Below are positions 1 to 64,000 of a stretch of DNA of 64,000 nucleotides, piece by piece. A program made the position numbers and the translations under genes. The notes beneath the pieces were generated by a model. That model worked only from the letters and a program-made list of their open reading frames with translations. It had not been told where the DNA came from and ran no database searches. Every line of letters starts with the position of its first letter. Position 1 is the first letter of the stretch. This stretch comes from Chloroflexi bacterium GWB2_49_20 (lineage in GTDB: Bacteria; Chloroflexota; Anaerolineae; Anaerolineales; Villigracilaceae), in contig MGMF01000007.1 in NCBI GenBank assembly GCA_001796335.1, positions 1 through 64,000 of the forward strand, given 5' to 3'.

Positions 1-106
1 CAACTCTCCTGTATTGATGGTTGCTCCAATTGTATTAAATTTTTCCCCTTCCGTCAATTAACCAACCATTTTGTCACTTGTTTTTCAACACTCTCTTGCG
101 TATTCC

Positions 107-135
107 TTGACGCTCACAAATCCCTATGGTAAACT
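107..135 (+). promoter_or_regulatory. sigma-70-type promoter of tRNA-Asp
   Basis: A -35 box TTGACG (107-112) and a -10 box TAAACT (130-135) are separated by 17 bp. They end 13 bp before the tRNA-Asp gene, where a tRNA promoter is expected. Bases 1-106 show no coding signal. Confidence 0.6.
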
Positions 136-148
136 ACAGCCCGCAATT

Positions 149-222
149 GGTCCCGTGGTGTAGCGGTTTAACATGCGGCCCTGTCAAGGCCGAGATCGCG
201 GGTTCAAATCCCGTCGGGGCCG
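149..222 (+). tRNA. tRNA-Asp (GTC)
   Basis: A full cloverleaf can be folded. The acceptor arm is GGTCCCG with CGGGGCC (149-155 and 215-221). The anticodon stem is CGGCC/GGCCG around the loop CTGTCAA, giving anticodon GTC at 183-185. The T arm is GCGGG-TTCAAAT-CCCGT. The CCA end is not fully encoded (CGCC follows). It has its own promoter upstream and a terminator hairpin directly downstream, so it is a single-gene transcript. Confidence 0.97.
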
Positions 223-230
223 CCTGTCTA

Positions 231-268
231 AACAACTTGGTGAAATACTCACCAAGTTGTTTTGTTTT
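231..268 (+). terminator. Rho-independent terminator of tRNA-Asp
   Basis: A 12-bp perfect stem (AACAACTTGGTG, 231-242, with CACCAAGTTGTT, 250-261) has a 7-nt loop and is followed by TTGTTTT. It begins 9 nt after the tRNA. Confidence 0.85.
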
Positions 269-352
269 ACTGCCAGCCTGGAGCTTTCTGTAACAAGACT
301 TCACGTTGAATGAAAGCCCCAGGTTTTCTGCGCAAACTTCAAAATTTCCTTG

Positions 353-697
353 TTACTCGGTGGGCAGACGGTGGCCGGTACCTCCGACAATATTTTTGCA
401 GCTAAGTACTTCGGTATCTTCTATGGCAATTACCTGGTGTTCGACCATCGGGGGAGCATTAAAAGCCTGCCCGGGACCCAGCTCGGCGATCTCTTCACCA
501 AAGCGCACACGCAATTTGCCGCTGACCACATACATGACCTGTTCCTGCGGATGGGCATGTGGCACGGCACCCTCACCCGCCTTGAAATGCAGCAATCCAA
601 CCTCAATGGTTTCGCCAGTCAACAGGCCGCCAAAAGCAGTGGAGTATTTTGAAGTGACAAATTCCTGGGGCAGTTCTTTGAAATTATAGAAGTACAT
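353..697 (-). CDS. Small single-domain cupin protein
   Basis: This 114-residue protein is one cupin beta-barrel. Motif 1 is visible as PHAHPQEQVMYVVSG (about residues 46-60), giving the two His and one Glu metal ligands, and motif 2 as PGQAFNAPPMVEHQV near residues 75-90. Such cupins are often isomerases, dioxygenases or sugar/acid-binding proteins, and nothing here fixes the reaction. It is the last gene of the minus-strand catabolic cluster, 26 bp after the amidohydrolase gene, with AAGGAG upstream of its ATG. It probably acts on an intermediate of the same pathway. Confidence 0.85.
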   Translation of the reverse strand: MYFYNFKELPQEFVTSKYSTAFGGLLTGETIEVGLLHFKAGEGAVPHAHPQEQVMYVVSGKLRVRFGEEIAELGPGQAFNAPPMVEHQVIAIEDTEVLSCKNIVGGTGHRLPTE

Positions 698-723
698 GTG
701 TATTCTCCTTATCCAGATTATTA

Positions 724-1716
724 TTATTTCTTATGCAACAAACGCATGGCGTTACCGCCCATGATCAATTCACGGTCATCAGGGCTGAGACTGGGAACTT
801 GTTCCACCACGCGGACAGGATCGTCGTACCCCATGTCAAAAGGATAATCCGTGCCCAACATGACGTGATCCGCACCCACCAGGTCAATCAGGTATCGCAA
901 GGTGGGAATATAGTGTGTGATGATGTCATAGTAGAACATGCCCAGGTAGGCACTGGGTGGTTTGGAAATGACCTTCTTGGGCTCGTTGCGCACTTCATAT
1001 CCGTGTTCGAGGCGGCCACGTAAATAGGGTAATACACCACCTGCATGGGCAAGCACGATCTTCAAATCAGGGTAATCTTCCATCATCCCGGAAAAGATCA
1101 TGTGGGCAGCAAAAATAGTGGTTTCTATGGGATTGCCGAGAAGATTCTTCAGATAATAACTGTTCATGCGGTCTGAACCTAATTGTTGGAAGAAGGCCGG
1201 GTGAATGAAAATAACTGCCCCCAGAGATTCGGCTGCCTCCCAGAATGGACGATACTTCTCTGACCCCAAATCTTCTCCGTTGACGTTACTGCCAAGCTCG
1301 ACACCCGACAAATTCAATTCTGTCATCACCCGCTTCAATTCCTTAACCGCCATGGGTACATCCTGCATGGGCAAGGTTCCCAAACCACCCAGGTGTTTGG
1401 GGTGCTCCTGGATTGCACGCGCCAGGCCATCGTTCTGGATCTTACTGGCGCGTTCTGCTTCTGAAGCGCTTAATTCATAATAAAAGGCGTAAGGTGGTGT
1501 GGAAAGCACTGCCAGGTCAAGTCCGGCTTCCAATACGGCTTTTTCAATCTGGTCAGCTTCAATAATTCTTTTGAAGGCAGGACCGTTCACGAAGGAATTG
1601 TTGCGGATCAGGTAACCACCACTAGGGTGTGGCACCATAACCGGGCGCCATTCTTCAGGGCCATGGTCGGCCAAAATCTCAGGAACCAACATGTGTGCGT
1701 GAATATCTACCTTCAT
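724..1716 (-). CDS. Amidohydrolase 2 family protein, ACMSD-like (predicted decarboxylase or hydrolase)
   Basis: This 330-residue cytosolic TIM-barrel protein begins MKVDIHAHM, giving the family HxH metal site at residues 5 and 7. Further ligands appear as a His in VIFIHPAFF (about 175), a His in LAHAGG (about 225) and an Asp in GTDYPFD (about 290). This set matches the amidohydrolase-related family of aminocarboxymuconate-semialdehyde decarboxylase, gamma-resorcylate decarboxylase and isoorotate decarboxylase, which remove CO2 non-oxidatively. Length fits the family. Decarboxylation of an acid intermediate is the likeliest role in this cluster, but hydrolysis is also known in the family. AGGATTT lies ahead of the ATG. 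Confidence 0.85.
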   Translation of the reverse strand: MKVDIHAHMLVPEILADHGPEEWRPVMVPHPSGGYLIRNNSFVNGPAFKRIIEADQIEKAVLEAGLDLAVLSTPPYAFYYELSASEAERASKIQNDGLARAIQEHPKHLGGLGTLPMQDVPMAVKELKRVMTELNLSGVELGSNVNGEDLGSEKYRPFWEAAESLGAVIFIHPAFFQQLGSDRMNSYYLKNLLGNPIETTIFAAHMIFSGMMEDYPDLKIVLAHAGGVLPYLRGRLEHGYEVRNEPKKVISKPPSAYLGMFYYDIITHYIPTLRYLIDLVGADHVMLGTDYPFDMGYDDPVRVVEQVPSLSPDDRELIMGGNAMRLLHKK

Positions 1717-1851
1717 CTCAAATAAATCCTTTCAACAATAATATATGGTTAAATTCCTATCCAATAATTCATGGCATCTGCCATCCCGGCATTTTTTCTC
1801 TTGGCCAATTTCTGCATAGAACATAGCACCAATCCTAAAATTCGGGGTTTT

Positions 1852-1892
1852 GTGGGGGATTTGGCAGCGCACAGGGCCGCCAAATCCCCCAC
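1852..1892. repeat. Intergenic hairpin between MFS and amidohydrolase genes
   Basis: Arms GTGGGGGATTTGGC (1852-1865) and GCCAAATCCCCCAC (1879-1892) pair perfectly over 14 bp around a 13-nt loop. It lies in the 240-bp gap downstream of the MFS gene. There is no U-run on the minus strand, so it may stall polymerase, stabilise mRNA ends or be an inserted palindrome. Short ORFs on both strands here are by-products of the repeat. Confidence 0.7.
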
Positions 1893-1956
1893 CTTACCTT
1901 CACTTGTTAATTTTCGGATAGATACTTTTTTCATCCAGGAGTTGGATGATTTAGCT

Positions 1957-3183
1957 TCATTCAAGACTTTCAGCCAACATGGTTTTTGGCATGAACAACC
2001 CGCAACCTGCTGCTAGAACAGCCAGAAACCCAAAAACCATGATCCCCACCGACAAACCTGCATGATCTGCAATTGCGCCTGTCAGGGCAACTCCGATTGC
2101 ACCAATGGTAAAGCTGATGCCCAAAACCAAACCGGAAGCCAGGCTGGTTCCCCGGGGTAGGAAAGATTGTCCTACCAGGAGGATGGCTGCCACTGGGAAG
2201 CCCACCAGGAGACCTGCCACTGACGAGAAGATCCCAATGTTGCTTGAATCGGCGTAAGCGGCCAGGAATAGAACCGGAGCTAGCAAACTCAAGGCCGCGG
2301 TAATGATGGCGCGTGGGCCAAAACGATCTGTCAATGGACCACCGAGAAGAACACCGGCTGAATTTATGATCAGCATGGTTGAAAGCCAGTAGGTGGCCTG
2401 CGACCGGGAAAAGCCCAACACTGTCATCTGCTGGGGAATGAAGTTGGATAATCCTGAATAGATCCAGGTGCGTGCCCCGCTGAGTATCACCAGGGCAACC
2501 ACCGCACCCAGTATGGAAACCGGTATGGCCAGGGCTTTCATCTCTTGATTGAAATTCAAACTACCAACATCCCTGCCAGTTTCAGACTTGAAAGGATTAA
2601 TCATTATCACCAACAAGGCAGCCAATAATAACGCACCCAGGGAGATGATAACGGTACCATGCAAACCAAAGCTTTCAAACACAGTGGCAGCCACCAGAGG
2701 TCCTACGGCAAAGCCGATGCTGCCTCCAACCAGGAAGAAAGACATTCCTGATCCACGGCTGCTGGTCATGATGCGGGCGGCACTGGCTGCCCCGGCCGGG
2801 TGAAAAGAGGATGACCCAAAGGCTGCCAATGTAGCCAGCATCAGCAATGTGAGAAAAGAAGGCGCAAATCCAAATCCAGCACCCAACAGGGCGATCCAGA
2901 ACAGGCCGCCAACGGCGAAGCGTTTCGGTCCCCAGCGGTCTGCCATGTAACCGAAGAAAGGTTGGGAGAGTGAAAGACCAAAATTATACACTCCCGCCAG
3001 AATGCCAATTTGCGTCAACGAAAGGTTCAGGGTTTGGCGTTGGTATAGCAGGATTACCGGCAGCATACCGGAATGCAGGTCCACCAGGAAGTGCATCAAT
3101 GTCAAAGCCACCAGGCCCAGTGATGTGTCTGGGGAAAGTCTCCTAATTCTCCTGATTAATCCTGGCGCCTGCTGCGAAGTCAT
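1957..3183 (-). CDS. Major facilitator superfamily transporter
   Basis: This 408-residue integral membrane protein has about twelve hydrophobic helices in two halves. The MFS loop-2/3 signature is visible as GYMADRWGPKR (about residues 78-88), and a second-half counterpart as GGPLTDRFGPR (about 275-285). The family moves small solutes by proton symport or antiport. Its place between the VOC gene (TAATG overlap with that gene's stop) and the amidohydrolase gene suggests it carries a substrate or product of the pathway. The cluster also has an ABC importer, so this carrier may export an intermediate or import a different acid. Substrate unknown. Confidence 0.87.
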   Translation of the reverse strand: MTSQQAPGLIRRIRRLSPDTSLGLVALTLMHFLVDLHSGMLPVILLYQRQTLNLSLTQIGILAGVYNFGLSLSQPFFGYMADRWGPKRFAVGGLFWIALLGAGFGFAPSFLTLLMLATLAAFGSSSFHPAGAASAARIMTSSRGSGMSFFLVGGSIGFAVGPLVAATVFESFGLHGTVIISLGALLLAALLVIMINPFKSETGRDVGSLNFNQEMKALAIPVSILGAVVALVILSGARTWIYSGLSNFIPQQMTVLGFSRSQATYWLSTMLIINSAGVLLGGPLTDRFGPRAIITAALSLLAPVLFLAAYADSSNIGIFSSVAGLLVGFPVAAILLVGQSFLPRGTSLASGLVLGISFTIGAIGVALTGAIADHAGLSVGIMVFGFLAVLAAGCGLFMPKTMLAESLE

Positions 3184-3587
3184 TAGCGAGTTTTCTCCAT
3201 CAATTCGATCAGAACTCCATTGGTAGATTCGGAATTGATGAATGCTATCCGGCCTGTGGCTCCCTGGCGGGGAACCTCATCGATCAATATTAATCCAGCT
3301 TCGCGAACCGATTGGAGAGTTGCATCCAGGTCGGTCACCTCAAAACAAATATGGTGCAGACCTTCTCCATTTTCTTTAAGAAAATCGGCAATATTGCTCC
3401 CGGTTGCATTTGGTTGGAGTAATTCAAGCTCCATATCTCCCATTGGAAGAAAAGCCACCGTCACAGATTTGGTGGGGAGGTCCAGCATGTGGCTGACCTT
3501 CATTCCCAGGCCTGCATAGGCTTGGCATGCCTGCTGTATGTTTTCCACGACAATGCCAATGTGATCCAGTCTTTTTAGCATACTCAA
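3183..3587 (-). CDS. VOC superfamily protein, methylmalonyl-CoA epimerase-like
   Basis: This 134-residue protein has two glyoxalase-fold modules. RLDHIGIVVENI near the N-terminus, MELELLQP, GLHHICFEV (about 90-98) and VLIELME at the end supply the His/Glu metal ligands in the order seen in methylmalonyl-CoA epimerases. No mutase gene lies nearby, so a different isomerase or lyase reaction on a CoA ester or keto acid is possible. The start ATG overlaps the stop of the DRE-TIM gene by 4 bp (ATGA) and the stop overlaps the MFS start, so the three are translationally coupled. A second ATG at codon 3 is possible. Confidence 0.82.
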   Translation of the reverse strand: MSMLKRLDHIGIVVENIQQACQAYAGLGMKVSHMLDLPTKSVTVAFLPMGDMELELLQPNATGSNIADFLKENGEGLHHICFEVTDLDATLQSVREAGLILIDEVPRQGATGRIAFINSESTNGVLIELMEKTR

Positions 3588-4816
3588 GCTCCGGCAGCAT
3601 CCAGTACTCTGGCGGCAATCTTTTGGAATTCATCCACTTTAAGCAGGCGCTTGTTTTCAAGAGAGAATTGCTTCACTTTTACCAGGATGTCCATTACATC
3701 GCTTTCACCGACTTCGCCCATGTTCAACTTATCCAGCCAGAATTTGATGGAGTCCACACCGCTGCCTTTACCCAAAACCACATCCACGGGCTGGTTACCC
3801 ACCATTTCCCAACGGAATGGAAATACTTCGGTTATATCCTCATGTCCGCAATTGCGTACCCAACTGGTGATGATACCCGATTCAACATTGTAAAGCATAT
3901 CTCCCACCACCGGACGATTGGCCGGGATGAATGCACCGGAGAGCTGGCGAACCAGGTTGGCCAGCTCGGTCAACACACTCAGATTCATGCCGGTGTCACA
4001 ATTGTACATGGTGCGCAGCGCCATTACCGTTTCCTCAAGAGGCGTATTTCCGGCCCGTTCGCCTATCCCAAGCACTGTGGAATGGATCACTTCGATACCA
4101 GCTGCCACGCCCAGAATGGTATTGGCAACCCCCATCCCAAAATCCATGTGAAAATGGGCTTCGAGCGGTTGTTTGATACGGGCCCGAATCTTTTGCACCA
4201 GGTATGCGATGGCATGCGGAGAAAGAACGCCAAAAGTATCCACTACTGCCAGGGCATCCATGTGCCCTTCGGTTGAAACCCGCGTGATCAGATCCAGGAA
4301 CCAGTCGATCTCGGCGCGGGAGGAATCGATCGGGAAGAAGACCACATATAAGCCTTGTTCATGTGCGTATCGCGTGGAGGCAATGGAGAGTTCAATGGCT
4401 TTTTCCAACTCCCAGCGATAGGCTTTTTGGAGGATGTGCTGGCTGGATGGCACTTCCATGACTACGCCCTTGACGCCACAATCCACGGCACGTTTCACAT
4501 CATCCACCATACAGCGTGCAAAAGCAAAGATCTCAGGTCCCAGGTTGCGTTTAACTATTTCTTTTATGGCAGCTTCATCGGAAGGCGAAACCGCCGGCAT
4601 GCCAGCTTCAATACGATGCACGCCCAACTCAGCCAGTTTTTCGGCAATGCGGATCTTGTCGTCCTTTGTAAAAACTACTCCGGCTTGTTGTTCACCATCC
4701 CGCAAGGTGATGTCATGAAAGCGGACTTTGGGTGGGATGGAAATATTGGAAGTTACTTCCGGGCTGAAATTCCACGGCGAGGTGAACCAATCATCAGTAT
4801 GCCAGGGTTGTGTCAT
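3584..4816 (-). CDS. DRE-TIM metallolyase family protein (homocitrate/isopropylmalate synthase or HMG-CoA lyase-like)
   Basis: This 410-residue protein belongs to the pyruvate-carboxylase-like aldolase family. HDITLRDGEQQAG (about residues 34-46) is the DRE motif, and GIGERAGNTPLEE (about 245-257) is the signature of the Claisen-condensation branch. The usual HxHND metal motif reads HFHMDFG (about 216-222), with Met in place of Asn. The C-terminal part is a LeuA/homocitrate-synthase communication-like segment, but no full regulatory domain is seen. It may condense an acyl-CoA with a 2-oxo acid, or cleave the product. AAAGGA precedes the ATG. An isolated 122-bp gap with a hairpin separates it from the upstream M24 gene. 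Confidence 0.82.
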   Translation of the reverse strand: MTQPWHTDDWFTSPWNFSPEVTSNISIPPKVRFHDITLRDGEQQAGVVFTKDDKIRIAEKLAELGVHRIEAGMPAVSPSDEAAIKEIVKRNLGPEIFAFARCMVDDVKRAVDCGVKGVVMEVPSSQHILQKAYRWELEKAIELSIASTRYAHEQGLYVVFFPIDSSRAEIDWFLDLITRVSTEGHMDALAVVDTFGVLSPHAIAYLVQKIRARIKQPLEAHFHMDFGMGVANTILGVAAGIEVIHSTVLGIGERAGNTPLEETVMALRTMYNCDTGMNLSVLTELANLVRQLSGAFIPANRPVVGDMLYNVESGIITSWVRNCGHEDITEVFPFRWEMVGNQPVDVVLGKGSGVDSIKFWLDKLNMGEVGESDVMDILVKVKQFSLENKRLLKVDEFQKIAARVLDAAGA

Positions 4817-4845
4817 TTAGATATCCTTTCCTGTTGGTTTTCAAA

Positions 4846-4877
4846 CAGGAGGAGGCATGGGTTCAATCCTCCTCCTG
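4846..4877 (-). promoter_or_regulatory. Hairpin in the leader of the DRE-TIM gene
   Basis: Arms CAGGAGGAGG (4846-4855) and CCTCCTCCTG (4868-4877) form a 10-bp stem with a 12-nt loop. It lies in the 122-bp gap between the M24 gene and the DRE-TIM start. There is no U-run, so an RNA processing or stabilising element is more likely than a terminator. Confidence 0.5.
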
Positions 4878-4938
4878 CATATTTGGATGGGTTCCAATCA
4901 AACACAGGTGTAGTCAGATTTCTTGGGTTGAAATGCAA

Positions 4939-6198
4939 TTATTGCGGCCAGAAATCCGGGGCGTGTTCACACAGTGTGAAGTTCACATTTCCGTCCTCGG
5001 TTACCAACACATTTTCTTCAAGGCGGACGGTTTGCTCAAGCAGAGGATGTCCGGCAAAAGTTTCCACAGCAAAATACATATTCGGCTTGATCTCAGCCGG
5101 GTAATCCATGGCATAGGCACGTGAAATCCACATACCTTCGTATAACGTCAACCCGATGCTATGGGCGAACTGTTGGAGTGTGACTGTTCCATATTTATCA
5201 TCATCGTATACTGGGAAAGCCCGGGCTACATCCGCGGTTGTGTTACCGGGTTTGAGTTGAGCAATTCCAGCGTACAACGAATCGTGGCATTCCTTGTAAA
5301 GGTCGAGTTCTTTTGGAGTTGGTTTTGCAGCAACTTTGAAGCAACGCACAAAATCAATAAAGTAGCCGGATGGGCCAATGGCATTGATGTCCACGATCAC
5401 CATGTCTCCCTGGCGGATGATTTTATCGGTTGCCCAGCGGCGGTATGGGCTGGTATTGCCGCCCGAAGCTACGATGATATCGTATATCACTTCGCAGCCC
5501 TGGGTGATCATGTATTCATGGACTTTCGCCTCAATATCACGTTCGCGCACGCCCGGCTTGGCCCATTCATTCATCACGCGCCACATGGCTGCGTCTCCAA
5601 TAGTGCTGGCCTGCTTGAGTAGTTCAATTTCATCAGGTGTCTTGATAACACGTGCTGCTGACATGACTGGCCAGCCATTGACAACCTTAATGCCCTTGTC
5701 CACAAAAGCCTGGTAGGCAGGCATATCGAGGTTATCAATACCAATCTTTTCTTTATCCACCTTAAATTTCTTGAGTACGTCTATAACTGTATCTGCCATT
5801 CGCCCTACCATCATGGGTTGCGCACCTTCCGTCCACTGCCAGGTAATGGCAGGATGAATGCGACCTTCCATCCAGGGCAGGTCAATTTTAGCGCACTCCA
5901 GGTCTGAACCAGCGGTTTCAAACAAAACCGGTTCACCACCGCGTGGCAAAACAGCATAACGGATATTAATGTTGTATTTCCAGTTGCCCTGGTACGAGCC
6001 GGTGACATAGCGGATGTTCGCACCGGCAAATAAAACCAAAGCTCCCAGGTCAAATTTTTCCAATTGCTCTTTTGCTCGCTCTAAGCGTTGTTCTCGTAGG
6101 CGCAGAGGGTCTACTCGTGCCTGCCAATCAGCAATTGTGGTACTGTAAACGCGGCGAGGAAGGGTATGATGGGGCTTGCCGATAAAACTGAGATCCAT
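4939..6198 (-). CDS. M24 (creatinase/aminopeptidase P/DddP-like) family enzyme
   Basis: This 419-residue protein has an N-terminal creatinase domain (about 40-175, with GALVLF and NIRYVTGSYQGNW) and a C-terminal pita-bread catalytic domain. Metal ligands of the M24 fold appear as the two Asp of VIVDINAIGPSGYFIDF, the His of QFAHSIGLTLYEG, the Glu of FAVETFAG and the Glu of RLEENVLV. Members include Xaa-Pro peptidases, creatinase and the DMSP lyase DddP, and the fold does not say which. With RidA and an aminotransferase next door, hydrolysis of a C-N bond or a lyase reaction on a small substrate is more likely than protein turnover. AAGGAG sits 7 nt before the ATG. Confidence 0.85.
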   Translation of the reverse strand: MDLSFIGKPHHTLPRRVYSTTIADWQARVDPLRLREQRLERAKEQLEKFDLGALVLFAGANIRYVTGSYQGNWKYNINIRYAVLPRGGEPVLFETAGSDLECAKIDLPWMEGRIHPAITWQWTEGAQPMMVGRMADTVIDVLKKFKVDKEKIGIDNLDMPAYQAFVDKGIKVVNGWPVMSAARVIKTPDEIELLKQASTIGDAAMWRVMNEWAKPGVRERDIEAKVHEYMITQGCEVIYDIIVASGGNTSPYRRWATDKIIRQGDMVIVDINAIGPSGYFIDFVRCFKVAAKPTPKELDLYKECHDSLYAGIAQLKPGNTTADVARAFPVYDDDKYGTVTLQQFAHSIGLTLYEGMWISRAYAMDYPAEIKPNMYFAVETFAGHPLLEQTVRLEENVLVTEDGNVNFTLCEHAPDFWPQ

Positions 6199-6225
6199 TG
6201 TGAACTCCTTGTTGTTAGATATGAA

Positions 6226-6696
6226 TTATTCTTTAACTGAAATCAACATTTCCAATTGAACAGTAAAACTTCGTGCAGTTTGCCGCAACCCAATGGCAGT
6301 GCGTGCATGCTTTCCAGCTTCTCCAAAAATGGCAACCAGCAAGTCAGATGCGCCGTTTAAGACTTCAGGCTGTTGGGTAAATCCATCTTCACTATGAACG
6401 TATCCTGTCACCTTCAATATTTGCTGTACCGTATCCAGGGAGGCAACACTGGTCAATGCAGCCAGGCAGTTCAACGCCGCCAAACGGGCAGCCTGTTGGC
6501 CTTGCTCCACCGTAAAATCACTGCCAACACGCCCATAATATTTTTCAGCACCTGCTCCGACGGAGCCATGCCCTGAGACATAGACCAGATTACCATGACG
6601 GATGGCAGGCAGGTAATTGGCGATCGGTACCGGTACTGAAGGCAACTCCAGGCCGAGAGCTTGCAATCGTGAAAGTGGGCTTTCTATTTTACCCAT
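6226..6696 (-). CDS. RidA/YjgF/YER057c/UK114-family protein
   Basis: This 156-residue protein has the chorismate-mutase-like RidA fold of the endoribonuclease-YjgF subgroup, with segments YLPAIRHGNLVYVSGHG, QQAARLAALNCLAAL and ARTAIGLRQTA. RidA proteins deaminate reactive enamines/imines released by PLP enzymes, and related proteins hydrolyse deaminated ring-cleavage products. The typical catalytic Arg may be the one in the C-terminal ARTAIGLRQ stretch. A PLP aminotransferase is encoded in the same operon, which fits imine clearance. It overlaps the upstream cupin gene by 13 bp and lies 27 bp before the M24 gene. Confidence 0.87.
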   Translation of the reverse strand: MGKIESPLSRLQALGLELPSVPVPIANYLPAIRHGNLVYVSGHGSVGAGAEKYYGRVGSDFTVEQGQQAARLAALNCLAALTSVASLDTVQQILKVTGYVHSEDGFTQQPEVLNGASDLLVAIFGEAGKHARTAIGLRQTARSFTVQLEMLISVKE

Positions 6697-7082
6697 GGTT
6701 CTTCAACAAATGTGGTACCCGAGGCTTCTTTGTTGGGGACATTCCCATATGCAAAAATGAGGGCAGCCGGTTCTTTCTGGTTTGGATTTTCGATGCCGTG
6801 AATCTCACCTTTACGAACATGAACAAAGGTCCCAGGTTTTACACGCGTTAATTCGCGTTTCTCGCCAATATATACGTTTAATTCTCCCTGGAGAATAAAG
6901 AAACCAGCTTCAGCATTTGGATGGTAATGGGCCGGGTTGCGAACACCGGGTGGGATGATGGTGTATCCCATGGTCAGTTCTTTTGACCCGCAGGTGGAAT
7001 CATTGATACCAATACGAATATCGAGACCTTTTTCATAGTCCAGGTCTGGGGTTATCTGGTCTTTAGAAATTATGGTTGCCAT
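6684..7082 (-). CDS. Cupin domain protein
   Basis: This 132-residue cupin starts at MATIISKDQ. That ATG has AAAGGA upstream, whereas a longer reading to 7229 would run through the GntR gene. Motif 1 is NPAHYHPNAEAGFFILQG and motif 2 PGTFVHVRKGEIHGIEN, so the metal site (His, His, Glu, His) is intact. Such cupins bind or transform small carboxylates or ring compounds. The gene overlaps the RidA gene and follows the GntR gene by 19 bp, so all three are on one transcript. Function in the pathway is unknown. Confidence 0.86.
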   Translation of the reverse strand: MATIISKDQITPDLDYEKGLDIRIGINDSTCGSKELTMGYTIIPPGVRNPAHYHPNAEAGFFILQGELNVYIGEKRELTRVKPGTFVHVRKGEIHGIENPNQKEPAALIFAYGNVPNKEASGTTFVEEPWVK

Positions 7083-7101
7083 CAAATGTCCTTTTAAGAG
7101 A

Positions 7102-7764
7102 TTATTCTTCCAAGGGTATGGGGTCGTTCCAATCCACCATGATGCCCTTGAGCACATGCTGGGTATGTTCTTTAATGAGCTTTTCGGCTTCGTCGGCATC
7201 ATGCCGGACCAGGGCTTCGTATATTGCACGGTGATCCTCGTGAACTATCTCCACCCGCCCCACCGGGTCGAGATACTGGCGGGCGACGGTTTCCATCATG
7301 TTTCGAAATTTCATGACCAGAGCGGCTGTATGGGGCTGGTTGGATGCATTCAGGATGGCTGCATGAAATGCAGAGTTTAGATGGTAATACTGTTCTGGTT
7401 CCTTGCGAGCCTCTTCAAGCTTTCTCAATCCCAGATGGATCTCATCCAATTGTTCGGGGGTTGCCCGCTCAGCAGCAGCCCGGCAGGCCATTCCTTCCAA
7501 TACAGCACGAACCGTCATGATCTCTTCAACATCGGCACGAGTCAGTTCGGTGACAATGACACCGCGCCTTTGCTCAAAGGTCACCAGGCCCTCTGCTGCC
7601 AGGGTACGGAAAGCTTCACGCACAGGGATACGGCTGACACCAAAATGGGCAGCAATATCATCCTGGACCAGGCGCTCGCCAGGTTTCAGACTGCCATCCA
7701 AAATGGACTCGCGCAGGCTGTCCACCACCACTTTTTGGATCGTCGGTATCGAATTTTCTAACAT
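7102..7764 (-). CDS. GntR/FadR-type (FCD) transcriptional regulator
   Basis: This 220-residue regulator has an N-terminal winged helix (about 10-75, GERLVQDDIAAHFGVSRIPVREAF...LAAEGLV split over the HTH) and an all-helical FCD ligand domain (about 80-210). The FCD metal/carboxylate site is suggested by an Asp/Glu and His residues in LNSAFHAAIL and VHEDHRAIYEALVRHD. FCD regulators usually bind organic acids and repress catabolic operons. The gene is embedded in the cluster and has no promoter room of its own. Two matching 15-bp palindromes at the divergent promoters (15139-15153, 15252-15266) are its likely operators. Confidence 0.9.
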   Translation of the reverse strand: MLENSIPTIQKVVVDSLRESILDGSLKPGERLVQDDIAAHFGVSRIPVREAFRTLAAEGLVTFEQRRGVIVTELTRADVEEIMTVRAVLEGMACRAAAERATPEQLDEIHLGLRKLEEARKEPEQYYHLNSAFHAAILNASNQPHTAALVMKFRNMMETVARQYLDPVGRVEIVHEDHRAIYEALVRHDADEAEKLIKEHTQHVLKGIMVDWNDPIPLEE

Positions 7765-7777
7765 AAGTCACCTCTCG

Positions 7778-8722
7778 TTATGAGTCAAACACAAGGTTTC
7801 CCGATGTTCGCACCAGTTCCTTGTAATCCTTTTGCAGATCAGCAGTTATTAAACCAGTTTTTCCATCTGCAATTATTCTTCCATCTATTTCACCAACAGC
7901 CACGATTTCACTGGCAGTGCCAGCAATAAAAACTTCATCCGCAGTATATAAGTCTGAAAGTGAAACTGATTGTTCAAACACTGCACCAAACCGTTTTACT
8001 GAGAGCTCCATCACCACCTGGCGGGTAATCCCAGGCAGGGCTGCTGTCAATGCAGGGGTCATCAATTTGCCATTTTTGACCAGGAAAATATTACTGGCAG
8101 TCGCCTCAACTACAAACCCGGATGGATCGAGCATGAGGGCATCATCCGCGCCGAAGGCATTGGATTGCAGCTTGGCCATAATATTATCAAGATAATTTAA
8201 TGATTTTATGCGTCCGTCAATTGACAATGGAGCCTTTCGACGTATGGCTGCTGTCAGCAACCTCACCGGTTTGTCGCCAAAGGTCGGAGGGGCTGCTGAA
8301 GCCAGTATCATTACACTGGAGCGAATGGTGCGACGCGGGTCCAATCCTGGTTTTCCAGGTCCGCGCGTTACAACCGGGCGGATGTGCGCATCCTTAAGAT
8401 TATTAGCCCGCAAAGTGGCGATGATCGCACCGGCGAATTGTTCGGGTGTCAAAGGCATCGCCAATTGGATTGCACGGGCTGAATCAAACAGACGGGCAAG
8501 GTGGGCTTCAAGCTTGAAGATTCTTCCTCCATAAACACGGATGCCCTCATAGATCCCATCTCCATACAACAATCCATGGTCCCAAACCGAGACACTGGCA
8601 TCAGCGCCTTTAACCATGCGACCATCGAGAAATACCCACAGGTCAAACATATCTTTTAAGCTTTCGGCCAGTGGGGGCGTAATCGGCCAATTCATATCTG
8701 GAACTATAGGTTCGTCAATCAC
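7778..8722 (-). CDS. Class IV PLP aminotransferase (branched-chain aminotransferase-like)
   Basis: This 314-residue fold-type IV enzyme carries the Schiff-base Lys in RIKSLNYLDN (Lys173). LMLDPSGFVVEATASNIF (about 196-213) is the phosphate/cofactor region and VFIAGTASEIVAV is the C-terminal signature. Relatives include IlvE, D-amino-acid transaminase and (R)-amine transaminases. The N-terminal 25 residues exceed the family norm. The GTG start chosen has GGTGAGG ahead of it, and an internal ATG at codon 25 is possible. The gene begins 3 nt after the MmgE/PrpD stop. In a catabolic cluster it more likely removes an amino group than makes branched-chain amino acids. Confidence 0.85.
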   Translation of the reverse strand: MIDEPIVPDMNWPITPPLAESLKDMFDLWVFLDGRMVKGADASVSVWDHGLLYGDGIYEGIRVYGGRIFKLEAHLARLFDSARAIQLAMPLTPEQFAGAIIATLRANNLKDAHIRPVVTRGPGKPGLDPRRTIRSSVMILASAAPPTFGDKPVRLLTAAIRRKAPLSIDGRIKSLNYLDNIMAKLQSNAFGADDALMLDPSGFVVEATASNIFLVKNGKLMTPALTAALPGITRQVVMELSVKRFGAVFEQSVSLSDLYTADEVFIAGTASEIVAVGEIDGRIIADGKTGLITADLQKDYKELVRTSGNLVFDS

Positions 8723-8725
8723 TTT

Positions 8726-10084
8726 TCACCTCACCATATGACGGAATGTACAGATATCGAACAATTCCTGGAGATCAGGTTCGTTCTCCATGTTCAATAT
8801 AATATCCTTGGTACGTTCTATTTGGGTCTCCGACAATATCCCCCGGCAATATTTGCGATAAATATCCACGCTCTGATCCATGCTTAATGGAAATTTAGGA
8901 CCACCATAAGGCTGCTCAAGGGCTTCTGTCATTAATTTGCCGTTCTTTAACTTTATGTCAACCCGTCCTTCGCCGGCAAAATAGCGCTTTGGATATTCCG
9001 GATGGTAAACCACCTTGATCTTTTTGCGTACCTCAACCAGGGCTGGATCGTTAATGGCCACATCCGTGCAAGTGTCAAGACCGCATTCTCCATGCACCAA
9101 CTGGTAAGCCAGGATATGCTGGGTGCTGAAGCGGCTATCTTCCGCATCCTTTGGATCTGGACGGTCAACTACTTTTCGCAATTCGTCAAAATGCAGAGTG
9201 ATCTCTTCAATATCTTCATTGCTGAAGGAATGCTTTGCCATCATGTCTGCCAGCGCATCCACAAAATTATGAGTGAAGAAGCAAAAACCCCACTTCTTGA
9301 TCCAGGTATCGTTGGTATAAAAAGGCGCCTGACCCAGACCTTCAGTCATTTTATCAAACTCGATGTTTTTATCACCTCCGGTCAGCATGTCAAGACATTT
9401 TTCGATCACCGGGTTGCTGGTCGCCCCAGCTTTGGCCATGATGACATTCAATACAGCATTACGGCAAACCGTGGCAGATTCCCAGAAATGAGCATCCGTT
9501 CCCCAGGTGTGGATATAACCCAACCCCTGAACCATCGCCAATCCGAAGGAGGCTTTGATCTGGGCTTCGGTCAGTTCAAAAGCCTTGGCACAACTTGCGG
9601 TTGCGCCATAGATTCCAATAAATGGCAGATTACAGATGCCAATTGGGTCCGTGCCAACCGAAGCCCAATAAGCAATCCGGTTTTGCATTTCCTGGCCAAC
9701 ATACAGGGCTACAACCGTTTCTTTTCCAGAGAGTTTCCATTTATCTGCGGCTGTCAACAAAGCAGGCCAGGTGGTGACATCGCTGATGCCACCTCCTGGG
9801 AACTGGTCATCTTCCATTTCAGAAGCATGACCAAAAAAGCCATTGATCAATGCAGCCTGGGCAACATCAGTTTTAAAACCCAAGCCATATATACCACTTT
9901 CGGGACGACCGGGGTTTTCTTTCACATAATGAATCACTTTCTTGCAGGTGGGTGCAGTTGAACCGACCAGCATTCCCATGACCTGTTTTAAGGTCAATTT
10001 CTTAATATGTTCAATCACCGATGGATCGACATCCTGGATCTCAGTGTGAGCCACAAACCTGGCGAATTTATCTGCAAGTTCCAT
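8726..10084 (-). CDS. MmgE/PrpD family protein
   Basis: This 452-residue protein has the family's helical N-terminal domain with FFGHASEMEDDQF (about 85-97), close to the FxxHxxDxDD-type active-site motif, and a C-terminal alpha/beta domain. The family includes 2-methylcitrate dehydratase and cis-aconitate decarboxylase, so dehydration, hydration or decarboxylation of a polycarboxylic acid is the expected chemistry. The ATG at 10084 is preferred: GGAGG lies 5 nt upstream. The GTG four codons further out overlaps that ribosome site and is probably not used. The neighbours are the enolase-superfamily gene (33 bp upstream) and the aminotransferase gene. Confidence 0.87.
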   Translation of the reverse strand: MELADKFARFVAHTEIQDVDPSVIEHIKKLTLKQVMGMLVGSTAPTCKKVIHYVKENPGRPESGIYGLGFKTDVAQAALINGFFGHASEMEDDQFPGGGISDVTTWPALLTAADKWKLSGKETVVALYVGQEMQNRIAYWASVGTDPIGICNLPFIGIYGATASCAKAFELTEAQIKASFGLAMVQGLGYIHTWGTDAHFWESATVCRNAVLNVIMAKAGATSNPVIEKCLDMLTGGDKNIEFDKMTEGLGQAPFYTNDTWIKKWGFCFFTHNFVDALADMMAKHSFSNEDIEEITLHFDELRKVVDRPDPKDAEDSRFSTQHILAYQLVHGECGLDTCTDVAINDPALVEVRKKIKVVYHPEYPKRYFAGEGRVDIKLKNGKLMTEALEQPYGGPKFPLSMDQSVDIYRKYCRGILSETQIERTKDIILNMENEPDLQELFDICTFRHMVR

Positions 10085-10117
10085 CCAATCCTCCACAACG
10101 TAAAAAATGTATTTTCT

Positions 10118-11224
10118 CTAAAGTTCGATCCGGCAATGTGCCAGGGCGGCCTCATCCAATTTCACACCCAGTCCCGGTTTTTCCGGGGGAAGATACGCCC
10201 CTCCCACAGGTACCAGTCGCTCGGTGACTACATCATGACTTATCGAGTGCGGATAAATACCTGTATCCCAGGATAAGTCTGGAAGGCTGACTGCGAGGTG
10301 GATTTCAGCAGCCGCGCTGATACTGGTTTGTCCAGGCATGCCTCCCAGGTGAAGGTTCAGATTAGCTGCCTGGAGGACTGCCGCAAGCTGCCGGCATCCA
10401 ACGATGCCACCCGCTTTCATTATCTTCATCACTGCTCCATCGGCAGCAGCAAGGCGAATATGTCGCAAAGCATCTTCTGCATTGAACAAGCCTTCATCCG
10501 GTGCGACGGGTGTATCCACTGCCCGGGCAACCTTGGCCATACCATCCAAATCATAACGATGGACTGGTTGTTCAATAAATTGAAGATGACAATCTTCAAC
10601 TGCCTTTAGAAACTGGATGGCTGCTTCCGGGCTCCAGGCCTGGTTGGCATCAGCCCGTAAATGGATATTGTTACCGATCCTTTTACGGACAGTGCGTATG
10701 CGTTCAATATCCTTTTGCAACGAGCCCACACCCACCTTGATCTTGATGGCCTGGAAACCTTGTTCGATGCCCTCCAGGGCTTCATCTTCTGCTTGCGTGG
10801 GTTCTTCTGCAGATATGGCCCAGGTGGAATTGACCTGATCTCGTACCTTGCCTCCCAGCAATATATACAATGGGACATTCATGGCCTGGGCTAACAGGTC
10901 GTGTAAGGCAATATCAATTGCAGATTTGGCAGACGGGTTTCCGTATAACACCCGGTCCAGCCTTGCCAGGTTGGCATGTATATTGAAAACATCCTGACCA
11001 ACTAAAACAGGTGCAAGCAGCGTATCAATAGCTGCTTTCGCTCCCGCCTGGGTCTCACCGGAGAAATAAGGCGCTATCACTGCTTCCCCCAATCCTACCA
11101 GGCCCTCATTGGTGTGAATGCGCACAATCAGTGAATCGCGTCTGGATACCGTTGCCACCGCCATCTTGAGCGGATGATTCAACGGGATTGCGACCGGGAT
11201 AGCTTCGATTGCGGTTATTTTCAT
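10118..11224 (-). CDS. Mandelate racemase/muconate lactonizing enzyme family protein
   Basis: This 368-residue enolase-superfamily enzyme has a capping domain (about 1-120) and a barrel. FQAIKIKVGVG supplies the KxK acid/base pair (about 160). Mg ligands are RADANQAW (Asp, about 193), FIEQPV (Glu, about 219) and APDEG (Asp, about 244). The opposite-face Lys is in MKIMKAGG (about 266-270). This layout is the MLE subgroup: cycloisomerases, dipeptide epimerases, o-succinylbenzoate synthase and N-acyl amino acid racemases. Which one cannot be told here. It heads the enzyme genes directly after the ABC importer genes, so it may act first on the imported compound. Confidence 0.87.
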   Translation of the reverse strand: MKITAIEAIPVAIPLNHPLKMAVATVSRRDSLIVRIHTNEGLVGLGEAVIAPYFSGETQAGAKAAIDTLLAPVLVGQDVFNIHANLARLDRVLYGNPSAKSAIDIALHDLLAQAMNVPLYILLGGKVRDQVNSTWAISAEEPTQAEDEALEGIEQGFQAIKIKVGVGSLQKDIERIRTVRKRIGNNIHLRADANQAWSPEAAIQFLKAVEDCHLQFIEQPVHRYDLDGMAKVARAVDTPVAPDEGLFNAEDALRHIRLAAADGAVMKIMKAGGIVGCRQLAAVLQAANLNLHLGGMPGQTSISAAAEIHLAVSLPDLSWDTGIYPHSISHDVVTERLVPVGGAYLPPEKPGLGVKLDEAALAHCRIEL

Positions 11225-11242
11225 GGCATCCCTAAAAAAGGG

Positions 11243-12013
11243 TTAACTCACTCCCAAGGCGGCCAATTCTTCGGCCCGGATGGTCTGCATGGCCTGAAGA
11301 TGGCGGACAACATCGGAATAGAATTCAATAAACACACGGTCGGTCAGATTGCGCGGCCGGGGCAGATCGATCTTGATGTCCACAAATATGCGACCGTGGT
11401 AATCCAACATGATCAGGCGATCACCCAATTCCACGGCTTCCTGCATGTCATGGGTTACGAACAGGATGGTGCGGCGAGTTTCCTGCCAGATGCGCAGCAT
11501 TTCTTCACGCATTCCACCAGCGGTGATCTCGTCCAGGTGGCTGAAAGGTTCGTCCATCAACAGGACAGCCGGTTCGATGCACAAAGCCCGGGCGATACCG
11601 GCTCGCTGCTGCATGCCACCGGATAACTGATAAGGAAACTTATGGCGGACATTTTTTAAACCCACCATTTCAAGGTATTTATGAACTCGCTCTAAATGAG
11701 TCGCCTCATCTACTGCATCCGGGCGGACAAAAACGAGATTTTGCTCAATAGTCAGCCAGGGCAGCAGGCGCGGGCTTTGGAACACATACCCCAGGCGTGC
11801 AGAAAGATTCTTGCTGGAACTCACTTCCGCTATTCCGGAGGTGGTTGTTTCTATGCCAGCTAGAACATTTAACAGAGTGCTCTTACCGCACCCGGAAAAA
11901 CCAACGATGGTGGTTAAACTGGATTCTTCCACATCAAAGCTTACATTATCCAGCACACGCAAATCACCAAAACACTTGACCAGATCTTTTACAGAAACAG
12001 CTGTAGCTGCCAT
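11243..12013 (-). CDS. ABC transporter ATP-binding protein (nitrate/sulfonate/taurine type)
   Basis: This 256-residue ATPase has Walker A GFSGCGKST (about 37-45), Q-loop VFQSPRLLPW, signature LSGGMQQRAGIARAL (about 133-147) and Walker B VLLMDEPFSHLD with the H-loop VTHDMQEA. The LLPWLTIEQN sequence after the Q-loop is typical of SsuB/TauB/NrtD importers. GAGGAGG lies just before the ATG, and the stop of the upstream permease overlaps the start (TAATG). It energises the two permeases encoded upstream. Confidence 0.93.
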   Translation of the reverse strand: MAATAVSVKDLVKCFGDLRVLDNVSFDVEESSLTTIVGFSGCGKSTLLNVLAGIETTTSGIAEVSSSKNLSARLGYVFQSPRLLPWLTIEQNLVFVRPDAVDEATHLERVHKYLEMVGLKNVRHKFPYQLSGGMQQRAGIARALCIEPAVLLMDEPFSHLDEITAGGMREEMLRIWQETRRTILFVTHDMQEAVELGDRLIMLDYHGRIFVDIKIDLPRPRNLTDRVFIEFYSDVVRHLQAMQTIRAEELAALGVS

Positions 12014-12849
12014 TAGACCTCCTCTAAGATTTGAGGCCGCCAGCGTGCAAAATGTCGCTCAGCGGGCACAAGGATACCGTACTCGATCAGGATCATCACG
12101 CCACCAAATAGAAGGGACCAGGCGAGGATGCCGCGTACGGCAAACATTTGAAAATTAAAACGGATCATATAACCAATGCCACTGGTGGCTCCGAAGACCT
12201 CGGTCAGGACGGAGGCTTTCCAGGCGATGGTAAAGCCGGTGCGGATGGCAGCCAGGATGTGTGGCAACAGGGATGGTATGATCACCTGCTGAACAACCTT
12301 CCATTTTCCAATCTTATAAGCCTGGGTCATATCCAGCAAGTCCTTATCCAGGGCTTTCACTCCCTCGCGTATGTTCACTGCAATGAAGGGATACGATGCA
12401 AAGAGAATGGCCATGACCGGAGCCAAGAGTTTGGTGCCAAAAATCACCACAGAAAGCAAGGCATACACCAGGCCGGGCAGGGACAAACCCAGGATTACAA
12501 TATCCTTGAAGAACTCATTCCAGAACCAGCGGCTGCCCATCAACACCCCCACGATCATGCCAAGCGTCATGGCAAGTACAAACCCGATCAACAACCGGAC
12601 CAGGCTGTCACCCAGCTGCACGAAAAACTCTCCACTAGCCAACACTCCCCACATGGTTGCAGCCGTTCTGGCAGGTGAGGGCACCAACCCGCGGCCTCCC
12701 AGGAAAAAGCTGATGATCTGCCATATCACCAATACCATCAATATGGCCAGCCACCCCTTGTGGAAGATGATTCCCTTGAAGGATTTGGCGAAACGCTTGC
12801 TCGCGGCAAGAGACGTACTGTTCGGCGAAACATTTACTGCTACACTCAT
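12013..12849 (-). CDS. ABC transporter permease (SsuC/TauC type), copy 2
   Basis: This 278-residue membrane protein has about six helices and the cytoplasmic EAA-like loop DMTQAYKIGKWKVVQQVIIP, which contacts the ATPase. The ATG at 12849 is preferred because AAGGAGG lies 5 nt upstream. A GTG five codons earlier overlaps that site. It closely resembles the permease encoded immediately upstream, so the pair looks like a tandem duplication that may form a heterodimeric channel. The substrate is unknown; the family takes up sulfonates, taurine, nitrate, pyrimidine precursors and aromatic acids. Confidence 0.91.
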   Translation of the reverse strand: MSVAVNVSPNSTSLAASKRFAKSFKGIIFHKGWLAILMVLVIWQIISFFLGGRGLVPSPARTAATMWGVLASGEFFVQLGDSLVRLLIGFVLAMTLGMIVGVLMGSRWFWNEFFKDIVILGLSLPGLVYALLSVVIFGTKLLAPVMAILFASYPFIAVNIREGVKALDKDLLDMTQAYKIGKWKVVQQVIIPSLLPHILAAIRTGFTIAWKASVLTEVFGATSGIGYMIRFNFQMFAVRGILAWSLLFGGVMILIEYGILVPAERHFARWRPQILEEV

Positions 12850-12865
12850 CTTAGCCTCCTTCACC

Positions 12866-13699
12866 TTAAATTACCTGCTTGACCTTGGGACGCCAGCGAG
12901 CCAGGTAGCGTTCCGCAGGTACCAGCAAGCCATATTCGATCAACAGCATGACACCCCCGAACATTAAGGCCCAGGCTACGATCCCGTACACAGCATACTG
13001 GTCAAAACTGTTTTTAATCATATATCCAACACCACTGACAGCCCCGAAGACTTCCACCAGGGTACAGATCTTCCAGGCGATGGCAAAGCCATTCCGGATG
13101 GCTGCCAGGATGAACGGCAGCAGGGACGGCAGGATTACCTGCCGAACGATCTTGCCGCGCCCGATCTTGTATGAACGGCTCATGTCGATCAAGTCTTTAT
13201 CCAGCGATTTAACCCCTTCGGCAACATTGATAACTACAAAAGGATAGGAGCCGGCCAGGATGGCAGTCACAGGCGCCAGGATGCTGATGCCGAAGAACAT
13301 TACACAGATCAAGGCATAGATGAGTCCGGGTAATGCCAGGCCCAGAATTACCATCGCTTTAAAGAACTGATCATAAGATTTTCGGCTGCCCATCAGGATG
13401 CCGATGATCGTTCCTAATATCATGGCCAGGGAAAAGCCGATCAAAATGCGTGTCATGCTGGCTGCCAGTTGTTCAAAAAATATCCCGCTGGTTAGTATCC
13501 TCCACATGGTGGCGCCCACCTTTACCGGTGTGGGGATCAGGCGGCTATTCCTGAAGACTGCATAGGTTTGCCAGACGACTAAAGCAATAATTACGAAAAG
13601 CCAACGCGGGCTGATCAGGAAGCCCTTCATAGCCTGGGCGAACCTTCTGGCTCTGGTTGCACTTGGAATTTGCGAAGGATTGATTGCAGTTGCGGTCAT
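12866..13699 (-). CDS. ABC transporter permease (SsuC/TauC type), copy 1
   Basis: This 277-residue membrane protein is a paralogue of the next gene: the same six-helix plan, and an EAA-like loop DMSRSYKIGRGKIVRQVILP in the same place. Both end in VPAER(H/Y)xARWRP, followed by different tails. AAGAGG precedes the ATG. It lies 126 bp after the binding-protein gene, with a strong hairpin between, and 16 bp before copy 2. Confidence 0.91.
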   Translation of the reverse strand: MTATAINPSQIPSATRARRFAQAMKGFLISPRWLFVIIALVVWQTYAVFRNSRLIPTPVKVGATMWRILTSGIFFEQLAASMTRILIGFSLAMILGTIIGILMGSRKSYDQFFKAMVILGLALPGLIYALICVMFFGISILAPVTAILAGSYPFVVINVAEGVKSLDKDLIDMSRSYKIGRGKIVRQVILPSLLPFILAAIRNGFAIAWKICTLVEVFGAVSGVGYMIKNSFDQYAVYGIVAWALMFGGVMLLIEYGLLVPAERYLARWRPKVKQVI

Positions 13700-13744
13700 G
13701 GTTATAAAACCTCTTCTAGTTAAGCTTCAAACTGCTATCTTGGA

Positions 13745-13778
13745 CTCGAGGGTTCTTTATTTATTCAGAACCCTCGAG
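13745..13778. promoter_or_regulatory. Hairpin between binding-protein and permease genes
   Basis: Arms CTCGAGGGTTCT (13745-13756) and AGAACCCTCGAG (13767-13778) pair over 12 bp. On the minus strand, the direction of the operon, no U-run follows. It therefore probably protects the 3' end of the binding-protein message, a common way to make more binding protein than permease. The plus strand has a TTTATTTT tail. Confidence 0.6.
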
Positions 13779-13825
13779 CCTTTATTTTAGCCTATTGAAA
13801 AATATGGGTCAGTCAAAACCAGCTA

Positions 13826-14881
13826 TTAATTGGCCGGAGGCTTATTCACCACAAAGTTCGGGTTGGGCATATCGGCAGGCATGAAGCCAGTGGAGCGCAT
13901 CAAGTCGAAGAGAGGCAATTCTTTTTCGACCCAGGTCTGATCCAGGTAAACGCTATCCACAAACCAGTCATGGTCGGTCAACCATTTTTCCATGGTGGCA
14001 ACATCACTGTCGAAAGTGGGTGATTCGGGATCAATGCCCCAATCTTCCGGATAGAGAACAATGAAGTCGTGACGGTTGGCTTTCCAGGCATCGATACCGG
14101 CCTGCCACATTGCCAGGAAGAATTCAACCGCTTTCGGATTGGCGTCGTACCATGCTTGGGTTGCCAGGAAAATGTTTCCAGGGACACCCTTGTGGGTCTT
14201 GGCAGGATCCAAATAATCCCGGTAATACTCCCAGGTGCTGCCCTCGTCGTAGAGTGGGCGGACGGTACCGGCTGCAATTTCCGGCATGACAGCTTCGGGA
14301 ATGATGACACCTGCTTCGATCTGTCCTTCGCGCAGCAACTGACCATTGACCATGTGGTCGTTGATTTGCAGGTCAAACTGCTTGGTGCCAACCCGGAAAT
14401 CCACACCTTCGGTCTTGCTGAGCATTACACCCCAGATCATGGTGGATGAGAGCGGGCCGGGTACGCCGATCTTCTTGCCTTCCAGGTCCTTGATGGTATG
14501 GTAGGGTGAATCGGTCTTGACAAAGATCGGTACACGGCCCAGGTTGTAGATACCAAAGACAACATAATCCTGACCACTTTCAGTCGCCAGGGCAGGTACT
14601 TCATAGTCACCGGTCGAGGCAATGTCGGCATGACCGCCACCAAAGAAGGCGGCTTCATCCCAGGTGGAGATGGTCTGCAAATGCATGTTGTATTTTTCTT
14701 CATAGGTTGCAACGATGCCGGTGTCCACCATATATTTCATTACCGGGTCTGGAGCAAAAACAAAGCGCACCACCGTGGCTGGTTCTTCAGTTACAGGTGA
14801 TGCGCTACCGCATGCGGATAATACAAATGAAATCGCAAGCAGCACACTAAACATAGCGTAAAGTCGAGAACGGACTGACAT
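13826..14881 (-). CDS. ABC transporter substrate-binding lipoprotein (NMT1/SsuA-like)
   Basis: This 351-residue protein has a signal peptide with lipobox LSAC (Cys about residue 24 from the chosen start), so it is a membrane-anchored lipoprotein. The mature part has the two-lobe NMT1/THI5/SsuA fold, with STWDEAAFFGGGHADIAST (about 95-113) and KIGVPGPLSSTMIWG. The ATG at 14881 has GGAGG upstream; a TTG four codons earlier lies inside that site. It is the first gene of the minus-strand cluster and so defines its substrate, which cannot be identified by eye. The promoter and GntR operator lie 250-310 bp upstream. Confidence 0.92.
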   Translation of the reverse strand: MSVRSRLYAMFSVLLAISFVLSACGSASPVTEEPATVVRFVFAPDPVMKYMVDTGIVATYEEKYNMHLQTISTWDEAAFFGGGHADIASTGDYEVPALATESGQDYVVFGIYNLGRVPIFVKTDSPYHTIKDLEGKKIGVPGPLSSTMIWGVMLSKTEGVDFRVGTKQFDLQINDHMVNGQLLREGQIEAGVIIPEAVMPEIAAGTVRPLYDEGSTWEYYRDYLDPAKTHKGVPGNIFLATQAWYDANPKAVEFFLAMWQAGIDAWKANRHDFIVLYPEDWGIDPESPTFDSDVATMEKWLTDHDWFVDSVYLDQTWVEKELPLFDLMRSTGFMPADMPNPNFVVNKPPAN

Positions 14882-15138
14882 AGCTTCCTCCAAATGGCGA
14901 ATTTGAAAAGATTGATTATGAAACGAACCGTCTTAACAGTTCCAGATCTGGATCATTTGTATGCAGCCTTTTGAAAAAAATTCGAAAGTAAAACCCTGCC
15001 CGGATATTTCGTGCATTATTTCTTAAACCAAGGATGCGCCAAAAGCAGGTTACTTTATCTAGGTCACAAGGCTACAGGTTTGCTTATGGGTATATATTTG
15101 TCAGACATCCTCCTCCTCTCCTCGTAAGAATGATCTAT

Positions 15139-15153
15139 TGTATATTGTATACA
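15139..15153. promoter_or_regulatory. Putative GntR/FCD operator, importer side
   Basis: TGTATA-TTG-TATACA is a perfect inverted repeat with 6-bp arms. It sits 12 bp downstream of the minus-strand -10 box, where a bound repressor would block transcription of the importer-catabolic cluster. It has the same form as the palindrome at 15252-15266. Confidence 0.72.
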
Positions 15154-15164
15154 TTATAAAGTAT

Positions 15165-15192
15165 ATTTTATTCATTAATCCGGGTTTGTCAA
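15165..15192 (-). promoter_or_regulatory. Predicted promoter of the minus-strand catabolic cluster
   Basis: Read on the minus strand, -35 TTGACA (15187-15192) and -10 TAAAAT (15165-15170) are spaced 16 bp. Transcription would start near 15158 and run into the operator. A leader of about 280 nt with no coding signal would precede the binding-protein gene. Confidence 0.6.
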
Positions 15193-15223
15193 GCCCCACT
15201 TGACAGGAAATTGCCATTTTAAA

Positions 15224-15252
15224 TTCAAAGGTCAGCTCGAAGATGTTATACT
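15224..15252 (+). promoter_or_regulatory. Predicted promoter of the SDR-dehydrogenase operon
   Basis: On the plus strand, -35 TTCAAA (15224-15229) and -10 TATACT (15247-15252) are spaced 17 bp. The operator at 15252-15266 overlaps the end of the -10 box and the start site. Confidence 0.6.
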
Positions 15253-15266
15253 GTATATAATATACA
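15252..15266. promoter_or_regulatory. Putative GntR/FCD operator, dehydrogenase side
   Basis: TGTATA-TAA-TATACA has the same 6-3-6 form as the site at 15139-15153. It covers the predicted start of the SDR operon and ends 19 bp before its start codon. Confidence 0.72.
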
Positions 15267-15284
15267 AATATTTTGGAGGCTCAT

Positions 15285-16061
15285 TTGGGAAAATTATCAA
15301 ACCTTACCGCCATCATCACGGGTGCAACCTCAGGCATTGGCAAAGCTACCGCAGAATTGTTTGCCCGGGAAGGCGCCAACCTGGTCATCACCGGTCGGCG
15401 AAATTATTTGGGTGAGGCTGTGGCAGCCCAGATCAACCGCAGTGGCGGGCAGTGCCTTTTCCTTCAAGCAGATCACACCTGCATCGAAGATTGTGAGAAA
15501 ACCATCCAGCAAACCTTAAACCGGTTTGACAAGATTGATATTCTTTTTAATAATGCCGGCATTGTCACACGGGGCAGTGCCGAAACTACCAGCGAAGAAG
15601 ATTGGGCAAATACCTGGGATATTAATGTCACGGCTGTCTGGCGCATGTCCCGCCTGGTCATTCCGCACATGCGTAATACCGGAAAAGGTGTAATAGTTAA
15701 TAATGGGTCAGACCTGTCTGTGGTGGGTGCCAGGGGATTTTTGCCTTATGCAACCAGCAAAGGAGCAGTGGCACTGATGACCAAGAGCATGGCACTCGAT
15801 CATGCTTCTGAAAACATCCGCGTGAACGCGGTCTGCCCTGGAGACACCTTTGTGGAACGCTGGCTTGAAAGGGGCTTTTATGAACACGGCACTCCAACCA
15901 CACCTGAAGAGGCCATGCTCAGGTCAGCCACCAGCCTGCCAATGGGGCGTTATGCCCTTGCAGAAGAAGTGGCTAGGGTAGTATTATTCCTGGCAAGTGA
16001 TGATTCTTCATTTGTTACAGGCCATACCTTGATGGTGGATGGCGGAAAAACAGCAGCTTGA
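15285..16061 (+). CDS. Short-chain dehydrogenase/reductase
   Basis: This 258-residue classical SDR has the cofactor motif TGATSGIG (about 11-18), NNAG, a catalytic Ser in NNGSDLS and YATSK (Tyr/Lys, about 150). A basic residue after the second strand (TGRR) suggests NADP. A TTG start at 15285 is chosen because GGAGG lies 5 nt upstream; another TTG at 15273 overlaps that site. It oxidises or reduces a hydroxy or keto group. It is divergent from the catabolic cluster, shares the paired operator region and overlaps the next gene. Confidence 0.88.
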   Translation: MGKLSNLTAIITGATSGIGKATAELFAREGANLVITGRRNYLGEAVAAQINRSGGQCLFLQADHTCIEDCEKTIQQTLNRFDKIDILFNNAGIVTRGSAETTSEEDWANTWDINVTAVWRMSRLVIPHMRNTGKGVIVNNGSDLSVVGARGFLPYATSKGAVALMTKSMALDHASENIRVNAVCPGDTFVERWLERGFYEHGTPTTPEEAMLRSATSLPMGRYALAEEVARVVLFLASDDSSFVTGHTLMVDGGKTAA

Positions 16062-18891
16062 TATGGATATTAAAAAACAGCTCTCATCGATCATTCCTGA
16101 AGGACGCATCCTGACCAATCCAATCGAGCGGTATGCTTACGCCAACGATGCTTCTTTCTTCCGGCTCATACCACAGGCTGTCATCCAACCTGTTTCTGTG
16201 GATGAGATCTGTGGCTTATTCCGATTTTCCCAGCAAAACCAGATTCCCATCACCTTTCGGGCGGCAGGTACCAGCCTTTCCGGGCAATCCATCACAGATG
16301 GTCTCTTGACCGTGGTCTCACGACACTGGGGGCGGATGCAGGTGGAAGAGTCCGGTCGGCGTGTTCGCTCCCAGCCAGGTGTGGTGGGAGGTCAACTCAA
16401 CGCCTTTCTTAAACCTTATGGCCGGCGTATCGGCCCGGACCCGGCTTCCATTGATGCAGCCATGCTGGGCGGCATTCTGGCCAATAATTCCAGTGGAATG
16501 TGCTGTGGGGTGGCGGAAAATGCCTACCATACCATTCACTCGCTCACGGTTGTATTGCCCAATGGCCTGGTGCTGGATACGGCTTCCCCGGATGCCGCAA
16601 CTCAATTTCAGGAAGGCGCCCCGCAGATCGCCAGCGGCTTGCTCGAATTGCGCCTCAGGCTGTTGGCAGATGCCACCCTGACGGAACGTGTGCGCAATCG
16701 TTACCTGATGAAGAACACGGATGGCTATTCATTGAATGCCCTCTTGGATTACGACAACCCAATCGACATTCTGACCCATCTGATGATCGGTTCGGAGGGT
16801 ACCCTGGGCTTCATTGCCGAGGCTGTATTAAATACTCTGCCAGATTACTCCCACAAATATACCGGTCAGCTCTACTTCAAAACCATCCATGATGCTGCTC
16901 GTGCCATCGCCCCCCTGCGCGATTCAGGTGCACGTGCCGCCGAGATCATGGAGCGCGCCGCCCTGCGTTCGGTGGAAAATCTGCCCGGAGCGCCAGGCAT
17001 CCTGCGACAATTGCCCGATACAGCAGCAGCCATCCTGGTGGAATACCAGGGTTGTTCAAGAGAAGATATGGCTGACATTCAGCGCGTTTCCGCCGGCACT
17101 CTTCGCGGCCTGGATCTGCTGCATGACCCGGAGTTCAGCGAGGATCCGGTTGTCCAGGCTGAGTTGTGGAAGCTGCGTAAAGGCTTGTTCCCCACGCTGG
17201 GAGCCATGCGCCCGAAAGGCAGTTCCGTGATGACCGAAGACCTGGTCTTCCCCGTGCCGCGCCTGGCAGAAGCAGTTACCGACTTGCAAGCCCGTTTCCG
17301 CACTTATGGTTACGAGGATGCCATCATCTTTGGGCATGCCAAGGATGGCAACCTGCATTTCAATTTTAGCTGCTTCTTAAACAACCAGGCCGAGATCCTG
17401 CACCTGGAGCACTTTATGGATGATGTACTCGCCATGGTCAGGAATAAATATGATGGTTCTCTCAAAGGTGAGCATGGCACCGGGCGAGCCATGAGCCCTT
17501 ACCTGGAGGCGGAATGGGGCGCCAATGGTTATGCCATGCTGCGCGACATCAAATCCCTGTTTGACCCATCCGGTCTGCTCAACCCGGGTGTCATCATCAA
17601 TCCTGATCCGCGCTCGCATGTATCTGACATCAAGGACATGCCCGAAGTGGAAGTGGAAGTGGATAAATGCATTGAGTGTGGACTGTGTGAGCCAAATTGT
17701 CCAAGCCGGCGCCTGACCCTGACCCCGCGCCAGCGGATCGTTATCCGCCGGGAGATCACCCGCCAGAAAAAAGCAGGTAGCGACGCACCATTATTAACTT
17801 CCCTGCTGGAGGATTTCAATTATTTCGGGCTGGAAACTTGCGCCGTGGATGGTTTATGCGCCTCGGCTTGCCCGGTGGGAATCAACACCGGTGACCTGAC
17901 CAAGTATCTGCGCGCCGGGCTGGTGAGTCCACGCGCTGAGAAGACCGCCCTGTGGGTTTCGGAACATTTTACAAGCGTGGAAAAAGCCCTCGGCATGGGC
18001 GTTCGCCTGGCTCATGCAGTTGAGTCCGTCATCGGTGCAAATGCCATCACCGGTTTTTCGCTCCTGGGCGAAAAGCTGACCGGGATGACCCTGCCCAAGT
18101 GGAACGCGGCTGTGCCATATGTGCCCTCCCGGCTGCCTGTCACACGACAAACAGACGCGGCTTATGTTTACTTCCCATCCTGCATTTCACGACGTATGGG
18201 CGTTCCCCAACCTGGTATGGCTTCCCTGGCTGATACCATGCTGAAGGTAGCCGGACGAGCCGGTGTTTCGTTGTGGATCCCTCCGGATGTGGAAGGCAAT
18301 TGCTGCGGAATGCCATTTGGTTCAAAGGGTTACACTGCAGCCTACGCGGCCACCCGGCAGCGCACTCTTGAGCGCTTCTGGGAATGGTCACAACACGGAA
18401 AACTGCCGGTGGTGATCGACACAACCTCCTGCACGTTCACCCTGTGCCAGTATAAAGACTACCTCCCGGCGCTATCCGCCGGGGAGCGTGCCATCTTTGA
18501 AAAGCTGACCCTGCTGGATGGTCTGGACTTGATGCATGATGTGCTTCTTCCAAAATTGCAGATCCAGCCAGTAGCCGGAGAAGTCATTTTGCACCCCAAC
18601 TGCTCAGCGCGCAAAATGAACCTGCAAAGCAAGATGACTGCCATCGCCAGCCGCTGCGCCAAATCCGTCACTGTTCCGCTGCACCTGGATTGCTGTGCCT
18701 TTGCCGGAGACCGTGGATTGCTCTTCCCTGAACTGACTGCTGCCGCCACCTCACTGGAGAGTGCGGAAGTAAAAGCCCACCCTTATGACGGCTACTATTC
18801 ATCTAATATCACCTGTGAAATGGGTTTGTCGCTCGCCACGCAGCAGAATTATCATTCCATTGTCTATTTACTTGAGCAGGCTTCGCACTGA
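16039..18891 (+). CDS. FAD-linked and Fe-S dehydrogenase (GlcD-GlcF / D-lactate dehydrogenase-like fusion)
   Basis: This 950-residue fusion has a PCMH-type FAD-binding domain (about 30-210, TFRAAGTSLSGQS), an FAD-oxidase C-terminal domain (about 250-520, FGHAKDGNLHFNF and GEHGTGRA) and two 4Fe-4S motifs (CIECGLCEPNCP near 544, CAVDGLCASACP near 601). Two CCG-type segments follow (GNCCGMPFGSKG, HLDCCAFAGDRG). Relatives oxidise D-lactate, glycolate or D-2-hydroxyglutarate and pass electrons to quinone or another carrier. The likely role is oxidation of a 2-hydroxy acid from the pathway. The start is uncertain: ATG 16039 overlaps the SDR, while ATG 16063 directly follows the SDR stop. Neither has a good ribosome site. 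Confidence 0.9.
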   Translation: MAEKQQLDMDIKKQLSSIIPEGRILTNPIERYAYANDASFFRLIPQAVIQPVSVDEICGLFRFSQQNQIPITFRAAGTSLSGQSITDGLLTVVSRHWGRMQVEESGRRVRSQPGVVGGQLNAFLKPYGRRIGPDPASIDAAMLGGILANNSSGMCCGVAENAYHTIHSLTVVLPNGLVLDTASPDAATQFQEGAPQIASGLLELRLRLLADATLTERVRNRYLMKNTDGYSLNALLDYDNPIDILTHLMIGSEGTLGFIAEAVLNTLPDYSHKYTGQLYFKTIHDAARAIAPLRDSGARAAEIMERAALRSVENLPGAPGILRQLPDTAAAILVEYQGCSREDMADIQRVSAGTLRGLDLLHDPEFSEDPVVQAELWKLRKGLFPTLGAMRPKGSSVMTEDLVFPVPRLAEAVTDLQARFRTYGYEDAIIFGHAKDGNLHFNFSCFLNNQAEILHLEHFMDDVLAMVRNKYDGSLKGEHGTGRAMSPYLEAEWGANGYAMLRDIKSLFDPSGLLNPGVIINPDPRSHVSDIKDMPEVEVEVDKCIECGLCEPNCPSRRLTLTPRQRIVIRREITRQKKAGSDAPLLTSLLEDFNYFGLETCAVDGLCASACPVGINTGDLTKYLRAGLVSPRAEKTALWVSEHFTSVEKALGMGVRLAHAVESVIGANAITGFSLLGEKLTGMTLPKWNAAVPYVPSRLPVTRQTDAAYVYFPSCISRRMGVPQPGMASLADTMLKVAGRAGVSLWIPPDVEGNCCGMPFGSKGYTAAYAATRQRTLERFWEWSQHGKLPVVIDTTSCTFTLCQYKDYLPALSAGERAIFEKLTLLDGLDLMHDVLLPKLQIQPVAGEVILHPNCSARKMNLQSKMTAIASRCAKSVTVPLHLDCCAFAGDRGLLFPELTAAATSLESAEVKAHPYDGYYSSNITCEMGLSLATQQNYHSIVYLLEQASH

Positions 18892-18972
18892 GAACTGAAG
18901 TTGTGCTGGCATCCAGCAGATATTTCTTAGTCGTTTTTCAATGGATGTATTATCAGAGCAATTATTTAATAG

Positions 18973-20649
18973 TTATCCTAACCCATCTTTGAGCACATTT
19001 AATTTTTCGATATTTTCCGTTATGCTGGCACCCAGGTCAAACAGGATCACCTTGCGCCCGGCCTCCAGCAACGCCTGTTGATCTCCCAGCACCTGGGCAG
19101 ATTTGAGCGTGTTAAAGGTGATGGTCCAATCTGGTTGCCCGGCTTCATCCGGGATGACGACATTCTCCACCGCTTGGGAGGTCAGTTGAATGAACAGGCC
19201 TTTGCCTGCATCGCCTTTATGCAATTGCCCGGTGGAATGCAGGAAGCGCGGCCCGTACCCAACCGTGGTCGCCAGGCAGGTGCGTTCCCGCAACTTGAGA
19301 CGCAAGTCAAGCAAGGCTTGATCAGTGGCAGTTGATGGCTGTACATAGGCCTGGATGGCAATATATGCACCGGGCATGGCTTGATCTAAAAAGGATTGCA
19401 AGACTGCGGAGGAAAGCTCAGCCGGTTTAATTTCTGGCAGAATTCCGTTCCGGGAAAATTCAATAATCATATTGCGCGCCAGGATCTTGGCCGCCTCTAC
19501 ATTCGGCTGGTCAAAAGGCTGGATGCCCAGGCGGTATCCAGCCACTGCTGTGGCCAGCTCCCACAAAAAGAACTGTTCTCCCAGGTCGTATTGATCCTGC
19601 AATTGCATGCTCAATACTGGATGACCAGCCGCGTTAAGTGCCTGGAGGGCAGCCTCATATGGGCTATCGCCAGGCAACTGCAAGGATACGAACAACCGGT
19701 CCGATCCATACACAGAATCGGGACCAGGCGGTTCACCTACCACTGGCAGGATTCCCTTGCCAGACTTGCCGGTGCTTTCAGCGATCAATTGTTCCACCCA
19801 ATCGCCAAAGCTGGCAATCTGCGCGGAAAGAATAAAAGTGACCTTGTCTCGTCCAGCCCGGGCTAACTCCCCCAGGATCACACCCAAATGCCCGCCAGGA
19901 CTGTCGTCGGATTTGCACTCTGCAGTCATGGAAATGGCGCTCTCCAGCAGCCTGGCAACATCAACACCCACCAATACGGCCGGAACCAATCCGAAATAGG
20001 ACAGGGCTGAATAACGCCCGCCAATATTGGGGTCATTGGTGAATGTGGCACGGAAGTGATAACGATTTGCCAGACCCACCAATGGACTGCCTGGATCGGT
20101 AATGGCGATAAAATGGTCGCCTGCATGTTCAGAACCCAAAACTTCGACAACCCGATTATAGAAATGCTTGAAGAATGACAGCGTTTCAGTGGTCGTGCCA
20201 GATTTTGTGGAAATTATAAAGAGTGTGTGCGCCAGGTTCAGGCACTTATCCAGGCTGAGCACAGCACCGGGATCGGTGCTGTCCAGCACGGCCAGATCCA
20301 GGAAACCTTCCCGCAGGCCGAAGGTCTTGCGGAACACTTCGGGCGCCAGGCTGGAACCGCCCATGCCCAGTAAAACCGCCTGTTGGTAGCCTTCCCAGCG
20401 CAGACTTTCTGCCAGGGCTATTAGGGTCGGGATGGCAGCCTGCATGCGCTCGGCAATGTCGAGCCAACCCAGCCGGTTGAATATTTCGGCCGGGTCAGGC
20501 TGCCAGACAGTATGGTCATTTGCCCAGATGCGCGCGATGATTCGGTCGCTCTTCAGGTCCGCCAGGGCAGCATCTATGACAGCCTGATACTTACCCACCT
20601 GAGTTTTGATGAATATACCGTTCTTATTGAGATCATTTATGCTTGACAT
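18973..20649 (-). CDS. pgi: Glucose-6-phosphate isomerase
   Basis: This 558-residue enzyme interconverts glucose-6-phosphate and fructose-6-phosphate in the cytosol. SIS motifs LLGMGGSSLAPEV (about 92-104) and ISTKSGTTTET (about 147-157) bind the sugar phosphate, and FTNDPNIGGRYSALSYFG matches the family signature region. The sequence resembles the isomerase half of transaldolase-isomerase fusions found in some bacteria, but no transaldolase domain precedes it. AGGAAG lies before the ATG. It follows the SDR gene by 46 bp on the same strand. The 80 bp between it and the FAD dehydrogenase contain only a small TGCTGG-CAT-CCAGCA hairpin. Confidence 0.92.
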   Translation of the reverse strand: MSSINDLNKNGIFIKTQVGKYQAVIDAALADLKSDRIIARIWANDHTVWQPDPAEIFNRLGWLDIAERMQAAIPTLIALAESLRWEGYQQAVLLGMGGSSLAPEVFRKTFGLREGFLDLAVLDSTDPGAVLSLDKCLNLAHTLFIISTKSGTTTETLSFFKHFYNRVVEVLGSEHAGDHFIAITDPGSPLVGLANRYHFRATFTNDPNIGGRYSALSYFGLVPAVLVGVDVARLLESAISMTAECKSDDSPGGHLGVILGELARAGRDKVTFILSAQIASFGDWVEQLIAESTGKSGKGILPVVGEPPGPDSVYGSDRLFVSLQLPGDSPYEAALQALNAAGHPVLSMQLQDQYDLGEQFFLWELATAVAGYRLGIQPFDQPNVEAAKILARNMIIEFSRNGILPEIKPAELSSAVLQSFLDQAMPGAYIAIQAYVQPSTATDQALLDLRLKLRERTCLATTVGYGPRFLHSTGQLHKGDAGKGLFIQLTSQAVENVVIPDEAGQPDWTITFNTLKSAQVLGDQQALLEAGRKVILFDLGASITENIEKLNVLKDGLG

Positions 20650-20695
20650 GCTTGCTTCCTATCAGGACTGTCCAATCACCAGGTCAAATCTTCAA

Positions 20696-21409
20696 CTACA
20701 GGTTCCCATAAAGCGGGATACGGGCGCCATTGATCTGACCGGCTTCTTCCGAGCATAAATGCAGGAGCGTTGCGTAGATCTCTTCAGGGGTTGTCCAGGA
20801 GGCGTTTTGGGGAGTGGGTTGCTGTTGGCGTTCATGCCGGGTGTCAATACTTTTCACCAGGAGCATATTGGCAGTCACACCAGTGTCCTTCACTTCCTGT
20901 GCGATTGTCAACATCAGTGCTTCCAAGGCAGCCTTTCCAATGGCGTATGGAGCCAGATTCGCTACCGGGTTGGATGCAAATGGAGACGAGACGGCCAAAA
21001 TGCGCCCCCACTGCCTGGAGAGCATGACGGGAAGAAAAGCCTGCACCAGGTAAAAGCTGGTCCATAGGTGCTGCTGCAACATGTTGTTGAGTTGCTCCGT
21101 CTCCACCTCAACAACCGGTTTTCCACCGCTCCAGCCCCCCACCAAGTGTAACAATATATCCGCCTGACCATATTTTGCCAGGATTCTGGCGAGTACATCT
21201 TGCGCGACAGCATCCTGACCCAGGTCGGCTGCATACGTCATAATACGATCTTCTGGCAGAGCCAGTTCTCCGGCCAGCTGCCTCAGTTTCTGCGGGCTGG
21301 TGCTGATCAAAGTCAGCCGGGCGCCCTGGTCAGCAAACTTTTTGGCAGCCACCTGCCCCAGACCACCGGTTGCGCCAGTGATGACAACAACTCGATTTTC
21401 AAGGCTCAT
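20696..21409 (-). CDS. Short-chain dehydrogenase/reductase
   Basis: This 237-residue SDR has TGATGGLG (about 12-19), the catalytic Ser in AVSSPFAS and YAIGK (about 153-157). The acidic residue after the second strand is replaced by Ser/Thr (LISTSPQ), which points to NADP. The ATG at 21409 has GGAG 6 nt upstream. A TTG five codons earlier lies within the ribosome site. It sits upstream of pgi, but nothing indicates a sugar substrate. About 350 bp of apparently non-coding DNA lies upstream, with a minus-strand TATAAT at 21517-21522 as a possible -10 box. Confidence 0.87.
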   Translation of the reverse strand: MSLENRVVVITGATGGLGQVAAKKFADQGARLTLISTSPQKLRQLAGELALPEDRIMTYAADLGQDAVAQDVLARILAKYGQADILLHLVGGWSGGKPVVEVETEQLNNMLQQHLWTSFYLVQAFLPVMLSRQWGRILAVSSPFASNPVANLAPYAIGKAALEALMLTIAQEVKDTGVTANMLLVKSIDTRHERQQQPTPQNASWTTPEEIYATLLHLCSEEAGQINGARIPLYGNL

Positions 21410-21703
21410 ATTGAACTCCTTCAATTATCAATTTTTGCCTGGTATACCAACACTAGCCAAAATTCGTTTTAACTTTTTGTTTATTTATTAATAAAGATTT
21501 GATTTGTTCTGCAACTATTATATAGCAGATGAAGATCAAATTTGCATATGCGTATTCTGGAAAAACAAGACGAGCACATGGATACCGATTTCCGCAGCGT
21601 ACATTCAGGTGGTAAACGGATGTCCGCCAGATGGTGTATGCCAACATATTGATTTAATTAAACCCTGTGAATGCATCCCTTATCAAGCAAGTATAATTGA
21701 GTC

Positions 21704-21746
21704 GCTAAAACAAAAAGACTTCCGAAGTCATAGATCTTCGGAAGTC
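21704..21746 (-). terminator. Rho-independent terminator after tRNA-His
   Basis: On the minus strand an 11-bp stem (GACTTCCGAAG with CTTCGGAAGTC; arms 21717-21727 and 21736-21746) is followed by TTTTTGTTTT. It lies 10 nt downstream of tRNA-His and should end the hisS-tRNA transcript. The same stem sequence recurs at 62577-62607. Confidence 0.85.
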
Positions 21747-21756
21747 TCATATCAAG

Positions 21757-21829
21757 GGTGGCTGATGGGGGTCGAACCCACAACCCTCGCATCCACAGTG
21801 CGATGCTCCGCCATTGAGCTACAGCCACC
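21757..21829 (-). tRNA. tRNA-His (GTG)
   Basis: Read on the minus strand, the acceptor GTGGCTG pairs with CAGCCAC. The anticodon stem TCGCA/TGCGA encloses loop CTGTGGA with anticodon GTG. The extra G at position -1 (21829) and C73 (21757) are both encoded, as expected for bacterial tRNA-His. It lies 34 bp after hisS on the same strand. Confidence 0.97.
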
Positions 21830-21863
21830 ATGAGAGGGGCGAATTTTAGCACGAATTCATCGG

Positions 21864-23135
21864 CTAGGCAAGCATATCCTTTACCGCCCGGGCTGCCTTG
21901 GCACGTTCGGCTGTCTGTTGTGTACCCTGGACAAGGTCTTTGATCGTGACCTGCTTATGAGAAGTTTCATCCGGTCCAACCACCAGGACCATGCGGATGC
22001 GCATGCGATCTGCATATTTAAATTGCTTGTTCAATTTTTGCGATTCGGGATAACAAATCGCATTAACACCACCTTTACGCAGTTCGGCTGCCAGGGCAAA
22101 GGAATCGGGCAAAAATTCTTCTGAAAATACGGTGACCAGTACCTGGGCTGGTGTGGTATCAAAAGTGGGTACCAGGCCATATTCTTGCAGGACAAGGCTG
22201 ATGACTACATCTCCCATCGCAAAGCCCACACATGGAAGAGAATCCCCACCAACATCTGCCAGGAGGTTATCATAACGACCACCTCCCAAGATTGAACGGC
22301 GCACCGAACCGGTGACATCAAAAGCTTCAAAGACTGTCCCGGTGTAATACAGCAACCCGCGCATAATATTCGGGTCAAACTCGACATATTCACTGATCCC
22401 CATGGAATCGATCACTTTGAACAGGCGCACAAGATCTTCGGATTCACGCCAGAGTTCCTTGTCAGCCAACAAGTCTTTCAGCCCAGCCAATTGAGAAGTT
22501 GTCAAACCAACTTCGTATGCAAAAGCTTCCCATTTTTCGGAACTGAGTTTGCCGCGACGGTCAACCAGGTTGGAGACTATGGGTCTTATTTCTGCTGAAA
22601 ATCCCAATTGATCGAATCTGGATTCCATTAACCGGCGGTTATTAACGTAGATGCGCGTATTCTTTGGGGAGAGCCCGATTTGCTTGAAGAAATTTGCTGC
22701 GATGGCAACCAGTTCTGCATCGGATTCCGGTGAACTGGGTCCCAGTAAGTCAATATTCCATTGGAAAAACTCACGGCTGCGACCTTTTTGGGGGCGTTCG
22801 TAACGCCAAAACGGTCCAAAGGACCACCAGCGGACCGGGAAAGTCAGCTCATTTTGTTTTTGGGCGATCATGCGCGCCAGGCTGGGGGTTAACTCTGGGC
22901 GCAGAGCGATCATATCCCCGCTGCGGTCTTCAAAGACATAAGATTGCTCTTTAACGAGTTCTTCTCCGGATTTGGCGGCATAAAGTTCCAGGGTTTCCAG
23001 AAAAGGAGCCTCATACTCCTGGTATCCAAATGATTCGGATACCTTGCGCAAACTATTGTATAACCAGGTGCGCACGGCCATTTGCTCAGGATAAAAATCG
23101 CGCGTACCTTTAACAGATGCAATTATTTTTTTCAT
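21864..23135 (-). CDS. hisS: Histidine-tRNA ligase
   Basis: This 423-residue class II synthetase charges tRNA-His. Motif 1 lies around GYQEYEAPFLE, and motif 2 is FGPFWRYERPQKGRSREFFQWN (quoted in part: RYERPQKGRSREFFQ, about 113-127). The histidine-A sequence is GLLYYTGTVFE (about 262-272), motif 3 is GGGRYDNLL (about 285-293), and an anticodon-binding domain ends the protein. The length is normal. It is followed by the cognate tRNA gene and a terminator, so synthetase and substrate are probably co-transcribed. No T-box (no TGGGTGG-type antiterminator) is seen in the 180 bp upstream. Confidence 0.97.
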   Translation of the reverse strand: MKKIIASVKGTRDFYPEQMAVRTWLYNSLRKVSESFGYQEYEAPFLETLELYAAKSGEELVKEQSYVFEDRSGDMIALRPELTPSLARMIAQKQNELTFPVRWWSFGPFWRYERPQKGRSREFFQWNIDLLGPSSPESDAELVAIAANFFKQIGLSPKNTRIYVNNRRLMESRFDQLGFSAEIRPIVSNLVDRRGKLSSEKWEAFAYEVGLTTSQLAGLKDLLADKELWRESEDLVRLFKVIDSMGISEYVEFDPNIMRGLLYYTGTVFEAFDVTGSVRRSILGGGRYDNLLADVGGDSLPCVGFAMGDVVISLVLQEYGLVPTFDTTPAQVLVTVFSEEFLPDSFALAAELRKGGVNAICYPESQKLNKQFKYADRMRIRMVLVVGPDETSHKQVTIKDLVQGTQQTAERAKAARAVKDMLA

Positions 23136-23316
23136 AACGCTTACTCCAATGGGTCACCATTTATGGTACACCTTTCACATAGGCAGGATTTTCATCTATT
23201 TACCCTGCCTAAGGCTTGCGTTAGGGTGTAAATACCCTTCCTGGCGACAGAGAGAATTTTAACACAAGTTGTGGTATATTCGAGACCGGTTAATAAACAT
23301 TTTCAAGCGAGGATCC

Positions 23317-24117
23317 ATGGAAATCAATTATCAGGAAACCACCAGCGACCTGCTAAAACGCATCGACATCCATAAGCAATATGGCGGTCGGGATATTGAC
23401 CGATGGATGCTGGATCTCTTAAATCCAAGGAATGGTTCCAGGATACTGGACGTAGGTTGCGGCGCTGGAAAACAGTGTTTTCTCTACCATCAATACACGG
23501 GAGGCACCGCAGATATAACAGGTGGAGATGTTAACACCGAACTATTGGCAAAAGCACATAGTGAAAATGCCAAGATCAGCAGTCCGGTCAAGTTCATCGA
23601 ACTGGATTTTAACAAGCGTTTCCCATTTGAGGATGATCTTTTTGATCTTGAATCATGCTGTTTTGCCATCTACTATGCCAGCGACATTCCCGCCACCATC
23701 CGTGAGATGCAGCGTGTCCTCAAACCGGGCGGTCGTTTGTTTTCCACTGGTCCCATGCCGGAAAATAAACAGCTCTTCTATGATGTCATTAAAGAAGCCA
23801 CAGGCAAGGCCATCCCCCCTATGCCTGGCTCCTCACGTTACAGTACGCAGATCCTGACTGCCATGAAAAAGACATTCTCATCTGTGGAGGTCCACATCTT
23901 TGAGAATCCGCTTACCTTTCCGGAGGTGGAACCTTTCATCGAATATACGCGCGCCTCTCTGGCAGAAGACCGGAAGCTTTGGACCAGCCTGTTCCAGGGC
24001 ACGGAAGATTTTAACAAGGTTATTAAAGCCATTGAAATTGTTGCAACACAGCGTCTGAAAAAAGAAGGCAGCCTGGTGATGACCAAGGTTGTTGGCGGGT
24101 TTGTTGCGACCAAGTGA
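23317..24117 (+). CDS. Class I SAM-dependent methyltransferase
   Basis: This 266-residue protein has the SAM-binding motif ILDVGCGAGKQC (about 42-53), motif II-like ITGGDVN, and FIELDFNKRFPFEDDLFDL with RVLKPGGRLF as the post motifs, the layout of UbiE/SmtA-like small-molecule methyltransferases. The ATG at 23317 is chosen: GAGG lies 7 nt upstream, while the GTG at 23269 is far upstream with no ribosome site. It stands alone, divergent from hisS, and is followed by a MITE-like repeat. The substrate is unknown. Confidence 0.86.
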   Translation: MEINYQETTSDLLKRIDIHKQYGGRDIDRWMLDLLNPRNGSRILDVGCGAGKQCFLYHQYTGGTADITGGDVNTELLAKAHSENAKISSPVKFIELDFNKRFPFEDDLFDLESCCFAIYYASDIPATIREMQRVLKPGGRLFSTGPMPENKQLFYDVIKEATGKAIPPMPGSSRYSTQILTAMKKTFSSVEVHIFENPLTFPEVEPFIEYTRASLAEDRKLWTSLFQGTEDFNKVIKAIEIVATQRLKKEGSLVMTKVVGGFVATK

Positions 24118-24120
24118 TTT

Positions 24121-24196
24121 ATCTTTTCATTAAATAGGGTAGGATGGGGGTTGTGAAGTGGCTTCGCCATCTCACACCCTCCGCACTCCCGGTTTA
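24121..24196. repeat. MITE-like intergenic palindrome, copy A
   Basis: A GC-rich imperfect hairpin (GGATGGGGGTTGTGAAGTGGC, shown by its core GTGAAGTGGC-TTC-GCCATCTCAC) is flanked by ATCTTTTCATTAAA on the left and TTTATGAGAT on the right, an imperfect terminal inverted repeat. Related copies lie at 35813, 39950 and 44551. It fills the gap between the methyltransferase and PIG-L genes. Confidence 0.6.
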
Positions 24197-24232
24197 TGAG
24201 ATAATACCAAGTGATAAAAGATTGGTGAAATT

Positions 24233-24874
24233 ATGATCTTCTACGGAAAACGTGTTCTTTTTATCGGCGCACATCCAGATGATATCGAATTGGGAGCAGG
24301 GGCATTAATCCATCACATTCTGCCATCCAGTGATGTTCTCTGTCTGACCTTATCCGACAACCAAAAAAATCCGATGCTCAAGAAAGTAGTGGATGAACTG
24401 CATGCCAGCATGCAGGTGTTGGGAGTGCCTACAGACCGGGTGATCGTGGAAAAATTCGCCACGCGTGATTTTCCAGATCTGCGCCAGGATATTCTGGAAT
24501 ATTTACTGAAAATTCGACGGGAGTTCAAACCGGATGTGGTTTTTGTGCATAGCCGGGCAGACATTCACCAGGATCACAATGTCGCTACCGAAGAGGCCCT
24601 GCGTGCCTACCGCGGCACATCTGTATTGGGGTTTGACGTGGTACGCTCAAGTTATGGCTTTTTCCCCCATTTCCTGATTGAAGTCAATGCCGGGGACGTT
24701 GAAAAGAAAATTGAAGCCCTGGCACAATATAATACCTATTCGGATAAATATTACTTTGACCCGTCCTTGTTAAAAGCCACCATGCTGCGGCATGGTGCAC
24801 TGGCTGAGTGCACCTATGCAGAGGGTTTTGATATCCTCAGAATCATCGGTAAGTTTGAGCCAATAGGAAACTAG
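24233..24874 (+). CDS. PIG-L/LmbE family deacetylase
   Basis: This 213-residue protein has the zinc motif GAHPDDIELGAG (AHPDD, about 12-16) and the second ligand region HSRADIHQDHN (about 105-115), so the metal site is complete. The family removes N-acetyl groups from sugars, including GlcNAc-PI, GlcNAc-Ins and bacillithiol or mycothiol precursors, and antibiotic cores. The N-terminus is ordinary and no signal peptide is seen, so it is cytosolic. The 3' end overlaps the convergent ferredoxin gene by 4 bp. No thiol-synthesis partner gene is visible nearby. Confidence 0.88.
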   Translation: MIFYGKRVLFIGAHPDDIELGAGALIHHILPSSDVLCLTLSDNQKNPMLKKVVDELHASMQVLGVPTDRVIVEKFATRDFPDLRQDILEYLLKIRREFKPDVVFVHSRADIHQDHNVATEEALRAYRGTSVLGFDVVRSSYGFFPHFLIEVNAGDVEKKIEALAQYNTYSDKYYFDPSLLKATMLRHGALAECTYAEGFDILRIIGKFEPIGN

Positions 24875-25218
24875 ACGACCCCAACCTCGATCATACCATC
24901 CACAATCCGGACAGGATAAGCCGGGATATCCACAGTAGCTGGCAGAAGCAGAGCCTCTCCGGTACGGATATCAAAGCGGGCGCCGTGCCTCGGGCAGATG
25001 ATATCCATGCCCTCGATCTCGCCGTCACCTACTGGCCCACCATCATGGGTACACACGTCTCCCAGGGCATATAAATTGCCCCCCAGGTTTAAGATAACAA
25101 TTTGTTTTTCATCCACTTCAACAAACAAACGCTCCCCACTAGGCAATTCCTCAAGGGGAGCTATTTGTACAAACTGACATTCAGATGGATCTTTATGAAT
25201 ATAGTTAAACATGCTCAC
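24871..25218 (-). CDS. Rieske-type [2Fe-2S] ferredoxin (SUF operon)
   Basis: This 115-residue soluble protein has a Rieske cluster site: CTHDGG (Cys-x-His, about 65-70) and CPRHGARF (Cys-x-x-His, about 84-91). It lacks the disulfide cysteines of respiratory Rieske proteins, so it is of the NirD/dioxygenase-ferredoxin type. Its start overlaps the sufU stop by 4 bp, placing it last in the SUF operon. It may supply electrons for cluster or sulfur reduction, or be a client of the system. This gene order is known from several Gram-positive-like SUF operons, but the role is inferred. Confidence 0.88.
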   Translation of the reverse strand: MSMFNYIHKDPSECQFVQIAPLEELPSGERLFVEVDEKQIVILNLGGNLYALGDVCTHDGGPVGDGEIEGMDIICPRHGARFDIRTGEALLLPATVDIPAYPVRIVDGMIEVGVV

Positions 25219-25610
25219 TCCACCAAGTCGTCACTGGCTTCACCCAGCCCATAAATACCGGCTTTTAGAACCTTCAGGGATAGCAAAGCACATTTCAAGC
25301 GTACCGGTCCCAGTTCTATGCCAAGCATATCTAGAATATCCTGCTTGTTTAAGGTTTTTATTTCCTCAAGTGATTTTCCAATGATCGACTCGGTCAACAA
25401 ATCTGCCGAAGCCTGGGATATGGCGCATCCGTGTCCATCGAAGCGGGCCTCATTTACGCGACTGTCTTTATCTATACGCAAGTCAATACGAATGTGATCG
25501 CCACATAGAGGGTTATCATCTTCAAATGAAATATCATGCGGTTCAAGTTTGCCGCGATATTGGGGGTTTTTATAATGATCAATGATTACTTCGCGATATA
25601 AATCTTCCAT
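25215..25610 (-). CDS. sufU: SUF system scaffold / sulfur acceptor SufU
   Basis: This 131-residue IscU-like protein has the three conserved cysteines: NPLCGDHI (about 37), DGHGCAISQ (about 62) and RLKCALL (about 110). An Asp in the first motif helps bind zinc. SufU-type proteins carry the extra 18-21 residues between the second and third Cys, as here. SufU takes persulfide sulfur from SufS for delivery to SufBCD. GGTGAAAA precedes the ATG. A 75-bp gap to sufS contains a small CCCCCATAGTTGGGGG hairpin. Confidence 0.93.
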   Translation of the reverse strand: MEDLYREVIIDHYKNPQYRGKLEPHDISFEDDNPLCGDHIRIDLRIDKDSRVNEARFDGHGCAISQASADLLTESIIGKSLEEIKTLNKQDILDMLGIELGPVRLKCALLSLKVLKAGIYGLGEASDDLVE

Positions 25611-25685
25611 TTTTCACCTGGGTAAAATATTACGGTTTCACCCCCATAGTTGGGGGATGTTGCCACTTTTTGAGAAGCCAAGAAT

Positions 25686-26915
25686 TTACGAAAACATTTT
25701 CTTTACCTGATAAATGCCTGCCACCAATTGGTCAACTTCATGAGGCATATTATATATATAAAAACTGGCACGCGTCGTGGCAGGAATACCCAATTTTTCA
25801 TGCAGTGGCTGGGCACAATGATGACCCGCCCGGACGGCTACTCCATATCTGTCGAGGATCTGGGCAACATCGTGCGGATGGATATCCTCCAGCGTAAATG
25901 CTGCCACTGCGCCCTTATGTTCTGCTGGCGGACCATAGACACGCACGCCCGGGATCTCCTCCAACCTTTCGAGAGCATAATGGATCATCTCCTGTTCGTG
26001 CGCTTCAACCTGCGTCATCCCAAGGCCTTCCAGGTATTCCACCGCACTGCCAAACCCGATGGCTTCAGAAATCGCCGGGGTACCCGCTTCAAATTTGTGG
26101 GGCAGAGAATTGGGTAAGAATGAGCGCAGGTGAACCGTCTTGATCATATCGCCACCACCCAGAAAAGGAGGCATATTCTCAAGCAGCTCCAATTTGCCGT
26201 AAAGGGCGCCAATACCGGTGGGCCCCAGCATCTTGTGCGCAGAAAAAACCAGGAAATCCGCATCCAATTCTTGCACATCCACGGAAAGGTGTGGAACAGA
26301 CTGGGCGCCATCCAACAGTGTAATGGCTCCGGCTGCATGTGCCCGACGGATGATCTCTGCGGCAGGATTGATCGTCCCCAGCACATTGGACATGTGGGTA
26401 AAGGCTACCAACCTGGGCTCTTGTTTGAGTAATTCCTGGTAAACCTGCATGTCCAATGATCCAGTCTCATTGACCGGGATAAATTCCAGTCGTACGCCGC
26501 CCTCAAACGCCAACATATGCCAGGGTATCAGGTTGGAATGGTGCTCCATTTCTGTCAGAATGATCAAATCACCTGATTTCAAATTGGCACGCGCCCAACT
26601 ATATGCCACCAGGTTTATCGATTCAGTAGTGTTACGTGTAAATATCACCTGCCGGGCTGATGGCGCATTAATGAACCGGGCTACTTTAACCCGGCTGTCT
26701 TCATACATTGCAGTGGCTTCTTCCGCCAAAACATGGATGCCTCTATGAATGTTGGCATTATAAGTGCGATAGAACGAATTCAAAGCCTCAATAACAACTA
26801 GGGGCTTCTGAGAAGTGGCTGTTGAATCAAGATAAACCAGGGGTACACCTGGATGAACTTGACGATCCAAAATTGGAAAATCGGCGCGGATCTTTTTAAC
26901 ATCCAACGCTGTCAT
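25686..26915 (-). CDS. sufS: Cysteine desulfurase SufS
   Basis: This 409-residue class V PLP enzyme removes sulfur from cysteine as an enzyme persulfide. The Schiff-base Lys is in FLVFSAHKMLGPTG (about 225), the cofactor His/Asp lie in TLLDGAQSVPHL, and the active Cys is in RAGHHCAQPLH (about 363), the short-loop group II type. The ATG at 26915 is preferred: it follows the previous gene's TAA by 1 nt with AAGGA upstream. The longer reading to 27029 runs through that gene. It works with SufU. Confidence 0.95.
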   Translation of the reverse strand: MTALDVKKIRADFPILDRQVHPGVPLVYLDSTATSQKPLVVIEALNSFYRTYNANIHRGIHVLAEEATAMYEDSRVKVARFINAPSARQVIFTRNTTESINLVAYSWARANLKSGDLIILTEMEHHSNLIPWHMLAFEGGVRLEFIPVNETGSLDMQVYQELLKQEPRLVAFTHMSNVLGTINPAAEIIRRAHAAGAITLLDGAQSVPHLSVDVQELDADFLVFSAHKMLGPTGIGALYGKLELLENMPPFLGGGDMIKTVHLRSFLPNSLPHKFEAGTPAISEAIGFGSAVEYLEGLGMTQVEAHEQEMIHYALERLEEIPGVRVYGPPAEHKGAVAAFTLEDIHPHDVAQILDRYGVAVRAGHHCAQPLHEKLGIPATTRASFYIYNMPHEVDQLVAGIYQVKKMFS

Positions 26916-26916
26916 T

Positions 26917-27201
26917 TTATGATTCCTTGACTGCTTTCTTCTTCTTTGGCATTGGGCGAATATGCTCGGAATGTGGTGGATACCACAGGATCCGATCCGG
27001 AACCATCCAGCCATCGGTAAGATATACATTGGTGCGGAATTGAACTGCTACAAGTTTGGGATCCACTTGCACAATAATTCCCCGCAACCAGCCTCGTATC
27101 CGGTCTGCATTCTTCTCGTGGTCACAAAATACTTCCACTGTATCCCCAACCTCAAACCCGGATTTCAGATCCGGGGTCCGCATATACGCAAATTGAGCCA
27201 T
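26917..27201 (-). CDS. Unknown small protein in the SUF operon
   Basis: I do not recognise this 94-residue protein. It looks like a small beta-barrel (SH3/KOW-like): FEVGDTVEVFCDH, RIRGWLRGIIVQVD and LVAVQF are alternating strands, then DGWMVPDRILWYPP and a basic tail PKKKKAVK. There are no cysteines beyond one (FCDH), so it is unlikely to hold a cluster alone. GGAGG precedes the ATG, and its stop abuts the sufS start, so it is translated with SufS. It may be a chaperone or nucleic-acid-binding partner; this is guesswork. A 124-bp gap with an ACAGTAC/GTACTGT hairpin separates it from sufD. Confidence 0.8.
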   Translation of the reverse strand: MAQFAYMRTPDLKSGFEVGDTVEVFCDHEKNADRIRGWLRGIIVQVDPKLVAVQFRTNVYLTDGWMVPDRILWYPPHSEHIRPMPKKKKAVKES

Positions 27202-27325
27202 AAAACCCTCCGAAAACAGTACATCCGCAACTTGGTGTCATCTGTACTGTCTCAAAAAAATAATGATGCCGTTTTATTCTATCTATATTAGCATTGAAAC
27301 CGATGTTTGACACATTCCTGATGGA

Positions 27326-28675
27326 TTATTTGCCAACTGTTTTTTCCAAAATGGCTTGCTGAAAGCGCTCACGTACACCTTCAAAAGGGATCCGTTGCAT
27401 GATCGGGTCAAAGAAGCCTTCAACGATTAGACGCTCTGCATCTTCAGCTGGGATGCCCCGGCTGAGCATGTAAAACATGGGTTCAGGATCTATTTTGCCA
27501 ACAGTGGCTCCATGTGTGCAACGTACATCATTTGCCAAAATTTCCAAACCAGGTATCGAATCCGCCCGTGCGGCTGGACTTAACACCAGGTTTCGATTTG
27601 CTTGAAAGCCATCCGTCTTTTGGGCATCGGGTGCAACATAGATCATGCCCTGCCAGACCGAACGGCTGCTCCCTTTCAGTGCGCCCTTAAATAGAAGGTC
27701 GCTGGTGGTATGGGGAGCCAGATGGTTCTGGCGGGTGTCATGATCCAGATGCTGCTGCCCATTGGTGAAATAGAAACCAGACATTCGACCTGTGGCTCCC
27801 GGGGCAACCAGGTCAAGGCTGGAGAAATTCTTCGTGACCCGGGATCCAATCGCGCCAAATATCCAATCCAGGTTGGCATCCCGTCCCACCTGTGCGCGTT
27901 CATGGCTGAAGTTCCAGACCTGGTCACCCCAGGATTGAAGTTCAACAAAACGCAAATTGGCACCATCGGAAACTTTTATCTCAACCAGTCCGGCATGCAG
28001 GTTTGGAACCTGTTGCGCAGAAGCTGATTCGTGCACATACGTGACCGAGGCGCCTTCATCCACCCAGATCAGCAGGTGCGAGATATTCGCCAGGTTATAA
28101 CCACCGCCCCACAAAACACTGTGCAGCGGCTGCTCAATGCTAACGCCTTTGGGTACATACAATACAACCCCATTCTCGGAAAATGCAGCTGCAAGGGCAG
28201 CAAATTTACCTTCCTGGCTGCGAACAATCTCGCCAGCCAGGCGCTCCACCAAATCCGGGTACTGAACTTCAGCCGTCCGCAAGTCCGTAAAGATGACACC
28301 TTTTTTTTCCAGAGCAGGGTCAAGACTCACCTGCGACTGGTCGGGAAGGAGCAAAATTTGCCCGCCGTGCTGGCTGCCTGCCAGGGGTTGAAGAAGGTTT
28401 CCGGGTACTGGCTGGTATTCCTGCTGGACGCCTGGGGAGGGTAAATGAAATGTATCCGTCGGCAGCAAACGCAGATCGGTCCTTCGCCAGGTTTCATCTT
28501 TGGTGGTGGGCAGAGGCAGGCGGTTGAACTCTTCCCAGGCTTTTTGACGATAATCTTTTAGCGGACCTTCCAACCTGATCATTTCAGGCGTGAAGGTGAA
28601 ATGGCCTATGGTTGGCTCCACCCGGCGGGTTCGCGAGCTTACAACAATGTGGGGTTTTTCTTCCATATCAGCCAA
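27326..28675 (-). CDS. sufD: Fe-S cluster assembly protein SufD
   Basis: This 449-residue protein has the right-handed beta-helix core of SufB/SufD. C-terminal landmarks are [20 protein letters not shown] (about 375-394) with the conserved Cys/His, and [22 protein letters not shown]. It forms the SufBC2D scaffold with SufB and SufC. Its start overlaps the sufB stop by 8 bp. The N-terminus is shorter on features than SufB and lacks the SufB cysteine, which supports the SufD call. Confidence 0.94.
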
Positions 28676-30077
28676 TCGATCCTTCCATCTGAAGCTGGAT
28701 CAAGCGGTTCATTTCAACCGCATATTCCATGGGTAATTCCTTCACCAAAGGCTCGATGAAGCCGGATACCACCATGGTGGTGGCTTCTTCTTCCGTCAAC
28801 CCTCTACTCATCAAGTAAAACAATTGCTCATCACCCACTTTTGAAACTGATGCCTCATGACCGATGCTCACATCAGACTCATCAATTTCGATGGTTGGAT
28901 AAGTATCTGATTGGGATTTCGGATCCAGAAGCAGGGCATCACAAACCACATTAGATCTGGAACCTTTGGCACCTTTATATACCTTAAGCAAACCACGGAA
29001 GGAGGAGCGTCCGCCGCTCTTGGAGATGGACTTGGAGATCACCTTGCTGGTGGTGTTTGGTGCAAAATGGATCATCTTGCTGCCCGCATCCTGGTGCTGC
29101 CCTGCACCTGCAAACGCCATGGAAAGCATTTCGCCATGTGCACCGGGTTCCATTAAATAACAGGAGGGATATTTCATGGTCACTTTTGAACCCAGGTTGG
29201 CATCCACCCATTCCATGGTGCCATTGGCATAGACCTTGGCACGCTGGGTGACCAGGTTGTAAACATTGGTCGACCAGTTCTGGATGGTGGTATAGCGCAT
29301 GCGCGCTCCGGCTTTAACGATAATCTCGATCACGCCGGAATGAAAAGAGTCAGTGGTATATTGAGGTGCGGTACATCCTTCCACATAATGTAACTGCGAA
29401 TCTTCATCCACAATGATTAACGAGCGCTCAAACTGCCCAACATTGGCAATATTCAAGCGGAAATATGCCTGGAGCGGAAGATCCACTTTAATGCCCTTGG
29501 GAACATAAACAAAAGAACCTCCCGACCAGACCGCGCTATTCAACGCCGCAAATTTGTTATCTTCTATCGGTATGACCGAGCCAAAGTATTCGCGGAAAAG
29601 CTCAGGGTACTGGCGCAAACCATCCTCTATGGACAGAAATATCACGCCTTTTTTTTCGAGGTGATCCTGGATGCTGTGATACACCATCTCCGATTCATAT
29701 TGAGCCCCCACTCCTGCCAGAAATTTACGCTCAGCTTCAGGGATTCCCAATTTATCAAAGGTGTTCTTGATCTCATCGGGTACATCATCCCACGATTTTT
29801 CCGAACCTTCGGTTGGTTTCACATAATAAAAAATGTCTTGCAGGTTCAATCCGGAGATATCCGCTCCCCAGTCGGGCATGGGTCTTTGCAGAAAATGGTC
29901 CAGCGCCTTCAGTCGATAATCCAACATCCACTGAGGCTCGCCTTTCATCTCTGATATTTTTTTTACTATGTCACGATTCAGCCCTTTTTTGGATTTAAAG
30001 AAATAATCGTCGGACGAATCTTTAAAGCCGTATTTATAGGTCCCCATATCCTCCAACAATCGCGCATCGGATGCCAT
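28668..30077 (-). CDS. sufB: Fe-S cluster assembly scaffold SufB
   Basis: This 469-residue protein is Suf[20 protein letters not shown] (about 205-223), HYVEGCTAP with the persulfide-accepting Cys (about 248) and [20 protein letters not shown] near 400 are family landmarks. It receives sulfur and builds the cluster on the SufBC2D complex. The ATG at 30077 has GGAGG 5 nt upstream; the TTG four codons earlier overlaps it. It follows sufC by 28 bp. Confidence 0.96.
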
Positions 30078-30105
30078 ACCAACCTCCAATAACTACCAAT
30101 AAATA

Positions 30106-30882
30106 CTATGCCGGGATGGGTTCCTGGTATTTTTCACGCACCCAGTCATAGCCATGTTCTTCCAGCTTCAAAGCCAGAGCAGGTCCACCAGATTCAACAA
30201 TGGTTCCGTTGAACATGATATGCACAAATTGCGGTTTGATGTAATTTAACAGGCGTTGATAATGTGTGATCACAACCACGCCGAGATTAGGGCCTGTCAG
30301 GGCATTGACACCTTCGGAAACGATCCTTAATGCATCGATATCCAGACCCGAGTCTGTCTCATCCAGGATGGCAATTTCCGGTTGGAGTGTAGCCATTTGC
30401 AGGATTTCTGCACGCTTCTTTTCTCCACCTGAGAAACCATCATTCAAGTATCGTCCCGCAAACTTCGAATCCATTTTGAGCAAATTCATTTTTTCGATCA
30501 GCATTTTTCGAAATTCCGGGATCGGGATGCCTTTTTCCTCAGGGTTGCTGGCACGGCGACGGGCATTAAGAGCTGTGCGCAGGAAATTTGCTACGGTTAC
30601 TCCGGGAATGGCGACCGGATATTGAAATGCCAGGAATAAACCCAGCCGGGAGCGTTCATCCGGTCTTTTTTCGAGAATATTCTCGCCTTTGAACCAGATC
30701 TCACCCTGTGTGACTTCATAAGAGGGATGTCCCATCAGAGTGTATGCCAATGTGGATTTGCCGGTACCATTGGGTCCCATGATGGCATGGACTTCGCCTT
30801 TTCTCACAGTCAGGTTAAGACCTTTTAGGATTTGTTTACCTTCAATACTTACATGAAGATCTTTAATAATCAACTCAGTCAT
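30106..30882 (-). CDS. sufC: SUF system ATPase SufC
   Basis: This 258-residue ABC-type ATPase has Walker [10 protein letters not shown] (about 36-44), signature [15 protein letters not shown] (about 149-163) and Walker [13 protein letters not shown], the Glu/Thr-Asp pattern special to SufC. ATP binding drives shape changes in SufB-SufD. AAAGGAG lies upstream of the ATG. It is the first gene of the operon, 125 bp from a consensus promoter at 31006-31034. Confidence 0.96.
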
Positions 30883-31005
30883 AAAAAAAGCTCCTTTATG
30901 GCTTTTTCAATTAGTCAGGTGTTGCGCCAAAGCTGGATATTCAACGAGATAAGAAGGCTATTTACTCGTAAATCTCTTACATATTGATAATTAGTGTTGG
31001 TCAGC

Positions 31006-31034
31006 ATTATAGCAAAAAATAGGTGAATTGTCAA
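31006..31034 (-). promoter_or_regulatory. Promoter of the suf operon
   Basis: On the minus strand, TTGACA (31029-31034) and TATAAT (31006-31011) are exact consensus boxes 17 bp apart. The leader to sufC is about 115 nt. Such a strong promoter would need a repressor, and the divergent SufR-like gene is the obvious candidate. Confidence 0.85.
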
Positions 31035-31059
31035 ATTATTATGATATTATTCTAGTATA

Positions 31060-31233
31060 TTATTTTCAACATCTTCCACGATTCCAAGCTTCGGAGAAAC
31101 ACAAATTACGGCATCGTCACGAAGATCGCTGCTGAAAGCAGTTGTGAGTTACAGTAACCTTCGGGACGTCCTGCACATCACCCATAGGAGGAGGTTTCTT
31201 TTGGATATTTATCATAATTATCTACTTTATTGA
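31060..31233 (+). other. Structured suf intergenic segment with possible 10-codon leader ORF
   Basis: The middle of the suf divergon is not explained by the two promoters. It holds small hairpins (CTGCT-GAA-AGCAG at 31129-31141, and CTTCG/CGAAG arms). It also has a very strong ribosome site, AGGAGGAGG (31186-31194), 6 nt before a TTG that opens a 10-codon frame (31201-31233, MDIYHNYLLY). The frame ends on the -35 box of the sufR promoter. No promoter ahead of it was found, so expression is uncertain. Confidence 0.25.
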
Positions 31234-31258
31234 CAAATTGCAATGGGACTGATATACT
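31230..31258 (+). promoter_or_regulatory. Promoter of sufR
   Basis: TTGACA (31230-31235) and TATACT (31253-31258) are spaced exactly 17 bp. The start would be near 31265, leaving a leader of about 60 nt that carries the hairpin at 31295-31316. Confidence 0.82.
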
Positions 31259-31294
31259 CCAAATTAGAATTTCCGACTTCTTTGCAGTAACTCA

Positions 31295-31316
31295 CCCTCT
31301 TTTAGATTTAAGAGGG
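31295..31316 (+). promoter_or_regulatory. Hairpin covering the sufR ribosome-binding site
   Basis: CCCTCTT (31295-31301) pairs with AAGAGGG (31310-31316). The second arm is the start of the Shine-Dalgarno sequence GAGGGG ahead of the sufR ATG, so folding would mask it. This could keep regulator synthesis low. Confidence 0.5.
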
Positions 31317-31324
31317 GAAAGAAT

Positions 31325-31957
31325 ATGCCCATGAAAAGCACCCGCGACCGAATTTTACAAACTCTGCTAAGAAAACCACGTTCCACGATCAATGATCTGG
31401 CTGGTGCAGTTGACATTAACCCCATCTCTGTCAGGCATCACCTGAACAGCCTCCAGGCTGCCGGCCTGGTGGCAGGGGAGGAAGAACGTCACGGTGTCGG
31501 ACGTCCCCGCCTGGTTTATTTTCTGACAGAAGGGGGCATGGAAAGATTCCCAACACGTTATTTACGGCTGACATCCCGCTTGCTGGATCAACTCAAAGAT
31601 AGCATGCCCGAAGTCCTGGTTAGCAAATTATTTGCCCAAATGGCAGATGATCTGGCTGAAGATTACCAGGAGCAAATGCAAGGTTTAAATATCGAAGAGC
31701 GCCTGGATTTGATCAAAATATTACTTGCCGACGAAGGCTTTACAATCGAATGGGAGCGGGCAGGGGAACAATATCGCATCCACGAGATCAGTTGCCCATA
31801 TTATCAAATTGGGCAGAATCATCCTGAAGTCTGCACCGTGGACCAAACCCTGATATCCAAAATGCTGGCAGTTCCAGCTGAAAAAGTTCAATGTATATTA
31901 AGTGGCGACGCCCATTGCACTTATGTAATTCAGTCAGAGATGGAGGCGGCTAAATGA
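31325..31957 (+). CDS. sufR: SufR-like Fe-S-sensing transcriptional regulator
   Basis: This 210-residue protein has an N-terminal winged helix of the DeoR/ArsR type (about 5-75, INDLAGAVDINPISVRHHL). A C-terminal domain carries cysteines in ISCPYYQIGQNHPEVC (about 157-172) and VQCILSGDAHC (about 192-202), the arrangement of the 4Fe-4S-binding SufR of cyanobacteria and actinobacteria. SufR with its cluster represses suf and releases when clusters run short. It is divergent from sufC and is followed, with a 4-bp overlap, by a SufT-like gene. A first start two codons upstream of the second Met is used. Confidence 0.9.
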   Translation: MPMKSTRDRILQTLLRKPRSTINDLAGAVDINPISVRHHLNSLQAAGLVAGEEERHGVGRPRLVYFLTEGGMERFPTRYLRLTSRLLDQLKDSMPEVLVSKLFAQMADDLAEDYQEQMQGLNIEERLDLIKILLADEGFTIEWERAGEQYRIHEISCPYYQIGQNHPEVCTVDQTLISKMLAVPAEKVQCILSGDAHCTYVIQSEMEAAK

Positions 31958-32307
31958 GCGAAGACCCTACCCCGATCAATGAAGTTGTGTGGGATATTCA
32001 CTCAACCCATCCCGAACTGGTTCAACCATTGCGAGACAAATTCTCCGAAGTAATGGATCCAGAGATCGGATTGAATATCGTTCAATTGGGTCTCATTCGC
32101 AAGGTCTCCATAAAGGAAGGAAAAGCCGATATTTTTATGATCCTGACTACTCCTTTCTGTCCCTATGGTCCGGCAATGCTGGAGACCACCCGTCAAAAGG
32201 CGCTGGAAGCATTGAACATGGATGTAAATATCGAATTAGGCATGGAACCATGGGATTTTTCTTTGATGGAAGATCCCGGTGCGATTGATTGGGGTATGTA
32301 CACCTGA
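31954..32307 (+). CDS. SufT-like MIP18/DUF59 Fe-S assembly factor
   Basis: This 117-residue protein is a MIP18-type (DUF59) domain: VMDPEIGLNIVQLGLIRKV (about 31-49) and LTTPFCPYGPAM with the conserved Cys (about 68). Such proteins help cluster delivery to target enzymes, as SufT or the CIA factor MIP18. It is coupled to sufR by an ATGA overlap, which supports the Fe-S role. The last 25 residues (GMEPWDFSLMEDPG) lie beyond the core. Confidence 0.9.
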   Translation: MSEDPTPINEVVWDIHSTHPELVQPLRDKFSEVMDPEIGLNIVQLGLIRKVSIKEGKADIFMILTTPFCPYGPAMLETTRQKALEALNMDVNIELGMEPWDFSLMEDPGAIDWGMYT

Positions 32308-32393
32308 AATAACTTTTAATATTTCGTTGATCTTATTAAAAACAGGCCTGATAACGGTAACCTGTTAGAGAATCTGCACAAGGAAAAATATTA

Positions 32394-32435
32394 ATTATAC
32401 ACAGCCCTGTTGAAAAACACAGGGCTGTGTATAAT
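32394..32435. promoter_or_regulatory. 16-bp perfect inverted repeat before the HIT gene
   Basis: ATTATACACAGCCCTG (32394-32409) and CAGGGCTGTGTATAAT (32420-32435) pair perfectly around a 10-nt loop. The right arm ends in TATAAT (32430-32435), a good -10 box for the HIT gene 38 bp further on. The repeat may be an operator or a bidirectional terminator for sufT. Confidence 0.55.
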
Positions 32436-32472
32436 CATCAGGAACCTCATACCAGTCAAAAAGGATGATGAT

Positions 32473-32817
32473 ATGATTAATTGTACTTTTTGTAAAATCA
32501 TTGCTGGTGAAATACCCGGCAAGATCGCCTATAAGGATGATCTGGTCACTGCATTTCATGATATTAATCCTGTCGCACCCACCCACATTCTGGTCATTCC
32601 CAACAAACATATCGCTTCTACAAATGACATCACCCAACAGGACGAAGCATTACTGGGACATATGTTGTTGGCAGTCAAAAAAATCGCTGCTGATCAAGGC
32701 ATTGCTGAAAAAGGTTATAGGCTCATCATCAACACCGGTCCAGATGCAAACCAGGTCGTCCAACACCTGCATGTACATATCATCGGGGGGCATTACATGC
32801 GTCACCCAATGGGATGA
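32473..32817 (+). CDS. HIT family nucleotide hydrolase (HinT-like)
   Basis: This 114-residue protein has the histidine triad HLHVHIIGG (about 98-106) at the C-terminus and the CxxC pair CTFCKI at the N-terminus, which often binds zinc in Hint-like proteins. HinT hydrolyses nucleoside phosphoramidates such as AMP-lysine. The ATG at 32473 has AAGGATG upstream; an earlier ATG at 32410 lies inside an inverted repeat. It is a single-gene unit. Confidence 0.93.
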   Translation: MINCTFCKIIAGEIPGKIAYKDDLVTAFHDINPVAPTHILVIPNKHIASTNDITQQDEALLGHMLLAVKKIAADQGIAEKGYRLIINTGPDANQVVQHLHVHIIGGHYMRHPMG

Positions 32818-32843
32818 TATTGAATCGAAACCGCCCCATTGAC

Positions 32844-33011
32844 AGGCGCCTTCTGGCATTTATGTTCTGGCCGCGTGCTTCAGAATCTGCTGCCCGGCAA
32901 AATTTACGCCAATATCTTCATCCTATCCGCGCTGCCCTGACACCCATTGACCCTGAAGGCAGACTTCCCCAGGGAGCACCTCAAATTCGGAATGAGCATA
33001 CCTGGGAATGA
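32844..33011 (+). pseudogene. Remnant of a SARP/BTAD-type regulator DNA-binding domain
   Basis: The translation RRLLAFMFWPRASESAARQ followed by NLRQYLHPIRAAL resembles the winged-helix part of large SARP/BTAD ATP-dependent activators (LLAxLWP...ARxNLRxxLHxLRxAL). It is cut off at both ends: no start or ribosome site, and no BTAD or NACHT part downstream. It fills most of the 224-bp gap between the HIT and acyl-CoA synthetase genes. The similarity is by eye over about 35 residues, so this is a moderate call. Confidence 0.45.
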
Positions 33012-33041
33012 ACACTACAGATTCGCAATCTTCAGGAATCC

Positions 33042-35009
33042 ATGAGTAATATTTCTGAATTTGGTGGAGAGATTGTCTGGCGACCCACACCAGAATATAT
33101 TCAAAAAGCAAACTTGAGTCACTTCATGCAATTGCACGGCATGCAGGATTTCGAAGAGCTTCTGCTTCGCTCGATCCAGGATGTCAACTGGTTCACCGAT
33201 TCCATCCTGAAATGGCTCGATATTCAATTCTTCTCGCCTTATTCAAAGGCAGTCGATCTCTCGAGAGGTATCCAACGACCGGCATGGTGTATAGATGGAA
33301 AATTGAATATTGTTCATAACCTGTTGGACAAATATCAGAATACACCCACCTGGAGGCAGCCTGCCTTGTTTTGGGAAACCGAAAACGGGGATTCAGGCAG
33401 CCTTACTTACCAAAATTTATTCTTCCAGGTAAATAAGACGGCCAATGCCCTGCGCTCGCTTGGTTATAAAAAAGGCGACACGATCGCCATTTTCATGCCC
33501 ATGACTCCTGAAATCGTAATTGCAATGCTTGCCATCGCCCGTATCGGAGCCATCATACTACCCTTGTTTTCCGGTTATGGGGTGGGAGCAGTTGTCACCC
33601 GGCTTGTGGATGCGGATGCAGTAGCCTTATTTACTGCCGACGGAGCTTTTCGTCGCGGGATATCAATCGCAATGAAACCAATTGCCGATGAAGCTGCCAG
33701 CCAGGTTCCTGCGCTTAAACATCTGATTGTCGTAAAGAATACAGGCCAATCCGTAAGTATGACTCCCGGTCGGGATCACTGGTGGTCCGATCTGGTTGAA
33801 CCACAATCCGACCAAGCCGGAATCGAAATCACCGCGGCAGAAGATGCCTTGATGGTAATCTATACGTCGGGTACCTCAGGCAAACCCAAGGGCGCTTTGC
33901 ATACACACTGCGGATTTCCCGTCAAAGCCGCACAGGATATGGCTTTTGGCACCGATGTGCATCCGGGAGACGTGATCTATTGGATGACCGATATGGGTTG
34001 GATGATGGGGCCCTGGCTGGTATTTGGTGCCTTGTTATTAGGCGCCACATTCCTGCTTTATGATGGTGCGCCGGACTACCCCTCTCCAGAGCGACTGTGG
34101 CAATTGGTCGAAAAACATCGCATCAACACCCTGGGTGTATCGCCCACTTTGATTCGTTCGCTGATCCCGCATGGGGATGACATGTTCCGCAAACACGATC
34201 GCTCCAGCCTGCGTTTCTTTGCATCCACAGGTGAACCCTGGAATCCAGGTCCCTGGATGTGGCTTTTCGAGAAAGTTGGTGAAGGCAAACGTCCAATCAT
34301 CAACTACTCCGGAGGTACCGAAATCTCTGGAGGTATCGTGATGGGGAATCCCCTGCGCCCGCTTAAGCCATGCTCGTTCTCTGCCCCCTGCCCTGGTATC
34401 GCCGCAGATGTCTTTAATGAAAATGGTCAACCCATCCGCAACGAAGTGGGAGAATTGGTCATCAAAACACCCTGGATCGGTATGACACGTGGATTTTGGA
34501 AGGATGAGCAACGTTATCTCGACACCTATTGGTCACGCTGGGAAAATATCTGGACACACGGTGATTTTGCAGCCATCGATTCGGATGGTCTATGGTATAT
34601 CCTGGGACGTTCAGATGACACCATCAAGATTGCGGGCAAACGTCTCGGGCCTGCTGAAGTGGAGTCCATCCTCATGCGCCACCCAGCTGTGCTCGAGTCA
34701 GCCGCCATTGCCATACCACATGAGATCAAAGGGAATGAACTGATCCTGTTTGTGGTTCTCAAGCCAGGAAATCCACCGAGTGATTCCTTGCGAACTGTCT
34801 TGAAACAACTAATTATTGCTCAGATGGGAAAGCCCCTTGCGCCAGGTGAGATCGTTTTTATCAGTGACCTTCCAAAAACCCGCAATGCCAAAGTAATGAG
34901 GCGTGTGATCCGCTCTGCTTACCTCGGTCATGATCCCGGTGATATCAGTTCATTGGTGAACCCCGCAACCGTCGAAGAAGTTGGAAATGCCCGGAAAAGA
35001 GTGAAATAA
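33042..35009 (+). CDS. AMP-forming acyl-CoA synthetase (acetyl-CoA synthetase-like)
   Basis: This 655-residue enzyme activates a short acid to its CoA ester with ATP. It has an N-terminal cap typical of acetyl/acetoacetyl-CoA synthetases, the P-loop IYTSGTSGKPKGA (about 275-287), NYSGGTEISGG (about 421-431), the hinge YILGRSDDTIKIAGKR (about 522-537) and the adenylation Lys in LPKTRNAKVMRR (near 620). Length suits the acetyl- or propionyl-CoA synthetase group. The substrate is not certain. It is followed by a CBS-ACT protein with 89 bp between, a pairing like AcsA-AcuB. Confidence 0.9.
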   Translation: MSNISEFGGEIVWRPTPEYIQKANLSHFMQLHGMQDFEELLLRSIQDVNWFTDSILKWLDIQFFSPYSKAVDLSRGIQRPAWCIDGKLNIVHNLLDKYQNTPTWRQPALFWETENGDSGSLTYQNLFFQVNKTANALRSLGYKKGDTIAIFMPMTPEIVIAMLAIARIGAIILPLFSGYGVGAVVTRLVDADAVALFTADGAFRRGISIAMKPIADEAASQVPALKHLIVVKNTGQSVSMTPGRDHWWSDLVEPQSDQAGIEITAAEDALMVIYTSGTSGKPKGALHTHCGFPVKAAQDMAFGTDVHPGDVIYWMTDMGWMMGPWLVFGALLLGATFLLYDGAPDYPSPERLWQLVEKHRINTLGVSPTLIRSLIPHGDDMFRKHDRSSLRFFASTGEPWNPGPWMWLFEKVGEGKRPIINYSGGTEISGGIVMGNPLRPLKPCSFSAPCPGIAADVFNENGQPIRNEVGELVIKTPWIGMTRGFWKDEQRYLDTYWSRWENIWTHGDFAAIDSDGLWYILGRSDDTIKIAGKRLGPAEVESILMRHPAVLESAAIAIPHEIKGNELILFVVLKPGNPPSDSLRTVLKQLIIAQMGKPLAPGEIVFISDLPKTRNAKVMRRVIRSAYLGHDPGDISSLVNPATVEEVGNARKRVK

Positions 35010-35098
35010 ATCCCGGATTATTATGATGAAATATTTATTCTTTTATGATATGCTCTTAAAAAAGGGTCACTGAACTCTGTTCAATAAAGGAGAACCTC

Positions 35099-35737
35099 AT
35101 GTTGGTTGGAAAAAGAATGTCTCATCCTGTTATTTGGATCACCCCGGATATGCCCGTTCACGAGGCATTAATCCTATTCAAGAGTGAACACATCCGCCGT
35201 GCTCCTGTAATAAAAAACAATAAACTTGTGGGTATTGTTTCTGACAGAGACCTGCTCAACGCTTCCCCATCCCCGGTTTCAAGTTTAAGCATATGGGAGA
35301 TGAATTATCTGCTGACCAAGATAATCGTTGCAGATGTAATGACCAAAAAAGTGATTACGGTTAGTGAGGAAACCCCTATTGAAGAAGCTGCGCGCATCAT
35401 GTCTGATAACAAGATTGGCGGTTTACCAGTCATGAAGGATGGACATGTGGTCGGCATCATCACAGAAACCGACTTGTTCAAGATCTTCCTGGAATTGATG
35501 GGAGCGCGGGAGCGAGGTGTGCGTGTGACCGCTTTGTTGGCTGAAAAGCCAGGTCAGCTTGCCAAAGTGACTGAAACACTATCCGCGCTTGGCGGAAACT
35601 TCATAGCTTTTGGCGTTTTTACCGGTGAGGATCCCACCAACCGCCTGATCACCTTTAAGATCACCGGTTTGAAAAAGAGTGATGTCGAAAATGCTTTGAA
35701 ACCTCTGGTCGAATCTATCTCTGACATCCGTGAGTGA
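35099..35737 (+). CDS. CBS-pair and ACT domain protein (AcuB-like)
   Basis: This 212-residue protein has two CBS motifs (about 1-60 and 78-135, with GIVSDRDLLNA and GIITETDLFKIF) and a C-terminal ACT-like domain (about 142-205, VRVTALLAEKPGQLAKVTETL). CBS pairs bind adenosine nucleotides and ACT domains bind small ligands. AcuB proteins of this build sit beside acetyl-CoA synthetase genes, as here, and modulate acetoin/acetate use. AAAGGAG precedes the ATG. TATGAT upstream (about 35035) may be a -10 box. Confidence 0.88.
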   Translation: MLVGKRMSHPVIWITPDMPVHEALILFKSEHIRRAPVIKNNKLVGIVSDRDLLNASPSPVSSLSIWEMNYLLTKIIVADVMTKKVITVSEETPIEEAARIMSDNKIGGLPVMKDGHVVGIITETDLFKIFLELMGARERGVRVTALLAEKPGQLAKVTETLSALGGNFIAFGVFTGEDPTNRLITFKITGLKKSDVENALKPLVESISDIRE

Positions 35738-35770
35738 TTTCGATATACCCGCCAATTTAGTGTTTTCTTA

Positions 35771-35801
35771 ATAGTTAAAAAAACGGCAGATTTTTCTGCC
35801 G
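35771..35801 (-). terminator. Terminator for the beta-oxidation operon
   Basis: CGGCAGA (35784-35790) and TCTGCCG (35795-35801) form a stem with a TTTT loop. On the minus strand seven U residues follow. It lies between the convergent CBS-ACT gene and SCP2 operon and could also aid termination from the left. Confidence 0.75.
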
Positions 35802-35812
35802 CCTTATGTGTC

Positions 35813-35914
35813 TACTTAATATGTTGGGGAAGGCGGGGTGTGTGGGCGGCTTCGCACCCTTCGGGTATGCTTCGCGACCGCCCACACACCCCCCGCCCCC
35901 TTGTTTATTGAGAT
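35813..35914. repeat. MITE-like intergenic palindrome, copy B
   Basis: Perfect 15-bp arms GGGGTGTGTGGGCGG (35835-35849) and CCGCCCACACACCCC (35878-35892) enclose a loop with a nested ACCCTTCGGGT hairpin. The right end is TTATTGAGAT (35905-35914) and the left end is a degenerate TCTACTTAAT. It is the longest copy of the family. Confidence 0.68.
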
Positions 35915-35946
35915 CAAACCGTCTTCTTATTTGTGCAAAGAAATGG

Positions 35947-36273
35947 TTAGCGGATTTTGAACATTTGGGTCAGCTTCATCGCCAGGTTCAAGTCCCCGGC
36001 CAATTTTAACTTTCCCTGCATAAAGGCCTGCATCCCATCCAACTCTCCCGTAAATATTTTTACATAATCACTGGAGTCGGCCGTCAGGGTCATTTTGGGA
36101 CTGGGGTAAACACCTTTTTCGGTTGTGCAGGCACCATTTTTAATGGAAGCAAACCAGTCACCGGCTTCGGCACCTGTAAACTTGAACTGGATGACAGCAT
36201 CGATCGGTCCGGCTTTTTCAGATTGAAAAGCGCCGGGCATTTTGGACATCAAATCAGCAATTGTTAATGGCAT
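35947..36273 (-). CDS. SCP2 sterol-binding domain protein
   Basis: This 108-residue protein is a single SCP2 domain: AVIQFKFTGAEAGDWFASIKNG (shown in part: FKFTGAEAGDWF) and FTGELDGMQAFMQGKLKLAGDL are family landmarks. SCP2 domains bind fatty acids, acyl-CoA or sterols in a hydrophobic tunnel. As the last gene of the beta-oxidation operon, 12 bp after the thiolase gene, it probably carries or presents acyl-CoA. No signal peptide. Confidence 0.92.
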   Translation of the reverse strand: MPLTIADLMSKMPGAFQSEKAGPIDAVIQFKFTGAEAGDWFASIKNGACTTEKGVYPSPKMTLTADSSDYVKIFTGELDGMQAFMQGKLKLAGDLNLAMKLTQMFKIR

Positions 36274-36285
36274 ATCATTTTCTCC

Positions 36286-37473
36286 TTATTGTAAATTTTC
36301 AAATATTGCAGCAGCACCCATTCCGCCGCCGATACACATGGTAACCATGCCATATTTGGATTTCCGGCGACCCATCTCATAAAACAACTGGGTGGAAAGC
36401 TTGGCACCAGTGCAACCCAGCGGGTGACCGAGTGCAATCGCCCCGCCATTTACATTAGTTCTCTCAGGATCGATCTCCAACTTTCGCATCACTGCCAATC
36501 CCTGAGCGGCAAATGCCTCATTCAATTCGATCAGGTCAATATCGCTCAACTTCAAACCGGCCAATTTTAGTGCCTTGGGGATTGCCACCACCGGGCCAAT
36601 ACCCATCAATTCTGGTTCGACCCCACCAGTTGCAAAGGCTGCAAAGCGTGCCAGAGGTTTCAGATTCAAACTGGCAGCTTTCTCGGCAGACATGATCACC
36701 ACTGCGGCAGCTCCATCAGACATTTGGGATGAATTTCCAGCAGTGACTGTCCCGTCTTCTTTGAAAGCAGGGCGTAGCTTGGCTAAACCTTCCAGGGTTG
36801 AATCGCCGCGTGGACCTTCGTCCCGTTTATGGGTGAATTGGCGCGCGAAAGGTTTTCCATTGGCATCCAGTTCTTTGATGGTTACGTTAATCGGCACAAG
36901 TTCTGGATCAAACAAACCGGTTTCCACTGCGCGAGCAGCGTTTTTGTTGGAGCGAACTGCAAATGCATCCTGATCTTCACGGCTGACATTGAACTTTGCA
37001 GAAACATTCTCGGCTGTCAGACCCATATTGGTGTAGTAATGAGGCAGGTCTTGCGCAAAATGGGGGTTGGGAGCAAACTTGTAACCAGCCATCGGTACCA
37101 TGCTCATCGATTCGGCGCCTCCAGCAATGGCAACTTCCATTTGACCAGCCATAATGGCAAAAGCCGCGTGGGCAATGCTCTGCACGCCGGAAGAGCAATA
37201 ACGGTTAATGGTCTCACCAGAGACTGAATTAGGCAAACCGGCTCTTAATGCAATCATGCGGGCCATGTTCATGCCCTGCTCACCCTCAGGAAAAGCACAG
37301 CCAAAAATAACATCATCGATCTCGGCAGGATCCAGGCCGGGAGTACGCTTAAGTAATTCTTTGATCACTTCTGCACCCAACTCATCCGGGCGGACAGTTG
37401 CCAGGCCGCCACGCTTGGCTTTACCCACAGGTGTTCGGGCAGCAGAAACGATTACAGCATCTCTTGTCGTCAT
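36286..37473 (-). CDS. fadA: Thiolase (acetyl-CoA acyltransferase)
   Basis: This 395-residue thiolase releases acetyl-CoA in beta-oxidation. The nucleophile Cys is in [11 protein letters not shown] (about 89), His in [14 protein letters not shown] (about 352) and the second Cys in TMCIGGGMG (about 382). The ATG at 37473 has GGAGG 7 nt upstream; the reading to 37524 enters the fadN gene. It follows the FadN-like gene by 11 bp, matching FadN-FadA order. Confidence 0.94.
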
Positions 37474-37484
37474 CTTCATACCTC

Positions 37485-39884
37485 CTAATTCCGCAGCGGT
37501 TTGCCGGTATTCAGGAGCGCCCACATGCGTTCCTGGGTCTTCTGTTCACCGCATAATGAAAGGAAAGCTTCACGTTCCAGGTCAAGGAAATACTGTTCGC
37601 TGGTCCAGGTTGGCCGGCTCAAGTCCCCACCCGTCATGACATGGGCAAGTTTGCCAGCAATGATACCTTCATATTCTGTAATGAACTTCGCTTCCTTGAA
37701 CGACCATGCCCCAATCTGAATGGCAGCCAGGGAGTCACGCCCGGCAGCGTAAATTTGTTCAGGCGCCGGTGGTTTATAGCCAGTGTTTGCCATATGCAAG
37801 ACTTCCTTCTTTGCCTCGTTCAGCAAATAGTCACGATGCATGACAATTCTATCCTGAGGTCCGAGGATCTTAAATTGACGGGCTTCCTCTGCACTGGTAG
37901 CAACTTTGGCTTGTCCAATTTGAATAAATACCTGCTGCAGGAAAGGTAACACCTCTGCATCTGGTGTGCGCATGGCTGGGTTGACGATCCGGCGCACCAT
38001 CTCTTTGGTTCCACCACCAGCCGGAATTACACCTGCCCCCAATTCCACCAGACCGATGTAGGTCTCAGATGCAGCCACAACCCTGCTGCCGTGCATGATG
38101 ACTTCGCAGCCTCCGCCCAGGGCCATGCCCGCGGGTGCGACCACGACCGGTTTGGGGAAGTAGCGCATACGCATATTCATGTCCTGCAGCTTCTTGATGG
38201 CCTGATCAAGCACATCCCACATGCCTTGTTGGGCGGCTACTACCACCATGAACAAATTGGCTCCAGCGCTGAAGTGTTCGCCATCATTGCCAACCACCAA
38301 ACCTTCAAATTCATTTTCCGCCCGGTCGAGGGCTTCGACTGTGATATTGAAAATATCGTCGTCCAGGGCGTTCATCTTGGTATGGAATTCAATCAGGGCG
38401 ACACCGTCACCAATATCATACAGGGAGGCACCGGCATTTGAACTGATAACTTTCTTGGTTCCCTTGAGTTCGTTCAGAACGATCAGCCCCGGGGTTTTTT
38501 CTATTTTCACATATTTTTTCTGGCTTACATCATAAACTCCCACCTTGCTGGTTCCTTTATACTCGTAAAACGTCTCAACGCCAGATGCCAACATTTCTGA
38601 AACCCATTCGGCGGGCGGATATCCATTCGTCTTCATCGCTTCCAACGTATCACGTACACCCAGCATATCCCAGGTTTCGAATGCCCCGGCATCGTGCATG
38701 AAACCCCAGCGCACGGCATCATCCAGTGGTTTGGGAGTATCCGCAACTTCTGGAATAATGGTGCTGGCATATTGGAAACCCTGATAGGTCAAGGCCTTGA
38801 CCAAGTCTGCAGCTTTATCAGATTCAGCAGTCAATACCTTTAAACGTTCCCCCAGAGTTTCTCCATCTTTTGCTTTTTTAACTGAATCAAAGCGCGGCTT
38901 GGTGGTGGGTTTATGCTCCAGAGTATAAAGATCCAGGGAGTGATATTCCTTCTTGCCATCCGGATCACGTACTTCCTTGTAAAATCCCACCTTGGTCTTA
39001 TTACCCAACCAACCACGCTCAACCATGCCATGGATAAGCATGGTCGGTTTTTCAGATGCCAGGTATTGCTGCCCTAGTTTGTCATAAGGGATGGCAGGTG
39101 CCAGGTTTTTGCCGACATGCTCCCAAACGTCAATACCCACCAGATCGATCAGGCGGAATGTGGCTGTTTTAGGTCGTCCGATCAATGGGCCGGTTATCGC
39201 ATCCACTTCATCAACTGTGTAGCCGTTCTCCATGATGAAATGAAGTCCAAACGCACCCGTACCGAAAGCCATGCGATTCCCGATAAAGTTGGGGGTATCC
39301 TTGCATAAAACGATACCTTTACCCAGGCGGTATTCTCCAAACCAACTGATGAATTTCGTCACATCTGCAAGGGTGTCCGCGGTAGGGATGATTTCAAGCA
39401 ACTTAAGGTAACGGGGAGGGTTGAAGAAATGTGTCCCGAGAAAATGTTTCTTGAAACCATCTGAGCGTCCATCCGCAATATCTTTAACCGGGATACCGGA
39501 GGTGTTGGTGCTGATAATTGATTCGGGTTTCCGGACTTTGTCAATGCGCTCCATCAATTGCTGTTTGATCTTTAAATTCTCAACGATGGCCTCGATAACC
39601 CAGTCCGCCTCTGCGATAACGCTGAAGTCGTCTTCCAAATTTCCTGTTTTTACCAGGGTTAATTGGTCTGAAGAGAAGAAACTGGCTGGACGGGATTTCT
39701 TGGCACGATCGAAACCTTCGTCCACAATTTTATTGCGCGCTGCTTTTCCAGCCTCCACAGGAACATCTTTTGGCACGATATCCAGCAAAGTGACCGGCAC
39801 ACCAGCGTTGGCCAGGTGGGCAGCCAGCGCTGCTCCCATGGTACCTGCACCAATGACAACTGCTCTATGTACTTTGTAGGTCAT
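37485..39884 (-). CDS. fadN: 3-hydroxyacyl-CoA dehydrogenase / enoyl-CoA hydratase (FadN-like)
   Basis: This 799-residue bifunctional enzyme catalyses hydration and NAD-dependent oxidation in beta-oxidation. The dehydrogenase part comes first: [19 protein letters not shown] (about 11-29), NTSGIPV and [16 protein letters not shown]. The hydratase part is at the C-terminus (about 490-720, with FSAGANLF and [12 protein letters not shown]). This order, the reverse of FadB, is that of FadN of Firmicutes. AGGAGG lies before the ATG. It partners the thiolase gene. Confidence 0.94.
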
Positions 39885-39949
39885 ATATTCCTCCTCCGTT
39901 TTTTTAGGGTCTGGATGAAATTGGCTTCACCCAGGCATAATTTGTATGA

Positions 39950-40032
39950 TCTCACTAAACCGGGGGCGGGGGTATGTGGGCGGTGAGACCGCTCACATAC
40001 CCCCATCCTCCCCTTCTTATTGGGAAGATTCC
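39950..40032. repeat. MITE-like intergenic palindrome, copy C
   Basis: Arms of 17 bp with one wobble pair (GGGGGTATGTGGGCGGT, 39968-39984, and ACCGCTCACATACCCCC, 39988-40004) surround a GAG loop. The ends are ATCTCACTAAA on the left and TTATTGGGAAGAT on the right, a degraded ATCTCA-TAA terminal repeat. It separates the fadN gene from the upstream acyl-CoA dehydrogenase gene. Confidence 0.66.
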
Positions 40033-40037
40033 ATAAT

Positions 40038-41270
40038 TTAGCTCAAATCCTTTGAGCGATATTCCAGGATCAGGCGTGCGACCACCAGGCGGTTGATCTG
40101 GCCGGTACCTTCATAAATATCGCTGATCTTGGCATCCCGGAACCACTTTTCAAGCAGGTATTCGCGGCTGTACCCCAGCGGTCCCATGATCTCCACAGCT
40201 TTCTGGGTGATCTTGTTAACTACATCACCAGCGCGCACCTTGCTCATGGATGATTCAAGAGAGTTTGGCTTGCCATTATCCATCATCCAGACAGCTTTAA
40301 TGACTAGCAGCCAGGCTGAGCGCAGCTGGATCTCCATGTCAATCACATCTTTTTCTATCGAAGTCAATTTTTGGCGGGGAAGACCATAACGAATGGTGAC
40401 GCCTTTCTCTGCCAGCATCTCCTTCAGCAACCCCAAAGTTGCACGAGCCAATCCGATCGCCTGGGCAGCAACGATTGGGCGGGTTGCATCAAAGGTTGCC
40501 ATGGCACCTTTAAACCCCTTGGTGGTGGTTTCAACGGTCGGGCTGCCCAAAATATTTATGAATGGAACACGGCAGTCTTGTAAAACGATCGAAGCTGTAT
40601 CACTGGCACGAATACCCAGCTTGTGTTCCATCTTGGTCACCTGGGCACCCGGCGTACCTGCCTCCACCACAAAAGAGCGCATCCCTGCACGTCCAGCGGA
40701 TGGATCAATGGTCGCCCACACTACAATAAAACCCTGTGAGTCGAGCATGGCTTTATGCCCGGCGGTCACAAAGATCTTCTCTCCGTTCAAGATCCATTCA
40801 TTGGTCGTTTTGTCCAATACAGCGGTCGCCCGGATGGCGGATGTATCCGAACCTGCCTGGGATTCTGTCATGCACATGGCGTCAAAGACCGGCGTGTCCC
40901 CTTTAAACCGCTTCAGGAAACGCTCTTTCTGTTCATCGGTTCCGGCGGCAGCCACAGCCGCAGACCCGAGCATACCCCCTGGCATACACAGGTACAGACC
41001 GGGATCTCCCCATGAAAGCCCTTCAACCATGAATGCCAGGCGCTGGTAAGCCAGGCGTGGACCTTCCCTGTTCTTGTCTCCGGCAGCCATGGAGGTACCC
41101 CCGCCTCCCATGGCTTTGGCGGCTGTATGCATGAAGTTAATATAATCCCACGGGATCTCATGCTCATGTTCATCAAAGTAACGAGCCACCGGACGCATCA
41201 TATTGACTGCAACAGTTTCGATCACATTCATAACTCCAGTAATCTTTTCGGGAACTTCAAACTCAATCAT
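40038..41270 (-). CDS. Acyl-CoA dehydrogenase, catalytic-Glu subunit
   Basis: This 410-residue flavoprotein has MTESQAGSDTSAI (about 135-147), GEKIFVTAG and, at the end, KISDIYEGTGQINR, whose Glu is the catalytic base. It lacks the RxxFG motif that binds the FAD of a partner subunit, and GGxGY reads GPLGY. The adjacent dehydrogenase gene shows the opposite gaps. The ATG at 41270 has AAGGAGG 7 nt upstream; the reading to 41372 runs into that neighbour. It probably works as a heteromer with electron-transfer flavoprotein as acceptor. No ETF genes lie in the window. Confidence 0.91.
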   Translation of the reverse strand: MIEFEVPEKITGVMNVIETVAVNMMRPVARYFDEHEHEIPWDYINFMHTAAKAMGGGGTSMAAGDKNREGPRLAYQRLAFMVEGLSWGDPGLYLCMPGGMLGSAAVAAAGTDEQKERFLKRFKGDTPVFDAMCMTESQAGSDTSAIRATAVLDKTTNEWILNGEKIFVTAGHKAMLDSQGFIVVWATIDPSAGRAGMRSFVVEAGTPGAQVTKMEHKLGIRASDTASIVLQDCRVPFINILGSPTVETTTKGFKGAMATFDATRPIVAAQAIGLARATLGLLKEMLAEKGVTIRYGLPRQKLTSIEKDVIDMEIQLRSAWLLVIKAVWMMDNGKPNSLESSMSKVRAGDVVNKITQKAVEIMGPLGYSREYLLEKWFRDAKISDIYEGTGQINRLVVARLILEYRSKDLS

Positions 41271-41286
41271 GTCAATCCTCCTTGGC

Positions 41287-42372
41287 TCATACCATTGCCA
41301 GACCGGTAAATGTAGCAAAGCCGCGACCGTTGCGCATAAATAATTCAACTGGATGTTCGCGTATATAGCCATGCCCGCCCAAAATTTGTACAGCGCGGTC
41401 AGTCACCATCATCACCATGTCAGCTGCACCTGTTTGAGCCAGGTAAGCCTGCTTAGTGGCATCTGGTTTGCCGGTATCCAACATCCAGGCCGCCTCCCAA
41501 GTAAGAGCCCGCATTGCCTCGATCTCGATGGCCATTTCAGCCAGCATAAATGCGATCGCCTGCTTCTGGGCAACTTTCATCCCAAACACGTCCCGATCCT
41601 TGGCATAATCACGGGAATACTCAAAAGCAGCCTTGGCTACACCTACCGCCATGGAAGCCAAAGTGACCCGGCTGGCGTCCAGCACAGGGCCAAACTCTCC
41701 TGGCAGAATATTGGCTTTTGGTATTCGCACTCCCTCCAGTTTGACAGAATAAAATGGAAGCGCATTAAGTCCCATCAGTTTCTGTCGTTCCGCAGGGATG
41801 GTTACACCGGGAGTACCGGATGGCAGGATAAACCCTCTGGTTTTTCCATCCATCTTGGCATATACGATCATTGATTTTGCTTCGGAAGCAAATGGGACAT
41901 ATGTCTTTTCGCCATTCAAGAGATATTCATCACCCGAAGCTTCAGCAGTGGTGGCCACGTCGTTTGCATCAAAATCAAATTTAGGTTCCAATAGGGCCGC
42001 AGTATAAGGTTGCCAGGCAGCCTCGATGACAGCCGGTATGTATGTTTTCTTCTGCTCCTCAGTACCTGCCAGCAGGATTGGCATCGTGAACAGTCCTGGT
42101 GCCATGATAGCCATGCTTCCAGCCAGGTCCCCCCAGGCCATGGATTCCGCTGCCAGGACACCTGTCACAACCGAACGGTCGCCAAATCCACCGTAAGCTT
42201 CAGGAATGGAAGCCTGCAAAACCCCCAATTCCCAGCCTTTGTCAATCAGCCTGGATTGATACTGACCGGATTCTTCCGCATCGTGGGCTGCTGGACGCAT
42301 ATCATTGGTGGCAAACCGGTTGACAGCGTCGATCAACATTTTTTGTTCTTCAGATGGTTCAAATGAGTACAT
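41287..42372 (-). CDS. Acyl-CoA dehydrogenase, non-catalytic-type subunit
   Basis: This 361-residue acyl-CoA dehydrogenase has the FAD-contact motif DRDVFGMKVAQ (about 255-265) and ILGGHGYIREHP (about 333-344). The usual YEGT segment with the catalytic Glu reads FATFTGLAMV and the protein stops there. The N-terminal TE-x-x-GSD motif is also degenerate (LLEPKFDFDANDV). With the paired gene 16 bp downstream it looks like one half of an alpha2-beta2 enzyme. Its start overlaps the MBL gene by 14 bp. Confidence 0.9.
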   Translation of the reverse strand: MYSFEPSEEQKMLIDAVNRFATNDMRPAAHDAEESGQYQSRLIDKGWELGVLQASIPEAYGGFGDRSVVTGVLAAESMAWGDLAGSMAIMAPGLFTMPILLAGTEEQKKTYIPAVIEAAWQPYTAALLEPKFDFDANDVATTAEASGDEYLLNGEKTYVPFASEAKSMIVYAKMDGKTRGFILPSGTPGVTIPAERQKLMGLNALPFYSVKLEGVRIPKANILPGEFGPVLDASRVTLASMAVGVAKAAFEYSRDYAKDRDVFGMKVAQKQAIAFMLAEMAIEIEAMRALTWEAAWMLDTGKPDATKQAYLAQTGAADMVMMVTDRAVQILGGHGYIREHPVELFMRNGRGFATFTGLAMV

Positions 42373-43429
42373 TAGTCTTCTCCTTTGGGGAAATAACCGA
42401 ATTGGTCCTCTCGATTACGCGACGATACTGCAAAGTGATCTGATTTGTCTCCTCCAACTCGTCCACATTAGTGATCTCCAACAATCCATGTTGATAAAGA
42501 TATTCCACATACGCCCCGGTTTTTTCCAAAACCAGCAGGGCATTGTATCCAGCGACTTTGCCGTACAGGTGGGAAGTTAAATCGGACAGACTGTGAGGCT
42601 CACACAGGAAATCCATGCATTGATCCAAACGTGTGTTGATTGCTTTACGAATGGCAATTGAGCGTTCCGCCAGATCTTCAATAGGAAGATCATGACCAGA
42701 TAAAATTATTTTATATCCATCCGCCCATGTATTGAATTTCTCCAACGATTCCAGGTAATGTCCCAGGCCCAGATATGGGATCAATCTTTCCGGGGATTGG
42801 TGGGGTGTGATATCACTTAAGACATGATCCCCACAGAAGATATAGTCATCCAGCCGGATGGCTACCTGTCCGGGGCAATGACCCGGCAAGTGCAGCATAC
42901 TGAATGGTCCACATTGCATGTCGCTCTGTTCATATGTGAAATCAACCGGGACAGAATGAAAGAAGGCCTTGGTAAATTTATATAATTGCAGCATCTGGGA
43001 ACGGTCATCCTCCGGTATACCCGCTTCGCACAGATACTGATTCAAACGGAGACTGATCAGGCTCAAACGTTCCTCATGATGAGATATGGTTTGTACATCC
43101 AGCTCATGCACACCAACCAGTGCATGCGATTTTTCCTTTAAAAAAACAAGCCCACCCATATGATCGATATGCCCGTGGGTTAACAATATGTGTGTCAAGT
43201 CTTCAACTCTTATCTCCTCCCCAATTTCAGCGCTCACCCGGGTAAAACCTTCCAGGATGCCATTATTTGACAACTCACTCCCAGAGCCTGTATCGATCAA
43301 AACCAGGTTTTCCCCACTCTGCACCAGATATGCATATACCCAAAATCTTGGGAATGCTTCCAGCGTTATGCGAAATATCAGCGAGCCACCAGAAGTTACA
43401 AATTTCTGAAAGCCCTGTGGTTTATTCAT
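42359..43429 (-). CDS. Metallo-beta-lactamase fold hydrolase
   Basis: This 356-residue protein has the MBL motif THGHIDHMGG (about 88-97), LPGHCPGQ (third His region), a ligand Asp in IFCGDHVLS and a distal His in ILSGHDLPIED (about 237-247). The C-terminal 100 residues form a helical cap similar to those of thioesterase-like MBL proteins. Within the beta-oxidation operon it may hydrolyse an acyl-CoA thioester. It overlaps tetR by 4 bp. Confidence 0.88.
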   Translation of the reverse strand: MNKPQGFQKFVTSGGSLIFRITLEAFPRFWVYAYLVQSGENLVLIDTGSGSELSNNGILEGFTRVSAEIGEEIRVEDLTHILLTHGHIDHMGGLVFLKEKSHALVGVHELDVQTISHHEERLSLISLRLNQYLCEAGIPEDDRSQMLQLYKFTKAFFHSVPVDFTYEQSDMQCGPFSMLHLPGHCPGQVAIRLDDYIFCGDHVLSDITPHQSPERLIPYLGLGHYLESLEKFNTWADGYKIILSGHDLPIEDLAERSIAIRKAINTRLDQCMDFLCEPHSLSDLTSHLYGKVAGYNALLVLEKTGAYVEYLYQHGLLEITNVDELEETNQITLQYRRVIERTNSVISPKEKTNVLI

Positions 43430-44010
43430 TTTGCCAATCTTTCTGGAGGGCGGGTTAACAAACCAAATAAAAATAGGTTTAACATGTGATCTGTAATTGC
43501 CTCGACAGGCAGAGGACCAGTCGACCGATACCAGGTGACAGTCCAGTTCATGACACCCAACAAGGCGCGCGCAGTCAAAGCCGGGTCATAGGCACAAAAT
43601 ATTCCTGAATCAATCCCCTCCTGGATCATATCGCGCCATAATCTTTCAAATCGATCCCGCCTGGCAATGTGCTGGGTGTGAAATTCTGCATCCAGGGATC
43701 GATGCTCAAGTAAAAGAACCGAAACCAGGTCGCTATGTTCCGTCAATATTTGAAGAAAAGTTTTCATCGCTTGGCGTAACTTTTCGTCTGCAGGCAGGTC
43801 TTCTTGAATAACTAGCCTCAAGCGTTCGGTCAGCATATCCAGAGCTTGGTCAAGCAAGACCAGTAGAATTTCCTGCTTGCTGGAGACATGATGGTAAAGG
43901 CTGGCTTTTTGAAGGTTGACAGCGTCCGCAATATCCTGCATGGAAGTGGCATGAAAGCCCTTCTGTCGGATGATTTGAGCAGCAGCTTCGAGAATAATTT
44001 CTTTATTCAT
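43426..44010 (-). CDS. TetR family regulator of the beta-oxidation operon
   Basis: This 194-residue protein has a TetR helix-turn-helix (about 10-55, MQDIADAVNLQKASLYHHV) and a helical ligand domain with a TetR_C-like dimer region. It resembles FadR/PsrA-type regulators that release DNA when they bind long acyl-CoA. It is the first gene of the operon and its ATG abuts a 30-bp perfect palindrome, so it likely represses itself and the downstream genes. Confidence 0.9.
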   Translation of the reverse strand: MNKEIILEAAAQIIRQKGFHATSMQDIADAVNLQKASLYHHVSSKQEILLVLLDQALDMLTERLRLVIQEDLPADEKLRQAMKTFLQILTEHSDLVSVLLLEHRSLDAEFHTQHIARRDRFERLWRDMIQEGIDSGIFCAYDPALTARALLGVMNWTVTWYRSTGPLPVEAITDHMLNLFLFGLLTRPPERLAK

Positions 44011-44040
44011 CTTATTCTACCGACCGGTCGGTAGAATAAG
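44011..44040. promoter_or_regulatory. TetR operator, 30-bp perfect palindrome
   Basis: Fifteen-base arms are perfectly complementary with no loop. The core is ACCGACCGGTCGGT (44019-44032), a form typical of TetR-family operators, and the outer arms are CTTATTCT and AGAATAAG. It touches the tetR start codon, so repressor binding would block the promoter or the start site. It also lies 50 bp from the promoter of the divergent membrane-protein gene. Confidence 0.85.
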
Positions 44041-44089
44041 CATAGCAAACTTGGAAACAAAAGTCAAGAGGTGTTAGCTTAAATTATGC

Positions 44090-44095
44090 TATAAT
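44090..44095 (+). promoter_or_regulatory. -10 box of a possibly leaderless transcript
   Basis: TATAAT ends 9 nt before the second ATG (44105) of the membrane-protein gene, and there is no ribosome site. Transcription from +7 to +9 would start at or just before that ATG. Confidence 0.5.
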
Positions 44096-44098
44096 CAT

Positions 44099-44542
44099 AT
44101 GGATATGATCGATTCTTCTCCAGTAACTGCGCAAACTGCTCCATCTGGGCAAGCAGGTCTAAAAAAACAGCGCCTGCTCATCATTGGGTTCGTGGTAATT
44201 GTGTTGTTAGTGATTGCTGGAATTGTTTCTGCGATCATAGGATTGCTGCAAGATAGCGCCACCACTGCAAAAATCCGTGATATTTTTCTCATTTTCATGG
44301 CTTTTGAGTCATTGATCATCGGTGCAGCCCTGGTCATCCTGGTGATACAGGTGGCCAGTTTGATCAACCTGCTCCAAAATGAGGTCAAACCCATCCTCAA
44401 ATCTACGAGTGAGACGGTGAATACCTTGCGTGGCACAACTGCATTCCTGAGCGAAAACATGGTCGCGCCGATCATAAAGTTGAACAGCTATCTGGCTGGG
44501 TTTAAGAAGTTAACCGACCTCGTGAGTTTTAAAAAGAAATAA
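44099..44542 (+). CDS. Small two-helix membrane protein
   Basis: This 147-residue protein has two transmembrane helices (about 28-52 and 66-92) and a C-terminal amphipathic stretch, NEVKPILKSTSETVNTLRG, typical of DUF948-like or YtxH-associated proteins. The function is unknown. ATG 44105 (MIDSSPV) is the likely start if the transcript is leaderless. A MITE-like repeat separates it from the YtxH-like gene on the same strand; together they may form an envelope stress or apolar-ring-type pair. Confidence 0.72.
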   Translation: MDMIDSSPVTAQTAPSGQAGLKKQRLLIIGFVVIVLLVIAGIVSAIIGLLQDSATTAKIRDIFLIFMAFESLIIGAALVILVIQVASLINLLQNEVKPILKSTSETVNTLRGTTAFLSENMVAPIIKLNSYLAGFKKLTDLVSFKKK

Positions 44543-44550
44543 TTATCCTA

Positions 44551-44635
44551 ACTTCTCAAAAAAGAGGGGTGTTGGGGTGTGAAAGCGAGCTTCGCTCGCT
44601 TTCACACCCCAACCTTCCCCCGAATTATTGAGATG
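44551..44635. repeat. MITE-like intergenic palindrome, copy D
   Basis: Perfect 20-bp arms (44571-44590 and 44594-44613; core GGGGTGTGAAAGCGAGC and its complement) enclose a TTC loop. The left end is ACTTCTCAAAAA and the right end TTATTGAGAT. It is the best-preserved copy, so it may be the most recent. Confidence 0.7.
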
Positions 44636-44669
44636 AAAATGATTGTCCATACGAAAGGAGATAAATAAA

Positions 44670-44993
44670 ATGTCAGATCATGATGATTTTGGTTCATTCC
44701 TGGTAGGTTTTGTTGTTGGAGGTTTAACCGGCGCAGTTGTGGCTCTTCTTTTCGCGCCACAGTCTGGTGAAGAGACTCGCACAGTGATCAAAGAAAAAGG
44801 AATCGAACTGCGCGACAAAGCCTCGCTAACCGCAGACGAAGCTATTGCACGCGCAGAAGCTGCTGCAGCCGATGCAAAAGTCCGCTACGAAGAATTGGCC
44901 GCAGAAGTCAAGTCTCGCGGCCAGGAAGTAATTTCCTCGGCAAAGAAAGCTGTCAGTAAAAAGAAACCAGCCGAAGATACATCTTCAATTTAA
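44670..44993 (+). CDS. YtxH-like protein
   Basis: This 107-residue protein has one N-terminal membrane helix with GFVVGGLTGAVVALLFAPQSG (shown in part: GGLTGAVVALLFAPQSG, about 15-31), the YtxH signature, and a long alanine- and charge-rich coiled coil. YtxH proteins are general stress envelope proteins of unknown mechanism. AAAGGAG lies 7 nt before the ATG at 44670. A strong terminator follows. Confidence 0.88.
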   Translation: MSDHDDFGSFLVGFVVGGLTGAVVALLFAPQSGEETRTVIKEKGIELRDKASLTADEAIARAEAAAADAKVRYEELAAEVKSRGQEVISSAKKAVSKKKPAEDTSSI

Positions 44994-45013
44994 TAGGCAC
45001 ATTTTGCGTCATT

Positions 45014-45053
45014 CAAGGGTTTGATCATTTTGGTCAAACCCTTGTTTTGTTTC
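45014..45053 (+). terminator. Rho-independent terminator after the YtxH-like gene
   Basis: CAAGGGTTTGA (45014-45024) and TCAAACCCTTG (45034-45044) form an 11-bp stem followed by TTTTGTTTC. Confidence 0.85.
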
Positions 45054-45184
45054 TATTGGAAATTATTTCCACCCATTTAGATATTATTTTCCTTTAAACC
45101 GTATTGACCTGCCTTTGCTTTTCAAAACAAATAAACCAAGTACTGATTCGGTCTGGAGCCCGGTTTTGTTGTAAAATTGAGTTT

Positions 45185-45889
45185 ATGGAAGTTCAAATAG
45201 CAGTTGCGAAGATCAATAAATATGCTGTCTCTGAAAGTGGAGATACCCTTGAAGTAGTCGAAAGACCCAATGGAGGTCTTTCGGTTGTCCTGGCCGATGG
45301 TCAGACCTCCGGGCGGGGGGCCAAGGCAGTATCGAGCCTGGTGGTTCGGAAAGTTATAGGTTTGCTGGCTGAAGGAGTACGCGATGGCGCGGCTGCCCGT
45401 GCAGCCTCTGACTCTCTGTTCACCGAGAAGAAAGGGAAAGTCTCCTGCACTCTGAACATTGCATCCGTCGATTTGCTAACTCATACGCTTGTTTTAACAC
45501 GCAATAATCCTGTCCCAATTTTTATTTGCCGGGGATACGAGATGGATTGCCTGCAAAACGACAGCTCTCCACTCGGAATTGCCCGGGATATTCGCCCCCT
45601 TATTAACGAGATCAACCTGGAGACAGGCTTAACCGTGGTTTTATATACAGATGGGCTGGTCCATGCAGGGAAACGGAAAGGTCAACCGATGGATGTCTGC
45701 ACGAACCTTCAGGCATTATTGGATGATCAGGATCCACAACCGCAGGAAATAGCCGATGTCCTTCTCGACCAGGCCATCCGTCTCGACGAAGGGCGGCCAG
45801 CGGATGACATCAGTATCGTGGTATTAAAAGTTGTCCATCGCCAGGGAGATGAAGTCCGCCGCATGATGGTCAGGTTGCCGTTCAATTAG
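45185..45889 (+). CDS. SpoIIE/PP2C-type serine phosphatase
   Basis: This 234-residue protein is a PP2C/SpoIIE phosphatase domain: VVLADGQTSGRGAKA (metal Asp, about 33-47), FTEKKGKVSCTLNIASVDL, VVLYTDGLVHAG (about 148-159) and RPADDISIVVLK (about 202-213) hold the four acidic motifs. It lacks a sensor domain, so it acts on a partner such as an anti-sigma-factor antagonist. The ATG at 45185 follows TAAAAT (45172-45177) by only 7 nt and has no ribosome site, so a leaderless mRNA is possible. No anti-sigma genes are near. Confidence 0.85.
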   Translation: MEVQIAVAKINKYAVSESGDTLEVVERPNGGLSVVLADGQTSGRGAKAVSSLVVRKVIGLLAEGVRDGAAARAASDSLFTEKKGKVSCTLNIASVDLLTHTLVLTRNNPVPIFICRGYEMDCLQNDSSPLGIARDIRPLINEINLETGLTVVLYTDGLVHAGKRKGQPMDVCTNLQALLDDQDPQPQEIADVLLDQAIRLDEGRPADDISIVVLKVVHRQGDEVRRMMVRLPFN

Positions 45890-45973
45890 TTCTTCCAAAT
45901 AATGATCGCACACAGGATTATAGCGATATGCTGGCCATCCTGGGCAACCCTTTAGCACTCAATAGACGAATGC

Positions 45974-46381
45974 ATGAATATAATTGACGAATCGCAATCC
46001 AATGCAACCCAATCCCCCATTCCAGAACATCATAAAATAAATATCGGGATCGTAGGCCCCTGCAGCGCCGGAAAAACCACTTTAATAAATGGCCTCAGAG
46101 AACATGGGTACAGCGCGCGCCATATTGCCCAGGAACATTCTTACGTACCTGATATGTGGCAGCGCCTCTCGCATCCAGATATCTTGATCTTTCTGGATGT
46201 CTCTTTCCCTGTAAGCCAACAAAGACGCCTTCTTGATTGGAATATTGATGATTTTGAAGAACAACAAAAAAGGCTGGGGCATGCCCGCCAAAATGCCGAT
46301 CTGGTTATCAACACGGATGATCTATTCATCGAAGAAATCTTGACCAGGGTAATTTCCTTCCTGCAAAAGATTAATCCTTAG
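45974..46381 (+). CDS. Small P-loop NTPase / kinase-like protein
   Basis: This 135-residue protein has the Walker A motif GPCSAGKTT (about 29-37), an Asp-rich strand DILIFLDVS (about 74-82) and an R/Q-rich lid (FPVSQQRRL). The shape is that of a small nucleotide or adenylate-type kinase. The substrate is unknown. It lies 84 bp after the phosphatase gene and 130 bp before secD. Confidence 0.75.
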   Translation: MNIIDESQSNATQSPIPEHHKINIGIVGPCSAGKTTLINGLREHGYSARHIAQEHSYVPDMWQRLSHPDILIFLDVSFPVSQQRRLLDWNIDDFEEQQKRLGHARQNADLVINTDDLFIEEILTRVISFLQKINP

Positions 46382-46512
46382 AATTCAGGAATAAAAAGGA
46401 ATAGATCTGAAGTATGGTCTTTCCCAAACCATTCCCATATATTTTTATTGGGGGTATAATCACCCAACTCGCCGGCCTTTGGCTGGTATTTTTATGATTG
46501 GAGAAAGCGATT

Positions 46513-47964
46513 ATGACTCGTCGCCCCTACGTGATGCTGGTTTCGATCCTGGTCCTGGTTGCATTTGCACTTTGGATCGACCTCAGCAACCAAATTACCA
46601 TCTTGAATCCATTTAATCAACAGGCCATCGTTGACCGCAACGTCACAGTCCGTCTTGGGCTCGATTTGCGGGGTGGTCTGCAAACTCTGTTGGAAGCTGA
46701 TCTTCCTGCAGATGCGGTTGTCAGCGCTGACGACCTTAAAGTCGCCCGCCAGATCTTGGAGAACCGCTCGAACGCACTTGGTGTGAGTGAAGTGGTTATG
46801 CAAGTAGCTCCCCCCCGCCGTATCGTGGCTGAATTCCCCGGCATCAGTAATCCTGAGGATGTAGTTGCCTCATTGCAGAAAACCGGTCTATTGGAATTCG
46901 TTGACCTGGGCACCGAGAGACTTAATCCGGGCACTGTCATCCAGACCGACTTTGGCACGGATGCAACAGTCTCTCCCACAGTTATACCCGAAGCATCTGC
47001 ATCACCGACACTTGAACCAACTGTCTCAGCCACACCTTCAGATGCTTCTCCCACGGAAGCACCCACCCAGACACCCACAGAAATTGCCCCAATTGTTTAC
47101 CATACGGTCATGACCGGAACCGCACTGGATACGGTCACTGTCACCCAGGGTACCACTGGACAATATCAAATTGCCTTTACTTTAAAATCTGATTCTAAGG
47201 CATTGTTCTCCGATTTCACCGGAACGCATGTCAATCAGATCCTCGCCATTGTCCTGGATAAGACTGTGATTTCTGCCCCCAGTATCGATTCCCAGATTAC
47301 CGATGGGGCGGGTGTCATTACAGGCAGTTTCACACTTGAAGGCGCAAATGCCCTGGCCATCCAGTTAAGATATGGTTCGCTTCCCATTCCTATCAAGGTT
47401 GTTGAAAGCCGGACAGTAGGACCAACCCTGGGGCAGGAATCTGTTCAAAAAAGCCTGTTCGCAGGTTTGATCGGTCTCCTGGTTGTCATCCTGTTCATGG
47501 CATTTTATTACAGATTACCCGGCGTACTGGCAGATCTGGCGTTGATCGTGTATGCACTTACTACACTGATGCTCTTCAAGTTGATCCCGGTGGTGCTCAC
47601 TCTTCCGGGTATTGCTGGTTTCATCTTGAGTATTGGTATGGCAGTGGATGCCAATATCTTGATTTTTGAACGATTGAAAGAAGAATTGCGTGCCGGGCGA
47701 ACACTCCGCCAGGCTATTGACCTCGGTTGGTCGCGTGCCTGGCCATCCATCCGTGATTCAAACTTCTCCACTCTCATTACCTGTGGAATTTTGTTCTGGT
47801 TTGGGAATGCCTTCGGTGCCAGCCTGGTTAAAGGTTTCTCATTGACCCTGGCGCTGGGTGTGGTGGTAAGTCTGTTTACAGCCATTACCGTTACACGTAC
47901 ATTCCTGCATGTTATGCTCGACAATATTAAGACTACCGAACATCCCCGCTGGTTCGGATTATAG
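46513..47964 (+). CDS. secD: Protein translocase subunit SecD
   Basis: This 483-residue protein is SecD, a proton-driven helper of Sec secretion. It has an N-terminal helix, a periplasmic base with LGLDLRGGLQTLLEAD (about 46-61), and a C-terminal six-helix domain with GMAVDANILIFERLKEE (about 380-396). A Ser/Thr/Pro-rich linker of about 45 residues (near 155-200) is inserted in the periplasmic part. The ATG at 46513 is preferred, with GGAG upstream; the TTG five codons earlier overlaps it. A TATAAT at 46455-46460 may be the promoter. Confidence 0.95.
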   Translation: MTRRPYVMLVSILVLVAFALWIDLSNQITILNPFNQQAIVDRNVTVRLGLDLRGGLQTLLEADLPADAVVSADDLKVARQILENRSNALGVSEVVMQVAPPRRIVAEFPGISNPEDVVASLQKTGLLEFVDLGTERLNPGTVIQTDFGTDATVSPTVIPEASASPTLEPTVSATPSDASPTEAPTQTPTEIAPIVYHTVMTGTALDTVTVTQGTTGQYQIAFTLKSDSKALFSDFTGTHVNQILAIVLDKTVISAPSIDSQITDGAGVITGSFTLEGANALAIQLRYGSLPIPIKVVESRTVGPTLGQESVQKSLFAGLIGLLVVILFMAFYYRLPGVLADLALIVYALTTLMLFKLIPVVLTLPGIAGFILSIGMAVDANILIFERLKEELRAGRTLRQAIDLGWSRAWPSIRDSNFSTLITCGILFWFGNAFGASLVKGFSLTLALGVVVSLFTAITVTRTFLHVMLDNIKTTEHPRWFGL

Positions 47965-47974
47965 GAGTGCCACA

Positions 47975-48907
47975 ATGAATATCATTAAAAATCGCTACTT
48001 ATACTTTGGCATCTCCCTGTTGGTGATCATTCCGGGCATCATCGCCCTGCTTCTATGGCACCTACCTCTTGGCATCGATTTTACGGGTGGAAGTCTCCTT
48101 GAAGTAAAGTTTGAAACAGGCGCACCATTATCAAGTGACCAGGTAACAAACATGTATGCGGATTTCTCAAAATCCGGTTCCGATATTTCCAACCCGGTCA
48201 TTCAACCCCTGGGAACCGACTCGTTATCCATCCGCTCCAAAGTAATGACGGATGCCACCAAGAGTGAGATCGTGGCAGCCATGCAGGAACTTTCCGGAAG
48301 TACTGTAACCGTCCTGCATTTTACCCAGGTCAGTGCGGCTGTAGGTCAGGAAGTTGCCACACGTGCAGCCGGAGCAGTAGCCCTGGCGGCTGTTGTGATC
48401 TTGTTGTACATCACATATGCCTTCCGTGGCGTTCAACACGCCTTCCGCTATGGTACCGCGGCCATCATCGCCATGCTGCATGATGTCCTGGTGGTCATTG
48501 GTTTCGAAGCCATTCTTGGTCATTACCTGGGCTGGGAAGCAGACTCGCTTTTCCTGACAGCCCTTCTAACCGTGATCGGTTTCTCGGTTCACGATACGAT
48601 CGTTGTTTTTGACCGTATCCGTGAGAACTCCAACCATTACAAGAAAATTGGTTATGAAACCCTTGTCAACCATTCCATCGTGCAGACCCTTGACCGCTCC
48701 ATCAACACCCAGCTTACCGTTATGATGACCCTGCTGGCATTGACCCTGTTTGGGGGTAATACCATCCGGCACTTTGTTGTTATCTTGTTGGTAGGTGTCT
48801 TCTCTGGTACATACTCATCCATCTTCAATGCCGCCCCCATCCTTGTGGTTTGGGAAAACAAGGAATGGCGCACCTGGTTCAAACGCAAACCAGCCGCAGC
48901 GCAATAA
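47975..48907 (+). CDS. secF: Protein translocase subunit SecF
   Basis: This 310-residue SecF has the periplasmic GIDFTGGSLLEVKF (about 34-47) and the DTIVVFDRIREN motif (about 209-220) in the membrane domain. It pairs with SecD to help protein release from the Sec channel. AGGAG lies 7 nt before the ATG at 47975, 10 nt after the secD stop. The longer reading to 47909 lies inside secD. A bidirectional terminator follows. Confidence 0.95.
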   Translation: MNIIKNRYLYFGISLLVIIPGIIALLLWHLPLGIDFTGGSLLEVKFETGAPLSSDQVTNMYADFSKSGSDISNPVIQPLGTDSLSIRSKVMTDATKSEIVAAMQELSGSTVTVLHFTQVSAAVGQEVATRAAGAVALAAVVILLYITYAFRGVQHAFRYGTAAIIAMLHDVLVVIGFEAILGHYLGWEADSLFLTALLTVIGFSVHDTIVVFDRIRENSNHYKKIGYETLVNHSIVQTLDRSINTQLTVMMTLLALTLFGGNTIRHFVVILLVGVFSGTYSSIFNAAPILVVWENKEWRTWFKRKPAAAQ

Positions 48908-48964
48908 ATTTTGCGCAGATGGGCTTGGGGTCTCACCAGGTTCCCATATAAAGCAAATAAACGG

Positions 48965-48997
48965 AAAAGGCTCTCATCTTGTGATGAGAGCCTTTTT
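48965..48997. terminator. Bidirectional terminator between secF and tRNA-Gln
   Basis: AAAAGGCTCTCATC (48965-48978) and GATGAGAGCCTTTT (48983-48996) form a 14-bp stem with a TTGT loop. U-runs appear on both strands, so it ends secF on the plus strand and tRNA-Gln on the minus strand. Confidence 0.88.
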
Positions 48998-48998
48998 G

Positions 48999-49069
48999 CT
49001 GGGGGCAAAGGATTCGAACCTCTACATACGGAGTCAGAGTCCGCTGTCCTACCATTAGACGAGCCCCCA
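48999..49069 (-). tRNA. tRNA-Gln (CTG)
   Basis: On the minus strand, acceptor TGGGGGC pairs with GCCCCCA. Anticodon stem GCGGA/TCCGT (one G-T pair) holds loop CTCTGAC with anticodon CTG. T arm GAGGTTCGAATCCTTT is present. CCA is not encoded. Confidence 0.95.
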
Positions 49070-49202
49070 ATTGACGAGCGCGGCGTATTTTACCATACGC
49101 AAGCCCTCCCGTCCAGAGATAATGCTGTTTGTGTTAGCTATTTAACCACCATCAGGTGGTTGAATCCAATGCGTCACAATCCTTGCAGCTTAATGTTGCG
49201 AT

Positions 49203-49853
49203 TCAGCCCGTCAACTTCGCCCTGTCACTGCCTCGAAGCAAAAAGGTCAACACAAACCCTGCCACAAATCCGCTGATGTGCGCCATGTAAGCGACTCCAC
49301 CCGTATCCGTTGTGCTCGTTATGGAGCCGATACCGCTAAAAAGTTGTAGAACGATCCAGAGCCCAATGACGATCAGCGCGGGCACCAGGATCACTCGTTG
49401 GCCTTGCAATACTTTTACCCTTCCCTGTGGGAACAACAAAATGTAAGCACCAAGCACCCCCGCAATCGCCCCTGATGCTCCCAAATTCGGTATGTTCGAT
49501 CCGAGGCTGAACGCCAACTGTGCAAAAGTTGCTGCAAGCCCACAGATTAGGTAGAAGAATGTGAACTTGATGTGACCGAAACGGTCTTCCACATTGTCGC
49601 CGAAGATCCACAAGTAAAGCATATTGCCTCCCAGGTGAACCCACCCGGCATGCATGAACATGGAAGTGAACAGGGTCAGAAAATCATTCGTGGGATTGGC
49701 AAGGAATCGACTGGGAACAAACGCCCATTTCTCAATAAATGCATCCCCGCCGCTTAATTCGACAAAGAAAAACAGGACGTTCAGGGCGATCAAAACATAT
49801 GTGATCACAGGAAAAGTTCTGCGAGCGGAATCGTCATCACCAATTGGGAACAT
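49203..49853 (-). CDS. Rhomboid family intramembrane serine protease
   Basis: This 216-residue protein has six helices, GGNMLYLWIFGDNVED (helix 2 Asn and loop), GASGAIAGVLGAY with the catalytic Ser (about 131) and the catalytic His in MAHISGFVAGF (about 190). Rhomboids cleave membrane proteins within or near the bilayer. The WR motif of loop 1 is replaced by FLANPTNDFLTLFTSMFMHAGWVHLGGN-type sequence (core HAGWVHLGGN). AAAGGAG lies upstream of the ATG. The target is unknown. Confidence 0.92.
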   Translation of the reverse strand: MFPIGDDDSARRTFPVITYVLIALNVLFFFVELSGGDAFIEKWAFVPSRFLANPTNDFLTLFTSMFMHAGWVHLGGNMLYLWIFGDNVEDRFGHIKFTFFYLICGLAATFAQLAFSLGSNIPNLGASGAIAGVLGAYILLFPQGRVKVLQGQRVILVPALIVIGLWIVLQLFSGIGSITSTTDTGGVAYMAHISGFVAGFVLTFLLRGSDRAKLTG

Positions 49854-50206
49854 AAGATTTATCTCCTTTTACATTGGGTGGGTTAGTCAATCCATAACAT
49901 CACAACAAGACTTGTTTTAATATTCACTTGCAATCAACCTCCACCTGCAAATCAAGGAATAGCGCCCAACAAGGCACTTCGCCTGGCATCCCTGTGCACT
50001 ATCCGAAGGGTGAAGGCTTCAACTGCCGGCAGCACGGTGCAGACATACGTCAGATCTCTTTTCGAATGGACATACTCATGAGCAAGTATCTTATATGGTT
50101 TGTCTTCACGACCGCGGCAGCACCGGTGAGCTTCTTATCTATTATCGCACATTTCTGGAAGAACGCGCCTGTTTTCGGCCGTCCATTCCGCTTTAGGCGC
50201 TGATTG
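49854..50206. other. 353-bp gap, no confident gene
   Basis: Between the rhomboid start and the DMT exporter stop I see no ribosome site with a convincing gene. A plus-strand frame at 50080-50203 (41 codons, MSKYLIWFVF..., one hydrophobic helix and a basic tail) is protein-like but has no Shine-Dalgarno sequence or promoter. The segment around 49950-50040 may be decayed coding sequence. Confidence 0.4.
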
Positions 50207-51040
50207 TTATTTATCCTTTATTACCAGTGCGATGCCACCCAAAATAGCTGTGGAGGCTAATATCAGGCGCAGGCTTATGGGCTCAGCGAGGAAAACGATA
50301 CCCCCCAGGGCAGCGATCACTGGAACACTTAACTGCACTGTGGCAGCCTGGGTGGCTTTCAACCCGGGTAATGCTGTGTACCAGATCGCATATCCTATTC
50401 CGGAAGCCAGCGCACCCGATGCAACCGCATACCAAACCCCGGCGTTGTCCAGGGGTATGCCATTGAACATCAATATACTCATTATTACTGCTAAAAGAGC
50501 GGCGCGCCTGAAATTCCCTGCCGTCACCCTGGTGGGATCGCCTGCACCTCTCCCCCTTAAAGAGTAGATGCCCCAAGCCGCTCCCGAACCCAACATCAAT
50601 ATTGTGCCGATCAAGGGCGGCGCTGAGAGGCCCGGTAGCAATAGACCCACAAGTCCTCCAAAAGCCAGCATGAGACCCACAAGTTGCAGCCCCAGCAGAC
50701 GCTCACCTGACCATACTCCATACCCGATCATGGTTACCTGGACAGCCCCAAACAGCAATAGCGCACCGGTTGCCGCAGGCAGGCTCACGTAAGCAAAAGA
50801 AAAACCGGCTGCGTAAACGAACAATGCCGAGGCAGACAACCAGCTGCCGCCCCCAGTTTGTGTACCGCGCCGAATCCGCACCACCAGCCAGAGCATCATC
50901 GCTCCCGAGATCAAGCGAATGGTTGTGAAGCTGGCCGCATCAATACCGGTATGGCTGAGAGCGAGCCTGCACAGGACTGAATTACTTGCAAACGCAAGCA
51001 TGGCCAGAGACGTCAGGATGATTATGCGCGCATATGACAT
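50207..51040 (-). CDS. EamA/DMT family transporter
   Basis: This 277-residue membrane protein has ten hydrophobic helices in two EamA repeats (about 5-130 and 145-275). ALFVYAAGFSFAYVSLPAATG and the second-half ALASGIGYAIWYTALPGLKA (each quoted within limits) are typical. The family exports amino acids or metabolites or takes up sugars. The ATG at 51040 has AAGGAAAA upstream; an ATG six codons earlier has none. It is a single-gene unit. Confidence 0.88.
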   Translation of the reverse strand: MSYARIIILTSLAMLAFASNSVLCRLALSHTGIDAASFTTIRLISGAMMLWLVVRIRRGTQTGGGSWLSASALFVYAAGFSFAYVSLPAATGALLLFGAVQVTMIGYGVWSGERLLGLQLVGLMLAFGGLVGLLLPGLSAPPLIGTILMLGSGAAWGIYSLRGRGAGDPTRVTAGNFRRAALLAVIMSILMFNGIPLDNAGVWYAVASGALASGIGYAIWYTALPGLKATQAATVQLSVPVIAALGGIVFLAEPISLRLILASTAILGGIALVIKDK

Positions 51041-51113
51041 TGAAAGTTTTCCTTGCATAGGAAGCGTATATCGGTAGGGACAGGTCTTATTTTACAACGG
51101 ATCATTTATCATT

Positions 51114-51170
51114 AGGGGTGGGTCTTCTCGATTGAAATGTCATCCTGAACAAAAAACAAGACCCACCCCT
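51114..51170. repeat. Intergenic hairpin between DMT exporter and downstream gene
   Basis: Perfect 13-bp arms AGGGGTGGGTCTT (51114-51126) and AAGACCCACCCCT (51158-51170) enclose a 31-nt loop that contains TGTCATCCTGAAC, like the common GTCATCCTGAGC repeat of many bacteria. It lies in the divergent gap and is not a terminator. Confidence 0.6.
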
Positions 51171-51250
51171 ATAATAAATATCAACCCCTGGTTTAAATCC
51201 CATTTCTCTACCCAATTAAGATTATAATACTCCTAATTGAGAGGTGACCC

Positions 51251-51733
51251 ATGGATGAACCCAAAACCTATACGGAAGCAGAAGCGGAACGTTTTTTTGC
51301 CATCCAGTTCAACGGCAAGACCTGGGGATTGTTGGATAATTCAGAGCGCCGCCAGGAGGAGAATGAGCAATTAATAGACTATGCGCATGCCTCCCTGGCT
51401 CACTGGCGGACTGCCGGCACAGCCCTGCATCTTCAGCGCGGCATGTGGATGCTTAGCCATGTCTACAGCGTACTTGGGCAGGCGCATCCCGCCCTAGTCT
51501 ACGCCGGGCGCTGCCAGGAACTTACCCTTCAACACAAAGACCTGCTGCAGGATTTTGACAAAGCCTACGCCTTCGAAGCCCTGGCACGCGCCCACGCTCT
51601 TGATGGAAACCGGGAGGCTGCCCGCAAGTACCTGCTCCTTGCTGAAGAAGCCGGTCGCTTCATTCAGGGCGAAGAAGACCGCAAAATCTTCCTGGGGGAT
51701 TTCAACGCAGGCGAGTGGTATGGCTTGAAATAA
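51251..51733 (+). CDS. Unknown TPR-like helical protein
   Basis: This 160-residue cytosolic protein is almost all helix, with paired-helix spacing like tetratricopeptide repeats (AYAFEALARAHALDGNREAA near 115-134 is TPR-like). Nearby YAHASLAHWRTAGTALHLQRG and WMLSHVYSVLGQAHPALVYA are two more repeats. It has no catalytic motif. GAGAGGTGACC precedes the ATG and TATAAT (51225-51230) may be its -10 box. It lies 24 bp upstream of the histidine kinase gene but that gene has its own promoter. Confidence 0.75.
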   Translation: MDEPKTYTEAEAERFFAIQFNGKTWGLLDNSERRQEENEQLIDYAHASLAHWRTAGTALHLQRGMWMLSHVYSVLGQAHPALVYAGRCQELTLQHKDLLQDFDKAYAFEALARAHALDGNREAARKYLLLAEEAGRFIQGEEDRKIFLGDFNAGEWYGLK

Positions 51734-51757
51734 CGCCATCATGATATACTGCCCCTG

Positions 51758-52807
51758 ATGAAAACCTTCAGCGGGCTGTCTTTCTTGCGGGAAAAACTCA
51801 AACGAATCTCACTGTTTACGCGTATTGCTGTCGGAAACGCCATGGTGATCGCTGCTGGAGCCATTGGCGGCACGCTGCTCACCCGCCACTTCTCGGATGT
51901 ACTGGATGGCTGGCTGATCGGAGTATTTGCTGCCATCGGCATCAGCTTGAGTTTGCTGGTTAACTTCCTTATACTGAAAGCTGCCCTGCAACCATTGCGT
52001 GACCTGCGCAAGCTGGCGGAGCGGATCTCCGGCGGCGGAGATCTGCACGTGGAGCGCTTGAAAAACCCGGATGCCGACACGGTTAGTCTGGCCTCGGCGC
52101 TGCATTCGCTGGTCAGCCAGTTGGAAGAACGCAACCAGGAGTTGCACGCTCTTTCCGGACGCGCCATCTATGCCCAGGAGGAGGAGCGCAAGAACATCGC
52201 CCGTAGTCTGCATGATGATACCGGTCAGGCTCTCACCATGCTCATCATCAGCCTGGACCAGTTGGAAGCCCACCTTCCCGCTCAACACGGGGACCTGATA
52301 CAGGATGTTCAGGCTGCCCGTCAACTAGCTGCCAATGCCCTGGCTGAACTGCGCCGGATCGTTTTTGGGCTGCGTCCCGCCATCCTGGACGACTTGGGTT
52401 TGGTGTCTGCCATCCGCTGGTATGCCCGCTCGAACCTGGAAGCAGCCGGCATCCATATTGATGTGGATGCCCCCGAACCGATGCCGGAACTGCCTCCGCA
52501 AATCAGCATAACCCTCTTCCGCATCTCACAGGAGGCGGTCAACAACATTCTGCGGCATGCCGCAGCCCGCTCAGTTCACATTCATATTTCCCTCGAAGCT
52601 CAATCCATCTGCCTGGATGTAATAGATGACGGCCGCGGTTTTGATATGCAAGCTGTCTCGGATGAAGCCCTGCAAAGCCATCACCTAGGGCTGCTCGGTC
52701 TGCGCGAACGCGCTGAATTGCTGGGCGGGGAAATTCTCCTGGATTCCACCCCGGGGCGGGGCACCTGCCTTCAGGTTTGTCTGCCTATTCCTGTTTTATT
52801 GAGATGA
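51758..52807 (+). CDS. NarL-family sensor histidine kinase
   Basis: This 349-residue kinase has two membrane helices (about 22-45 and 50-75) with almost no outside loop, a HAMP region (about 75-125), a HisKA_3 dimer helix with the phosphorylated His in NIARSLHDDTGQAL (about 150), and an HATPase domain (NNILRHAAAR, IDDGRGFD, GLLGLRERAELLGGEI). It signals to the response regulator 27 bp downstream. An extended -10 TGATATACT (51742-51750) lies 7 nt before the ATG and there is no ribosome site, so the mRNA may be leaderless. Confidence 0.92.
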   Translation: MKTFSGLSFLREKLKRISLFTRIAVGNAMVIAAGAIGGTLLTRHFSDVLDGWLIGVFAAIGISLSLLVNFLILKAALQPLRDLRKLAERISGGGDLHVERLKNPDADTVSLASALHSLVSQLEERNQELHALSGRAIYAQEEERKNIARSLHDDTGQALTMLIISLDQLEAHLPAQHGDLIQDVQAARQLAANALAELRRIVFGLRPAILDDLGLVSAIRWYARSNLEAAGIHIDVDAPEPMPELPPQISITLFRISQEAVNNILRHAAARSVHIHISLEAQSICLDVIDDGRGFDMQAVSDEALQSHHLGLLGLRERAELLGGEILLDSTPGRGTCLQVCLPIPVLLR

Positions 52808-52834
52808 TACTGCTTTCGAGTACAATTAGGGGTA

Positions 52835-53485
52835 ATGAAGAAAATCCGCATTCTGCTGGCTGACGACCATACCATCCTGCGCAATGGCATCCGCGCCTTG
52901 CTGGAGGATGAACCAGACCTGGAAGTGGTAGCCGAAGCCGAAGACGGGCGCGCGGCTGTCAACCTGGCCTGCCAGCTTGAACCGGATGTGGCCGTGATCG
53001 ATATTGCCATGCCTCTGCTCAATGGGCTGGAAGCCACCCGCCAGATCAAGCGTCAATGTCCTCGGGTGCGGGTGCTGATCCTGTCCATGCATGATAATGA
53101 AGAATATATCCGCCAGGTATTGGAAGCCGGTGCCATGGGCTACATTCTGAAGGATGCCGCAGCCAAGGAACTGATCAACGCCATCCGCTCGGTGCACCAG
53201 GGCGAGGCCGTGCTCTCTCCAGCCATCACCCGCCTGGTGATAGAAGATTACCTGCGCTGGGGTGGTATCCGCCCAGCAGATAAAGATGGGATCCTGAGCG
53301 CCCGTGAACGTGAAGTGCTGCAGCTCATCGCCGAGGGCTACACCAACAAACAGATCGCCGGCATCCTGACGATATCCGTCAAGACCGTGCAAGCACACCG
53401 CCTGAACCTCATGCAAAAGCTGGATCTTCACGACCGGGGGGAACTCATCAAATACGCCATCCAGAAGAAGATCATAGAAATATAA
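52835..53485 (+). CDS. LuxR/NarL-type response regulator
   Basis: This 216-residue regulator has a receiver domain with acidic pair LADDHT (Asp10-11), phospho-acceptor VAVIDIAMP (Asp, about 55) and Lys in YILKDAA (about 106), then a LuxR HTH (about 148-210, LSAREREVLQLIAEGYTNKQ). It pairs with the preceding kinase. Its ATG follows TACAAT (52821-52826) by 8 nt. AGGGG lies only 2 nt before the ATG, so leaderless or weakly led translation is possible. Confidence 0.94.
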   Translation: MKKIRILLADDHTILRNGIRALLEDEPDLEVVAEAEDGRAAVNLACQLEPDVAVIDIAMPLLNGLEATRQIKRQCPRVRVLILSMHDNEEYIRQVLEAGAMGYILKDAAAKELINAIRSVHQGEAVLSPAITRLVIEDYLRWGGIRPADKDGILSAREREVLQLIAEGYTNKQIAGILTISVKTVQAHRLNLMQKLDLHDRGELIKYAIQKKIIEI

Positions 53486-53487
53486 GG

Positions 53488-53700
53488 GTCTTCTCAAAAA
53501 AAGCAGGACGTTGGGGTGTCTCCCGGCATATTAAAAAAATTGAAATATCGTAAATTCTCAGGCTTGTCACACTGAGAGAACTTCTTTCCCTGGAACTTCC
53601 AAGCCACATCGTCCCGATGTCCTTTCGGGCGGGCAAGTGTGCGAACGAAGAGTCCCCTGCCCTCCAAGGGGTTCTTCATCAGATTGCTGGTGAAAATTTG
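53488..53700. repeat. Repeat-rich gap before the ABC exporter genes
   Basis: The 246-bp gap begins CTTCTCAAAAAAAG...TTGGGGTGT, which matches the left half of MITE-like copy D, then stops. Further on (about 53568-53690) is an element with TCACACTGAG, GTGTGCGAACGAAGAG and CCCCTGCCCTCCAAGGGG, in the style of widespread short bacterial repeats. No gene is seen. Confidence 0.5.
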
Positions 53701-53731
53701 AAGTAATAAATCATCCAGACAGGTTTTTTTT

Positions 53732-55504
53732 ATGAAGCCACTAATACGCATCGCCAAATTTGCCAAACCCTACTGGAAAGAAAGCGCCATCGCGCTGGTC
53801 CTGCTGACTACGGTTGTCTTTCTCGACTTGGTCATCCCGCGCCTGATCCAAAAGATCATCGACCAGGGCATCGCTAAAAACAATATGACGTTGATCGTCA
53901 ACACTACCTGGCTGATGCTGGGGATCTCGGTGGTCAACACGCTGTTTGCGATCGGCAACAACATCTATTCCGTAAAAGTGGGGGAATCCTTCGGGCGTGA
54001 CCTGCGCGAACGCCTGTTCGTCAAGATCCAGACCTTCTCGTTCGGCAACCTGGACCGGATGAAGACCGGGCAGTTGATGGTGCGTCTGACCAGTGATGTG
54101 TCCATCGTGCAGCGGGTGGTGCAGGTGTTCCTGCGGATCGGTACGCGCGCCCCCATGTTGATGGCCGGCAGCATCTTGCTGATGTTTGCGACCAACGCTC
54201 ACCTGGCATTCTTGATCTTAATTCTGCTGGCTTTCACCATCCTGGTCATCACGCTGTTTACCACCCAGACTGGCCCGCTCTACCTGGGGGTGCAGAAGAG
54301 ACTGGACAAAATGAATACGGTGATGCAGGAAAACATCTCCGGTGTGCGGGTGGTCAAGGCCTTTGTGCTGGCAGATTTTGAGAACAACCGTTTTGACACC
54401 GCCAATCAGGATTTTGCAGAAAAGACCATCCATGTAACCCAGGTCATGTCGGTGCTGTTCCCGATCCTGACCGCCCTGATGAATATCGGGGTGGTCATCA
54501 TCATCTGGTCGGGAGGTCTGACCACAATCCAGGGGAACCTGACCGTCGGGCAGATCGTGGCGTTCGCCAATTATCTCCTGACCACGGTCGGCCCACTCGG
54601 GATCATGGCACAGTTATCCTCCGTGATCGCAAGCGGCATGGCTTCAGCCGGGCGCATCGAACAGGTGCTGGAGGAACCAGCTGAAGTGCAGGATACACCA
54701 GGGGCGGACGCATTTAACCAGGAAATCCAGGGGCAGGTGACATTTGAACATGTCTACTTCCATTACGGAGGGGAATCCGATGAACCTGTTTTGCAGGATA
54801 TCAGTTTTATAGCCGAGGCCGGGAAGGAGGTGGCCATCCTGGGCGCGACTGGATCCGGGAAATCCAGCCTGGTGAGCCTGATCCCGCGTTTCTATGACAC
54901 CACCTCGGGGCGGGTGATGATCGACGGGGTGGATGTACGCCAGATCCCAAAAGAGATTCTGCTGGCACATATCAGCCTGGCCATGCAAGAATCGGTGCTT
55001 TTCTCCGGGACCATCCGTGGGAACATCTGCTACGGAAAACCGGATGCCAGTATGGAAGAGATCCAGGAGGCAGCCAGGGCTGCCCAGGCCCACGATTTCA
55101 TCATGGAACTGCCACAGGGATACGAAACCCAGGTGGAACAACGCGGTGTTAACCTTTCGGGAGGACAAAAACAGCGCATCGCCATCGCCCGCGCCATCCT
55201 GCTCAAACCCAGCATCCTGATCCTGGATGACAGCACCAGTGCGGTGGACGTGGAGACAGAAACCAGGGTCCAGAATGGACTGGACAAATTGATTCGGGGC
55301 TGCACCATTTTCATTGTCGCCCAGCGTATCAGCACTGTTCTGAACGCCGATAAGATCCTGGTGATCGACAAGGGCCGTTTGGCCGCCCAGGGTACCCATA
55401 AAGAGCTGATGCGCACCAGCCCGATCTACCAGGAGATCTACGCTTCCCAGTTGGGCAATGGAGTGCCCATTTCAGGGGCTAAAAACGGGGAGCCCATCCA
55501 ATGA
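53732..55504 (+). CDS. ABC exporter subunit with degenerate ATP site
   Basis: This 590-residue half-transporter has six membrane helices (about 1-310) and a nucleotide-binding domain: Walker A GATGSGKSS (about 370-378), signature LSGGQKQRIAIARA (about 474-487). Walker B ILILDDSTSAVD has Asp in place of the catalytic Glu. In heterodimeric exporters such as TM287/288 one subunit has this change. The next gene (4-bp overlap) encodes the partner with Glu. It probably exports drugs or lipids. Confidence 0.92.
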   Translation: MKPLIRIAKFAKPYWKESAIALVLLTTVVFLDLVIPRLIQKIIDQGIAKNNMTLIVNTTWLMLGISVVNTLFAIGNNIYSVKVGESFGRDLRERLFVKIQTFSFGNLDRMKTGQLMVRLTSDVSIVQRVVQVFLRIGTRAPMLMAGSILLMFATNAHLAFLILILLAFTILVITLFTTQTGPLYLGVQKRLDKMNTVMQENISGVRVVKAFVLADFENNRFDTANQDFAEKTIHVTQVMSVLFPILTALMNIGVVIIIWSGGLTTIQGNLTVGQIVAFANYLLTTVGPLGIMAQLSSVIASGMASAGRIEQVLEEPAEVQDTPGADAFNQEIQGQVTFEHVYFHYGGESDEPVLQDISFIAEAGKEVAILGATGSGKSSLVSLIPRFYDTTSGRVMIDGVDVRQIPKEILLAHISLAMQESVLFSGTIRGNICYGKPDASMEEIQEAARAAQAHDFIMELPQGYETQVEQRGVNLSGGQKQRIAIARAILLKPSILILDDSTSAVDVETETRVQNGLDKLIRGCTIFIVAQRISTVLNADKILVIDKGRLAAQGTHKELMRTSPIYQEIYASQLGNGVPISGAKNGEPIQ

Positions 55505-57339
55505 GCACACAGGCCGGTAACCCGAAACAAACCCCAAATGCAATGCAATTTGCGCAGCGCTCTGGCGGTGCCCACAACCCGGGCCGGATCGAAAAAGCCA
55601 AAGACTCGCGCCAGGCCCTGCTGCGCCTGGGCGCTTTCCTGCAGCCATTCATACCCCAAATGCTGCTGGTGTTCCTGTTCGTTGTGATCTACACCCTGCT
55701 CGACCTGGCCGGACCTTACCTGATGGGACGTGCCATCGACCGGTACATTACCAACAAGGATATTGCCGGGCTGGTGAAAATTTCCACCCTGATGCTGGCA
55801 GTCTTTATATTAAATTCAGGTTTTCAGATCGCCTCCAACTGGGTTATGGCGCGGGTCTCACAGCAGGCCTTGAAAAACCTGCGTCAAAAGCTGTTCACCA
55901 CCCTGCAAAGGTTATCCCTGACCTTTTTTGATCACAACCAGGCCGGTGAATTGATGAGCCGGCTGACGAACGATATCGAGGCTGTCAACCAGGCGGTTTC
56001 TCAAAATGTGACCTCCATCCTGGCCAGTGTGCTGGGCATGCTGGGGATCGTGATCGCCATGTTCCTGTTGAACTTCTGGCTGGCCCTGGCATCCCTGATC
56101 GTCCTGCCGATCATGTTCTGGTTCACCAATTTTGTGGCCCGCTATACGCGCCGGGGCTTCCGTGAGCTTCAAAAACAGCTCGGGTTGATCACTGCCACCA
56201 TGGAAGAAACCCTTAGCGGGCAACGCGTGGTGATGGCTTTCCAGCGCAATGAAAGCGCCATTGATAATTTCCGTGAAAAGAACCAGGCGGTCTATAAAGC
56301 TGGAGTATACGCCAACAATTACGCCATGCTGCTCATGCCGCTCACCAACCAGCTTGGCAACCTGTTCGTGATCGTGCTGGCCGGTCTGGGTGGATACCTG
56401 GCCCTGAAGGGCATTACCACGGTGGGTACCATTGCAACTTTCATCAGTTATGGGCGCCAGTTCATTTCACCCCTGCGCCAACTGGCCAACATTTACAACT
56501 CCATCCAGGCCGCCCTGGCAGGCAGCGAGCGGGTATTTGAAATACTGGATACCCAACCCGAACCAAAAGATAATTCCGATGCTCATCCCCTCGAACATGT
56601 CCGCGGGCAGGTCATCTTTGAGAATGTGAAATTTGGGTATGCCGCCGATGATCCCATCCTGAAGAATATGAACCTGGTCGCCGAACCGGGCGAGACCATC
56701 GCCCTGGTGGGGCCGACCGGAGCCGGGAAGACCACCATCATCAACCTTCTGACCCGCTTTTACGACATCCAGGCCGGTAGCATCCGCATCGATGGGATGG
56801 ATATCCGTGACATCAAAAGGGATGACCTGCGTCGCGAACTGGGGCTGGTACTGCAGGATACCTACCTGTTTTCAGCTACCGTCATGGAGAACATCCGCCT
56901 CGGCCGGCTGGGAGCCAGTGATGCAGCTTGCATCCAGGCCGCCAAAATGGCAGACGCAGATTACTTTATCCGCCAGCTCCCACAGGGCTACCATTCCGAC
57001 CTGGCTGAGCGCGCCAGCAACCTTAGCCAGGGTCAGCGCCAGCTTCTGGCCATCTCGCGCGCCATCCTGGCCGACCCGGGCATCCTGATCCTGGACGAGG
57101 CCACCAGCAGCGTGGATACCCGCACCGAAGCCCGCATCCAGAAATCCCTGCTGCGCCTGATGGCCGGGCGCACCAGTTTTGTGATCGCCCATCGCCTCAG
57201 CACCATCCGTGAGGCTAGCAAAGTCATCGTCATCGACCACGGTGAGATCGTTGAACAGGGCAGCCATGCTGAGTTGCTGGCATCCAAAGGCTTTTACTAC
57301 AACCTTTATATGAGCCAGTTCAAAGGGCATGCCATTTAG
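55501..57339 (+). CDS. ABC exporter subunit with catalytic ATP site
   Basis: This 612-residue half-transporter has an N-terminal extension of about 45 polar residues, six helices (about 50-350) and a nucleotide-binding domain with Walker A GPTGAGKTT (about 402-410) and Walker B ILILDEATSSVD with the catalytic Glu. The signature is LSQGQRQLLAISRA, Gln for Gly at position three. With the preceding degenerate subunit it forms an asymmetric heterodimer. The 477-bp gap downstream has no gene. Confidence 0.92.
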   Translation: MSTQAGNPKQTPNAMQFAQRSGGAHNPGRIEKAKDSRQALLRLGAFLQPFIPQMLLVFLFVVIYTLLDLAGPYLMGRAIDRYITNKDIAGLVKISTLMLAVFILNSGFQIASNWVMARVSQQALKNLRQKLFTTLQRLSLTFFDHNQAGELMSRLTNDIEAVNQAVSQNVTSILASVLGMLGIVIAMFLLNFWLALASLIVLPIMFWFTNFVARYTRRGFRELQKQLGLITATMEETLSGQRVVMAFQRNESAIDNFREKNQAVYKAGVYANNYAMLLMPLTNQLGNLFVIVLAGLGGYLALKGITTVGTIATFISYGRQFISPLRQLANIYNSIQAALAGSERVFEILDTQPEPKDNSDAHPLEHVRGQVIFENVKFGYAADDPILKNMNLVAEPGETIALVGPTGAGKTTIINLLTRFYDIQAGSIRIDGMDIRDIKRDDLRRELGLVLQDTYLFSATVMENIRLGRLGASDAACIQAAKMADADYFIRQLPQGYHSDLAERASNLSQGQRQLLAISRAILADPGILILDEATSSVDTRTEARIQKSLLRLMAGRTSFVIAHRLSTIREASKVIVIDHGEIVEQGSHAELLASKGFYYNLYMSQFKGHAI

Positions 57340-57816
57340 CTCCATGTTCTTATAAGCCCATTGGGAAAGGTCTTTACCACTAGTCACCAAGCTTCATTCA
57401 CAAATAATCCCAATGACTTCGTGACTTATGTCCGGTCTCTCAGGGATGGTGGTGATAGGGGCCATTTGCAGTAAGGTTTTTTATTAAATTCGGAATACCT
57501 CTTTTTTCGCACAATTCTCCCCTCCCCACATCGCAGAAATATTAAACACAACCTCAACAAACACAACCTCAACAGGGGTATTTTTAATTTAACTTTCGGG
57601 GATATGCAGGTGATTTATGCCAAACAGATCAACATCCACCCACTAAGCCATGTATTCGCGACAATTAAGGTGTCTGACTTAGGGTAATCAGGCGGGCAGC
57701 GGATGACAGGCTGGCCCCGAAGACTGTATGCTATGTGCACAGCCCATTCGGGAAGTGTTCTTTCTTTAATGGGCCGATCGAACTTGAAACGACACGATCA
57801 ACATTCGAGGTGGCTT
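57340..57816. other. Non-coding region before the cytochrome operon
   Basis: No convincing gene lies in these 477 bp. A 15-bp tandem repeat AACACAACCTCAACA occurs twice back to back (57545-57559, 57560-57574) followed by GGGG, and may be a regulator site. Plus-strand ATG codons at 57703 and 57766 lie in the cytochrome frame but have no ribosome site. Confidence 0.5.
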
Positions 57817-58815
57817 GTGAACAATCAAGCACGTAGAAATCTATTCTTTGGACTGGCGGTGGTTCTGGTGTCAGGGATCTTCCTGATTGCCATGACCCTG
57901 CACACCCGCGCCATGACCACTGCCGGGGAAGTCGGCACGCTCAACTGTGACACAGCTCAGACAGCCAGCCAGGGCAGCCCGGCGCTGGTGATCCCTCCGC
58001 CCAAACAGGAACCCTGCCTGTCCTGCCACATCACTGGTGAAGACAAAAATCTTTGGACGCCTGTCGGGCGCTGGGTAATTTTCGGCACCTTCGGACTCCT
58101 CTTCGTTTTTGGCATCTACCGCTCGGCTTCCGTCTGGACCCAGCGCAGGCAGTGGAAACCGCTCACCACCCGGGCTGTGGAATGGGTGGACAAGCGTTAC
58201 GAGATCAGCGAACCAATGGCCAAAATATTGAGCAAACCTGTTCCCAAGTTTGCCCTGCGCTGGTGGTACTGCCTGGGCGGCATGACCGCTTTCCTGTTCG
58301 TGGTCCAGGCCATCACCGGCATCATGCTGGCCTTCTACTACAAACCCACCGCGGCCGAGGCTTATGCCAGCATTCAATTCATCGAAAACGAGGTGCGCTT
58401 CGGTGCAGCCATCCGCATGATCCATGCCTGGTCTGCCAATGGCATGATCGTCCTGTGCATCGCCCATATGCTGCGCGTTTTCATCATGGGGGCTTACAAA
58501 GCCCCGCGTGAATTGAACTGGTTGAGCGGAGCTTTCCTCCTGCTACTGACCCTGGTTTTTGGTTTCACCGGCTATTTGCTGCCCTGGGATCAGCGTGCTT
58601 ACTGGGCCACCACCGTCGGCACTGATATCGCCGGAGCTGTGCCAGTCATTGGCAACCTGGTGCTGGTCATGCTCAGGGTGGGTTGGGACGTCAGTGAGGC
58701 CACCCTCGGACGTTTCTATGGGTTGCATATCATCGTCACCCCCCTGTTGACGGTGACTTTCATGCTGGCCCACTTTATGATGATCCGCAAACTGGGCATT
58801 AAGAAACCTTTATAG
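57817..58815 (+). CDS. Cytochrome b6-type subunit with N-terminal haem-c module
   Basis: This 332-residue protein (GTG start with GAGGTGG upstream; longer in-frame starts exist at 57703) begins with a helix and a CLSCH haem-c site, then a second helix and a b6-type cytochrome. Haem-b ligands are in MIHAW..IAHML (His-x13-His) and GLHII..LAHFM (His-x14-His), the b6 spacing. WYCLGGMTAF aligns with the b6 segment carrying the Cys that binds haem ci. PRELNW and GYLLPWDQ are also b6 signatures. It acts in the membrane as a quinol-oxidising core. Confidence 0.9.
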   Translation: MNNQARRNLFFGLAVVLVSGIFLIAMTLHTRAMTTAGEVGTLNCDTAQTASQGSPALVIPPPKQEPCLSCHITGEDKNLWTPVGRWVIFGTFGLLFVFGIYRSASVWTQRRQWKPLTTRAVEWVDKRYEISEPMAKILSKPVPKFALRWWYCLGGMTAFLFVVQAITGIMLAFYYKPTAAEAYASIQFIENEVRFGAAIRMIHAWSANGMIVLCIAHMLRVFIMGAYKAPRELNWLSGAFLLLLTLVFGFTGYLLPWDQRAYWATTVGTDIAGAVPVIGNLVLVMLRVGWDVSEATLGRFYGLHIIVTPLLTVTFMLAHFMMIRKLGIKKPL

Positions 58816-58825
58816 GAGGCTGCGC

Positions 58826-59251
58826 ATGGCTACGACAAATCCTGAACAAGAAAAAGATAGTGTTCCTTTTTATCCCGATCACATTCGCACCGAATTCTAT
58901 GTGGTCATCGGGATCCTGGTGGTGGTGGTCATCTTTGGGGTTTTAGGCATGCTGTTCCCGGTTGGTTTACAGGCTCCGGCAGACCCACTGAATACGCCCC
59001 TGCACGTCAAACCCGAATGGTATTTCCTGGCGCTGTATCAATTGTTGAAATACATCCCTCCGCAAATTCTGGGCATTGATGGCACGGTATTTGGAGTGGT
59101 AATCATCCTGCTGGCTGTTCTGGCTGTGATCTTTTGGCCGTTTCTGGATAAAAAAGAGGATAGCCGAAAAGCCGTGCGGGTTCGTTTTATCATCACCGTC
59201 ATCGGGGTAATTATCGCCATCGCCATGACCATTTGGGGGGAGGTAAGTTAA
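58826..59251 (+). CDS. Cytochrome b subunit IV-like protein (PetD-like)
   Basis: This 141-residue protein has three membrane helices and the quinol-site motif KPEWYFLALYQLLKYIP (PEWY, about 53-56) of cytochrome b C-terminal halves. A split cytochrome b6/subunit IV arrangement fits the b6 spacing of the upstream gene. AGGAGG lies 6 nt before the ATG, 10 bp after the b6-like gene. Confidence 0.9.
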   Translation: MATTNPEQEKDSVPFYPDHIRTEFYVVIGILVVVVIFGVLGMLFPVGLQAPADPLNTPLHVKPEWYFLALYQLLKYIPPQILGIDGTVFGVVIILLAVLAVIFWPFLDKKEDSRKAVRVRFIITVIGVIIAIAMTIWGEVS

Positions 59252-59252
59252 G

Positions 59253-59693
59253 ATGAACGACCTGACCAGGCGTGATTTTTTGAAATTGCTCAAAGGTGCT
59301 GGTACGCTGGTGGGTGTGGGCATGATGGTCACCCCGGTTGTAGCCTACTTCTACCCTCCAATATTGGAGGAGCTGCCCACCGAACCGGTATTAGTCTGCC
59401 CCGCAGGCGAACTGCCCGTCGGGCAATCCAAAACAGTGAAGTTCGGGCGTTACCCGGCAATAGTCATAAACCTGCCGGATGGACTTAAAGCTTATTCAGC
59501 GGTATGCACTCACTTTGCCTGCATCGTCAAATGGAATCCAGACACCGAACGTCTGGAATGTCCCTGCCATGAAGGCAATTTCAGCGTGGCAGATGGCAGC
59601 GTCATATCCGGGCCGCCTCCGGCTCCCCTGATGGCATTGGAGACCGATGTGGTGGATGGACAGATCTACATTAAAGTTGGAGGTGGCGCATGA
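59253..59693 (+). CDS. Rieske iron-sulfur subunit
   Basis: This 146-residue protein has a twin-arginine start LTRRDFLKLLKG with one membrane helix, then a Rieske domain with CTHFAC (about 87-92) and CPCHEGNFS (about 108-116). Both disulfide cysteines are there, as in respiratory Rieske proteins. It transfers electrons from quinol to a c-type haem. GGGAGG precedes the ATG. The stop overlaps the next gene (ATGA). Confidence 0.93.
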   Translation: MNDLTRRDFLKLLKGAGTLVGVGMMVTPVVAYFYPPILEELPTEPVLVCPAGELPVGQSKTVKFGRYPAIVINLPDGLKAYSAVCTHFACIVKWNPDTERLECPCHEGNFSVADGSVISGPPPAPLMALETDVVDGQIYIKVGGGA

Positions 59694-61582
59694 CCACAGG
59701 TGCTTTACCTGGCAGCCAAAAATCTGTCATCAACCGTTGGGAACAGCTTGGGCCACAGGTGAAAGATTTTTTTGTACACATTCTCGGGCAGGTACGCATT
59801 CTCAAAAAAGCCTACCCGGGGATCATGCACTTCCTCATTTTCTGGGGGGTGACCATCCAGGTGATTGGAACCATCCTCAATACTTTGCAGATGAAACTGT
59901 TCCTGCCCTGGACTATCAACACCTTCCCGCGCAATAACTGGTACCTGGCTTATGAGCTGGTCATGGATGTTGCAGGAGTCTTCATCCTGCTGGGCGTGCT
60001 TATGGCGGCTTTCAGGCGCTATATTTTGCGTCCCAAAACACTCGAGACCCGCTGGGATGATACCCTCGCCCTGGTACTGCTCTTCCTGATCGCCTCTGTC
60101 GGTTTCACCAATGAAGGTATTCGCCTGCTGGTCACCACCCCACCCTGGGCGCAGTGGTCTCCAGTCGGCACCTGGGTGGCTGGTCTGATGCGCAGCATGG
60201 GCTTCCCGGTTGACCAGGCCGCGGCTCTGCATGATGCCCTCGTATGGACCCACGTCGCCCTGGCGCTGCTGCTGGTCGGGCTGATCCCTTTTACCAAGAT
60301 GCGCCACCTGGTGAATACGCCTCTCAACATCCTGCTGCGCACGCGCCGCAAGGTGGGAGAGATCGAAAAGATCGAAGATATTGAAACCACCGAATTTCTG
60401 GGGGTGGGCAAGATCACAGAATTCACCTCCCTGCAACTGCTTTCATTTGACGCCTGCCTGCGCTGCGGGCGCTGTGAAGAAGCCTGCCCGGCCAATTCCA
60501 GCGGTATGCCCTATTCACCGCGCGACCTGATCCAGAACCTGCGCCAATCCATGCTCACCAGCCTGGTGCATGCAGAAGTCAGCCCGGATAGCGAACTGAC
60601 CCCAGGGGTGATCAGCGAGGAATATGCCTGGTACTGCACCACCTGCGGAGCCTGCACCGTAAAATGCCCGGCCTTCATCCGCCCGGTGGACGAGATCGTG
60701 GATCTGCGCCGCTACCAGCTTCTGACCACCGGCAAGATGCCAAAATCGGTGGGAGATACCATGCGCAACCTGGAACGCCAGGGGAATCCTTGGGGCATGC
60801 CCCCCGAAAACCGCATGGCTTGGGCGGATGGATTGGATGTGCGTGAATTGGCTCCCGGTGAACAAACCGATGTCCTGCTCTTCACTGGTTGTGCAGCCGC
60901 CTTTGATGAACGCAACAAGAAAGTCACGCGTGCTTTTGTGAAGATTCTCAAGAAAATGAACGTGGATTTTGCCGTACTGGGCTTTGACGAGGTGTGCTGC
61001 GGCGAAACCGCCCGCAGAATGGGACATGAATATATCTTCCAGGAGTTTGCCAAACAGAATATAGAAACCTTTGGCAAAGTCAAGTTCAATCGCATCATCA
61101 CCACCTGCCCGCACTGCTTCAACACTTTGAAGAACGAGTACCCTCAGATGGGAGCAGATTTTACCGTTCAGCATTACAGCGAGTATCTGGCCGGGTTGGA
61201 TCTGGCGGGGCTTGGGGTTGGAAAGATGAATGGAAAGCTTACTTTCCATGACTCTTGCTACCTCGGACGCTACAACGATATTTACAGCGCCCCGCGTAAA
61301 TTGCTGGACAATGTCGGAGTAACACGGGTCGAAATGGCCCGCCAGAAAGAGAACAGTTTCTGCTGCGGCGGAGGCGGCGGCGGAATGTGGATGGAAACCG
61401 ATGCCAGTACGCGCATCAACCAGCGCCGCTTGCAGGATGCCTTGGATGTCAAAGCAGACGTGGTAGCCACATCCTGCCCTTACTGTTTGATCATGTTTGA
61501 TGACGCGGTGCGCTCCAAAGGGTTTGGAGAAGAGATCAAGATACTGGATATTGCTGAAATTTTGGCGCAAAGATTGGAATAG
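59690..61582 (+). CDS. Membrane heterodisulfide-reductase-like Fe-S protein (NarI-HdrD fusion)
   Basis: This 630-residue protein has four to five N-terminal helices of the NarI/DsrM cytochrome b type (about 30-205), two 4Fe-4S motifs (CLRCGRCEEACP near 260, CTTCGACTVKCP near 315), and two complete CCG domains: TGCAAAF..VCCGETARR..TTCPHCF (about 400-480) and DSCYLGR..FCCGGGGGG..TSCPYC (about 525-605). CCG domains hold the noncubane clusters of HdrB/HdrD. It likely links the quinone pool to a soluble acceptor or disulfide. Coupled to the Rieske gene. Confidence 0.92.
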   Translation: MTTGALPGSQKSVINRWEQLGPQVKDFFVHILGQVRILKKAYPGIMHFLIFWGVTIQVIGTILNTLQMKLFLPWTINTFPRNNWYLAYELVMDVAGVFILLGVLMAAFRRYILRPKTLETRWDDTLALVLLFLIASVGFTNEGIRLLVTTPPWAQWSPVGTWVAGLMRSMGFPVDQAAALHDALVWTHVALALLLVGLIPFTKMRHLVNTPLNILLRTRRKVGEIEKIEDIETTEFLGVGKITEFTSLQLLSFDACLRCGRCEEACPANSSGMPYSPRDLIQNLRQSMLTSLVHAEVSPDSELTPGVISEEYAWYCTTCGACTVKCPAFIRPVDEIVDLRRYQLLTTGKMPKSVGDTMRNLERQGNPWGMPPENRMAWADGLDVRELAPGEQTDVLLFTGCAAAFDERNKKVTRAFVKILKKMNVDFAVLGFDEVCCGETARRMGHEYIFQEFAKQNIETFGKVKFNRIITTCPHCFNTLKNEYPQMGADFTVQHYSEYLAGLDLAGLGVGKMNGKLTFHDSCYLGRYNDIYSAPRKLLDNVGVTRVEMARQKENSFCCGGGGGGMWMETDASTRINQRRLQDALDVKADVVATSCPYCLIMFDDAVRSKGFGEEIKILDIAEILAQRLE

Positions 61583-61588
61583 GTGCAT

Positions 61589-62560
61589 ATGAATACACAA
61601 TGGGTATTAAATACAAAAGGTGACCCGCTGGGAACGGTCAATCGCTTTATCAGCAAAGTCTGGCAGGAGACCGGTCTGGAAGGCATGATCCTGCCCTCTG
61701 CCAGGAAAAATGAGTTGCGGGTTGTGGATGATCTCTCCGTGCTGGGAGAGTTCAATCCCTTCCAACCTCTCATGTTGATGAACATCGCCGGGTTGGTCCC
61801 CGGTGTGTTGCAGGAGCACCCGGGCGGCCGCTTTGGCATCCTGCTGCGTCCCTGCGAACTGCGCGCCTTGAATGAAGTCACCGCGCACAAAGAGATCGAA
61901 CCTGCACGTCTGATGACCATCTGCGTGGACTGCCTGGGGACTTTCCCGGATGAAGAATTTGAGTGGCGCTCCATCCGCACAGGCTCGGATGCCGGGTTGA
62001 CAAAGGAAGCCCTCCAGTTTGCACCCCAGGGCGGCATCGCCGCCTATCGCTATCGGGCTGCCTGCCAGATGTGCACCTCCCCCGGCGCAAGATCTGCCGA
62101 CATCAACCTGGGTGTACTTGGGCTGCCGGTGCGTCAATCCATCCTGGTGAACGGCCAATCCGACCTGCTGGACTGGTCACAAGTTACCGACAAGCCAGCC
62201 GATCCGGCTTTGAGCAGCAAGCGCCAAGTGATGCTCTCCAAACTCGTGGAGGTCCATTCGCAAACGCGTGACCGCGTCTTGTCCGGTCTGACCGAAGTCC
62301 TGCCCGCCAATGTGGACGTGCTGCTTGATCAATTTGAGGATTGCGGAAGCTGCCAGACCTGCATGGAGGCCTGCCCGATCTGTACTGCGAATCCCCCGCA
62401 GCGTGCAAAAGATGGCCGCTACGAGCGCCAGGATGTGGTTGAGTGGCTGGTGGACTGTGTCGGCTGTGGCATGTGCGAACAATCCTGCCCCAAGCACATG
62501 CCCCTCAGCATCATCTTCACCCACGTCAAACGCAGCCTGGAAGAAGTACTGGCGGCATAG
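61589..62560 (+). CDS. FrhB/FdhB-like Fe-S protein with two 4Fe-4S motifs
   Basis: This 323-residue soluble protein has an FrhB-type N-terminal half with LLRPCELRALNEV (about 89-101), CVDCLGTF and ACQMCTSPG, then two clusters at CGSCQTCMEACP (about 250-261) and CVGCGMCEQSCP (about 291-302). FrhB-like proteins bind FAD and pass electrons to or from F420, formate dehydrogenase or hydrogenase. ATG at 61589 is used; a GTG two codons earlier directly follows the HdrD-like stop. It is the last gene before a terminator. Confidence 0.88.
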   Translation: MNTQWVLNTKGDPLGTVNRFISKVWQETGLEGMILPSARKNELRVVDDLSVLGEFNPFQPLMLMNIAGLVPGVLQEHPGGRFGILLRPCELRALNEVTAHKEIEPARLMTICVDCLGTFPDEEFEWRSIRTGSDAGLTKEALQFAPQGGIAAYRYRAACQMCTSPGARSADINLGVLGLPVRQSILVNGQSDLLDWSQVTDKPADPALSSKRQVMLSKLVEVHSQTRDRVLSGLTEVLPANVDVLLDQFEDCGSCQTCMEACPICTANPPQRAKDGRYERQDVVEWLVDCVGCGMCEQSCPKHMPLSIIFTHVKRSLEEVLAA

Positions 62561-62576
62561 TACCGTGATACTTAAG

Positions 62577-62620
62577 GACTTCCGAAGTTTTAGAAACTTC
62601 GGAAGTCTGTTTACATTTGT
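62577..62620 (+). terminator. Terminator of the cytochrome-Hdr operon
   Basis: A 14-bp perfect stem GACTTCCGAAGTTT (62577-62590) with AAACTTCGGAAGTC (62594-62607) has a TAG loop and a TGTTTACATTTG tail. The stem core is the same as the tRNA-His terminator at 21717-21746. Confidence 0.75.
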
Positions 62621-62639
62621 GGAAGCGGTAGTCTTTAAC

Positions 62640-62716
62640 CAGTAGGTTGGATTGAGCGCACCCGTCAACCCTCCTGACCTGGCCAGACAAAGCGAAACCC
62701 AACATTTTTTCTTCGG
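62640..62716. repeat. Decayed intergenic repeat (GGTTGG...GCGAAACCCAACA type)
   Basis: AGTAGGTTGGATTGAGCG at 62640 and AAAGCGAAACCCAACATTTTTT at 62691-62712 (core GCGAAACCCAACA) form an imperfect inverted repeat, like the GGGTT/AACCC intergenic repeats of many bacterial genomes. No gene lies in 62608-62796. Confidence 0.45.
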
Positions 62717-62796
62717 GACGATATTTTCTGCTAACAAGGAGGCCGGATTGCCTCCCTTCGGAAATCCCGCCTTCTGTGCTTGCATTATATTTCTTA

Positions 62797-63117
62797 TTAC
62801 TTAAGCATCGTCAGAAGCATCTTGAACTGCTTGACCGCCTTGACCGCATGCGGATCGTTGGCGGGCATGATGATGGCCTCGCCGCTTTTTAACACGAAGG
62901 CCTTGCCCGAGATTCGGATCTCGGCTTCCCCATCCAGGACTTGCACCAGCGCATCGTAAGGAGTACTGTGCTCGCTCAGTTCCTGTCCGAGATCAAAAGC
63001 GAATAGGGTCACGTTCCCGGCTTCAGATTTAAGCATCACGCGGCTGACAATGGAACCTTCCTGGTAATTAATCAACCCGTTCACGGGTAAAACCTGGGCA
63101 GAGGGGGTGGCAGGCAT
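62797..63117 (-). CDS. Small cupin domain protein
   Basis: This 106-residue cupin has LSEHSTPYDALVQVLDGEAE (about 49-68; motif 1 with a single His and no second His/Glu) and LKSGEAIIMPANDPHAV (motif 2, His). The metal site is weaker than in the other cupins here, so it may only bind a ligand or act as a stress protein. GGAG lies 5 nt before the ATG. It is convergent with the cytochrome operon and stands alone. Confidence 0.87.
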   Translation of the reverse strand: MPATPSAQVLPVNGLINYQEGSIVSRVMLKSEAGNVTLFAFDLGQELSEHSTPYDALVQVLDGEAEIRISGKAFVLKSGEAIIMPANDPHAVKAVKQFKMLLTMLK

Positions 63118-63173
63118 ATTATCTCCTTTTCTTAATGGTTGCTAAGGGTTCAATCAAAATATTATTATTATTT

Positions 63174-63315
63174 GTCATTGCGAGACGGCGTTCTTCCGTC
63201 GAAGCAATCTCCCGTTACGAGGAGACTGCTTACCCCAGGGTACGCTGTGTGGTCGCTTCCGATTGCACAACGTCCCGGTGTTCTTCCGGGATCATCCCGA
63301 TAGGGGAGTGACAAC
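63174..63315. repeat. CATTGCGAG-type short interspersed repeat
   Basis: GTCATTGCGAGACGG with CGTCGAAGCAATCTC, then GGAGACTGCTT and GTCGCTTCCGATTGCAC, match the GTCATTGCGAG...GAAGCAATCTC repeat that is widespread in many bacterial phyla. It is mobile in origin but carries no gene. Confidence 0.6.
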
Positions 63316-63321
63316 CGAGGC

Positions 63322-64000
63322 TCAACGAATTTCATATTGATAGGAAGCCAACTGGCGTGTGTAACGTGTTGTACCGGTCACCACCAGCACAGCTCCACTG
63401 ACCTCCCCACCGATGTGCACTGGGATATCCGCAGTCTGATCGGGGTTGAGGGTGATGATCTGTACGCTGGTGGTGCTGCCTTTCAAGATCAAGGCCAGGC
63501 GGAAGGTCTGGGGCAGGGAATTTTGGATGCGCACAAAACCATCCGGCTGCCAGCCGCCATCATCCGTTTCAAAGTCGCTGAAGTAACCGGTCGAAGCGAC
63601 TGTGACATCTTCCAACATGAAGCCTTCGCCGTTCACAGCGGCATCGGTCACATATTCGAACCGTAAGAAGACCTTCTGACCGGCGAACTGGGAAAGATCA
63701 ACGCTTTCCTGGATCCAGCCAATGGTGCTGCCATTATACGCCCAACCGAAGCTGTTGCCGGATGGGTCATGGTCTGTACCCGAAGGCGTCTTCAATATTT
63801 GCCAGGTCTCTCCATCCGTGGAAGCCTCCAGGTATAAATAGTCGTAGTCCTGCTCCAGGTCATACCAGGTGCGGAAGGTCAGGGATCCCGGCGCAATGAC
63901 CTGAGTGAAATCAAATTGGCGTGTCAGGGTCATATCCGATTCATCCCCTTTGTTGGACCAGAAGGCATACTTGCCCGAATAAGGATCTTCGGGCAGCACC
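63322..64000 (-). CDS. C-terminal part of a secreted immune-inhibitor-A-like (M6 peptidase) protein
   Basis: This partial gene runs off the right edge; 225 residues are visible from the nearest Met but the frame is open to the end. The sequence has two MAM/VEG-like beta-sandwich segments: SGKYAFWSNKGDESDMTLTR, DYLYLEASTDGETW, FLRFEYVTDAAVNGEGFMLED and a closing beta domain. These end domains are typical of InhA-like M6 metallopeptidases. The catalytic HExxH part would lie beyond 64000 and is not seen. The protein is presumably exported. Confidence 0.8.
   Translation of the reverse strand, partial: VLPEDPYSGKYAFWSNKGDESDMTLTRQFDFTQVIAPGSLTFRTWYDLEQDYDYLYLEASTDGETWQILKTPSGTDHDPSGNSFGWAYNGSTIGWIQESVDLSQFAGQKVFLRFEYVTDAAVNGEGFMLEDVTVASTGYFSDFETDDGGWQPDGFVRIQNSLPQTFRLALILKGSTTSVQIITLNPDQTADIPVHIGGEVSGAVLVVTGTTRYTRQLASYQYEIR

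Follow-up and report, generated by a model that had tools for sequence, protein, structure and literature searches.

Few groups of regulators of bacterial catabolism are as numerous as the FCD regulators and, to our knowledge, most of them have no known operator. The window analysed here (the whole 64,000-nucleotide stretch of contig MGMF01000007.1 from Chloroflexi bacterium GWB2_49_20) contains an importer and catabolic gene cluster, a divergently oriented operon and, between them, two palindromes of the form TGTATA-N3-TATACA. The question raised by this locus is whether the palindromes are operators and which protein reads them. It is probable, and we hold this reading with considerable confidence, that both serve as operators for the cluster's own GntR/FCD regulator, which would act as an autoregulated repressor of both promoters and be released by a metabolite of the pathway. 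The locus connects a transport-and-catabolism cluster that is unstudied with the switch belonging to it, its comparison with related loci yields a cheaply testable rule leading from helix residues 45 and 46 to half-site bases, and the operator spacing observed here would escape searches that employ the usual GT-N2/3-AC consensus. The features under discussion are summarized in Table 1.

Table 1. Features of the window, with the genes of each strand in their order of transcription
Feature	Position	Strand	Description
ABC-transporter substrate-binding protein (NMT1/SsuA type)	13826-14881	-	first gene of minus-strand cluster
Two ABC permeases and ATPase (nitrate/sulfonate/taurine type)	11243-13699	-	
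Muconate-cycloisomerase-like enolase (MLE), MmgE/PrpD protein, class IV aminotransferase	7778-11224	-	
GntR/FCD regulator	7102-7764	-	220 aa, helix SRIPVRE (R45-I46), eighth gene of importer cluster
Cupin, RidA-like, M24/creatinase, HMGL-like synthase, methylmalonyl-CoA epimerase family, MFS, amidohydrolase	724-7082	-	probable downstream portion of cluster; putatively co-transcribed
SDR dehydrogenase and fused FAD-oxidase/Fe-S protein (GlcD/YdiJ-like)	15285-18891	+	divergent operon
Predicted importer promoter	15165-15192	-	TTGACA-16-TAAAAT, 11/12 match
Predicted SDR promoter	15224-15252	+	TTCAAA-17-TATACT, 9/12, extended -10 TG
Operator 1	15139-15153	.	TGTATATTGTATACA, 6-3-6 palindrome; TGTATACA inside at 15146-15153
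Operator 2	15252-15266	.	TGTATATAATATACA, perfect 7-1-7 palindrome
Promoter/operator module, importer orientation	15139-15158	-	TATAATGTATACAATATACA
Promoter/operator module, SDR orientation	15247-15266	+	TATACTGTATATAATATACA
Half-site array at operator 1	15138-15165	+	7-bp-phased: TTGTATA TTGTATA CATTATA AAGTATA
Half-site array at operator 2	15247-15267	-	7-bp-phased: TTGTATA TTATATA CAGTATA

The initial annotation had reported two perfect 15-bp palindromes of the 6-3-6 form at both predicted start sites, and a GntR/FCD regulator gene embedded in the cluster. Our analyses bear out these statements: the palindromes are exact, each of them overlaps a predicted -10 box or follows it closely, and the eighth gene of the cluster encodes a protein in which both domains score above cut-off (PF00392, N-terminal winged helix, 67.2 bits; PF07729, FCD, 90.4 bits). 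A whole-genome pattern scan, which the annotation had proposed as a check, identified two perfect matches to TGTATA-N3-TATACA in the 3,374,887-base genome, viz. operators 1 and 2, and no perfect copies beyond these. With one mismatch allowed, 9 further sites were found (8 outside the window and 1 overlapping operator 1), compared with 7 for the reversed pattern that served as the genome-wide control, and their number is therefore at background level. The 8 sites outside the window are located within or next to genes, and inspection of their surroundings revealed no obvious tie to the cluster, and the one-mismatch matches were rejected as additional regulon members because they occur at background frequency and their genes do not fit. 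When the intergenic region (403 bp, 36% GC) was subjected to 5000 dinucleotide shuffles, not one shuffle contained even a single TGTATA-N3-TATACA, and none contained any repeated 6-3-6 palindrome. The uniqueness of the pair in the genome, together with its absence from the shuffles, confirms that it is not a product of chance.

The two promoters listed in Table 1 were the best of the intergenic region, one per strand, in a promoter scan. Operator 1 is located 11 bp downstream of the minus-strand TTGACA-16-TAAAAT and overlaps an alternative TATAAT, and the first base of operator 2 is the final base of the plus-strand -10 box TATACT; such positions, over or just past the -10 box, are those at which a bound repressor would block initiation. 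The two 20-bp promoter/operator modules, each read toward its own gene, are identical at 18/20 positions, and 0.01 occurrences of the 20-mer pattern are expected per window with 3 mismatches allowed. After correction of the start codons, the SDR gene begins at TTG 15285 and the binding-protein gene at ATG 14881, each preceded by GGAGG. The distance from the end of operator 2 to the SDR start codon is 18 bp, whereas operator 1, although located at the importer promoter, is ~258 bp away from the start codon of the binding protein. The centres of the operators are 113 bp apart (10.8 turns), and a loop between them is not particularly favoured, since this distance deviates from a whole number of turns.

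The initial annotation had further tied 17 genes into one predicted regulon. The count is correct, as the minus-strand set comprises 15 genes, transcribed from the binding protein to the amidohydrolase in the order of Table 1 and including the cupin gene (6684-7082), and the plus-strand set comprises 2. A single regulon is plausible, but intergenic gaps of 126, 122, and 240 bp within the minus-strand cluster leave room for further promoters. No terminator-like sites were found on the minus strand in these gaps, and the minus-strand genes are putatively co-transcribed. The fused FAD-oxidase of the divergent operon (16039-18891) resembles GlcD/YdiJ and carries 4Fe-4S and CCG parts at its C-terminus; with 175 bits it falls well short of the 1350-bit cut-off of the YdiJ equivalog.

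The gene for the FCD regulator is the sole transcription-factor gene among those of the cluster. The relatives of this protein in the PDB are FCD regulators and, of the seven FCD proteins encoded by the genome, it alone has the R45-I46 helix. Its FCD domain contains candidate metal-site residues (N130/H134/H178/H200, assigned by spacing) with the same 4- and 22-residue steps as the metal site of Atu1419 (N137/H141/H192/H214; PMC7797058). Another FCD regulator of this genome (L048, G000:C6) has, by eye, the helix SRNILREA, and it appears to lie beside a sugar-isomerase-like ORF and a gene whose start resembles that of an isopropylmalate synthase.

The family name alone cannot settle which protein reads the operators, because the 15-mer that they share has the form GT-N9-AC, whereas in published FCD operators GT and AC are separated by 2-3 nt (Suvorova et al. 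2015; PMC4494728). The shared 15-mer thus falls outside the FadR/FCD consensus GT-N2/3-AC, and a simple dimer of the FadR or Atu1419 type would not obviously span it. The earlier statement on FCD regulators, namely that they bind TGTATACA-like palindromes, is correct (Atu1419; PMC7797058) but does not extend to the shared 15-mer, in which GT and AC are 9 nt apart; GTATAC and TGTATACA are present in operator 1 only and not in operator 2. The 6-3-6, 15-bp spacing recurs upstream of FCD homologues in the clade, and the operators of the window belong to a class that we define here, viz. the wide-spaced clade operator, in which inverted TTxyATA half-sites upstream of the operon of the regulator are 10 bp apart from start to start and x and y are set by residues 45 and 46. 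In its predicted role, the FCD regulator is a known kind of gene control with an operator spacing that is wider than usual.

A number of characterised systems share features with this locus. Atu1419 from Agrobacterium fabrum (FCD repressor, VanR group; PMC7797058) likewise has R45, which reads G, and R49 in its recognition helix and an N/H/H/H metal site, and two GTATAC-containing palindromes are found at the -10/-35 boxes of its divergent intergenic region; it differs in that all copies of its site have the compact form ATGTATACAT (GT-2-AC), whereas TGTATA-N3-TATACA is the common form here. Divergons of the FadR subfamily, as described by Suvorova et al. (2015; PMC4494728), likewise have double sites, one near each divergent operon, and in the window there is also one site per divergent operon, with the regulator gene in one of them. 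The TKGT/ACMA boxes, the Arg-G helix contact, and extra half-sites 7-12 nt away are further points of likeness, whereas GT and AC are 2-3 nt apart in that subfamily and a correlation between residue 46 and base y is not known to be among those that the study describes. NanR from E. coli (PMC8012715) is also an FCD-type GntR repressor with phased TATA-core repeats, (GGTATA)3, but these are hexamer direct repeats only and NanR has a long N-terminal extension; here, heptads at both operators are combined with a true palindrome, and the 220 aa regulator, with its HTH from residue 9, lacks the 32-residue N-terminal extension of NanR. AlkR (PMC12042122) and DhdR (PMC8651671) are GntR repressors with odd-centred 13-bp palindromes at promoters (ATTGTCAGACAAT and GTTATCAGATAAC, respectively), although their sites are shorter and their gene clusters unrelated. 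DhdR controls a D-2-hydroxyglutarate dehydrogenase (PMC8651671), an enzyme to which the divergent operon's FAD/Fe-S protein bears a distant similarity.

Evidence on the reading protein was obtained from 39 homologous regulators with usable upstream DNA, a set that is independent of the window locus. Their upstream regions were scanned for paired TTxyATA heptads, in tandem by 7 or inverted with a start-to-start distance of 10 or 3, at a threshold of 9 of 10. Pairs with a score of at least 9 are present in 21/39 of these regions, compared with 3.2% of shuffles put through the identical scan, the heptad form having been noticed on the same loci that were later scored and its choice not being blind. 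A perfect 7-1-7 palindrome is found within 150 bp upstream in 10 of the 19 homologues from the same family and order (0.22 expected); most of these palindromes are TAGATATWATATCTA within ATTAGATATWATATCTAAT, and they have the length and spacing of those in the window but differ in the outer bases. The score-10 sites are mostly inverted pairs that form perfect 19-bp palindromes (ATTAGATATWATATCTAAT). In one homologue from another family (L034; R45-S46, 39% identical), TGTATACTGTATACA matches the window pattern exactly and overlies a TTGACA-17-TATACT promoter; no orthologs of L034 were found in relatives of its genome at E 1e-45. Heptads were not seen in about half of the homologue regions, including those closest by overall identity (L028-L031, 41%).

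The two variable bases of the half-site follow two adjacent residues of the recognition helix. Base x is G with R at residue 45 (5/5), A with Q (10/10) and M (3/3), and T with T or H (3/3), while base y is G with M or L at residue 46 (15/15), T with T (3/3), and T with S in 2/3, the one exception to the code (L036) being at base y. The presence of G at x in 5/5 R45 regulators vs. 0/16 others (Fisher p=5e-5) and at y in 15/15 regulators with M46 or L46 vs. 1/6 others (Fisher p=3e-4) has to be read in the light of the descent of these homologues, which are related and not independent; after collapse to tree clades, the counts for x are 3/3 vs. 0/4 (p=0.03). For an R45-I46 helix the code predicts TTGTATA, which is what the operators of the window contain, twice in tandem at 15138-15151 and once more at 15267-15261 on the minus strand, and the earlier proposal that the embedded regulator reads both sites thus gains support at the level of sequence. 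Upstream GTATAC-type sites with x,y = G,T are found for 3/4 plasmid-borne R45-I46 regulators from outside the phylum (two from Cupriavidus), and other plasmid-borne R45 proteins having a recognisable site have G as well; the sites of plasmid-borne homologues show compact spacing. Upstream of T45/H45 regulators (L044:1380-1410, L042, and L041) there are four-part sites, e.g. TTTGATATTTGATCAAATATCAAA, which consist of two tandem heptads and their mirror image and may show the relation between the compact and wide spacings. We tentatively propose, rating its chances slightly below even, the generalisation that this clade of FCD regulators reads wide-spaced (6-3-6, 7-bp-phased) operators in place of the compact FadR palindrome, and that residues 45 and 46 encode two neighbouring bases of the half-site (R=G, Q/M=A, T/H=T; M/L=G, I/S/T=T). 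The operators of many uncharacterised FCD regulators would, if this code is true, be predictable from the protein sequence alone.

From the computed sites, their uniqueness and positions, and the co-variation of half-site and helix, we infer binding, repression, an effector, and co-transcription of all of the genes in the following form. A dimer of the regulator would place its recognition helix (R45-I46) on the TTGTATA half-sites and, at 15139-15153 and 15252-15266, would cover the -10/start region of both divergent promoters, so that the SDR/FAD-oxidase operon and the importer/catabolic cluster would be silenced jointly. Release would come from a pathway substrate or intermediate, which is probably a carboxylate bound at the FCD metal site. 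As the regulator gene lies within the repressed cluster, the regulator would also limit its own supply. Judged from the sequence comparisons, the operator pair is real and well supported and would belong to a regulator of a known kind; its spacing is unusual, and it fits a simple candidate residue-to-base rule.

A variant of this model, which is not exclusive of it and which we consider somewhat unlikely, takes 7-bp direct repeats (TTGTATA TTGTATA ...) as the true element, bound in a NanR-like manner by several FCD dimers side by side, with the palindrome as a by-product. Both operators can be read as phased heptads, and tandem heptads stand alone in L036, L037, and L039 and beside inverted ones in others. 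NanR binds (GGTATA)3 (PMC8012715), and GntR sites are often accompanied by weak extra half-sites at a distance of 7-12 nt (PMC4494728). In the light of these two precedents, a single dimer may span the 15-mer, or two dimers may occupy half-sites phased by 7 bp. However, most of the score-10 homologue sites are inverted pairs, operator 2 is a perfect 7-1-7 palindrome, and the extension of NanR is missing from the regulator. We give little credence to the possibility that the FCD protein activates, or that it loops both sites as a tetramer as has been proposed for Atu1419. The FCD protein CitO is reported to activate (PMC4746285), but activation is unlikely here because the sites lie over or downstream of the -10 boxes and not upstream of the -35 boxes. 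The Atu1419 tetramer forms a loop between two ATGTATACAT sites that are separated by 190 bp within a divergent region (PMC7797058), whereas the 113-bp spacing of the window does not amount to a whole number of turns.

It is also improbable, in our assessment, that the operators belong to a regulator encoded elsewhere (for instance, of the TetR-, MarR-, or YtrA-type) and that the embedded FCD protein controls something else. Proteins of these three types prefer widely spaced palindromes, and the 6-3-6 geometry is closer to other families than to the published FCD consensus. In the sites of YtrA-type GntR proteins, GT and AC are placed at a distance from the centre (PMC4494728). Against a foreign regulator stand the equally spaced 15-bp palindromes that immediately precede the FCD homologues' own genes, the half-site bases that track FCD helix residues, the lack of any second regulator gene in the cluster, and the absence of the sites from the rest of the genome. 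Hardly credible is the notion that overlapping, AT-rich -10 boxes (TATAAT/TATACT repeats) gave rise to the palindromes by chance and that no regulator binds them: the region is indeed 36% GC and the sites do overlap -10 elements, but the shuffles (0/5000) and the uniqueness in the genome speak against it, as does a module that is present twice and fits the code of the local regulator.

The cluster was not found elsewhere among ~800 sampled genomes. There were no matches to its binding protein in 60 relatives, in 396 genomes of the class, or in plasmids, and one distant match (33-36%) in 400 genomes of the phylum, where the cluster is built differently and is without TGTATA-N3-TATACA sites. In this distant cluster with its related binding protein, ACGTATACGT (L057:14005-14020) is located ~70 bp upstream of the binding-protein gene and is likely a compact GntR operator belonging to that cluster.

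Other features of the intergenic region and leader were also considered. An inverted repeat, TGTCAAG-CCCCA-CTTGACA (15187-15205), lies midway between the operators. It was set aside because 28% of shuffles yield an equally good repeat and because the predicted importer -35 box forms its left arm. A search of the leader and intergenic region against Rfam returned no family and one sub-threshold chance match, and an RNA-level explanation was set aside on this account. The leader of ~277 nt that separates the start of the binding-protein gene from the importer promoter contains, on the minus strand, a 14-codon ORF (MSDKYIPISKPVAL; 15064-15108) behind a strong GGAGGAGG, and this ORF could be a leader peptide.
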